A stretch of DNA of 36,300 bases, taken from contig JAGWYS010000008.1 of the NCBI GenBank assembly GCA_018969225.1, forward strand, positions 1 to 36,300, given 5' to 3'. Position numbers and translations under genes: made by a program. This document shows positions 1 to 36,300 of this stretch, piece by piece (within the stretch, counting starts at the first letter, position 1; the number at the start of each line of letters is the position of its first letter). The DNA comes from Gemmatimonadota bacterium (lineage in GTDB: Bacteria > Gemmatimonadota > Gemmatimonadetes > Gemmatimonadales > Gemmatimonadaceae). The notes beneath the pieces are model-generated. The model searched no databases, was not told the DNA's origin, and saw only the letters and a program-made list of their open reading frames with translations.

Positions 1-897
1 CTCCGGCTCGACGGCGGCCGGTTCACGGTGGTGGCGGACGCCGGTGACGCGCGGCTGGCGCGCGCGCTGCTGTCCGCCGCCCTGGCGCAGGACAGCTTTC
101 CCGGGCTGCCGCGCCCGCAGGCGCGCGTGCTCATTGCCGTCGCCCCCGACGCCGCCCGCTTTCTCCGCTGGGTGGGGCCCGCCGCCCCGGAATGGGGGGC
201 GGCCATCGCCTTCCCCGACGAACAGCGGGTGGTCATGCAAGGCCGTTTCGCCGGCAGCGATGCCGGCGACCCGGTGCAGGTGCTGCGCCACGAGTTGGCG
301 CACTTGGCTCTCCATGAACAGCTGGGCTCCCTCCCCCCGCGGTGGTTCGACGAGGGCTACGCCAGCGTCGCGGCGGGCGAATGGACGCGGGAGGCGGCGC
401 TCGAGACCGCCGTGGGGATGCTCTGGCGCTCGCTCCCCGGGCTGGATTCGGTGGAGGCGGGGTTTGGCGGTGGCGGAGCGGCGGCCGCCTGGAGCTACAC
501 GCTGGCGCACCGGGCAGTGGCCGAGTTGATGGCCCTGGACCCCGAGCACGGGATCGCGCCGCTGCTGGCGCAGTGGCGGGCGGAGGGGTCGCTGGAACGC
601 GCGCTGCGGCGGAGCTACGGCCTGACGGGCGAGGGGTTCGATCGGCACTGGCGGGCGGCCACCCGGCGGCGCTACGGGGCCCTCGCGCTGGCCGCCAACG
701 TGTCGATCGTGGCGGGGGGGCTTGGCGTCCTGTTGGGGCCGCTGTTCGTCGCGCGTCGACGGCGGGATCGGCGCCGGCTGGCGGCGATGCGGGCGGCTGA
801 GGCGGCGCAGGAGGCCGCCCAGTCGGCGAGTGCCCTGGAGGCGCTGCTGGCCGGTGACGGGGGGACGCCCTTGTCGCCCCCCCCGGTGGCCGGGTAG
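1..897 (+). CDS. membrane-anchored gluzincin-type peptidase (5' partial)
   Basis: The reading frame is open from the first base of the window, so the true start lies upstream; the GTG at 28 is only the first internal start-like codon. The protein carries HELAH (bases 289-303), an HExxH zinc motif, followed about 20 residues later by WFDEGYA. There the Glu is a plausible third zinc ligand, as in peptidase MA-like gluzincins. Near the C-terminus is one hydrophobic helix (about bases 690-750), followed by an Arg-rich stretch and an Ala/Glu/Gln-rich tail. That suggests a membrane anchor with the catalytic part outside and a short cytoplasmic tail. The substrate is unknown. A small membrane protein gene starts 8 nt downstream and is probably cotranscribed. 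The metallopeptidase fold is fairly secure; the exact family and any role in envelope proteolysis are inference. Confidence 0.75.
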   Translation, partial: LRLDGGRFTVVADAGDARLARALLSAALAQDSFPGLPRPQARVLIAVAPDAARFLRWVGPAAPEWGAAIAFPDEQRVVMQGRFAGSDAGDPVQVLRHELAHLALHEQLGSLPPRWFDEGYASVAAGEWTREAALETAVGMLWRSLPGLDSVEAGFGGGGAAAAWSYTLAHRAVAELMALDPEHGIAPLLAQWRAEGSLERALRRSYGLTGEGFDRHWRAATRRRYGALALAANVSIVAGGLGVLLGPLFVARRRRDRRRLAAMRAAEAAQEAAQSASALEALLAGDGGTPLSPPPVAG

Positions 898-905
898 TAT
901 CGGGG

Positions 906-1076
906 ATGCCCACGCCTCCTGCTTCCCGATCGCGCGCCCTGGCCCTCTGGGGGCTGGCCGCAGCCGCCCTGGCGGTCGGCTACCTGGACCTCGCTCGCGG
1001 CGGGGAGACGCTCGCGCCCATCCTGTTGGTGCTCGGGTACCTCGTCCTGGTGCCGGTAGCCATCCTCAAGGGGTGA
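906..1076 (+). CDS. small two-helix membrane protein, 56 aa
   Basis: ATG at 906 opens a frame of 56 codons ending in TGA at 1074-1076. The product has a short Pro/Ser/Arg-rich start (MPTPPASRSR), a hydrophobic segment (about residues 11-28), a short loop containing YLDLARGGE, and a second hydrophobic segment (about residues 35-53) ending in LKG. This is the layout of a hairpin of two transmembrane helices with both ends on one side. The start lies 8 nt after the peptidase stop codon, so cotranscription is likely. I do not recognise a named family. The clean hydrophobic pattern and operon-like spacing argue for a real gene, but at this length and GC content a chance frame cannot be excluded. 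Confidence 0.6.
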   Translation: MPTPPASRSRALALWGLAAAALAVGYLDLARGGETLAPILLVLGYLVLVPVAILKG

Positions 1077-1162
1077 GCTGTCGGGGGCGCGCTGGCCCCA
1101 CCGGGAAACGTGAGGATCCGGTTAATTTTCGGCGTGCCGGCTACCCTTCCGGTTGGGGCATG

Positions 1163-1168
1163 TAGAAT
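1163..1168 (+). promoter_or_regulatory. possible -10 element for tRNA-Val
   Basis: TAGAAT matches five of six positions of the sigma-70 -10 consensus and lies 28 nt upstream of the tRNA, a usual distance for a tRNA promoter. No convincing -35 hexamer is visible 16-18 nt upstream, where the sequence is GC-rich. The call is therefore weak. Confidence 0.3.
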
Positions 1169-1196
1169 ACGCTCCGGTGGCGGACGGGGGCTGTTC

Positions 1197-1270
1197 GGGC
1201 GAATAGCTCAGCTGGTCAGAGCACCTGTCTTACACACAGGACGTCGGGGGTTCGAATCCCTCTTCGCCCA
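1197..1270 (+). tRNA. tRNA-Val (anticodon UAC)
   Basis: A full cloverleaf can be folded by eye. The acceptor stem pairs GGGCGAA with TTCGCCC. The D arm is GCTC/GAGC, the anticodon stem is CCTGT/ACAGG around the loop CTTACAC, and the T arm is GGGGG-TTCGAAT-CCCTC. The anticodon TAC reads valine GTA and, by wobble, other GTN codons. The discriminator base is A at 1270 and no CCA is encoded, so CCA must be added after transcription. No repeated tRNA 3' end or integrase is seen nearby. The flanks (1077-1196 and 1271-1440) contain no other gene I can support. Confidence 0.96.
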
Positions 1271-1440
1271 TCGACGGCGGTGGGAGTGCGGGTACGGTGC
1301 GGAACCGCCCTGCCCGCTGCCGCATTGTGTCGGCGAGGTTTGTCGCGCCCCTGCCCGGGTCCCCGGGGGGCGCGGGGTGCAGGTCGGTGCGATCCCGGCG
1401 TCGTCCGGGCCTACGGCAACTCGGTGCGGAGGTTACGACT

Positions 1441-3147
1441 TTGAAGGCTCGGCTTCTCCACGCGTGGTCCGCGTTCGGCGCAGTGCTTGGCGGCTCTCTG
1501 CTGGCGCCGGCCGTGGCGTCGGCCCAGTACGTCCGGGCACCCGATCCCAACGCCACCCGGGTGCTGGTGGCGGTGTTCCGTTCCTCGGAGAAGGGGCTCG
1601 GCGTTCAGGCGGCGGACGCCGTGCGCTCCCGTGTCGGCACGGAGTTCCCGTTCAAGCAGGTGTACGTCCTCCCCAAGACGGACATCAACGCCACCCTGGA
1701 GGCGTCGGGGTTCTCCATCACGGACGCGCTGGAGCCGCATGACCAGCGCGCGCTGGCCACGCTGCTGCGCGCCGACGAGTACGTGACCGGCACCGCCACC
1801 AAGACCGCGGATGGTGTCAAGGTGGAGGCGGCGCTGGTGCTGGCCCGCGACAATTCGCTGGTGCAGCCGGTGGGGTCGTACGACGCCAAGAACCTCGGGC
1901 AGGCGGCCGGGCTCATTGCCAAGGAGCTCAAGGAGGCCCGCAAGCAGGTCGCGGCCGAGAAGAAGTGCGTGAACCTCGCGCGCGAGCAGAAGTACGCCGA
2001 GGCCATCGCCGCGGCGAAGGAGGGGATCGCCCTCTATCCCAAGGCCACGCTGGTGCGCATCTGCCACGCCAACGTGCTGGTGGCGCAGAAGGCCTCCGCC
2101 GCCGAGCAGCTGGCGGTGGCGCGCGAGATCGTGGACATCGATCCGCGCAGCCGTCCCGGGCTGGCGATCCTGGCCCAGAGCTACCGGGATCTCAACCAGC
2201 AGGACTCGGCGGTGGTGATGCTCACCCGCCTGCTGGCCACCGACCCGCGCAACCCGCGCCTGCAGCGCGACGTGGTCGAGGCGCTCGCCGCGCTCGCCAA
2301 CCCCAAGATCGCGCGCCCGGTCATCGACACGGCCGTCGCCCTCAACCCCGGCGACCCGGACCTGCTCCGCCTGCGCTGGCTCATCCTGCTCTCCACGCGC
2401 GACTTCAAGGAAGCGTTCGCGCAGGGTGACGAGCTCGTGAAGCTGGACACGGCGTTCGCGGACACCACGTACTTCATCCGCACCGTCGCGGCCTACGCCG
2501 CCGACAGCAACTTCGCCAAGGCCGCGGAGACCAGCGCGCAGGGGCTCGCCAAGTTCCCCGCCCACCCCGGGCTCACCTTCTCGCAGATCGTGGCGCTCCG
2601 GCAGGCTGGCAAGCCGCAGGAGTCGCTGGAGGCGCTCACCAAGGCCGTCGCGGCAAGGATCCCGGTGGAGAACGCCAGCTTCCTGCGCGTCTCGCTCCTC
2701 AAGGATCTCGGGCGCAGCACCGAGATCGTGACCGTGGCGCGCGAGCTGATCGCCGCCGGCGATACCACCACCTCCCTGCGCCAGATGGTGCTGGGCGTCG
2801 GCAACGAGCAGCGGACGGCGGCCACCAAGTCCAACAGCCCCGACGACTACAAGGTCGCGCTGGGCACCCTGATGTACGCCGACTCCATCACCACCGGCGC
2901 GTCCAAGGCGCAGGCGCAGTTCCTGCTCGGTGTCACCTACGTCACCTTCGGCCAGCTCAAGCTGTCCGAGGCGCAGTCCACCAAGGCGTGCGCCCCGGCC
3001 AAAGAGGCCAAGAACATGTTCGTCGAGGCGCAGATCATGCTCCCCAAGGGCGGATCCTTCGCGCCAGACGCCATGCGCGCGGCAATGCAGGGGGTCATGC
3101 AGCTGGACCCCGCGGCCGACCAGATGATCAAGGCGTTCTGCAAGTAG
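1441..3147 (+). CDS. exported TPR-repeat protein with TolB-N/CsgG-like N-terminal domain
   Basis: The start is the TTG at 1441, because GGAGG at 1428-1432 lies 8 nt upstream and the residues that follow form a signal peptide with a likely cut after AVASA. Earlier in-frame starts would overlap or crowd the tRNA. The mature part first shows an alpha/beta segment of about 120 residues (RVLVAVFRSSEKGLG through QAAGLIAKELKEA). It resembles the TolB-N or CsgG-like domains often found in front of TPRs; that assignment is inference. The remaining residues (about 170-568) are helical repeats with TPR-like spacing, for example AEAIAAAKEGIALYP. The repeats suggest a periplasmic or envelope scaffold that binds other proteins. 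The specific partner is unknown. The gene ends before a strong hairpin, so it is probably a single-gene unit or the end of a unit starting near the tRNA. Confidence 0.8.
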   Translation: MKARLLHAWSAFGAVLGGSLLAPAVASAQYVRAPDPNATRVLVAVFRSSEKGLGVQAADAVRSRVGTEFPFKQVYVLPKTDINATLEASGFSITDALEPHDQRALATLLRADEYVTGTATKTADGVKVEAALVLARDNSLVQPVGSYDAKNLGQAAGLIAKELKEARKQVAAEKKCVNLAREQKYAEAIAAAKEGIALYPKATLVRICHANVLVAQKASAAEQLAVAREIVDIDPRSRPGLAILAQSYRDLNQQDSAVVMLTRLLATDPRNPRLQRDVVEALAALANPKIARPVIDTAVALNPGDPDLLRLRWLILLSTRDFKEAFAQGDELVKLDTAFADTTYFIRTVAAYAADSNFAKAAETSAQGLAKFPAHPGLTFSQIVALRQAGKPQESLEALTKAVAARIPVENASFLRVSLLKDLGRSTEIVTVARELIAAGDTTTSLRQMVLGVGNEQRTAATKSNSPDDYKVALGTLMYADSITTGASKAQAQFLLGVTYVTFGQLKLSEAQSTKACAPAKEAKNMFVEAQIMLPKGGSFAPDAMRAAMQGVMQLDPAADQMIKAFCK

Positions 3148-3165
3148 GCGCCCCAGGCTTGTCGG

Positions 3166-3201
3166 CGGGCTCGCCGTCCCACCCAGGGGACGGCGAGCCC
3201 G
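3166..3201 (+). terminator. 15-bp perfect hairpin after the TPR gene
   Basis: CGGGCTCGCCGTCCC (3166-3180) is followed by a 6-nt loop and its exact reverse complement (3187-3201). It begins 18 nt after the TPR stop codon. The downstream sequence TTGCGCTTT is only weakly T-rich, so this is a terminator with a poor U-tract rather than a textbook one. It separates the TPR gene from the dcw promoter region. Confidence 0.7.
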
Positions 3202-3282
3202 TTGCGCTTTGGTGGGCCCTCGCGGCATCACAAAGCTGCGGGCGGCGTCCCCGTGCACACGCGCCCGGCGTGTCCCGCGCGC

Positions 3283-3312
3283 TTGACGCCCCGCGCGAGC
3301 TCTCGCTAACAT
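3283..3312 (+). promoter_or_regulatory. probable sigma-70-type promoter of the dcw cluster
   Basis: TTGACG (3283-3288) matches the -35 consensus at five of six positions. TAACAT (3307-3312) follows after 18 nt, or GCTAAC (3305-3310) after 16 nt. The predicted start of transcription is near 3319, giving a C-rich leader of about 25 nt before the rsmH GTG codon. The position, after a terminator and before the first dcw gene, supports it. Confidence 0.5.
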
Positions 3313-3342
3313 GACCGCCCTCGCCTCCCCCGTGTCCCCAGC

Positions 3343-4299
3343 GTGAGCCCGGTCCGCACCGCTCCCTCCGGGCGCCTCGGCGCCTACCACGTTCCCGTCC
3401 TGCTCGCCGAGGTGGAGGCGCTCCTCGCCGGGGCGGCCACGGTGCTGGACTGCACGCTGGGCGGCGGCGGCCACTCCGCCGCCCTCCTTGCCCGGGGCGC
3501 CCGCGTCACCGCGGTCGACCGGGACGCGCGTGCCATCACCACGGCGCGTGAGCGGCTCGAGGCGGAGGAGCGCGCCGGCCGCTTCCGGGCGCTCCTGGGG
3601 AACTACGCCGACCTCGGGCGCGCCGGCGTCGGCGCCGCCGAGCGCTTCGACGGCATCCTCCTGGACCTCGGGGTCTCGTCGCACCAGTTCGACGATCCCC
3701 GCCGGGGCTTCACCTTCCGTGAGGGGGCGCCGCTGGACATGCGCATGGGCGGCGACGCCGACCAGGATGCCGCCGACCTTCTCAACAGCATCGAGGAGGT
3801 GGACCTCTCCGCCCTCCTGCGCGGCTACGCCGACGAGCCGCGCGCCGCGCGCCTCGCCCGGGAGATCGTGCGGCGTCGCGCCACGCGCCCCTTCGTCACC
3901 GCCGACGACCTGGTGGGGGCCATCCGCGCCGTCCTGGGCCCGCGCAGCGGCCCGCCCGACTTTGCGCGCGTCTTCCAGGCGGTGCGCATCGCCGTCAACG
4001 ACGAGCTGTCGGGGCTGCAGCGCGCCCTCCCCGCCTTGCGCGAGCACCTCACCCCGGGTGGCGTCCTCGTGGTCATCAGCTATCACTCCGGGGAGGACCG
4101 GCTGGTGAAGCAGGCCTTCCGGGCGTGGAGCGTCGCCTGCACGTGTCCCCCCCGGCAGGTCATCTGCACCTGCCGCGGCGTGCCCCTGGGCGAGACGCTC
4201 ACGCGCCGCGGCGTGGTGGCGTCGGAGGTCGAGGTGGCGGACAACGTGCGCGCACGGAGCGCCCGGCTGCGCGCGTGGAAGCGCGCGGGACTGGCGTGA
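3343..4299 (+). CDS. rsmH: 16S rRNA (cytosine(1402)-N4)-methyltransferase RsmH
   Basis: RsmH (MraW) uses S-adenosylmethionine to methylate N4 of C1402 in the ribosomal P site. The 318-aa product has the family order: HVPVLLAEVEALL near the N-terminus, the SAM-binding loop DCTLGGGGH (residues 36-44), DLGVSSHQFD (108-117), VNDEL (218-222) and YHSGED (247-252). The start is the GTG at 3343. No upstream in-frame alternative keeps the usual short N-terminus, and no Shine-Dalgarno is visible because the leader is pyrimidine-rich. It is the first gene of the dcw cluster, as in many bacteria, but no mraZ precedes it. Its stop overlaps the ftsL start in a GTGA arrangement. Confidence 0.96.
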   Translation: MSPVRTAPSGRLGAYHVPVLLAEVEALLAGAATVLDCTLGGGGHSAALLARGARVTAVDRDARAITTARERLEAEERAGRFRALLGNYADLGRAGVGAAERFDGILLDLGVSSHQFDDPRRGFTFREGAPLDMRMGGDADQDAADLLNSIEEVDLSALLRGYADEPRAARLAREIVRRRATRPFVTADDLVGAIRAVLGPRSGPPDFARVFQAVRIAVNDELSGLQRALPALREHLTPGGVLVVISYHSGEDRLVKQAFRAWSVACTCPPRQVICTCRGVPLGETLTRRGVVASEVEVADNVRARSARLRAWKRAGLA

Positions 4300-4625
4300 G
4301 CGCGGCGCGTCGCCGCAGCACGCCGTGGGGGCTGCGCGGGCGCACCCTGTTGCTGGGGGCGCTGGCCGCGTTCCTCGTGGTGGCCTCGGCGGCCGTGTGG
4401 CGGCGGAGCCGCGGGGTGGCCGTGGCGCGCGAACTTCGCGCGTTGGAGCAGCGCCGGCGGGCGTTGCGCACCGAGGTGATCACCCTGGGGCGCGACATCC
4501 GCCTGGCGGAGCGGCAGGTTCCCGTCGAGGCGGCCCGCCGGCTGGGGATGCACGTGGCCGGGGAGCAGCAGACGCGCCTGTTGACGGCGGGTGACCCCCT
4601 GGCGCCCCGGACGCCGGCGCCGTGA
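4296..4625 (+). CDS. ftsL: cell division protein FtsL-like
   Basis: The 109-aa frame begins with GTG at 4296, overlapping the rsmH stop by 4 nt. Its layout is typical of FtsL, which is poorly conserved in sequence: a short Arg-rich cytoplasmic tail (residues 1-16), one transmembrane helix (about 17-35), then a Leu/Arg/Glu-rich segment (about 38-75) with coiled-coil character (LRALEQRRRALRTEV). The end of the domain (VEAARRLGM) resembles the conserved FtsL tail. FtsL works with FtsB and FtsQ to activate FtsW/FtsI at the septum. Identification rests on position between rsmH and ftsI plus topology, not on a diagnostic motif. No ftsB is seen in this window. Confidence 0.85.
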   Translation: MSAARRRSTPWGLRGRTLLLGALAAFLVVASAAVWRRSRGVAVARELRALEQRRRALRTEVITLGRDIRLAERQVPVEAARRLGMHVAGEQQTRLLTAGDPLAPRTPAP

Positions 4626-6748
4626 TGCGCGACGGAGCGCCGTTGCTGCACGGACTCGAGCCATCGCCGGTGCGCCCGGGGCGACGGGCGGCCGTGCTGG
4701 CGTCGCTGCTGGCGGGGGCCGTCGCGGTGGTGGTCCGTGCGGCGCAGCTGCAGGTGGTCGAGCACGAGCAGTGGACCCGGCTCGCCCTCCGCCAGCACGT
4801 GACCGAGCGTGCGGTTCGACCCCTGCGCGGCGCCATCGAGGACGCCACGGGAACCGTCCTGGCGCAGAGTCGCGACCTGGTGCGGCTCTCCATTGACCCG
4901 CGAGTGTTGCGCGCGGATGCGGGGCGTCGGCGCGGGGCTGCGGATTCAGTGCCGGACCATCGCACGCGGGTCGGCAACGGGTTGCGGGCGCTGGCGATCG
5001 ATGAGGCGCTGGTCCGGCGGGCATTGGACACGCTGCAACGCCCCGTGGTGCTGCCGCGGCTGTTCCTGCCGTCGGACGCCGAGCGATTCGCCGGCATCCC
5101 GGGGGTGATGCGCTTCCCCGAGGTGCGCCGCACGTTCACCGCCTCCCCGGGGCTGCGCGGGGTCATCGGCGGGGTCAACGGGGCGGGGGTCGGGGTGACC
5201 GGGCTGGAATTGGAGCTGGATCCGCTCCTGCGCGGCACCGCGGGCATCGACACGCTCGTGGTGGCCGTCAACGACGGCGCGGTCACCTCGCCGGAGTTCC
5301 ATGGCGCCGACGCCCGTCCCGGGCTGACGGCGCGGTTGACCATCAACTCGGCGCTGCAGGACATCGTCGAGCGGGCGTTGGCGGATGCGCTGGCGCGCAC
5401 GGGAGCAACCGGCGGCGATGTCGTGGTCCTTGATCCTGCCGACGGGGCCATCCTCGCGCTGGTGGGAGTGCGTTCCGGTGGCGCCGAAGGGGGGAGCCAC
5501 CCGCTGGCCGATGCGTACGAACCCGGGTCGGTGATGAAACCCTTCGTGGTGGCGCGGCTGCTCGAGTTGGGCCGCACCACGCCTGGCGAGATCATCAACA
5601 CCGAGAATGGGCGGCTGGAGGAGCCGGGGCGCCGCTCCGGGCCGCTGATGGACGAGCACAAGGCGCCGCAGATGACGGTGACGGACATCCTGCGCCTGTC
5701 GAGCAACGTGGGGATCGCCAAGCTCGTGCGCCGCCTGTCGGCGCGCGAGGAGTACGAGGCGCTGCGCGATTTCGGCTTCGGGATGCCGGTGGGGGTGCCG
5801 CACCCGGCGGACGCGGCGGGCGTGCTGCCGCGTCCACCCTACCGCTCGCCCACCCCCACGCAGCTCGGCATCGGCTACGCCTTGCAGGCCACCCCGCTCC
5901 AGCTGGCGGCCGCCTATGCGTCCATCGCCAACGGCGGCGAACTGCTGCAGCCGGTCCTGGTGCGCGCGTGGCTCGACGGACAGGGGCGCGTGGTGCAGGC
6001 GCACGGGCGCACGGTGATCCGGCGGGTGATGAGCCCCGCCACCGCCCGGGCGATCCGCGGCATGCTGGAGTCGGTGGTGGACAGCGGGACGTCGCGGGCC
6101 GCCGCGCTCGCCACCTTCACCGTTGCCGGCAAGTCGGGCACGGCGAAGCGCGCCGAACGAGGGCGCTACGTGCCAGGGGGCTACAACGCCACCTTCGTCG
6201 GCCTCTTCCCGTCGCAGGATCCGCAGGTGGTGGTGCTGGCGCGGCTGGTCGATCCAAAGGGGAGCATCTTCGGCGGGACCGTGGCTGGCGGGCTGGTGAA
6301 CGACCTGCTGCAGCGGGCGCTGGCGTCGCGCGACGCGGGGATGGACCGGGGCCGGCTGGCGGTGTTCGCGCGGGCGCCACAGGCGCGCGGGGGCGCTCCC
6401 GTCCCCATGGAGTCGGCCCCGACCGTCGCGCGCATGGACGGGACGGAAGCGGACGCACCGTCTCCCGCAGTGCCCCCGGTGGTGCCGCCGCCGGTCCCCG
6501 CCCGCATTGTCGTGCGCCTGCCGCTGCAACCATCCGCACCGGCGGCGCCTGGAGTCGCACGAGCCCCCGTGGCGGTCCCTGACGTGGAGGGGTTGGATGC
6601 GCGTCAGGCCGCCCGCGTGCTCGTGCAGGCCGGGTTTGCCGTGCGCGTGGCGCGGGGACCGGACGTTGGCGCCTCGGTCCGCACGCGTCCGGAGGCGGGC
6701 GTGCTGCGCCCGGCCGGGGCACTCATCACGTTGGAGGTGCCGCCATGA
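4625..6748 (+). CDS. ftsI: septal peptidoglycan transpeptidase FtsI/PBP2-type with C-terminal PASTA domain
   Basis: This class B penicillin-binding protein crosslinks septal peptidoglycan. ATG at 4625 shares its A with the ftsL stop (TGATG); a GTG directly before it is an alternative. One transmembrane anchor lies at about residues 21-40, then a dimerisation domain, then the transpeptidase with all three active-site motifs: SVMK (catalytic Ser302), SSN (359-361) and KSGT (503-506). A Pro/Ala-rich linker (about 565-648) leads to one PASTA domain (about 649-707, PDVEGLDARQAARVL). PASTA domains bind peptidoglycan or partner proteins. They are common on PBPs of Gram-positives and some deep-branching phyla, and absent from E. 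coli FtsI, so this resembles the Spo5D/PBP2x style. It overlaps murE by 4 nt. Confidence 0.95.
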   Translation: MRDGAPLLHGLEPSPVRPGRRAAVLASLLAGAVAVVVRAAQLQVVEHEQWTRLALRQHVTERAVRPLRGAIEDATGTVLAQSRDLVRLSIDPRVLRADAGRRRGAADSVPDHRTRVGNGLRALAIDEALVRRALDTLQRPVVLPRLFLPSDAERFAGIPGVMRFPEVRRTFTASPGLRGVIGGVNGAGVGVTGLELELDPLLRGTAGIDTLVVAVNDGAVTSPEFHGADARPGLTARLTINSALQDIVERALADALARTGATGGDVVVLDPADGAILALVGVRSGGAEGGSHPLADAYEPGSVMKPFVVARLLELGRTTPGEIINTENGRLEEPGRRSGPLMDEHKAPQMTVTDILRLSSNVGIAKLVRRLSAREEYEALRDFGFGMPVGVPHPADAAGVLPRPPYRSPTPTQLGIGYALQATPLQLAAAYASIANGGELLQPVLVRAWLDGQGRVVQAHGRTVIRRVMSPATARAIRGMLESVVDSGTSRAAALATFTVAGKSGTAKRAERGRYVPGGYNATFVGLFPSQDPQVVVLARLVDPKGSIFGGTVAGGLVNDLLQRALASRDAGMDRGRLAVFARAPQARGGAPVPMESAPTVARMDGTEADAPSPAVPPVVPPPVPARIVVRLPLQPSAPAAPGVARAPVAVPDVEGLDARQAARVLVQAGFAVRVARGPDVGASVRTRPEAGVLRPAGALITLEVPP

Positions 6749-8289
6749 CCCCGATTCCCGTGGCACGGCTGGTGACGGCGCTCGCGGACGCCGGCCTGCT
6801 GGTGACCACCACCGATGCGCTCCCCGAGGCGGTGGCCGACATGGTGGACGACAGCCGCGGCATCTCGGCCGGCGCGGCATTCGTGGCCGTGCGCGGGCAC
6901 GCGCAGGATGGTCACGCGTGGCTGGCGGCGGCACGGCACGGCGGCGCGGCGCTGGCCATCGTGGAGGACGCCGCGGCCGCCGTGGCGGCGGGCATTCCCG
7001 CGCTGGTCGTGCGCGACGGCCGGCGTGCGGCTGGCGTGGCGGCGGCGGCATTCCATGGGTGGCCAGCGCGGGCGCTCATCATGGTGGGGGTCACCGGCAC
7101 CAACGGCAAGACGACGACGGTGGGGCTGCTGCGGCACCTGCTGCACCGCGCGTCGGCGCCGGCGGCCTCAATCGGGACGTTGGGGGTGCTGGTGGGGAGC
7201 CCCGGCGAGCCGTTTCCCGGGGGGCAGGGGCTCACCACGCCCGGCCCCGTGGAATTGCAGCGGCTCCTGCGGGCGCTCGCCGATCATGGCGTGCGCACGG
7301 TGGCCATGGAGGTCTCGTCGCACGCGCTGGACCAGCGGCGGGTCGAGGGGGTGGCCTTCGCGGCCGCCGCCTTCACCAACCTCACGCGAGACCACCTGGA
7401 TTACCACGGTACCATGAAGGCGTATCGCGACGCCAAGCTGCGCCTGCTGGGGCACCTGGCTCCCGGGGGGCGCGCGGTGCTCAACGGCGACGACCCCACG
7501 TGGGACGCGGTGGAGGCACCGGAAGTGTGGCGCTTCGGGGTGCGTGCGGGCGTGGAGGTGGGGGCCCGCGACCTCCGCTTCGGCCCCGACGGGAGCCGGT
7601 TCCTGCTGGTGGGCCCCCAAGGGGCCGCCCCCGTCTCGCTGCCGCTGCTGGGCGACTTCAACGTGGCCAACGCGTTGGCCGCCGCCGCGGTGGCCCTCGC
7701 GGTGGGGCGCCCCGTTGCGGAGGTGGCCGAGCGACTGGCCACGGTGCCGCAGGTGGCGGGGCGGCTGGAGCGCATTCACGGGGCCCCCACGGTGCTGTGC
7801 GACTACGCGCACACGCCGGATGCGCTGGAGCGGGCGCTGCAGGCGGTGCGCCCGTTTGCCGCGGAGGGGGGCGGGCGGGTGATCGTGGTGTTCGGGTGCG
7901 GCGGCGACCGCGATCGCGGCAAGCGGCCCGAGATGGGGCGCGTCGCCGAGGCGCTGGCGGATGTCGTGGTGCTCACCAGCGACAACCCGCGGACCGAGGA
8001 TCCCGAGCGCATCCTCGACGACATTGCGGCGGGGATGACCCCCGGGGGCTATCGCCGCGTGGAGGATCGGCGCGCAGCCATTCGCGCTGCGCTGGCCGAG
8101 GCGACGGCGCGCGACGTGGTGCTGTTGGCCGGCAAAGGGCATGAGACCTACCAGATTCGGGGCACCACCCGCTATCCGTTCGATGAGCGCATAGTGGTGG
8201 CCGAGGTGGCGGCGGAGGTGGCCGCGACACGGGGCGCTTCGCTGCTGGCCACCGGCACGCCGCCGTCTCCTCCATCTTCCCAGCCCTGA
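6745..8289 (+). CDS. murE: UDP-MurNAc-L-Ala-D-Glu:meso-diaminopimelate ligase MurE
   Basis: MurE adds the third amino acid of the peptidoglycan stem peptide in the cytoplasm, using ATP. The 514-aa product has the Mur ligase ATP-binding loop GVTGTNGKTTT (residues 115-125), the central-domain segment EVSSHALDQRR, and the C-terminal motif DNPRTED (413-419). In characterised MurE enzymes DNPR binds meso-diaminopimelate, whereas lysine-adding enzymes differ there, so DAP-type peptidoglycan is predicted. GKGHETYQ lies near the end. ATG at 6745 overlaps the ftsI stop (ATGA), indicating coupled translation. The last 20 or so residues (Ala/Thr/Pro/Ser-rich) are an unconserved tail. Confidence 0.97.
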   Translation: MTPIPVARLVTALADAGLLVTTTDALPEAVADMVDDSRGISAGAAFVAVRGHAQDGHAWLAAARHGGAALAIVEDAAAAVAAGIPALVVRDGRRAAGVAAAAFHGWPARALIMVGVTGTNGKTTTVGLLRHLLHRASAPAASIGTLGVLVGSPGEPFPGGQGLTTPGPVELQRLLRALADHGVRTVAMEVSSHALDQRRVEGVAFAAAAFTNLTRDHLDYHGTMKAYRDAKLRLLGHLAPGGRAVLNGDDPTWDAVEAPEVWRFGVRAGVEVGARDLRFGPDGSRFLLVGPQGAAPVSLPLLGDFNVANALAAAAVALAVGRPVAEVAERLATVPQVAGRLERIHGAPTVLCDYAHTPDALERALQAVRPFAAEGGGRVIVVFGCGGDRDRGKRPEMGRVAEALADVVVLTSDNPRTEDPERILDDIAAGMTPGGYRRVEDRRAAIRAALAEATARDVVLLAGKGHETYQIRGTTRYPFDERIVVAEVAAEVAATRGASLLATGTPPSPPSSQP

Positions 8290-9722
8290 TGCCCCCACTC
8301 GGCACAGCTTTCCTTGCAGTCCCGCCCGTGGCGGCGCGGCGCCCGCATCCGTTCTGGACCTTGGAACGGGTGGCGCGCGCCTTGGGGACGGGCCCCCGCA
8401 GCGGCCAGGCGCTGGCCGGCGTCAGCACGGACACGCGCGCCCTTGAGGCGGGGAGCCTGTTCGTGGCGCTTCGCGGGGAACGCTTCGATGCGCACGACTT
8501 GCTGCCACAGGCCAAGGCGGCGGGGGCGGCGGCCGTGGTGGTCGAGCGTCCGGAGGCGGCGGTGGGTCTCGGACTCCCCGTGTATGTGGTGCCCGATACC
8601 CTGGTGGCACTGGGCCAGCTGGCGGCGGCGTGGCGTCGGGCCTGGGGGGGCACTGTGGTGGCTGTCGCGGGCTCCAATGGGAAGACCAGCACCAAGGAAC
8701 TGATCGCCGCGGCGCTGGGAGGGACCCTGCTGGTGCACGCCACCCCCGGCAACTTCAACAATCAGGTCGGGGTTCCGCTCACGTTGCTGGGCATTCCCTC
8801 GCCGGCGCAGGTGGCGGTGGTGGAAATCGGCACCAACGCGCCGGGTGAGGTGGCCCTGCTGCGCGCGCTCGCCGCACCGGATGTGACGGTGCTCACCTCC
8901 GTTGGCGAGGAACACCTGGAGGGGTTGGGTGACCTGCAGGGGGTGCTGCGCGAGGAGTGCGCCGTCTTCGCCCCGGAGGCGCTGGCGGTGGTGCCGGCCG
9001 CGCATCCGGAGGTGCTGGCAGAGGCGCGTCGACACGCGCGCGCCACGGTGGTGGCCGGGTTGGGGCCGGTGACGGGGGAACAGGTGGGGGGGGAAGGGGT
9101 GCCCTCGTGTGTCCCCGAGGTCTGGGGGATGGATCTGGAGGGGCGGCCGTGGTTGGAACGGCACGGGGTGCGCCTGCAGCTGCCGCTGCGCGGGGCCCAT
9201 CAGGGGGCCAACGCCATGCTGGCGCTGGCCGTGTGCGAGGCCGTCGGCGTCCCGTTGGAGCGGGCGGCGGCCGGGATCGCCGCCATGGCGGTGCCGGGCA
9301 TGCGCGGCACGTGGGAGGCCTACGGGCGGGCCACGGTCATCAACGACGCGTACAATGCCAACCCGCCGTCGATGCGCGCCGCGCTGGCGCTCCTGGAGGC
9401 GCTGGATCCGGGACGGCAGCGCGTGGCGGTGCTGGGCGGCATGCGGGAACTCGGGGCCCGGGCCGACGCCTTGCACCGGGACGTGGCGGCGGCGGCGCTC
9501 GCGACGTCGCTTCCGGTGCTCGCGGGGGTCGGCGACCTCGGTGCGGCGCTTGCGGCGCTGGCTCCCGGCGATCCGCGCGTGGTGACCGGCGCCGACGTGG
9601 ACGAGTTGTGGCCGCGGTTGCGCCCCCGCCTGGCACCTGACGCCATCCTCCTGCTCAAGGCCTCCCGCGGGGTGCGCCTCGAGCGTCTTCTTCCCTTGCT
9701 TGCCGATTGGGCGGCCGCCTAG
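8289..9722 (+). CDS. murF: UDP-MurNAc-tripeptide:D-Ala-D-Ala ligase MurF
   Basis: MurF attaches the D-Ala-D-Ala dipeptide, completing the cytoplasmic UDP-MurNAc-pentapeptide. The 477-aa protein shows the N-terminal segment VSTDTRALEAGSLFVAL, the ATP loop GSNGKTSTKE (residues 128-137), VEIGTNAPGE in the central domain and NDAYNANPPSMRAAL in the C-terminal domain, all in family order. ATG at 8289 shares its A with the murE stop (TGATG). No ddl gene for making the D-Ala-D-Ala substrate is present in the window, so it must be supplied from elsewhere. The C-terminal codons overlap the mraY start. Confidence 0.96.
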   Translation: MPPLGTAFLAVPPVAARRPHPFWTLERVARALGTGPRSGQALAGVSTDTRALEAGSLFVALRGERFDAHDLLPQAKAAGAAAVVVERPEAAVGLGLPVYVVPDTLVALGQLAAAWRRAWGGTVVAVAGSNGKTSTKELIAAALGGTLLVHATPGNFNNQVGVPLTLLGIPSPAQVAVVEIGTNAPGEVALLRALAAPDVTVLTSVGEEHLEGLGDLQGVLREECAVFAPEALAVVPAAHPEVLAEARRHARATVVAGLGPVTGEQVGGEGVPSCVPEVWGMDLEGRPWLERHGVRLQLPLRGAHQGANAMLALAVCEAVGVPLERAAAGIAAMAVPGMRGTWEAYGRATVINDAYNANPPSMRAALALLEALDPGRQRVAVLGGMRELGARADALHRDVAAAALATSLPVLAGVGDLGAALAALAPGDPRVVTGADVDELWPRLRPRLAPDAILLLKASRGVRLERLLPLLADWAAA

Positions 9723-10864
9723 TGCTGTACCACCTGCTCCAGCCGCTGGCGCCCGATGTGCGCCTGTTCAACCTGCTCAACTACATCACGTTCCGCTCGG
9801 CCGCGGCGTTCGTGACCGCCCTCCTGCTTTCGTTCCTGCTCGGGCCGCTCGTCATCCGCCGGCTGGCGGCGATGGCGGTGCACCAGGTGGTGCGCGAGGG
9901 GGTGCCGGACACCCATCAGGGGAAGGGGCGCACCCCCACCATGGGCGGGGTGCTCATCCTCCTCGCCACGCTCGCCCCGGTGCTGCTGTGGGCCCGGCTC
10001 GACAACCGGTACGTGCTGTACGCGGGGGTGGTCATGCTGTGGATGGGCGCCATCGGGTTCCTGGACGACGTGCTGAAGCTCCGCCAGAAGCGGCTGGGGC
10101 TGAAGAACGAGGGGTTGGTCGAGCGCTACAAGCTGGCGGGACAGGTCACGTGCGGAGTGCTGCTCGCCACGCTGCTGCTGGTCGCGCCGCTCAACGGGTT
10201 GCCGGCAGCCTCCACCACGCTGCCGTTCTTCAAGTACGTGCTCGTCGCCCCTGCCGCCGCGTGGGCGGCGTGGGTGTACGTGCCGTTCGTGACCGTCGTG
10301 CTCACGGGGGCCAGCAACGCCGTCAACCTCACCGACGGGCTCGACGGCCTCGCGGCGGGGCTGTCGGCCGTGGCGCTCCTCACCTTTGCCGTGTTCGCCT
10401 ATGTGCTGGGCCGGGTGGATACCAGCGCGTACCTTCAGGTGTTCTACCTGCGCGGGGCTGGCGAACTGACGGTGTTCTGTGCCGCGGCGGTCGGGGCCTG
10501 CATCGGGTTCCTGTGGTACAACGCGAACCCCGCGCAGGTGTTCATGGGGGACACCGGGTCGCTGGCGCTGGGGGGGGCCCTGGGGGCGATCGCCATCCTC
10601 CTCAAGAGCGAGCTGCTGCTGCTGGTGGTGGGGGCGGTGTTCGTGGCCGAGACGCTGTCGGTGATCATCCAGCGCTCGGTCTTCAAGTGGCGCCGGCGCC
10701 GCTACGGCCTCGCGCACGCCCAGGCCCATCGGGTGTTCCGGCGCGCACCCTTGCACCACCATTTCGAATTGAGCGGGTGGCCGGAGGGGCAGGTGGTGGT
10801 GCGCTTCTGGATCGTGGGCATCCTCTGCGCCATCGTGGCGCTCAGCACGCTGAAGCTGCGGTGA
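9722..10864 (+). CDS. mraY: phospho-N-acetylmuramoyl-pentapeptide transferase MraY
   Basis: MraY transfers phospho-MurNAc-pentapeptide from UDP to undecaprenyl phosphate in the inner membrane, forming lipid I. I take GTG at 9722, which overlaps the murF stop by 1 nt (TAGTG). From there the protein begins MLYHLL and NYITFR and aligns with the usual N-terminus; a TTG 15 nt earlier is an alternative. The 380-aa product has about ten hydrophobic helices. It also has PTMGGVLIL, the catalytic pair Asp115-Asp116 in DDVLKLR (the same numbering as in E. coli), NLTDGLDGLAAG (D205, D208), and the histidine cluster HHHFE (345-349). Confidence 0.97.
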   Translation: MLYHLLQPLAPDVRLFNLLNYITFRSAAAFVTALLLSFLLGPLVIRRLAAMAVHQVVREGVPDTHQGKGRTPTMGGVLILLATLAPVLLWARLDNRYVLYAGVVMLWMGAIGFLDDVLKLRQKRLGLKNEGLVERYKLAGQVTCGVLLATLLLVAPLNGLPAASTTLPFFKYVLVAPAAAWAAWVYVPFVTVVLTGASNAVNLTDGLDGLAAGLSAVALLTFAVFAYVLGRVDTSAYLQVFYLRGAGELTVFCAAAVGACIGFLWYNANPAQVFMGDTGSLALGGALGAIAILLKSELLLLVVGAVFVAETLSVIIQRSVFKWRRRRYGLAHAQAHRVFRRAPLHHHFELSGWPEGQVVVRFWIVGILCAIVALSTLKLR

Positions 10865-10870
10865 CGGCCC

Positions 10871-12337
10871 ATGGTTGACGCGCGCGAGGGACCGCTGCTG
10901 GCCGCGGAGGTAGCGCGTCGGCTGGCCGAGCGGCGGGGCGAGTGGGCGGTGCTGGGGCTTGGGCGCAGCGGCGTGGCCGCCGCCCGCCTCCTGCGGGCGC
11001 TGGGGATCCCGGTGTACGCGTCCGACGGGGGTGAGGGGGCCGCCGTCCGCGACGGGGCCGAGCAGGCCGCCCGGTCCGGCGCCGATGTGGACGTGGGGCG
11101 GCACGACCTCGCGCGCGTGGCCCGGGCTTCGGTCGTGGTGGTAAGCCCCGGGATCCCCCCCTCGGCCCCCCCGCTCGCGACGGCTCGGTCGGCCGGCGTG
11201 CCGGTGGTGTCGGAGGTCGAGGTGGCACTGCGGTGCCTGCCGGGGATGCGCTACATCGCCACCACCGGCACCAACGGCAAGAGCACCGTCACCGCCATCA
11301 CCGCGCAGCTGCTGCGCGCGCTCGGGCATGACGCCGAGGCCGTGGGGAACATCGGCGTGCCGGTGGCTGAGCTGGCGCTGCGCGATCGCCCACCCGCGTG
11401 GGCGGCCGTGGAGGTCTCGTCGTTCCAGCTGCACGACACGCCCGGCATCCTCCCGGACGCGGGCGTGCTGACCACCCTGAGCCCGGATCACCTCGACCGG
11501 TATTCCTCGCTGGCGGCGTACTACGCGGACAAGCGGCGGCTCTTTGCCAACGCCACCCCGCACGCCCAGTGGGTGACCACCGCCGACAACGCCGACGTTG
11601 ATGCGCTCGTGGCCGGGATCCCCGGGCACTGGCACCGGTTCTCCACGGCCGCTGTGCCGCCAGCCGGGGTGGCGGCGTGGTATGACCGGGCGGCCGACGC
11701 CCTGCTGCTGTTCGGACGCCCGCTGGCGCCGCGCGACCGGCTCCCGCTGCCGGGGGACCACAACGTCGCCAACTTGCTGGCCTCGGTGCTGGCGATCGCC
11801 GTGGCCGACCGCGCCCACGCCGAACCGTGGGCGCGCGAGCGGTTGGCCGAGGCGGTGGCCACGGTGTCGGCGCTGGAGCACCGCCTCCAGGCTGTGGGCG
11901 AGGCGGACGGGGTGCGCTGGATCAACGATTCCAAGGCCACCAACGTGGCGTCCACGCTGGTGGCGCTGGAGGGGATGACGCGCCCCGCGGTCGTGCTGCT
12001 CGGCGGGCGTCCCAAGAACGAGCCGCTGGACCCGTTGGTGGAACCGCTCCGGCGCGTGGCGCGCGCGGTGGTCACGTATGGCGAGGCCGGGCGCGCCTTC
12101 GCCGAGGTGCTCGCGCCGGCGCTGGCGGGGCGCGCGTCCGTGGTGGCGCTCCCCCTCGGGGCCACCTTCGAGCAGGTCGTCGATCGCGCGCGCGCGCTGG
12201 CCCGTCCCGGGGACGTGCTGCTGCTCTCCCCCGCCTGCGCCAGCTACGACATGTTCCGCAACTACGAGGAGCGCGGCCGGCGCTTCGCCGAGCTGGCGGC
12301 GCGCGCCGCCGCGGGCCTTCCCGGTGATGGGCGCTGA
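10871..12337 (+). CDS. murD: UDP-MurNAc-L-alanine:D-glutamate ligase MurD
   Basis: MurD adds D-glutamate to UDP-MurNAc-L-Ala. The 488-aa protein starts at ATG 10871, six nt after mraY. It has the N-terminal nucleotide-binding pattern VLGLGRSGVAAARLL, VVVVSPGIPPSAP, the ATP loop TTGTNGKST (residues 131-139), EVSSFQL in the central domain, and NDSKATNVAST and SPACASYDMFRNYEERG in the C-terminal domain. The last is diagnostic for MurD. The end of the gene overlaps the ftsW start by 11 nt. Confidence 0.97.
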   Translation: MVDAREGPLLAAEVARRLAERRGEWAVLGLGRSGVAAARLLRALGIPVYASDGGEGAAVRDGAEQAARSGADVDVGRHDLARVARASVVVVSPGIPPSAPPLATARSAGVPVVSEVEVALRCLPGMRYIATTGTNGKSTVTAITAQLLRALGHDAEAVGNIGVPVAELALRDRPPAWAAVEVSSFQLHDTPGILPDAGVLTTLSPDHLDRYSSLAAYYADKRRLFANATPHAQWVTTADNADVDALVAGIPGHWHRFSTAAVPPAGVAAWYDRAADALLLFGRPLAPRDRLPLPGDHNVANLLASVLAIAVADRAHAEPWARERLAEAVATVSALEHRLQAVGEADGVRWINDSKATNVASTLVALEGMTRPAVVLLGGRPKNEPLDPLVEPLRRVARAVVTYGEAGRAFAEVLAPALAGRASVVALPLGATFEQVVDRARALARPGDVLLLSPACASYDMFRNYEERGRRFAELAARAAAGLPGDGR

Positions 12338-13544
12338 CCGGCCTCGTGCCGCCGCCGCACCGGCGCGCCCGGCCCGCGTCCGGCACCGCTGGGTGATGGG
12401 GCTCGAGGCGCGCCTGCTGATCGTGCTGACCGTCGTGCTCGTCGGCCTCGGCCACGTGGTGCTCTACAGCGCCAGCGCCCTGCAGGTCACCCAATACGGG
12501 CTCGCCCGCACCTTCTTCGTGGCCAACCAGGCCCAGGGGGCGCTCGCCGGCGCGATCTTGCTGCTCGTGCTGGCCCGTCTTGACGCCCAGTGGGTGCGGC
12601 GCGCGGCGTGGCCCGGGATGCTGCTCGCTCTGCTCCTCATGGCCCTGGTGCTGCTCCCCGGGATCACGCCCGTGAACGGGTCGCGTCGCTACCTCGTGGG
12701 GCGCTCGGTGCAGCCCTCGGAACTGGCCAAGCTGGCCCTGTGTGCGTGGGTGCCCCTGCTCATCGTGCGCAAGGGCGAGCGGCTGCGGGAACTCCGGCGC
12801 GGTCTGCTGCCGGTGGTGCTGGTGGTTGGGACGCTGTGCCTGCTGGCCGTCCTCGAGCCCGACCTGTCCGCGGCGATGCTGTACTGCCTGCTCACCGGCA
12901 TCCTGCTGTTCGTGGCGGGGGCGCGGTGGCGGCACTTCCTGCTCTTCACCGCAGTGGGCGCGCTCGCCCTCGGCGCCATGGCCCTGCGCCCCGGCTACGT
13001 GCGCAACCGCCTGCAGGAGTTCGCCGGGGGCGAGCTCCCCGCCGCCGCGCAGCGGGGGCTCGGGTTTCAGCAGGACCAGTCGAAGATCGCGGTCGGGTCG
13101 GGGGGCGTGCTGGGCGTCGGGCTGGCGCGCGGCAACCAGCAACGCGGGTGGCTGCCGCTCGCGTACAACGACTTCATTGCGTCCGTCATCGGCGAAGAGT
13201 TCGGTTTCGTTGGACTCGCGTTGTGCACGCTCGCCTTTGCCCTGTACGGCTACCTGGGCTTCCTGATCGCGGCGCAGGCCCGGTCCCCGTACCTCGGGCT
13301 GCTGGCCGTGGGGCTCACCACGGTGACCGTGGTCACCGCGCTCGTGCACCTCGCCGTGGTGGTGGACCTCCTCCCCAACACCGGGCTCACGCTGCCGTTC
13401 GTCTCCTACGGCCGCTCGAACCTGGTGCTCACCCTGGCCATGACCGGCATCCTCGCCAACATCGGGAGCACGCGCGAGCGCGTGTTCGGGGCGGAGGCCA
13501 CCGACCCGTTCGCCGGCCCCGGTGCCCGGCGGCTCGCCTCATGA
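12327..13544 (+). CDS. ftsW: septal peptidoglycan polymerase FtsW (SEDS family)
   Basis: FtsW is the SEDS glycosyltransferase that polymerises lipid II at the septum with its partner FtsI. I chose ATG at 12327, 11 nt inside murD; a GTG directly before it is possible. After an Ala/Arg/Pro-rich cytoplasmic tail of about 25 residues, the 405-aa protein has around ten transmembrane helices. Family motifs seen are LYSASAL near the first helix, RRYLVGRSVQPSELAKL, LEPDLSAAML, the long periplasmic loop with QDQSKIAVGSGG and YNDFIASVIGEEFGF, and LPNTGLTLPFVSYGRSN near the C-terminus. Placement between murD and murG, as in most dcw clusters, supports FtsW over RodA. Confidence 0.95.
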   Translation: MGADRPRAAAAPARPARVRHRWVMGLEARLLIVLTVVLVGLGHVVLYSASALQVTQYGLARTFFVANQAQGALAGAILLLVLARLDAQWVRRAAWPGMLLALLLMALVLLPGITPVNGSRRYLVGRSVQPSELAKLALCAWVPLLIVRKGERLRELRRGLLPVVLVVGTLCLLAVLEPDLSAAMLYCLLTGILLFVAGARWRHFLLFTAVGALALGAMALRPGYVRNRLQEFAGGELPAAAQRGLGFQQDQSKIAVGSGGVLGVGLARGNQQRGWLPLAYNDFIASVIGEEFGFVGLALCTLAFALYGYLGFLIAAQARSPYLGLLAVGLTTVTVVTALVHLAVVVDLLPNTGLTLPFVSYGRSNLVLTLAMTGILANIGSTRERVFGAEATDPFAGPGARRLAS

Positions 13545-14650
13545 GCGACGCCCCCGTGCTCTGGTTTGCCGGTGGGGGGACGGGCGGCCACCTCTACCCC
13601 GGGCTGGCCATCGCCCGCGCCGTCGTGCGCCTCGCCCCGACGGTGCGCCCATGGTTCATTGGCGCGCGGCGTGGCATCGAGCGCGAGGTGCTTCCGGGCA
13701 CGGAGTTTCCGCATGCCCTGCTGGATCTGCACCCGTTGTATCGGCGGACGCCGTGGGACAACTGGCGCACCCTCCGCGGGGGGGTGCGGGCGTGGGGCGC
13801 GCTCTCCGACCTGGCTCGGTCCGCCGGCCGTCCCATCGGGGTGGTGGGCACCGGTGGCTACGCGGCGGGGGTGGCGCTGGCGTGGGCTCGCGCACACCAG
13901 GTGCCGACGGTCCTGCATGAGCCCGACAGCCATCCCGGGCTGACGACTCGCGCCTTCGCCGGCGGCTCCCGTGCCCTCTATCTCGGGTTTCCCGAGGCCA
14001 TGGCGCATCTCCCGACGCGGGTGGCCGGGCGGTGTCACGCGCTGGGGTGCCCCATCGAACCGCCGCCCGCCGTGCCGGCGGACCGGGACGCGGCACGCCG
14101 CCGTTGGGGTTTGCCATCGACGGCGTTCGTGGTGCTGGTGGTGGGGGGCAGCCAAGGGGCCCGGGCGCTCAACGAGGCCATGCGCGCGTGGGTGGCGGCC
14201 GGCCTCCCCGAAGGGGTCGCCCTGATCTGGGCCACGGGGACCCGGCAGGCCGACGCCTATCTGGCATGCGACGGGCCGCAGGTGCGGGTACGGCCGTACT
14301 TGGCGCCGATTGCCGAGGCCTACGCCGCAGCCGACCTCGCCGTCACCCGGGCCGGGGCGATGACCATTGCGGAACTGTGCGCCTGGGGAATCCCCTCCAT
14401 CCTGGTTCCCCTGCCCACGGCGGCGCAGGACCATCAGGCGCACAATGCGCGGGCCACGGCGGGCGCGGGCGCCGCCGTCCACCTGCCGCAGGCGGAGCTG
14501 ACGCCGGCGCGCCTCCAGGAGCTGGTGACCGCGTTGCGCGGTGACCCGGCCCGCTTGGCGGCGATGGGCGCCGCCGCCCGCCGCCGCGGCCAACCGGGGG
14601 CGGCGGACGCCATCGCGCGCAGCCTGCTCGCCACCGTGGGGATCGCCTGA
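13541..14650 (+). CDS. murG: UDP-GlcNAc:lipid I N-acetylglucosaminyltransferase MurG
   Basis: MurG adds GlcNAc to lipid I on the cytoplasmic face of the membrane, forming lipid II. ATG at 13541 overlaps the ftsW stop by 4 nt. The 369-aa product has the glycine-rich loop GGGTGGH (residues 11-17), GTGGYAAGVALAWA, VLHEPDSHPG, and GGSQGARALNEAM at the start of the C-terminal Rossmann fold. TRAGAMTIAEL and AQDHQAHNA follow, matching the GT28 family donor-binding region. The LHEPDSHPG segment replaces the more usual LHEQN form, a modest variation. Confidence 0.96.
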   Translation: MSDAPVLWFAGGGTGGHLYPGLAIARAVVRLAPTVRPWFIGARRGIEREVLPGTEFPHALLDLHPLYRRTPWDNWRTLRGGVRAWGALSDLARSAGRPIGVVGTGGYAAGVALAWARAHQVPTVLHEPDSHPGLTTRAFAGGSRALYLGFPEAMAHLPTRVAGRCHALGCPIEPPPAVPADRDAARRRWGLPSTAFVVLVVGGSQGARALNEAMRAWVAAGLPEGVALIWATGTRQADAYLACDGPQVRVRPYLAPIAEAYAAADLAVTRAGAMTIAELCAWGIPSILVPLPTAAQDHQAHNARATAGAGAAVHLPQAELTPARLQELVTALRGDPARLAAMGAAARRRGQPGAADAIARSLLATVGIA

Positions 14651-14671
14651 CCCCCGTGCCATATTGCCTGC

Positions 14672-16108
14672 ATGGCCGCTGACCCCTCCCCCCGCCTTCC
14701 CACGCTGTCCCCCCCCGAGGCCGTGGCGCTGCTCACCGGGGACGACCCGCGCCCGGTGCACTTCGTGGGTATCGCCGGGGCGGGCATGAGCGCGCTGGCG
14801 GAGCTTCTGGCCCGACGGCACGTGCAGGTGCAGGGCACCGACGCCAGCCCCGACGGGGCGGTCGTGTTGCGGGCGCTGGGGATCGAGGTCTCGGCGCACG
14901 ATCCCGCCCGCGTGCCGGGCGCGCGGGCCGTGGTGTTCTCGTCCGCCATTCCCGACGGGCATCCTGAACTGCAGGCGGCGCGCGCGGCGGGGATCCCCTT
15001 GGTGCGCCGGGCGGAGGCGCTGGCGGCGGCGGTGGCGGGGGGGCCCTTGGTGGGGATCAGCGGGACGCACGGCAAGACCACCACGACCGTGATGACCACC
15101 GAGGCGCTGGTTGCCGCCGGGGTCGATCCCACCGGGGTGGTGGGCGGTCGGGTCCCCGCCTGGGGGGGAAACCTCCGCCTTGGCGGTCCCTGCGCCGTGG
15201 TGGAGGCCGACGAGTACGATCGCTCGTTCCTGGCGCTCACGCCGCAGGTGGCCGTGGTGCTCAACGTGGAGGCCGATCACCTCGACATCTACCGGGACGT
15301 GGCGGACATCGAGGGCGCCTTTGCGCGGTTCATCGCGCCGGCCCGCGCGATCGTGCGCTGTGCGGATGATCCGGGCGCCATGCGCCTCCCGGTGCGCCCG
15401 GGGCAGGAGGACTTGGCCTACGCCGCCGCCGCCCCCGGCGCGCCGGTCACCGCGACCGGTGCGCGGCTCGTGGCGCGCCAGCTGGTCCTGGATGCCGCCG
15501 GGGCCCGCTTCGTCGCCGAGCTGGATGGGCGCCCGTGCGGGGACGTGCGCCTGCAGGTGCCGGGGCTGCACAACGTGCGCAACGCGCTTGCCGCCTTGGG
15601 GGCCGGAATTGCGCTGGGGTGCGACGTGCCGGCGCTGGCGGCGGGGCTGGAGCGCTTCCGGGGCGTGGACCGGCGTTTCCAGCGCCTGGGAGAGGTGCGC
15701 GGCGTCACGGTGGTGGACGACTACGCCCACCACCCCACCGAGGTGCGCGCGACGCTGGCGGCGGCGCGCCATGCCTTCCCGGGGCGCCGGCTTCAGGTCG
15801 TGTTCCAGCCGCATCTGTACTCGCGCACCCGGGACTTCGCCGCCGAGTTCGCCGACGCGCTGGGGGCCGCCGACCGGGTGTGGCTGTGCGACATCTACGG
15901 CGCGCGGGAGGCGCCCGATCCGTCGGTTACCGCCGAGTGGATTGCCCGGGATCTGCCCCCCGGCCGCCTGGTGTGGACGGGCCCCCGCGCGGCCGTCGTC
16001 GCGCCCCTGGCCGCCGACCTGCGCGACGGCGATCTGCTCCTGACGGTGGGCGCGGGGGATGTCACCGGCGTGGGGCCGGCCGTGCTGGCCGCGCTTCGGA
16101 CCCCATGA
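14672..16108 (+). CDS. murC: UDP-MurNAc:L-alanine ligase MurC
   Basis: MurC adds the first amino acid of the stem peptide. The 478-aa protein starts at ATG 14672 after a 21-nt gap, the longest within the mur part of the cluster; no Shine-Dalgarno is visible. Motifs in order are HFVGIAGAGMSALAELL at the N-terminus, VVFSSAIPDGHPE, the ATP loop GISGTHGKTTTT (residues 128-139), VVEADEYDRSFL, and DDYAHHPTEVRATLAAAR in the C-terminal domain. All are typical of MurC. In many bacteria murB and ddl follow murC; here murC overlaps ftsQ by 4 nt, leaving no room for them. Confidence 0.97.
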   Translation: MAADPSPRLPTLSPPEAVALLTGDDPRPVHFVGIAGAGMSALAELLARRHVQVQGTDASPDGAVVLRALGIEVSAHDPARVPGARAVVFSSAIPDGHPELQAARAAGIPLVRRAEALAAAVAGGPLVGISGTHGKTTTTVMTTEALVAAGVDPTGVVGGRVPAWGGNLRLGGPCAVVEADEYDRSFLALTPQVAVVLNVEADHLDIYRDVADIEGAFARFIAPARAIVRCADDPGAMRLPVRPGQEDLAYAAAAPGAPVTATGARLVARQLVLDAAGARFVAELDGRPCGDVRLQVPGLHNVRNALAALGAGIALGCDVPALAAGLERFRGVDRRFQRLGEVRGVTVVDDYAHHPTEVRATLAAARHAFPGRRLQVVFQPHLYSRTRDFAAEFADALGAADRVWLCDIYGAREAPDPSVTAEWIARDLPPGRLVWTGPRAAVVAPLAADLRDGDLLLTVGAGDVTGVGPAVLAALRTP

Positions 16109-16836
16109 GCGAGGACGCGCCGCTCGGACGTGTGGCCGACGACCCGCGCCCGCCCCGGTCGCGTCGGCTGGCCGTGGCCGGCGGGGTGGCGCTGGTGGCG
16201 CTCGTGGTCACGGCGGGGTGGTGGGGGCCTCGCCTGCTGGCGCCCCTCGCTTTTTTTCATGTGCGGTCCATCGAGTTGCGCGGCGTCGTCTATGCCCCGG
16301 TGCCGGAATTGCTGGCGCGGCTGGGCGTGGATTCGTTGCAGTCGGTGTGGCAGCCCCTGCCGCCGCTCGCGGCCCGCGTTCGGGTGCACCCGCTGGTGGC
16401 CGAGGTCGAGGTCCGGCGGCAACTCCCCGGGACGCTGGTCGTGACGGTGCAGGAACGAGTCCCCGTCGCGTGGGCGGGGGACTCCGGGGGGATCGCCCCC
16501 GTGGATGGCACGGGCCGCCGGCTGCCGCTCGACGGGCGCACCACGCCGCTCGATCTCCCGGTGGCCGTGGACGCCGACACCGCGCTGCTGCGGTTCCTCG
16601 ACGCCCTGCGCCGCGATGCGCCCGGGCTCTTCGCCCGCGTCACCGCCGTGGCGCGCCCGACCCCCCGCGAAATCCGCGTGTCGCTCGGAGCGCTGCGGGT
16701 GCGGGCGCTCCCCGAGGTGACCGTGGCGCGCTTCCAGGACATATTTCCCGTCGAGTCCGACCTCGCCCGGAGGCACGTGGCGGTGGAGGAGCTGGATCTT
16801 CGTTTTCGTGACCAGGTGATCGCCCGAACCCCATGA
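16105..16836 (+). CDS. ftsQ: cell division protein FtsQ
   Basis: FtsQ is a bitopic membrane protein that recruits FtsL/FtsB and regulates septal synthesis. The 243-aa product starts at ATG 16105 (ATGA overlap with murC). It has a charged cytoplasmic tail (residues 1-21), one transmembrane helix (about 22-41), and a POTRA-like domain starting at FFHVRSIELRG (about 50-60). It continues with RVHPLVAEVEVRRQLPGTLVVTVQERVPVAWA, split here as RVHPLVAEVEVRRQLPG and TLVVTVQERVPVAWA. That strand-helix-strand pattern matches FtsQ/DivIB. A beta domain of about 110 residues follows. Position directly before ftsA supports the call. Confidence 0.9.
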   Translation: MSEDAPLGRVADDPRPPRSRRLAVAGGVALVALVVTAGWWGPRLLAPLAFFHVRSIELRGVVYAPVPELLARLGVDSLQSVWQPLPPLAARVRVHPLVAEVEVRRQLPGTLVVTVQERVPVAWAGDSGGIAPVDGTGRRLPLDGRTTPLDLPVAVDADTALLRFLDALRRDAPGLFARVTAVARPTPREIRVSLGALRVRALPEVTVARFQDIFPVESDLARRHVAVEELDLRFRDQVIARTP

Positions 16837-18083
16837 CCGCAGAGCCCGTGGTTGCCGCCCTTGACGTCGGCACGGCCCACACCACCGCCCTTCTGGCGTC
16901 GGTGCATGACGGTGGCGGGCGCGCGCCGCGCTTGCGGATCCTGGGGGTGGCCGAGACCCGCACCGCCGGGCTGCGGCGGGGCGTCGTCGCGGACATCGAG
17001 GAGGCGACGCGGTCCATCCGGTCCGCGGTGGAGGAGGCCACCCGGCTGGCTGGGGTCGTCCCCGACGGGGTGTATGCGGGGATCGCCGGCGAGCATGTGC
17101 GGGCCAGCACGTCCTCGGGGGTGGTGGCCATCAGCGGCGACGAGATCTCGCGCGCCGACGTGGAACGGGTCAACGAGGTGGCGCGCGCCCTGGCCATTCC
17201 GCAGGAGCGCGAACTGCTGCACGCCATCGCGCAGGAGTACCGGGTGGACCGGACCGAGGGGATCCGCGACCCGGTGGGGATGATCGGGACGCGGTTGGAG
17301 GCGGAACTGTGTCTCGTGACGATCGGCAGCGCCCCCGCGATGCACCTGCGCAAGAGCATCGAGCGCGCGCAATTCCGGGTGCGCGAGCTGGTGCTGGAGC
17401 CGCTGGCCAGTGCGCAGGCCGTGCTGACCGAAGAGGAGCGGGAGGCGGGCGTGGCGCTCCTGGAGCTGGGAGCCGGGTCCACCGACCTCGTCGTGTTCCA
17501 CGAAGGGAAGATTCGCCACCTCGGGACCATTCCGGTTGGTGGGCACACGGTGACCAGCGACCTCGTGCAGGGACTGGGGATCACGCAGTCGGACGCGGAG
17601 CGCCTCAAGGAGGCGTACGGGTGCGCGTACGAGCCCCTCATCGATCCGGCGCAGGTCATCGCGATGCCGTCCACCGGCACGCAGGGGGAGCGCCACCTGT
17701 CCCGGGAGTTGATGACGCACATCATCCACCAGCGGATGGACGAACTGTTCGACACGGCGCGCCGGCAGGTGGAGGGCGCGGGGTTCGTGGGGCGGCTGAA
17801 CGCGGGGGTGGTCCTCACCGGGGGCGGGGCCTCCCTTGAGGGGGTGACCGAGCTGGCCGCTGACGTGTTTGGGGTGGGAGCTCGGGTGGGAATGCCCGGC
17901 CGGCACCTGGAGGGGTTGGTGGAGCAGGTGGCGTCCCCCCGATTTGCCACGGCCGTGGGCTTGGCGTTGCACGGGGCGCAGCGCGCGGCGCTGGGCGGCG
18001 GCGGCCCTCGTCGCGCGGCCTTGGGGGGCGGTGTGGACAAGTGGGCCGCCCGCGTGAAGGGCTGGTTGCAGGACTATTTCTGA
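16833..18083 (+). CDS. ftsA: cell division protein FtsA
   Basis: FtsA is an actin-like ATPase that tethers FtsZ to the membrane and links it to the divisome. The 416-aa protein starts at ATG 16833 (ATGA overlap with ftsQ). It shows the first phosphate loop [14 protein letters not shown], the SHS2 subdomain region with [10 protein letters not shown], the second phosphate loop [14 protein letters not shown], and the adenosine motif [12 protein letters not shown]. The C-terminal end, [14 protein letters not shown], is the expected amphipathic membrane-targeting helix, after a Gly/Ala/Arg-rich linker. It is separated from ftsZ by 124 nt that contain a promoter-like sequence. Confidence 0.96.
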
Positions 18084-18098
18084 CTGTCGGGCCCCGGG

Positions 18099-18126
18099 TT
18101 GCGCGGGGCGGCGCGGTGTATATTCT
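18099..18126 (+). promoter_or_regulatory. possible internal promoter for ftsZ
   Basis: TTGCGC (18099-18104) and TATTCT (18121-18126) are spaced 16 nt apart. An overlapping TATATT (18119-18124) is closer to the -10 consensus but only 14 nt from the -35. The sequence stands out as AT-rich against its surroundings. It would give ftsZ its own transcript with a leader of about 75 nt that is strongly C-rich. Extra ftsZ promoters are common in other bacteria. Confidence 0.45.
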
Positions 18127-18207
18127 AGGCGTAGTGGCCGCCGTCAGCGCCCTGCGACGGTACCCCCCTCCCCCTGCGCCCCCCCGCCGCGTATGGAGCT
18201 CCCCCGG

Positions 18208-19470
18208 ATGACGTTCGCGTTCGAAGAAAGCGGGTCCCAGACTGCTCGCATGAAGGTTGTCGGCGTGGGCGGCGGCGGTGGCAATGCGGTCAACCGCATG
18301 ATCGACGAGCACCTCGAGGGGGTCGAGTTCATTTCGATGAACACCGACGCCCAGGCGCTGCTCAATTCGAAGGCGGACGTCAAGATCCAGATCGGCAAGA
18401 ACCTCACCCGCGGGCTGGGTGCCGGGGCGCGCCCGGACGTCGGGCGGCAGGCCATCGAGGAGAACCGCGAGGACGCGCGGCGCGCGCTGGCCAATGCCGA
18501 CCTGGTGTTCGTCACCTGCGGCATGGGCGGAGGCACCGGGACCGGGGCGGCCCCCGTGGTGTGCCAGCTCGCGCGGGAGGCCGGCGCGCTGACGGTGGGG
18601 ATCGTCACGCGCCCCTTCCTCTTCGAGGGGCGTCGCCGGCTGAAGTTCGCCGAGGAGGGGATCGCCGAGATGCGCAAGCATGTGGACACGATGATCGTCG
18701 TGCCGAACGAGCGGCTGCTGGCGGTCGTTGGCAAGGGGATCCCGTTCCACGACGCGCTCAAGAAGGCCGACGAGGTCCTGTTGCACGCCACCCAGGGGAT
18801 CTCGCTGCTGATCAGCGAGACCGGGATGGTGAACGTGGACTTCGCCGACGTGCGCACGATCATGCAGAACGGCGGGTCGGCGCTGATGGGCACCGGGGTC
18901 GGCCGCGGCGAAAACCGTGCGGTGGAGGCGGCGCAGCAGGCGATCGCATCGCCGCTGCTCGACAATGTGTCCATTGGCGGGGCCAGCGGCGTGCTCATCA
19001 ACATCACCGGCGGGGAGGACGTGACGCTGGGCGAGGTCACGCTCATCACCGAAATGGTGCATGCCGCCGCCGGGGATGACGCGGAGATCATCTTCGGCGC
19101 GGTCACCGAGCCGGCGATGTCCAACGAAGTGCGGGTCACCGTGATCGCGACGGGCTTCGACCGGGTGCCGGCCGTCGGCTCGGCTGGCCCCGGGGTATCG
19201 GTGCCGGTGGTGGGCGGTGCGGGGGCAGGGCAGGGCGGAGCGGGCGCGGCCACGGGCGGGACGGGGGCGGTCCCCGCCGGCGCCACGGCACGCGGCAACC
19301 CGCAGGTGTTGCCGTTCCCGGTGGGCAACCGGTCGGCCGCGCGTCCCGTGCAGCCGCCGCGCCCCACCGGCGACGCGGTGCCGCGTCCGCCGCGGGCCCC
19401 CGCCACCTCGGTCAACCAGGAGGTGGAGGACATGGAGATCCCCACCTTCATTCGCCGGCAGATGGATTGA
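18208..19470 (+). CDS. ftsZ: cell division GTPase FtsZ
   Basis: FtsZ polymerises into the Z-ring that organises septation. I prefer ATG at 18208 because GGAG lies at 18195-18198 with 9-nt spacing; ATG 18193 would extend it by five residues and has no ribosome site. The 420-aa product has [14 protein letters not shown] (residues 16-29), the GTP signature GGGTGTG (107-113), and the T7 synergy loop NVDFADV with Asp211 and Asp214. A Gly/Ala/Pro-rich linker (about 330-405) leads to the C-terminal peptide [11 protein letters not shown] that binds FtsA. The stop codon overlaps the start of an M23 peptidase gene. Confidence 0.97.
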
Positions 19471-20753
19471 CCCCCGCCGCCCGCACCCTCGCCGTGGCGC
19501 TCGGCGCCCTCGTGCTCGGGGGCGTGGTGCTGTCGCGCAGTCGTCCGATGCCGCAGCGGGTCCCCGGGGCGCTGCTCGACGCTGCGGCGCGCGATTCCGC
19601 GCGCGCCCGGTGGCACACGCGTGTGGACACGGTGCGACGCGGCGAGCAACTGGCGGTGGTCCTCGAACGTGCCGGCATCCCCGGGCCCGACGCGGCCGCG
19701 GCGCTGGCCGCGACCCGGGTGCTGGACGCCCGCCGCGTCCGCGCCGGTACGGCCGTGACAACCCGGGTGCACGCCGATTCAGGGCCTGCCGAAATCGTGT
19801 TTCAACTGGCCATCGACCGGTTGGTGCGCCTCTCGCGCCGCTCCGGGACGGCGTGGGACGAGCGCGAAGAGCGGCTCCCCTGGCAGACCGACACGGTGGT
19901 GGTCGGCGCCATCGTGTCGTCCACGCTCACGGCCGCCCTCGAGCGCGGCGCCGAGGCCTTTCCCGAGCAGGTCCGCGCCGAGGTGGCGTATGCCCTCGCC
20001 GACATCCTCGAATACCGCGTGGACCTGAGCCGCGACCTGCGGCAGGGGGACTCGGTCCGCATGCTGATCGAGCGGCAACGCGCTCCCAACGGCTTGGTAC
20101 GCCCAGGCAACATCCTCGCCGCTCGGGTGACGGTGGATGGCCGCCCGGTGGAAACGGTGCGCTTCATGCAACGCGACCGTCCCGCCTACTTCGACGGCGA
20201 GGGCAAGGCCATGCGCGCCGCCTTCCTGCGGGCTCCCTTGGCCTTCCGCCGCATCTCCAGCGTCTTCGGGATGCGTCGGCACCCCATCCTCGGCATCCTG
20301 CGCGCCCACCAGGGCACCGACTACGCCGCCGCCGCCGGCACCCCGGTGCGCGCCTTGGGTGATGGACGCGTGATCTTCGCCGGCTGGAAGGGGGGCTACG
20401 GGCGGGTCGTCGAGATTCGCCACCGCAACGGCTTCGTCACCCGGTATGGCCACCTCAACGGCTTTGCCAAGGGGATTCGCGCCGGGGCGTCGGTGGGCAT
20501 CGCCAACACCATCGGCTTCGTGGGGGCCACCGGGCTGGCCACCGCCCCGCACCTGCACTTCGAGGTGCTCGTGGGCGGTCGGCACCGCGACCCGCGTCAG
20601 GTGCTCCGCAACATGGCGGGCGAACCGCTGGCCGCTGCCCATCGTCCGGCCTTCCTGTCGCTGAAGAGCCGAGTCTTCGCGCTCCTGGACGCGTCGGCTG
20701 GCGCGCGGTCGGTCGGCAGCCGCGAGCTGCTCCCGGCGCCGCGCGGCGACTGA
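19467..20753 (+). CDS. M23 (LytM-type) metallopeptidase, membrane-anchored
   Basis: This 428-aa protein probably cleaves peptidoglycan crossbridges or stem peptides in the periplasm. TTG at 19467 overlaps the ftsZ stop (TTGA). A GTG about 27 nt later is an alternative, but both leave an N-terminal hydrophobic helix (about residues 8-24). A region at about 45-110 ([17 protein letters not shown]) resembles LysM/OapA-like modules. The C-terminal LytM domain retains the M23 zinc and catalytic pattern: RRHPILG, His281 and Asp285 in HQGTD, RYGHL, and His362/His364 in HLHFE. It should therefore be active, unlike EnvC-type activators. Coupling to ftsZ suggests a role in septal splitting; that is inference. 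Confidence 0.9.
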
Positions 20754-20792
20754 GCCTCGCTGCGCGCCGTGAGCGCCCCGTTGGACCCGGTG

Positions 20793-20810
20793 GCACCCAC
20801 CGGCGGGTGC
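20793..20810 (+). other. small GC hairpin between the M23 gene and the next gene
   Basis: GCACCC (20793-20798) and GGGTGC (20805-20810) can pair around a 6-nt loop. It lies 40 nt after the M23 stop codon and 30 nt before the next start. There is no T-run after it, so termination is doubtful. The rest of the 86-nt gap shows nothing I can name. Confidence 0.25.
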
Positions 20811-20839
20811 GTGCGTCCCGGATGCCGTAAGCCGCGCGC

Positions 20840-22795
20840 ATGATCCTCTGGTTGCTGGCGCTGGCGCTGGGGGCGGTGGCCGCCGTGCTTGCCTACCCGC
20901 GGTCCCAGTGGACGGGTGCCGGACGGGCCAGACGGGCCGTCGCTGCGCTGGCGGTCATGCGAGGGGCCGCCGTCACCATGGTGGCCGCCCTGCTGCTTGG
21001 TGCGCCGCGAGCGCCGGCGCGGCCGCTGCCTCCCCTGCTCGCCGTGGACGTGTCGGCCTCGTGGCGTCGCGCCGCCGCCGACCCTGCCGGTCTCCCTGGC
21101 CGGGTGCAGTGGGTGGTGGACAGTGTGTCACAGGCCGCCGTCACGGCGGGCGGCGCGGGCACCGCGGCACCCGAGGTGTGGTGGGTGGGCGATTCGCTCC
21201 GCCCGGCGGGCTCCTCCGCGCCGCGCCTGGCCCTCGACGACCAGGCCACCCGCGTGCGTCCTGCCGTGGACCTGGCCAACGCCACGGGGCGCGCCCTTTG
21301 GCTGGTGTCCGATGGCGTGCTCGACGACGCCGAGGCCCTGGGGGACGCCCCGCCCGGGTCCCGGTGGGTCGTCCCCACAGCTGATCCGCGAGCGGACTTG
21401 GCCGTAGCCGCGTTGGATGTCCCGTCCGAAGCACGGGCTGGGGATACCCTCGCTGTCCAGGCGGAACTCGTGGCAGGAGGGCGCGGCGCGCCAGGCGGCC
21501 TGCTGGAATGGCGGCTTGACGGGGTTCCGGTGGCGTCGTCCCCGGTCAATGCATCCGCCCCATGGGGGGCGGTGCGCGTGGGCGCGCGCCTGCCCACGCC
21601 GAGAGGGGGGCGGATTGCCGTCGTGACAGCCACCCTGGCCGTGGCGGGCGACCTGGAACCGCACAACGACACCCTCCGCAGTGCCGTCACCTTGGCCGAT
21701 CGCCCGGCCGCCGTGTTGGTTTCGTCGGCGCCCGACCTCGACGTGCGCGAGGTGCTGCGCATCCTGCGCGGGGCGCTCCGCGTCCCCGCAGAGGCCTACC
21801 TGCGCGTGGCGCCGGGACAGTGGCGGGTGGAAGGGAGCTTGGCGCCGATCGACGAGGACGTCGTGCGCCAGCGCGCGCGGGAGGCCGCCGTGCTGGTGAT
21901 CCACGGAGACTCCCTCTGGCGCGACGGCGCAGGGCCGGCGCGTGGCGCGGCGGCCCGCGCCATCTGGACACCGGCCCCCCCGCCCTCCGGGCGCGCGGGG
22001 CAGGGGACGCCCGCTGGCGAGTGGTACGTCGCCCCTCCCGACGCTCCCCTGCGGGGGGGCGCGGAGGTCCCGTCGCTGCTGGCCGCGCTGGCGGCGCTTC
22101 CGGTGGATTCCCTCGCGCCCATCGCCTTGCCGAGCGGGTCGGACTCGGCGGCGCTGGGTGGCGCAACCCCGGGCCCTCTGTTGGCGGCCCGCTTGGGCAA
22201 GCGTGGGCCGGCGCGCCCGGTGGTCGTGGCCTCCCAGCGGGGAGGGCGACGCGAGGTGCGGATTCAGGGGTCCGGCTATGCCGGGTGGGCCCTGCGGGGG
22301 GGGCGCAGCGCTGAGGCCTTCGCGGCCCTGTGGGGCAGTGTGTTCGACTGGCTGGCTGCCGGGCGCGCGGATCAGCGGCTGGCGGTGCCGGCGCGCGGGG
22401 CCTTTCGGGCTGGCGAACCGATTCTGTGGCGGCGCGGTGGCGCCGACTCCGTGGTCACGGTCCGGATCAGCCCCGCTCGCGGATCGGTGCCCGTCGTTGG
22501 CGCACGCGCCGATTCCGTCATCCTTCGCTTCGGGGCCGACGGGCGCGAGGCCTGGTCCCCGGCGCTGCCGCCGGGGGACTGGGCGGTGGACGCGCCGGGC
22601 GGACGGGCGGTGCTGGTCGTCAACGCGTCGCCGGAGTGGGTGCCGCGTCCGCCGGCGTCCCCTGCCACGCCTCCGGCTGGTGCTCTCTCGCCTTCCGCTC
22701 CCCCGCGTCTGGTGGAGGCCGGCTGGCCCTTCGTGCTTGCCCTGCTGCTGCTGTCGGCGGAGTGGATCGGCCGCCGCTACGCCGGGTATCGCTGA
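20840..22795 (+). CDS. large membrane protein with BatA/VWA-like layout, function unknown
   Basis: The 651-aa product has two N-terminal transmembrane helices (about residues 1-18 and 33-55), a large extracytoplasmic part, and a C-terminal helix (about 626-643) followed by the short basic tail IGRRYAGYR. DVSAS at residues 70-74 resembles the DxSxS start of a von Willebrand A metal site. The second half of a VWA fold is not obvious, so the domain may be degenerate or of a related fold. Further on are beta-rich segments (for example PRGGRIAVVTATLAVAGDL), as in CARDB or BatA-type proteins. The architecture recalls N-terminal double-transmembrane proteins of aerotolerance operons; this is a loose comparison. 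It sits between the M23 peptidase and ftsY. No function is assigned. Confidence 0.75.
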   Translation: MILWLLALALGAVAAVLAYPRSQWTGAGRARRAVAALAVMRGAAVTMVAALLLGAPRAPARPLPPLLAVDVSASWRRAAADPAGLPGRVQWVVDSVSQAAVTAGGAGTAAPEVWWVGDSLRPAGSSAPRLALDDQATRVRPAVDLANATGRALWLVSDGVLDDAEALGDAPPGSRWVVPTADPRADLAVAALDVPSEARAGDTLAVQAELVAGGRGAPGGLLEWRLDGVPVASSPVNASAPWGAVRVGARLPTPRGGRIAVVTATLAVAGDLEPHNDTLRSAVTLADRPAAVLVSSAPDLDVREVLRILRGALRVPAEAYLRVAPGQWRVEGSLAPIDEDVVRQRAREAAVLVIHGDSLWRDGAGPARGAAARAIWTPAPPPSGRAGQGTPAGEWYVAPPDAPLRGGAEVPSLLAALAALPVDSLAPIALPSGSDSAALGGATPGPLLAARLGKRGPARPVVVASQRGGRREVRIQGSGYAGWALRGGRSAEAFAALWGSVFDWLAAGRADQRLAVPARGAFRAGEPILWRRGGADSVVTVRISPARGSVPVVGARADSVILRFGADGREAWSPALPPGDWAVDAPGGRAVLVVNASPEWVPRPPASPATPPAGALSPSAPPRLVEAGWPFVLALLLLSAEWIGRRYAGYR

Positions 22796-22807
22796 CCATC
22801 GTCCCCG

Positions 22808-22826
22808 TCGGGGGCGTCCCCCCCGA
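22808..22826 (+). other. hairpin upstream of ftsY
   Basis: TCGGGGG (22808-22814) pairs with CCCCCGA (22820-22826) around a 5-nt loop, 12 nt after the preceding stop codon. No T-run follows. It could weaken readthrough or shape the ftsY leader; neither can be judged from sequence. Confidence 0.3.
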
Positions 22827-22843
22827 TCGCCCAGCCTTCATTC

Positions 22844-23773
22844 ATGGCCCGACTGTTTCGACGCAAGGAAGACGTGCCGCGTCGCTCCCTGTGGGAGCGC
22901 GTCAAGGATCTCGTGCGCACCGATGTCCGGGTGCTCTTCACGGGGGTGGATCAGGGGTCGCTTGAGGCGCTGGAGTCGCTCCTGATCGAGGCCGACTTCG
23001 GGGTGCCCACGGCGTTGGCGCTGGTGGCGGAGGTGGAGCGCCGGGCCAAGCGCGGCGAGGTGCGCACCGAGGCGGAATTCCGGGCGGCGCTGGCGGAGGG
23101 GATTGAGGCGGCGCTGGTCAGGGGCAATGCGGCGCCGGCACTCCGCCTGGCCCCGAGCGCTCCCACCGTGCTGCTGGTGATCGGCGTCAACGGCGCCGGG
23201 AAGACCACGTTCATTGGCAAGCTGGCCGCTCGCCTGCGCACGGAGGGGAAGCGGGTGCTGGTGGGGGCGGCCGACACCTTCCGGGCCGGGGCCATCGACC
23301 AACTCCGCGTGTGGGCCGAGCGGAGCGGGGCCGAGTTCGTGGGTGGGGCGGCGGGGGGGGATCCGGCGGCGGTCGCCTTCGACGCGGTGGATGCGGGCAT
23401 CACGCGCGGTGCGGACGTCGTGATCGTGGATACCGCCGGCCGACTGCACACCAGCGACGACCTCATGACCGAGTTGCGCAAGGTGCATCGCGTCGTTGGC
23501 AAGCGGCTCCCCGGGGCGCCGCACGAGGTCCTGCTGGTGCTGGACGGCACCATCGGCCAGAATGCTCTGGCGCAGGCACGCACCTTCGCGGCCGCGGTCC
23601 CCGTCACGGGCGTGGTGGTCACCAAGCTGGACGGCACCGCCAAGGGGGGGATCGTGGTCGCGGTGCACGAGGCGCTGGACGTGCCGGTCAAGTTCGTCGG
23701 CGTTGGGGAACAGGTGGGGGATCTCGAGCCGTTCGACGCCGCCCTCTACGCGCGGGAGCTGGTGGAGGCGTGA
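22844..23773 (+). CDS. ftsY: signal recognition particle receptor FtsY
   Basis: FtsY is the SRP receptor GTPase that, with Ffh and 4.5S RNA, delivers ribosomes to the Sec translocon. The 309-aa protein has a short basic N-terminus (MARLFRRKEDVPRR), then the NG domain. It carries the helical N bundle with LLIEADFGVPTAL, G1 GVNGAGKTT (residues 114-122), DTFRAGAIDQL, G3 DTAGR (196-200), and TKLDGTAKGG as G4. It lacks the long acidic A domain of E. coli FtsY, as do many bacterial homologues. The leader has no Shine-Dalgarno. Its stop overlaps the recG GTG start. Confidence 0.97.
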   Translation: MARLFRRKEDVPRRSLWERVKDLVRTDVRVLFTGVDQGSLEALESLLIEADFGVPTALALVAEVERRAKRGEVRTEAEFRAALAEGIEAALVRGNAAPALRLAPSAPTVLLVIGVNGAGKTTFIGKLAARLRTEGKRVLVGAADTFRAGAIDQLRVWAERSGAEFVGGAAGGDPAAVAFDAVDAGITRGADVVIVDTAGRLHTSDDLMTELRKVHRVVGKRLPGAPHEVLLVLDGTIGQNALAQARTFAAAVPVTGVVVTKLDGTAKGGIVVAVHEALDVPVKFVGVGEQVGDLEPFDAALYARELVEA

Positions 23774-25896
23774 ACCGCGCCGGGCGCGAGCCACCCGAGC
23801 CGCGCCGGCGCCCGCCGGCACGCCCGGCCCCGCGCCTGGCGCTCGACACGCCGGTCACGTACCTCAAGGGGGTCGGCCCCGTGCGCGCCCAGCTGCTGGC
23901 CCGGCTGGGGATCACCACGGCGGGAGACCTGTTGCGGCATGTCCCCCTTCGCTACGAGGACGCCTCCACCGTGGCCCCCATCAGCCGGGTGGCGGTGGGC
24001 GCCGATGTCACCGTCCTGGGCAAGGTCATCGCCGCCGGGGTCCTCCCCACCCGGAAAGGGCTGCGCGTGTTCCAGGCCGTGCTGCAGGACGCGACCGGGA
24101 TGCTGGAGGTGGCGTGGCCGGGGCAGCCCTTCCTCGAGCGCACCATTGCCAAGGGCGACTGGCTGCTGTGCACCGGGCCGGTGCGCTTCTTCCACGGCCG
24201 CCGCCTGCAGCCGCGCGAGTACGTGAACCTTGGCCCCGAAGAGGAGGGGACCGCGGAGGGGCGCGTCCTCGCCATCTACCCCGCCACCGAGGGACTCTCG
24301 CCTCGCGTGCTGCGGGGGATGATCCTGCAGCACCTCGACGCGCTGCTGCCGCTGGTGCAGGAGGTGATCCCGCCGGCGCTGCTGGCCGAGGCGGGGGTGC
24401 CGCCCCTGACGGAGGCGTTGCGGATGGTGCACCGCCCGGGGTCGGTGGCGGAGGCCGAGGCCGGGCGCGCGCGACTGGCCTTCGAGGAGCTGCTGGCGCT
24501 GCAGCTGCTGCATCGCCGGGCCAACCAGTTGGCGCGTGCCGCCCGGGGGGGGCGCGCGTTCGTGAACCACCGCCGGCTCACCACGCAGTTGCGCGAGGTG
24601 CTCCCCTTCGCCCTCACCGGGGCCCAGCGGCGCGCCATCCGCGACATCGTGGCCGACATGGGCAGTCCTCGGCGCATGCACCGGCTGTTGCAGGGGGACG
24701 TGGGCGCGGGGAAGACCGTGGTGGCGCTCTTCGCCGCGTTGCTGGCCATGGAGAACGGGGCGCAGGTGGCGTTCATGGCGCCCACCGAGCTGCTGGCGGA
24801 GCAGCACGCCCAGTCGCTGGGACGGATGCTGGCGCCCCTGGGGATCGCGCCGGTGCTCCTCACCGGGCGCCTGGCGGCGGCCGACCGGCGCCTGGCACTC
24901 ACCCGCCTGGCATCGCACGAACCGGTGCTCGCCGTGGGGACCCACGCCCTGCTGCAGGAGGGGGTGGAGTTTGCCGCCCTGGGGTTGGTGATCATCGACG
25001 AGCAGCACCGCTTCGGGGTGGAGCAGCGCGCCACCCTCGGGGCCAAGGGGGAGGCGCCGGATGTGCTGCTGATGAGCGCCACGCCCATCCCGCGTTCGCT
25101 CGCCCTCACGCTGTACGGCGACCTGGACGTGACCGTGCTGGACGAGCGCCCCCCGGGGCGGCAGCCCGTCACCACGGTGCACCGCCCGGAAGCCGCCCGG
25201 TCCCGGGTCTTCGAGTTCCTCCGCAGCCAGGTGGCCACCGGGCGGCAGGGCTACGTCGTGTATCCGCTGGTCGAGGCTTCCGACAAGCTGGCCCTGCGGG
25301 CGGCGACGGAGATGGTGGATACGCTGGCCGAGGAGGCGCTGGCCGGTTGCCGGGTGGCGCTGTTGCACGGCCGCGTCCCGCCCGAGGAGCGTGACGCCAT
25401 CATGACCCGTTTCCGTGACGGGGCCCTCGACGTGCTGGTGGCCACCACGGTGATCGAGGTGGGCATTGACGTCCCGAACGCGTCCGTCATGGTCATCGAG
25501 CACCCCGAGCGCTTCGGGCTGTCGCAGCTGCACCAGCTGCGGGGGCGCGTGGGGCGCGGCGCCGCGCAGTCCTATTGCATCCTCCTCGGTGACACCGCCC
25601 CCGAGGCAGGGGAGCGGCTGTCGCTCTTCTGCGGCACCGAGGACGGGTTCGCCATCGCGCAGGCCGACCTCCGCCTGCGGGGGATGGGCGACCTGTTTGG
25701 GGCGCGCCAGCACGGCGTGGCCGCCTTCAAGGTCGCGGACCCGGTGCGCGACGAGGCACTGCATGCCCGCGCGCAGGCCATGGCTGAGCGCCTGCTGCGG
25801 GAGGACCCCGGGCTGGAGGCCCCCGCCCACCGTCCCCTCCGGCAGCAGCTCACGGTGGCGCACGCACGCGCGCTCGAGCTGTTCCAGGTGGGGTAG
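23770..25896 (+). CDS. recG: ATP-dependent DNA helicase RecG
   Basis: RecG is a branch-migrating helicase acting on stalled forks and Holliday junctions. I start it at GTG 23770, which overlaps the ftsY stop (GTGA); the frame stays open further upstream only inside ftsY. The 708-aa protein has an N-terminal basic, Pro-rich stretch, then a helix-hairpin segment VTYLKGVGPVRAQLLARLG. The OB-fold wedge domain (about residues 70-170) follows. The helicase core has Walker A GDVGAGKT (309-316), APTELLAEQH, DEQH (410-413), MSATPIPRSLALT, and the later motifs VATTVIEVGIDVPNA and HQLRGRVGRG. The RecG-specific C-terminal segment with LRLRGMGDLFGARQHG is present. Confidence 0.97.
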   Translation: MNRAGREPPEPRRRPPARPAPRLALDTPVTYLKGVGPVRAQLLARLGITTAGDLLRHVPLRYEDASTVAPISRVAVGADVTVLGKVIAAGVLPTRKGLRVFQAVLQDATGMLEVAWPGQPFLERTIAKGDWLLCTGPVRFFHGRRLQPREYVNLGPEEEGTAEGRVLAIYPATEGLSPRVLRGMILQHLDALLPLVQEVIPPALLAEAGVPPLTEALRMVHRPGSVAEAEAGRARLAFEELLALQLLHRRANQLARAARGGRAFVNHRRLTTQLREVLPFALTGAQRRAIRDIVADMGSPRRMHRLLQGDVGAGKTVVALFAALLAMENGAQVAFMAPTELLAEQHAQSLGRMLAPLGIAPVLLTGRLAAADRRLALTRLASHEPVLAVGTHALLQEGVEFAALGLVIIDEQHRFGVEQRATLGAKGEAPDVLLMSATPIPRSLALTLYGDLDVTVLDERPPGRQPVTTVHRPEAARSRVFEFLRSQVATGRQGYVVYPLVEASDKLALRAATEMVDTLAEEALAGCRVALLHGRVPPEERDAIMTRFRDGALDVLVATTVIEVGIDVPNASVMVIEHPERFGLSQLHQLRGRVGRGAAQSYCILLGDTAPEAGERLSLFCGTEDGFAIAQADLRLRGMGDLFGARQHGVAAFKVADPVRDEALHARAQAMAERLLREDPGLEAPAHRPLRQQLTVAHARALELFQVG

Positions 25897-25919
25897 GCGA
25901 CGGACCGCCCTGCGCGCTC

Positions 25920-25947
25920 TTGGAGCCCCCGGCGTGGACGGTATAGC
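25920..25947 (+). promoter_or_regulatory. probable asnS promoter
   Basis: TTGGAG (25920-25925) and TATAGC (25942-25947) are 16 nt apart in the gap after recG. The predicted transcription start is near 25954, giving a C-rich leader of about 36 nt. This placement rules out a translation start at 25948 and supports ATG 25990 for asnS. Confidence 0.5.
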
Positions 25948-25989
25948 TTGGAGGGCGCCACGGTCGTCCCCTCCCCCTCAGGTCCCGCC

Positions 25990-27291
25990 ATGAACCGTTC
26001 CACCACCCGCATCGCCGACCTTTGCCACCACGTGGGCGCCACCGTCACCGTGCGCGCCTGGGTCATCCACCTGCGCTCCAAGGGGAAGCTGGGGTTCGTG
26101 GTAGTGCGCGACGGCACCGGGGTGCTGCAAGGGGTGGTGGTGAAGGCCGAGGTGCCGGAGGCCGACTGGGCGGCCTTCGGGACGCTCACGCAGGAGTGCA
26201 GCGTGGCCCTCACCGGCGAGGTGCGCGCCGATGCGCGCGCTCCCGGGGGGTACGAAATGGGGGTGCGGTCGCTGGCGCTCATCGGCGCCAGCCCGCTCGA
26301 CTACCCCATCCAGCCCAAGGAGCACGGCATCGACTTCCTGCTCGATCACCGGCACTTCTGGCTCCGCAGCCAGCGGCAGGCGGCCATCATGCGGGTGCGG
26401 TCGGAGCTGGAGCTCGCCGTCCACGACTTCTTCGCCGCGCGCGACTTCGTGCGCTGCGACACCCCCATCCTCACCGCCGCCATCGGCGAGCGCGCCGGGC
26501 TGTTCAGCACCGACTACTTCGACGAGGGGACCGCGTACCTCGCGCAGACGGGGCAGCTGTACGGCGAGGCGCTGGCCGCGGCGCTGGGGCGCATCTACAC
26601 GTTCGGGCCCACCTTCCGCGCCGAGAAGTCCAAGACGCGCCGCCACCTCACCGAGTTCTGGATGATCGAGCCGGAGATGGCGTGGTACGACCAGGACGAC
26701 AACATGGACCTCCAGGAGGACTTCGTCCGCTATCTCGTGGAGCGCGTGCTGGAGCGGCGCCCGGAGGAGCTCAAGGTGCTGGAGCGCGACACGGCGCCGC
26801 TGGCGTGCGTGTCGGAGCCGTTCGCGCGGGTGGACTACACCGACGCGGTGCGCCTGGTGCAGGAGCAGGGCGGGGCGCTGCAGTGGGGGGAGGACCTGGG
26901 GGCGCCCGACGAGGCGATGATCGTGGACCACTACCAGCGCCCGGTGTTCGTGGTGAACTACCCCAAGGAGGCGAAGGCCTTCTACATGAAGGAGAACCCG
27001 GCCGACCCGCGCACGGTGCGCTGCGCCGACCTGCTGGCCCCCGAGGGGCGCGGCGAGATCATCGGCGGCTCGCAGCGCGAGGACGACTACGACAAGATCC
27101 TCCATCGCCTCACCGAGGAGGGGCTGCCGGTGGAGGCCTATGGCTGGTACCTCGACCTGCGGAAGTACGGGACCTTCACGCACGCGGGCTTCGGGCTGGG
27201 GCTCGAGCGCACCATCGCGTGGATCTGCGGCATCGAGCACATCCGCGAGGTGATTCCCTTCCCGCGGATGATGGGGCGCCTCACCCCGTAG
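25990..27291 (+). CDS. asnS: asparaginyl-tRNA synthetase
   Basis: AsnRS charges tRNA-Asn with asparagine. The start is ATG 25990, downstream of the promoter-like sequence; the product is 433 aa. An N-terminal OB-fold (about residues 5-105, VTVRAWVIHLRSKGKLGFVV) binds the anticodon. The class II catalytic core follows: motif 1 near FAARDFVRCDTPILT, motif 2 AEKSKTRRHLTEFWMIEPE, and motif 3 GFGLGLERTIAWICGIEH. The terminal IREVIPFPRM is typical of AsnRS, as opposed to AspRS. Its presence means Asn-tRNA can be made directly, without the amidotransferase route, though both may coexist. It is convergent with mazG, leaving 24 nt between stops. Confidence 0.95.
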   Translation: MNRSTTRIADLCHHVGATVTVRAWVIHLRSKGKLGFVVVRDGTGVLQGVVVKAEVPEADWAAFGTLTQECSVALTGEVRADARAPGGYEMGVRSLALIGASPLDYPIQPKEHGIDFLLDHRHFWLRSQRQAAIMRVRSELELAVHDFFAARDFVRCDTPILTAAIGERAGLFSTDYFDEGTAYLAQTGQLYGEALAAALGRIYTFGPTFRAEKSKTRRHLTEFWMIEPEMAWYDQDDNMDLQEDFVRYLVERVLERRPEELKVLERDTAPLACVSEPFARVDYTDAVRLVQEQGGALQWGEDLGAPDEAMIVDHYQRPVFVVNYPKEAKAFYMKENPADPRTVRCADLLAPEGRGEIIGGSQREDDYDKILHRLTEEGLPVEAYGWYLDLRKYGTFTHAGFGLGLERTIAWICGIEHIREVIPFPRMMGRLTP

Positions 27292-27305
27292 CCGGGGGCG
27301 AGCCG

Positions 27306-27335
27306 CGCCGTCGCGCTAGGCGCCGTCGCGCTCGG
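27306..27335. repeat. 15-bp tandem duplication at the mazG 3' end
   Basis: The 15-mer CGCCGTCGCGCTAGG (27306-27320) is followed directly by a copy with one difference, CGCCGTCGCGCTCGG (27321-27335). The single A-to-C difference falls in the mazG stop codon, so one copy ends the gene and the other encodes its last residues. Confidence 0.85.
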
Positions 27336-28122
27336 CCGCCTTCACGGCGTCCCAGTAGCGGTCCTGCGCCTCCAGCGGCAGCGCGGACAGCGTCACGCCG
27401 TCGGCAGCCGCCAGTCGTTCCATCGCCGCGTAGCGCCTCGCGAACTTGGCGTTGGAGCGGTCCAGCGCCAGCGCGGCGTGCACGCCGGTCTTGCGGCACA
27501 GGTTGACCACCGCGAAGAGCAGGTCCCCCAGCTCCCCCTCCAGCGCATCGCGGTCGGCGACGCTGCCGTCGGGCCCCACCAGACCGGCCACTTCGTCCAC
27601 CTCCTCGCGCACCTTCGCCAGCGGCCCCAGCGCGTCGGGCCAGTCGAAGGCCACCCCGGCCGCGCGATCCTGCAGCCGGTGGGCGCGGTGCAGCGCCGGC
27701 AGTCCCGCCGGCAGCCCCTCGTCCAGCGCGCGGCGCGGGGCGGCCTGCGCCTTCATCGCTTCCCACGACCGCTTGACGCCATCGCCGTACAGGTGCGGGT
27801 GTCGCGCGTGCATCTTGGCCACCAGCGCCCCCGCCACGTCGTCCATGCCGAAGGCGCCGCGCTCCTCGGCGATCACTGCGTGGAAGAGCACCTGCAGCAG
27901 CAGGTCCCCCAGCTCGTCACGCAGGACCCCGTCATGCCCCTGCGCGATCGCGTCGTCCACCTCGTGCGCTTCCTCCACCAGGTAGGGGCGCAGCGACTGG
28001 TGCGTCTGCACGCGGTCCCATTCGCAGCGCGCGCGCAGGTCGCGCATGAGCGCCAGCGCGTCGTCCATGGTGCGGGGCGCGGGGGGGGCCGGCGACGGTG
28101 CGGAGGGGGGCACGTGGTCCAT
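27316..28122 (-). CDS. mazG: nucleoside triphosphate pyrophosphohydrolase MazG
   Basis: MazG hydrolyses (d)NTPs to monophosphates and pyrophosphate, cleaning the nucleotide pool. The 268-aa protein has two tandem MazG domains. The first has EEAHEVDDAI and DELGDLLLQVLFH; the second has REEVDEVAG and EGELGDLLFAVVNLCRK. These acidic helices bind magnesium. The usual CPWD near the N-terminus is CEWD here. I chose the ATG at 28122 because GGAG stands 5 nt upstream on the minus strand. An internal ATG at 28068 would remove a Pro/Ala-rich stretch of 18 residues, but it has no ribosome site. The gene is divergent from alr (48-nt gap) and convergent with asnS. Confidence 0.93.
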   Translation of the reverse strand: MDHVPPSAPSPAPPAPRTMDDALALMRDLRARCEWDRVQTHQSLRPYLVEEAHEVDDAIAQGHDGVLRDELGDLLLQVLFHAVIAEERGAFGMDDVAGALVAKMHARHPHLYGDGVKRSWEAMKAQAAPRRALDEGLPAGLPALHRAHRLQDRAAGVAFDWPDALGPLAKVREEVDEVAGLVGPDGSVADRDALEGELGDLLFAVVNLCRKTGVHAALALDRSNAKFARRYAAMERLAAADGVTLSALPLEAQDRYWDAVKAAERDGA

Positions 28123-28158
28123 CAGGGCTCCGGGGGCGCGGGGGCGCAGGGCTTCGAG

Positions 28159-28164
28159 TAGCTT
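28159..28164 (+). promoter_or_regulatory. possible -10 element giving a leaderless alr transcript
   Basis: TAGCTT fits the TANNNT pattern and ends 6 nt before the alr ATG, the spacing expected when transcription starts at the start codon itself. No Shine-Dalgarno precedes alr and no clear -35 is visible, so this is tentative. Confidence 0.3.
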
Positions 28165-28170
28165 TGCCGC

Positions 28171-29313
28171 ATGCGTGGCGGAATATATCCCGGCTCGGAT
28201 CGCGCCTGGCTCGAGGTGGACCTGGAGGCGGTGCGGCACAACGCCGCCCGCCTCCGCCAGCGGGCGGGGGCGCCGCTGGTGCCCATGATCAAGGCGGACG
28301 GATACGGCACGGGCGCCGTGGCGGTGGCGCGGGCGCTTGGCGCGTCGTTCGGCGACAGGGGCGCGATGGCGCCCGATGGCGTGGACCCACCATGGGCGCT
28401 CGGAATCGCCACGCTGGACGAGGCTGAGTCGCTGCGCCAGGCGGGCTGCACCTCGCGCGTGCTGTGTACCACCCCGCTGCTCCCGGAGGCGTTGCCGCGC
28501 GCGGCCGCCCTCGGGGTGCGCCCCGCGCTCCATCGCGCCGGGGATATCGCCCGCTGGGCCGAAGCCGGGGGTGAGGCGTGGCACCTGGCGATCGACACGG
28601 GCATGTCCCGGGCCGGCGTCCGGTGGGACGCGGTGGCCGCGTTGCGCGCCGCCCTGCTGGCGCATCCCCCCGAGGGGGTGTTCACGCACTTCCATTCGGC
28701 GGACGAACTGCCGGACACCCAGCGTGTGCAGGAGGCCCGCTTCCGCGGGGCGCTTGCCGAGCTGGCCGATGCGCTCCCGAGTGGGGTCCTGCGGCATGTT
28801 GCCAACAGCGCGGGGATTGCTGGAGGGGAGGGGGCGGCCTGGGACCTCGCCCGCCCGGGGATCGGCCTGTACGGCGCGGGTCCGGAGGAGGGCCTCGGCT
28901 TGGCGCCGGTGGTCCACCTGCGGGCGCGACTGGTGGACCTGCGGCGCATCGAGCCGAGAGAGACGGTGAGCTATGGCGCCACCTGGACGGCGGATGCCCC
29001 GCGCGATGTGGCAACCGTGGCCGCGGGATACGGGGACGGGTACCGGCGCCACCTCTCCAATCGGGGTACCGTCCTGGTGCGGGGCATCCCGTGCCCGGTG
29101 GTGGGCCGGGTGACGATGGACATGACCATGGTGGACGTCACCGGCGTCGGGGCGGCGGTTGGTGATGTCGCCACGCTGATCGGGCGCGACGGCGACCAGT
29201 GCCTCACCGTGAACGCCGTGGCCGAGGCCGGGGGGCTGTCCCCGTATGAGTTGTTGGTGGGGCTCCGGCTCCGGGTGCCCCCCCGCTACCGCCCGGTGGC
29301 GGACGCGAGCTGA
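28171..29313 (+). CDS. alr: alanine racemase
   Basis: Alr is a PLP enzyme that makes D-alanine for the peptidoglycan stem peptide. The 380-aa protein begins at ATG 28171 and shows AWLEVDLEAVRHNAARLR, then the PLP-binding Lys41 in MIKADGYGTGAVAVA. The TIM-barrel segments HLAIDTGMSRAG and VANSAGIAGGEG follow. In the C-terminal beta domain SYGAT holds the second catalytic base (Tyr268), followed by VAAGYGDGYRRHLSNRG and GRVTMDMTMVDVT. It is the first gene of a tightly packed run; deoB starts 2 nt after its stop. It feeds the same pathway as the dcw cluster 9 kb upstream but from a separate transcript. Confidence 0.96.
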   Translation: MRGGIYPGSDRAWLEVDLEAVRHNAARLRQRAGAPLVPMIKADGYGTGAVAVARALGASFGDRGAMAPDGVDPPWALGIATLDEAESLRQAGCTSRVLCTTPLLPEALPRAAALGVRPALHRAGDIARWAEAGGEAWHLAIDTGMSRAGVRWDAVAALRAALLAHPPEGVFTHFHSADELPDTQRVQEARFRGALAELADALPSGVLRHVANSAGIAGGEGAAWDLARPGIGLYGAGPEEGLGLAPVVHLRARLVDLRRIEPRETVSYGATWTADAPRDVATVAAGYGDGYRRHLSNRGTVLVRGIPCPVVGRVTMDMTMVDVTGVGAAVGDVATLIGRDGDQCLTVNAVAEAGGLSPYELLVGLRLRVPPRYRPVADAS

Positions 29314-29315
29314 CG

Positions 29316-30497
29316 GTGGCGCTCCGTCGTGCGGTGGTGCTGGTGCTGGACGGGGTCGGGTGCGGCGAGGCGCCCGATTCCGCGGCCTATGGCGACGCGG
29401 GGAGTGACACGCTCGGCAACCTGGCCCGGGCCGTTGGCGGCATGGCGCTGCCAACGCTGCAGCGGCTCGGCCTTGGCAACCTGACCAGCGTGGACGGGGT
29501 GCCACCGGTCTCCAACCCTGCGGCCGCGTGGGGGGTCATGCTGCCCCGGTCTGCCGGGAAGGACTCCACCACCGGGCATTGGGAGATCGCCGGGGTCCAG
29601 CTGGAACGCCCCTTCCCCACCTATCCGCACGGATTCCCCGCCGAGGTCGTCGACGCCTTCGCCGCCGCCACCGGGCGCCCCGTGCTCGCCAACTGCGTCG
29701 CCAGCGGCACGGCGGTCATCGCGGAGTACGCGGAGCGCCAGCGGGAAACCGGGGGGTGGATCGTGTACACCTCGGCCGATTCGGTCTTCCAGGTGGCGGC
29801 GCACGAGGCGTGGATTCCCCTCGACGAGCTCTACCGGGGGTGCGCGGTCGCCCGGGCCCTGTTGGTCGCCCCGCATGATGTCTCCCGGGTCATCGCCCGT
29901 CCCTTTGTGGGCCGCGACGGGTCGTGGCAGCGTACCGCGAACCGGCGCGACTATGCGGTGCCCCCCCCGTCGGCGACGCTCCTGGACCGGCTGGGGGCCG
30001 CCGGTGTCCCTTGCGCGGGGGTGGGCAAGGTGGACGACCTCTTTGCCGGGCGCGGGATCGCCTCCCGGCACACCGCCAGCAATTCCGAAGGGATGGACGC
30101 CCTCCTGGGGTGGGTCCAGGGGGGGGCGCATGGGTTCTGCTTCGCGAACTTGGTAGATTTCGACCAGTTGTACGGGCATCGCAACGACGTGGCCGGGTTC
30201 GCCCAGGCGCTGCGCGAGTTTGACCGGTTCCTTCCCACCCTGCTGGGCGCCCTGCGCGAGGACGATCTGCTGTTCATCACCGCCGACCACGGCAACGACC
30301 CCACGACGTCGTCCACCGACCACGCGCGCGAGCGAGTGCCCGTGCTGGTTGCCGGGCCGTCGGTGCGCCCGGGCCCGCTGGGGGTGCGCGAAACGTTTGC
30401 CGACCTTGGGGCGACGGTGGCCGAGTACCTCGGGGCCGCATGGACGGCGCCGGGGCACTCGTTCCTGTCCACGCTGCGCCCCGCGGGGGGCGCATGA
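29316..30497 (+). CDS. deoB: phosphopentomutase DeoB
   Basis: DeoB interconverts (deoxy)ribose 1-phosphate and 5-phosphate in nucleoside salvage and uses two manganese ions. The 393-aa protein starts at GTG 29316. It has the alkaline-phosphatase-superfamily pattern: VLVLDGVGCGEAPDS with the metal ligand Asp12, KDSTTGHWE with the phospho-accepting threonine (T85), and a cap domain in the middle. The C-terminal metal motifs follow: NLVDFDQLYGHRND and ITADHGNDPTT with STDHARE. It lies between alr and a cytidine deaminase gene, which fits a salvage role for cytidine-derived sugars. It overlaps cdd by 4 nt. Confidence 0.96.
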   Translation: MALRRAVVLVLDGVGCGEAPDSAAYGDAGSDTLGNLARAVGGMALPTLQRLGLGNLTSVDGVPPVSNPAAAWGVMLPRSAGKDSTTGHWEIAGVQLERPFPTYPHGFPAEVVDAFAAATGRPVLANCVASGTAVIAEYAERQRETGGWIVYTSADSVFQVAAHEAWIPLDELYRGCAVARALLVAPHDVSRVIARPFVGRDGSWQRTANRRDYAVPPPSATLLDRLGAAGVPCAGVGKVDDLFAGRGIASRHTASNSEGMDALLGWVQGGAHGFCFANLVDFDQLYGHRNDVAGFAQALREFDRFLPTLLGALREDDLLFITADHGNDPTTSSTDHARERVPVLVAGPSVRPGPLGVRETFADLGATVAEYLGAAWTAPGHSFLSTLRPAGGA

Positions 30498-30892
30498 GCC
30501 TCGACACACTGCGTGAGGCCGCCGACCGGGCGCGCGCCAACGCCTGGTGCCCGTATTCCCGCTACCCGGTGGGTGCGGCGCTGGAGGCGGAGGACGGCCG
30601 GATCTTCGCCGGGTGCAACGTGGAGAACGCCGCGTATCCGTCCGGCGTGTGCGCGGAGCGCGTCGCGCTGGGCACGGCGGTGGCCGCCGGCGCCCGCCGC
30701 TTTGCGCGGTTGGTCATCACGTCGGCGGCTGCGGAACCCACGCCCCCGTGCGGCATGTGTCGACAGGCCCTGGTCGAGTTCGCCCCGGCGCTGGACATCG
30801 TGGCCATCACCCCGGACGGGCGCGCTGCCTCGTGGTCGCTGGCCCACCTGCTTCCCAGCCCTTTCACGCCCTCCTCGCTCGCGCATGATTGA
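30494..30892 (+). CDS. cdd: cytidine deaminase
   Basis: Cdd converts cytidine and deoxycytidine to the uridine forms. ATG at 30494 overlaps the deoB stop (ATGA); an in-frame start further upstream lies inside deoB. The 132-aa size matches the small homotetrameric class. Zinc ligands are Cys53, Cys86 and Cys89, in CAER and PCGMCRQ, with the catalytic Glu55. These are the same positions as in the well-studied Bacillus enzyme. CNVENAAYPSGV forms the substrate-binding loop. The last 8 nt overlap the following lipoprotein gene. Confidence 0.96.
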   Translation: MSLDTLREAADRARANAWCPYSRYPVGAALEAEDGRIFAGCNVENAAYPSGVCAERVALGTAVAAGARRFARLVITSAAAEPTPPCGMCRQALVEFAPALDIVAITPDGRAASWSLAHLLPSPFTPSSLAHD

Positions 30893-32186
30893 GCGCCGTG
30901 TCGTCCCGGGGCGCCGACTCCGGCGCCTGTCCGTACCCTGGTTGGCCGCCGCCGTGGCGGCCACCGTGGCGGCCTCCGCCTGCACCGAATCGTACGAGGG
31001 GGGGGCGGCGTGCCCGTCGCTCTGTCCCCGCTCGCTGGTGGCCTTCGTGGACACCACCATCGATGCCGTCGCCCTCGATAGCGCCGTCGGCGGGTTCCCC
31101 ACCCTCGGGCTCTCCAGCACGCTGCTGGTGGCCAACCGTCCCGACACCCTCGTCACCAGCATGGTGGTGCGCTTCGACCAGCTCACCGCCACCTTCTTCC
31201 CCAATCGGGGCACCGTGTCCGAGCAGGTCACGGCCATCGATTCCGTCTTCCTCAAGCTGCCGCTGGACAGCACCGGGCGGCGCGGCACCCAGACCGTGCG
31301 CGTCGAAGTCTTCGACGTGGACACGGTCCTCAGCGATTCCGTGGCGGCCGTCGTGCAGTCGCTGTTCCGACCGGACCGTTTGGTGGGCAGCGCCACGGTG
31401 GTGCCGGCGCTCACCACCGACTCCCTCCGGGTGCCGCTCGACCGGCGCCGCCTTCTGGCGCAGGTGTCCAGTGGTGGTCGCTTCCGGGTGGGCGTGCGGA
31501 TCACCGGTGGCAACGGGCAACTGCGGGTGATCGCATCCCAGGGCGGCTTTGGCGCTCCGACGCTGTCCTACGACCCCAGCACGGACACCACGTACGCCCC
31601 CGTGGTGGTCAGCCCCAGCACCCCGCTGGCCGGGGCGTCGGCGGAGGTCGCCCAAGCCTACACCGTCTACGGGCTCACGCAGCTCGGGTCGTCCCCCCCA
31701 GGGCCCGCGACGCTCGTGGTGGGCGGGTATCCTTCCTACCGCACCTACCTGCGCTTCGCGCTGCCAGGCCGCATCATCGATTCCAGCACGATCGTCCGCG
31801 CACAGCTCGTGCTCGTGCAGCGGCCGTCGCGCTTTGGCAACAGCGCCGACTCGGTCACGCTGGTGCCCCTGGTGCCGTCTGCCACCTCGCTGGTGACCGA
31901 CTTGCGACGGGTGCTCGAGCTCAGCGCCGAGGGGTTCCTGGCAGGCCTTGAGACCGGGCTGCGCGTGGTCCCTCGCGACAGTGGGGAGCGCACGTTCAAC
32001 TTGCTGGCGCTTACGCGCACGTGGCGCAACCTCCCCCGTGACGTGCCCCGCGCGGTGGCCTTCCGCATCGACGGCGAGGGCGCCCAGCCTGCGGAGGTGC
32101 GCTTCCATTCCCTCGAGGCGGCTCCGGCGCTGCGTCCGCGGCTGCGTCTCACCTACTTGCCGCGCGCGGAGTTCGCCCTGCCATGA
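30885..32186 (+). CDS. surface or periplasmic lipoprotein with two DNRLRE/CBM96-like repeats
   Basis: ATG at 30885, 8 nt inside cdd, opens a 433-aa protein. It has a basic N-terminus, a hydrophobic stretch, and a lipobox-like ASAC with Cys33, so lipidation is likely. After a short Cys-containing segment (GAACPSLCPRS) there are two regions of similar build. Region one runs about residues 45-200 and includes TLGLSSTLLVAN, MVVRFDQL and IDSVFLKLPLD. Region two runs about 235-433 and includes TLVVGGYPSYRTYLRFALPG, RAQLVLVQR and FHSLEAAPALRPRLRLTYL. The pattern recalls DNRLRE/CBM96-type beta sandwiches on secreted proteins; I infer this from layout only. The gene overlaps a beta-barrel gene by 4 nt, which suggests the two act together. 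Substrate unknown. Confidence 0.8.
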   Translation: MIERRVVPGRRLRRLSVPWLAAAVAATVAASACTESYEGGAACPSLCPRSLVAFVDTTIDAVALDSAVGGFPTLGLSSTLLVANRPDTLVTSMVVRFDQLTATFFPNRGTVSEQVTAIDSVFLKLPLDSTGRRGTQTVRVEVFDVDTVLSDSVAAVVQSLFRPDRLVGSATVVPALTTDSLRVPLDRRRLLAQVSSGGRFRVGVRITGGNGQLRVIASQGGFGAPTLSYDPSTDTTYAPVVVSPSTPLAGASAEVAQAYTVYGLTQLGSSPPGPATLVVGGYPSYRTYLRFALPGRIIDSSTIVRAQLVLVQRPSRFGNSADSVTLVPLVPSATSLVTDLRRVLELSAEGFLAGLETGLRVVPRDSGERTFNLLALTRTWRNLPRDVPRAVAFRIDGEGAQPAEVRFHSLEAAPALRPRLRLTYLPRAEFALP

Positions 32187-33388
32187 CCCGCCGCCTCATC
32201 CTTGGCCACCCGCTCGCCATGCCGGTCGGGACCCCTCGCGGCCGCCGCGTGGCCGGCTGGAGCGTGCCCGCACTGGCCCTGGCGGCGGTGTCATTGGGCA
32301 CCCCGGCCGCCAACGCGCAAGGCACCCTCAGCACCCTGGGGTTCGGGTACCCTGTGGGCGCGGCCAGCATCCGCGTCAACGGCACGGCCGGCGCCTTTGG
32401 AGAGTTCGATCCCCTCTCGGCCATCAACCCCGCGGCCATTGGGGGGATCCAGCGCGCGGTCATTGGCGCCCAGGCCGAGCCGGAGCGCCGCACCGTGACC
32501 ATCGGGGCCGCGCGGGAGCGCTCCAATGTGCAGCGCGTCCCCCTCATCGCCGTGCTCTTTCCGGCCGGCAAGGGATTCGGCGTGGCCCTCAGCGGCAGCG
32601 CATTCCTGGACCGATCCCACGTCACCACCACCACCGGGTCGGTGAGCATCGACGGCCGCCCCGTGCCCACCACGGACTTCGAGAACGCCAAGGGCGCCAT
32701 CAGCGACATGCGTGCCGCCGTCGGGTGGGAGCGCGCGCGGGTGAAGGTGGGGCTCGCCGGCCACCTCCTCACGGGCAGCCACCTGGTGGCGCGCACCAGG
32801 ACCTTCTCCGACTCCCTGCAGTACGGCGGGGTCGTGGACTCCTCGCGGGCCGCGTACACCGGAACGGCCCTGTCGATGGGGGCCGAGGTGCGCTTGCCCG
32901 CCGGAGTGGCGCTGCTGGGGTCCTGGCGTGCCGGCGGCACGCTGGATGCGCGCATCCGCGACACCGTCCGCACCGCGGGCTCGGTGCCGCGGCGCCTCGG
33001 GCTGGGTGTGCGCTTCGATGGCATCCCGGGGGCGGTGTTCGCCGCGGGCATCGAGGAGGTGCGCTGGACCGACATGGCCCCGCTTGGCTCGGCGGCGGTG
33101 CGCACGCAGGATGCCACCAATTGGAAGCTGGGGGTCGAGGTGGCGGGCCCCAGGCTGCGCGAAAGCCCGGTGCTGGTCCGGGCCGGGGTGGCCCGGACGG
33201 CGCTCCCGTTCGGCACAGCGGCGCTGGCCGTCCGGGAGTCGCGTGCCTCGATGGGGGTGGGCGTGCCCATTGCCCGCGAATCGGCCATGCTGGACCTGTC
33301 GATCCAGCGGGCCGTCCGCTCGCCGTCCGCCGGAACCGCGCGCGAGCGCGCATGGCTGCTGGGCATCGGCCTGCAGGTCCGACCCTGA
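32183..33388 (+). CDS. predicted outer-membrane beta-barrel protein (PorV/UPF0164-like)
   Basis: ATG at 32183 overlaps the lipoprotein stop (ATGA) and gives 401 aa with a 45-residue leader ending in PAANA. An internal ATG at 32219 would give a more usual 33-residue signal peptide, so the start is uncertain. The mature part begins QGTLSTLGFGYPVG and then AFGEFDPLSAINPAAIGG. That recalls the SxxxNPAxL segment of PorV/PorQ and UPF0164 barrels. The rest is a run of alternating hydrophobic strands with short Gly/Asp turns, such as GFGVALSGSAFLDRSHV and RVKVGLAGHLLTGS. The protein does not end in an aromatic residue as classical barrels do. Function unknown; it probably pairs with the lipoprotein. 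Confidence 0.75.
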   Translation: MTRRLILGHPLAMPVGTPRGRRVAGWSVPALALAAVSLGTPAANAQGTLSTLGFGYPVGAASIRVNGTAGAFGEFDPLSAINPAAIGGIQRAVIGAQAEPERRTVTIGAARERSNVQRVPLIAVLFPAGKGFGVALSGSAFLDRSHVTTTTGSVSIDGRPVPTTDFENAKGAISDMRAAVGWERARVKVGLAGHLLTGSHLVARTRTFSDSLQYGGVVDSSRAAYTGTALSMGAEVRLPAGVALLGSWRAGGTLDARIRDTVRTAGSVPRRLGLGVRFDGIPGAVFAAGIEEVRWTDMAPLGSAAVRTQDATNWKLGVEVAGPRLRESPVLVRAGVARTALPFGTAALAVRESRASMGVGVPIARESAMLDLSIQRAVRSPSAGTARERAWLLGIGLQVRP

Positions 33389-33404
33389 TCCCGCCGCGCC
33401 GTCC

Positions 33405-34790
<1,386 letters not shown>

Positions 34791-34801
34791 GCCGCGCCCT
34801 C

Positions 34802-34822
34802 CCCCGGTGGCGTTCACCGGGG
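34802..34822 (+). terminator. hairpin after miaB
   Basis: CCCCGGTG (34802-34809) pairs perfectly with CACCGGGG (34815-34822) around GCGTT, 12 nt after the miaB stop codon. The stem can be extended with a bulge. No T-run follows, so it may be a weak terminator or an RNA-stabilising structure between miaB and comEC. Confidence 0.4.
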
Positions 34823-34859
34823 AGCGCGTGCCGAACGCGGGGTAGGTGGATGGGCGCGC

Positions 34860-36300
34860 ATGGCGCCAGCGTGCGGCATGCCGCTGCTGGTTCCGCTTGC
34901 CGCCGCCTGGATTGTCGGCCTGCTGGTCGGGGGCGCCTGGACACCCGTGGGCCTTCGTGGCTCGCCCATGGCTGCCGCCGCGATGGCGGTCGGTGCGGCG
35001 TGCGCCGCTGCCAGTGTCACGCCGGGTGCGCGCCCGCCCCGGGGACACCGCTGGATATCCTGGGCGCTGCTGCTGGCGGTCCTGTGGGCTGGTGGTGTGA
35101 CGGGCGCGGCACACCGGCTCCGGCGGGCCCATTGCGTCCGCGAGATGGTGGCGCAGGCCGATGCGGGGGTCCCCCTCGCCGTGCTCCTCGACGCCGATCC
35201 CATCCCCTCGCGGGCGGTCCCCGGGGTGGTGACCATCGTACCGGAGCGTGGCTCCGCCGGGGCCCGCCACGCCCCACCCTGCGCAGTGGCCGTGCAGTTG
35301 CTGCTGCCGCCGCGCCAGTCCGTTCCCGCCGTGGCGGGAACCACGGTCCTGGCGCGTGCGACCGCGCGCCAGGAGGGGGATCGCGTGCGGGTGCAGGCGC
35401 ACGGCACCGTAGCCGTTGCCGCCCGTCCCCCGGACAGGCTGCGCCAGTGGCGCGGGGCCGTGGGCCGCCTGCTGGACCGCCAATTTGCGGCGCACGCGCC
35501 GATGGCGCGCGCGCTGTTGGTGGCCGATCAACGCGGCATCCCTGCCACCGTGCGCGACCGCTTTGCCGATGCGGGGCTGGTGCACCTGTTGTCGGTGTCG
35601 GGGACGCACGTGGCCGTCATCGCCGGCGCGTTGGCCACCATGGGGGCGGCCTTGCGCCTCGGTCCCACCGTCGTGACGGGCGGCACCCTGTTGCTCGTGG
35701 CGGGCTACGTGCTCCTCCTGGGCGCCCCGCCGCCGGCAGTGCGAAGCGCCGCCATGCTGGCCGTGGACGCGCTGACGCGCCGCCTCCAGCGCCCGGTGCA
35801 CCCGTGGACCGCGCTCGGCTTGGGTGCGGTGGTGCCCACCGTCGATCCGGGCGTGGTCACCGACCTCGGGTGGCAGCTCAGCGTGGCGGGGATGGCGGCC
35901 TTGGTGGTGGCCCGAGGGATGTTGCGGCTGCGTCCCGTCGCGCTGCGGCGGCGCGCGCGACCCGGCTGGTGGGCGCAAGGCCAGCGGCGCATGGCTCGGC
36001 TCCGCGGCACCGCGCGCCTGGTGGTCCTGGAGGGTGCCACCGGCGTGCTGGCGGGTGTGGTCACCGCCCCGCTGGTGGCCTGGCACTTCGGACGCCTCAG
36101 CCTCGTGGCGCCGCTGGCCAACCTGGTCGCCGCCCCGGTCGTCGCCGTCCTGCAGCCGGCGCTGTTCCTCGCCGTGCTGGTGGCGCCGGTTCCCGCGCTG
36201 GCGTCGTGGGTATCCGGGGCGTGCGGGGTGCTGCTGGGGCTCTTCGACAACCTCGCGCGGGTGGCCGCCGCCGTCCCGGGCGCGGCGCTGCCGGTGGCGC
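34860..36300 (+). CDS. comEC: ComEC/Rec2 family DNA-uptake channel protein (3' partial)
   Basis: ATG at 34860 opens a frame that runs off the right edge of the window without a stop. AGGTGG lies about 10 nt upstream as a ribosome site; an ATG at 34878 is an alternative. Two or three N-terminal transmembrane helices are followed by an extracytoplasmic OB-like region (about residues 95-195). The competence domain then begins with HLLSVSGTHVAVIAGAL (242-258) and PPPAVRSAAMLAVDALT (about 291-307). DLGWQLSVAGMAALVVA and FGRLSLVAPLANLVAAP are also typical of ComEC. ComEC carries single-stranded DNA across the inner membrane. The C-terminal metallo-beta-lactamase-like domain, if present, lies outside the window. 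Confidence 0.93.
   Translation, partial: MAPACGMPLLVPLAAAWIVGLLVGGAWTPVGLRGSPMAAAAMAVGAACAAASVTPGARPPRGHRWISWALLLAVLWAGGVTGAAHRLRRAHCVREMVAQADAGVPLAVLLDADPIPSRAVPGVVTIVPERGSAGARHAPPCAVAVQLLLPPRQSVPAVAGTTVLARATARQEGDRVRVQAHGTVAVAARPPDRLRQWRGAVGRLLDRQFAAHAPMARALLVADQRGIPATVRDRFADAGLVHLLSVSGTHVAVIAGALATMGAALRLGPTVVTGGTLLLVAGYVLLLGAPPPAVRSAAMLAVDALTRRLQRPVHPWTALGLGAVVPTVDPGVVTDLGWQLSVAGMAALVVARGMLRLRPVALRRRARPGWWAQGQRRMARLRGTARLVVLEGATGVLAGVVTAPLVAWHFGRLSLVAPLANLVAAPVVAVLQPALFLAVLVAPVPALASWVSGACGVLLGLFDNLARVAAAVPGAALPVA

Follow-up and report, generated by a model that had tools for sequence, protein, structure and literature searches.

A translationally coupled lipoprotein and barrel gene pair in Gemmatimonadota as the probable counterpart of BamH and BamG

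The window, by which we mean the whole analysed stretch of 36,300 nucleotides from a Gemmatimonas-like bacterium, contains two adjacent genes on the forward strand, one for a lipoprotein and one for a FadL-type outer-membrane barrel (Table 1). The first-pass annotation had described them as overlapping by 4 nt, and both open reading frames and the shared ATGA are indeed present: the stop codon of the lipoprotein gene is the TGA at 32184-32186 and the start codon of the barrel gene the ATG at 32183-32185. Directly before the lipoprotein gene lies cdd, with an overlap of 8 nt (cdd stop codon at 30890-30892, ATG of the lipoprotein gene at 30885). Since all of the 22 related near loci offer a start codon at this -4 position, in an ATGA or GTGA overlap, the overlap between lipoprotein and barrel genes is not due to chance. 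Such an arrangement would allow the two subunits to be produced in step.

Table 1. Coordinates of the gene pair and of its sequence features in the window.
Feature	Position	Strand	Basis and remarks
bamH-like gene	30885..32186	+	ORF; 433-aa lipoprotein, 401 aa when counted from the lipid Cys; probable BamH counterpart
Signal peptide of the lipoprotein, 32 aa	30885..30980	+	Hydrophobic stretch, lipobox AASA/C
Cys33 as lipid anchor, with the conserved N-terminal stretch CTESYEGGAACPSLCP	30981..31028	+	Alignment A2
ATGA, stop of bamH and start of bamG; 4-nt overlap, translational coupling	32183..32186	+	Sequence
bamG-like gene	32183..33388	+	ORF; 401-aa FadL-type outer-membrane barrel; probable BamG counterpart
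Barrel signal peptide of 45 aa with inferred cleavage ANA/QG	32183..32317	+	Sequence; A45-Q46 conserved to at least 90% over 22 rows
Conserved tail at the N-terminus of the mature barrel QGTLSTLGFGYPVGAASIRV	32318..32377	+	Alignment of 22 rows; about 8 residues longer than FadL

The pair is conserved across the phylum. By profile search, the barrel was found in 146 of 150 Gemmatimonadota genomes, as a single copy in nearly all of them. The lipoprotein was found by profile in 134 of the 150 genomes, and in 132 of these it lies directly upstream of the barrel on the same strand. An inspection of the other 12 barrel genomes revealed a lipoprotein gene in 11 of them, which brings the genomes with the lipoprotein gene immediately before the barrel gene to 143 of 146; the remaining three show a break at a contig end. 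Given this co-occurrence among relatives and the overlap available in the near loci, the proposal that the two proteins belong together holds, and they most likely form one complex. No barrel was found in four genomes (G101, G153, G136 and G084). For the first three an assembly gap is the likely cause, because the neighbouring gene alr was not found in G101 and G153 and is cut at a contig end in G136. In G084, alr is present and there is no barrel within the 17 kb taken around it.

It had also been remarked that the pair follows nucleoside salvage genes. This is correct as a description of the local gene order, but it reflects no lasting link: among 20 wider loci in which the pair is kept, deoB was not found beside it in 12 and cdd not in 5. 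A coupling to nucleoside salvage was therefore dropped as an explanation.

Searches with single sequences were uninformative for both proteins. With phmmer against the PDB, the barrel sequence gave nothing and the lipoprotein sequence only antibody light chains (E 1.1), and neither protein has a Pfam match at E<=10. Only family profiles are therefore sensitive enough for this pair. For the barrel profile, the best PDB matches are 9hiv_F (1.2e-16), 9n2d_B (1.2e-11) and 9hjm_F (2.1e-10), all of which are BamG chains; the next match, CymD, has an E-value of 0.013. The AlphaFold2 model of the barrel is confident (mean pLDDT 88.8). In Foldseek the same three BamG chains take ranks 1-3 with TM 0.80-0.83, whereas the listed FadL-type transporters have 0.55-0.69 and PorV 0.44. 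VIA ranks them first as well (Z 37.9, 37.0 and 36.6), followed by FadL with 34.3, while PorV reaches 24.3. In summary, profile, Foldseek and VIA agree that the barrel is closer to BamG than to the transport FadLs. The earlier description as a PorV/UPF0164-like barrel was right in that this is a barrel, and one of the wider FadL group that includes PorV, yet PorV itself is more distant than either BamG or FadL.

A further likeness to BamG is the tail at the N-terminus of the mature barrel, which is conserved: over 22 rows, G53 and G55 are invariant and Q46 and S62 nearly so. Taking the inferred cleavage site, the tail is longer than that of FadL, as it is in BamG (about 10 residues): residue 11 of the model aligns to residue 3 of FadL, and the start of BamG 9n2d_B falls on model residue 2. 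On the other hand, the barrel shares only 13-17% identity with BamG in structural alignment. The BamG equivalog model of NCBIfam, NF053685, matches it with E 2.5e-10 and 40 bits against a curated cut-off of 250, and a profile search placed nothing in the same genome over 250 bits. All 22 rows of the barrel alignment A1 are matched by this model at E<=0.01 (best 8e-24), and it is the only family listed. Since the barrel stays below the cut-off, we call it a BamG-type homologue and not a member of NF053685. The model also has matches in Caulobacter, below its cut-off.

The lipobox of the lipoprotein ends in Cys33 (AASA/CTESYEGG), as is expected of the BamH anchor, and two of the six residues behind this cysteine are acidic. 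Acidic residues at this place are part of the surface-lipoprotein export signals of Bacteroidota (PMC12578637) and are a likeness to BamH; at least two of them among the six were counted in 21 of 21 proteins of the near set (20 by script, L065 by eye) and in 11 of 17 of the wider set. C43, P44 and C47 are invariant across the 19 rows of alignment A2. A CPxLCP motif after the anchor, conserved in the order to which the bacterium belongs, sets the protein apart from BamH.

The model of the lipoprotein is beta-rich and of fair confidence (mean pLDDT 71.7; the other four models reach 48.5-53.4). Foldseek puts PgBamH (E 1.1e-9) and FjBamH (E 5.7e-9) on ranks 1-2, with TM 0.44-0.51, and the next match at 1.4e-4. 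VIA gives the first three ranks to BamH chains from three species, 9hjm_G, 9n2d_C and 9his_G (Z 16.3, 15.4 and 13.9 over 346, 342 and 355 of 401 residues), and the fourth to a chondroitin-sulfate-binding module, 8wab (Z 13.7). The likeness to BamH thus covers the whole-length beta-rich build including the chondroitin-sulfate CBM-like domain, within the fair confidence of the model, at an identity of 9-13%. The profile of A2, built from 19 relatives, finds P. gingivalis BamH (9hjm_G) as its first PDB match with E 5.6e-4, the next being 0.37. In the PDB this chain is named a DUF4270 protein. Pfam DUF4270 matches neither the window lipoprotein, which is also shorter than BamH, nor the 19 rows of A2, nor 10 wider rows. 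The wider lipoprotein profiles A6 (18 sequences), A7 (4) and A8 (12) found no BamH in the PDB, the best match of A7 being Miranda with 0.03, so that beside the fold it is only A2 that links the lipoprotein to BamH by sequence. Evidence that A2, A8 and A7 belong to a single family comes from hhalign (99.4% and 98.3%) and from position.

Both the barrel and the beta-domains that had been expected from the sequence are found in the predicted structures. As for the proposed two repeated beta-sandwich-like regions, the beta-rich model agrees with a build of two regions, but support for a repeat is weak: an hhalign comparison of the two halves aligns 126 columns with E 0.006, a probability of 6% and a score of 23.6, compared with at most 16.8 in 20 column shuffles. 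The suggested DNRLRE/CBM96 type survives as a weak resemblance. NF033679 (DNRLRE) scores 19.7 bits on the window lipoprotein, below its cut-off of 34, and matches 15 of the 19 rows of A2 at E<=1, whereas CBM96 gave no match to the window protein in the Pfam search (E<=10).

Two core subunits of the BAM complex, the machine that builds outer-membrane proteins, were described for Bacteroidota in 2025: BamG and BamH, which form an extracellular canopy over the folding site (PMC12611786, PMC12578637). Two proteins of one operon that match BamG (Fjoh_1412, Bt4367) and BamH (Fjoh_0823, Bt4306) point to two touching subunits of the same complex. We think it highly probable (about 0.86) that these are the BamH and BamG of Gemmatimonadota, subunits of a Bacteroidota-like BAM complex. 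The kind of system is therefore not new, and the first-pass idea of an undescribed surface module is superseded by the solved counterparts in Bacteroidota. By analogy, the pair would bind BamA and may be essential: the barrel would lie in the outer membrane at the back of the BamA barrel, with its extended N-terminal tail exiting via the lateral opening towards BamA. The lipoprotein would be exposed on the surface and docked on BamG, with its lipid placed between BamA and BamG, and the canopy would shelter or proof-read clients with large outside parts. The same genome encodes a BamA that scores over its cut-off and carries the L6 motif LRGY, as in F. johnsoniae BamA. It also carries SusC, SusD and SprA genes, those for SusC and SusD being separate from the pair. 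Counted against our reading are the distance of only about 3 Z units by which FadL follows BamG for the barrel, the score of the barrel below the NF053685 cut-off, the Caulobacter matches of that model, the fair model, the TM values and the missing DUF4270 match of the lipoprotein, the lack of BamH among the PDB matches of A6, A7 and A8, and the gene order, which fits a Bacteroidota paralogue pair, bamG2-bamH2, better.

Indeed, the main bamG and bamH of Bacteroidota are not neighbours by locus number and, unlike the window genes, do not overlap in one operon, while the dispensable paralogues bamG2-bamH2 are adjacent (PMC12578637) and form a putative operon in B. thetaiotaomicron. If the window pair were their counterpart, it would form a surface complex of its own, apart from the main BAM complex. 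Sizes agree with this as well, as BamH2 is described as shorter than BamH, by about 100 residues (PMC12578637), and the mature lipoprotein has 401 aa compared with 439-520 residues in the solved BamH chains. However, BamG2-BamH2 are extra, dispensable and hardly expressed copies, whereas most Gemmatimonadota genomes have this pair and no other copy, and the same profile revealed no second main pair; we regard this reading as unlikely.

Less probable still is a reading in which the barrel transports hydrophobic molecules in the manner of FadL and the surface lipoprotein captures the substrate. The nearness of the barrel fold to FadL and the carbohydrate-binding-module-like domains of the lipoprotein (8wab) would suit it. 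However, every FadL transporter ranks below all three BamG chains in each comparison, the likeness of the lipoprotein to BamH extends over the full length and not just over one CBM-like domain, the operon holds no transport partner, and a transporter is not usually conserved so nearly universally within a block of housekeeping genes. The pair resembles SusCD in combining a barrel with a putative surface lipoprotein, but neither protein has a SusC or SusD family match in Pfam or NCBIfam, which agrees with the earlier statement that it is no known transporter pair. The least credible reading is a PorV-like shuttle pair linked to type IX secretion. PorV belongs to the FadL group and the genome has SprA, but PorV is the weaker match in both structural comparisons, the barrel has no PorV family match in NCBIfam at E<=10, and the operon contains no T9SS partner. 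Moreover, all 43 genomes in which SprA was not detected retain the barrel, which speaks against such a shuttle.

If the pair is BamH and BamG, its distribution bears on the clients of these subunits. The link that Liu et al. draw from BamG/BamH to SusCD and SprA is based on a suppressor strain and on a single cross-phylum correlation. Neither SusD nor SprA was detected in 15 of the 146 barrel-carrying genomes, and SusC-family receptors scored over the cut-off in 13 of these 15; absences of SusD, SusC and SprA are here profile absences, from a search that scored a limited number of candidates per genome, in genomes that are at least 90% complete (86% for the genome of the window) and often in many contigs. 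One genome, G169, is 90% complete and fragmented. The 15 genomes imply that these proposed clients cannot be the sole reason for keeping BamGH. Because the pair is mostly a single-copy coupled operon in a housekeeping block and is kept without SusD and SprA, its core job may be more general. We tentatively suggest, at somewhat less than even odds, that BamGH could be an ancient module for outer-membrane assembly in general, one that predates its proposed clients, SusCD and T9SS, which would have become dependent on it later. Its core job might be, for example, the sheltering of any barrel with large outside loops.

For the purpose of BamGH, Gemmatimonadota offer a cleaner natural test, as the pair is nearly universal in this phylum while SusD and SprA come and go. 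The genomes with the pair but without SusD and SprA can reveal what else BamGH serves. Furthermore, the coupled operon provides a simple two-gene handle for deletion, and the assignment gives a name to a gene pair that Pfam leaves unannotated.

The gene pair is real, conserved and coupled, and it most likely encodes the BamH and BamG subunits of a BAM complex (the machine that builds outer-membrane proteins) in Gemmatimonadota, similar to that of Bacteroidota and presumably in association with BamA. The two reading frames proposed in the first-pass annotation, for a lipoprotein and a barrel overlapping by 4 nt, were both found in the window sequence, where the overlap reads ATGA; the window is a complete contig (C115) of its genome. 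The next gene on the 5' side, cdd, shares 8 nt with the start of the lipoprotein gene. The ORF found between ftsZ and ftsY may encode a genuine uncharacterised protein or may have arisen by chance, the DNA being GC-rich.

Positions of the gene pair and of other features in the window
Feature	Position	Strand	Remarks
lipoprotein gene (bamH-like)	30885-32186	+	ORF
barrel gene (bamG-like)	32183-33388	+	ORF
murE, murF, mraY, murD, murC, ftsA, ftsZ, then ftsY (cell-wall and division cluster)	6745-23773		5' of the gene block that holds the pair
651-aa ORF	20840-22795		ftsZ-ftsY interval; no NCBIfam match at 1e-5

A Pfam search with the window barrel gave no match. Its sole NCBIfam match was BamG (NF053685; E = 2.5e-10), at 40 bits and thus short of the cut-off of 250. 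The same model, and no other family model, was matched by 22 of the 22 rows of the barrel alignment at E <= 0.01. When the profile of these 22 sequences was compared with all PDB sequences, three BamG chains came out on top (E = 1.2e-16, 1.2e-11 and 2.1e-10), followed by CymD (E = 0.013). With a model of the mature barrel (23 sequences, mean pLDDT 88.8), Foldseek again placed three BamG chains at the top (TM 0.80-0.83), and FadL-type transporters reached 0.55-0.69 and PorV 0.44. VIA-align also ranked the BamG chains highest (Z = 37.9, 37.0 and 36.6, versus 34.3 for FadL and 24.3 for PorV), so that the barrel, previously taken to be PorV-like, is closer to BamG by both measures. In the VIA-align comparison the mature N-tail of the model is about 8 residues longer than that of FadL; a longer N-tail is named as a distinguishing feature of BamG in both PMC12611786 and PMC12578637. 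In one genome (G147, family f7) the barrel gene occurs twice on contig C1, with comparable scores and once on each strand (2725337-2726473 and 564885-566021).

For the lipoprotein, the profile of 19 sequences found P. gingivalis BamH (9hjm_G) as the top PDB match (E = 5.6e-4; next match 0.37), and the profiles of three wider lipoprotein sets (A6, A7 and A8) missed BamH in the PDB. Pfam DUF4270 matched neither the window lipoprotein nor the 19 rows of its alignment nor 10 wider relatives. The AlphaFold2 model (22 sequences) is fair, with a pLDDT of 71.7. BamH chains took ranks 1-2 in Foldseek and ranks 1-3 in VIA (Z = 16.3, 15.4 and 13.9 over 346, 342 and 355 residues), rank 4 in VIA being a chondroitin-sulfate-binding module. 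In the window protein the lipobox Cys is followed by two acidic residues within the next six, a feature shared by all 21 near-set proteins, the window included (one row corrected by eye), and by 11 of 17 wider relatives. Gemmatimonadales lipoproteins start with CPxLCP, whereas those of an outgroup class (loci L102, L103, L112 and L113) have a G-x-LLVP-like stretch after the Cys. The latter start may be nearer to that of Bacteroidota BamH.

A scan of named genome contigs gave 22 near loci, mostly from MAGs filed as Gemmatimonas, Gemmatimonadaceae, Gemmatimonadetes or Gemmatimonadota. The expected co-occurrence of the two genes is borne out: they are adjacent in all 22, with a -4 start codon available in each. 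By profile search, the barrel occurs in 146 and the lipoprotein in 134 of 150 Gemmatimonadota genomes. In 132 of the 134 genomes with both, the lipoprotein gene immediately precedes the barrel gene in the same orientation; in the other two (G129 and G169) the matches sit at contig ends. Among the 12 barrel genomes that lack a lipoprotein match, 11 have an adjacent upstream ORF with a lipobox (counted from its Cys, the ten ORFs measured span 380-420 residues), and in the remaining one (G150) the contig stops at the lipoprotein position. Profile and inspection together thus place a lipoprotein gene directly upstream in 143 of 146 barrel genomes. An upstream ORF is likewise adjacent in 20 of 20 wider loci, with a lipobox seen in 19, all but L092 (by eye for L087 and L100, and for L089 from a separate reading of the same gene). 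Locus L063, whose contig bears the name Candidatus Kuenenia stuttgartiensis, shows the Gemmatimonas gene block with a barrel 58% identical and is probably a misnamed MAG.

The gene order in near relatives is alr-deoB-cdd-bamH-bamG-miaB-comEC, and cdd and deoB lie upstream of the pair in 20 of 20 near loci that hold upstream DNA (L064 and L071 start inside bamH and were left out). Among 20 wider loci, 18 have alr near the pair, 15 have cdd and 8 have deoB, and all three are absent near the pair in the outgroup loci L102 and L103. Since the salvage genes vary while the pair stays, the pair is the constant unit, and its tie to nucleoside salvage is one of local gene order. One genome (G084, contig C74, 96% complete) is the only one in which alr was found and no barrel in the stretch taken, 17 kb around alr; SusD and SprA are present.

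The module is also not undescribed, as BamG and BamH, its closest counterparts, are treated in PMC12611786 and PMC12578637. According to these, BamG binds at the back of BamA, and BamH is one component of a dome or canopy on the extracellular side. Neither is dispensable in F. johnsoniae, and in B. thetaiotaomicron bamH could be deleted but bamG could not. Liu et al. (PMC12611786) report both as conserved in six of the seven other FCB phyla, the sole phylum without BamGH also being without SusCD and SprA; Silale et al. (PMC12578637) describe BamH as seemingly confined to Bacteroidota. The string "gemmatimon" is absent from the main texts of both papers.

The genome of the window encodes BamA above cut-off (contig C373, L6 motif LRGY), SprA (C364), 13 SusD matches and a neighbouring SusC and SusD (C322), so the machinery that this explanation requires is present as far as BamA, SprA, SusC and SusD are concerned. 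Across the 150 genomes, SusD was matched by PF07980 in 123 and by PF14322 in 72 (either was scored as presence), SusC (TIGR04056) was above cut-off in 136 and SprA was found in 107. Where SusD and SprA are both present, the barrel is kept in 92 of 96 genomes; it is kept in every genome with SusD alone (28), with SprA alone (11) or with neither detected (15). These 15 are spread over several genera, eight of them in g52, and 13 have a SusC-family receptor above cut-off (exceptions G112 and G169). In g52, a genus of family f7, SusC-family receptors above cut-off occur with no SusD detected (G069, G072, G080, G081, G085, G096 and G170). Genome gaps possibly account for some of the missing SusD and SprA. 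As the barrel is present in all four classes, the presence of the pair within Gemmatimonadota does not track that of SusD or SprA, which weakens the view of them as its sole clients; large TonB receptors are still possible clients.
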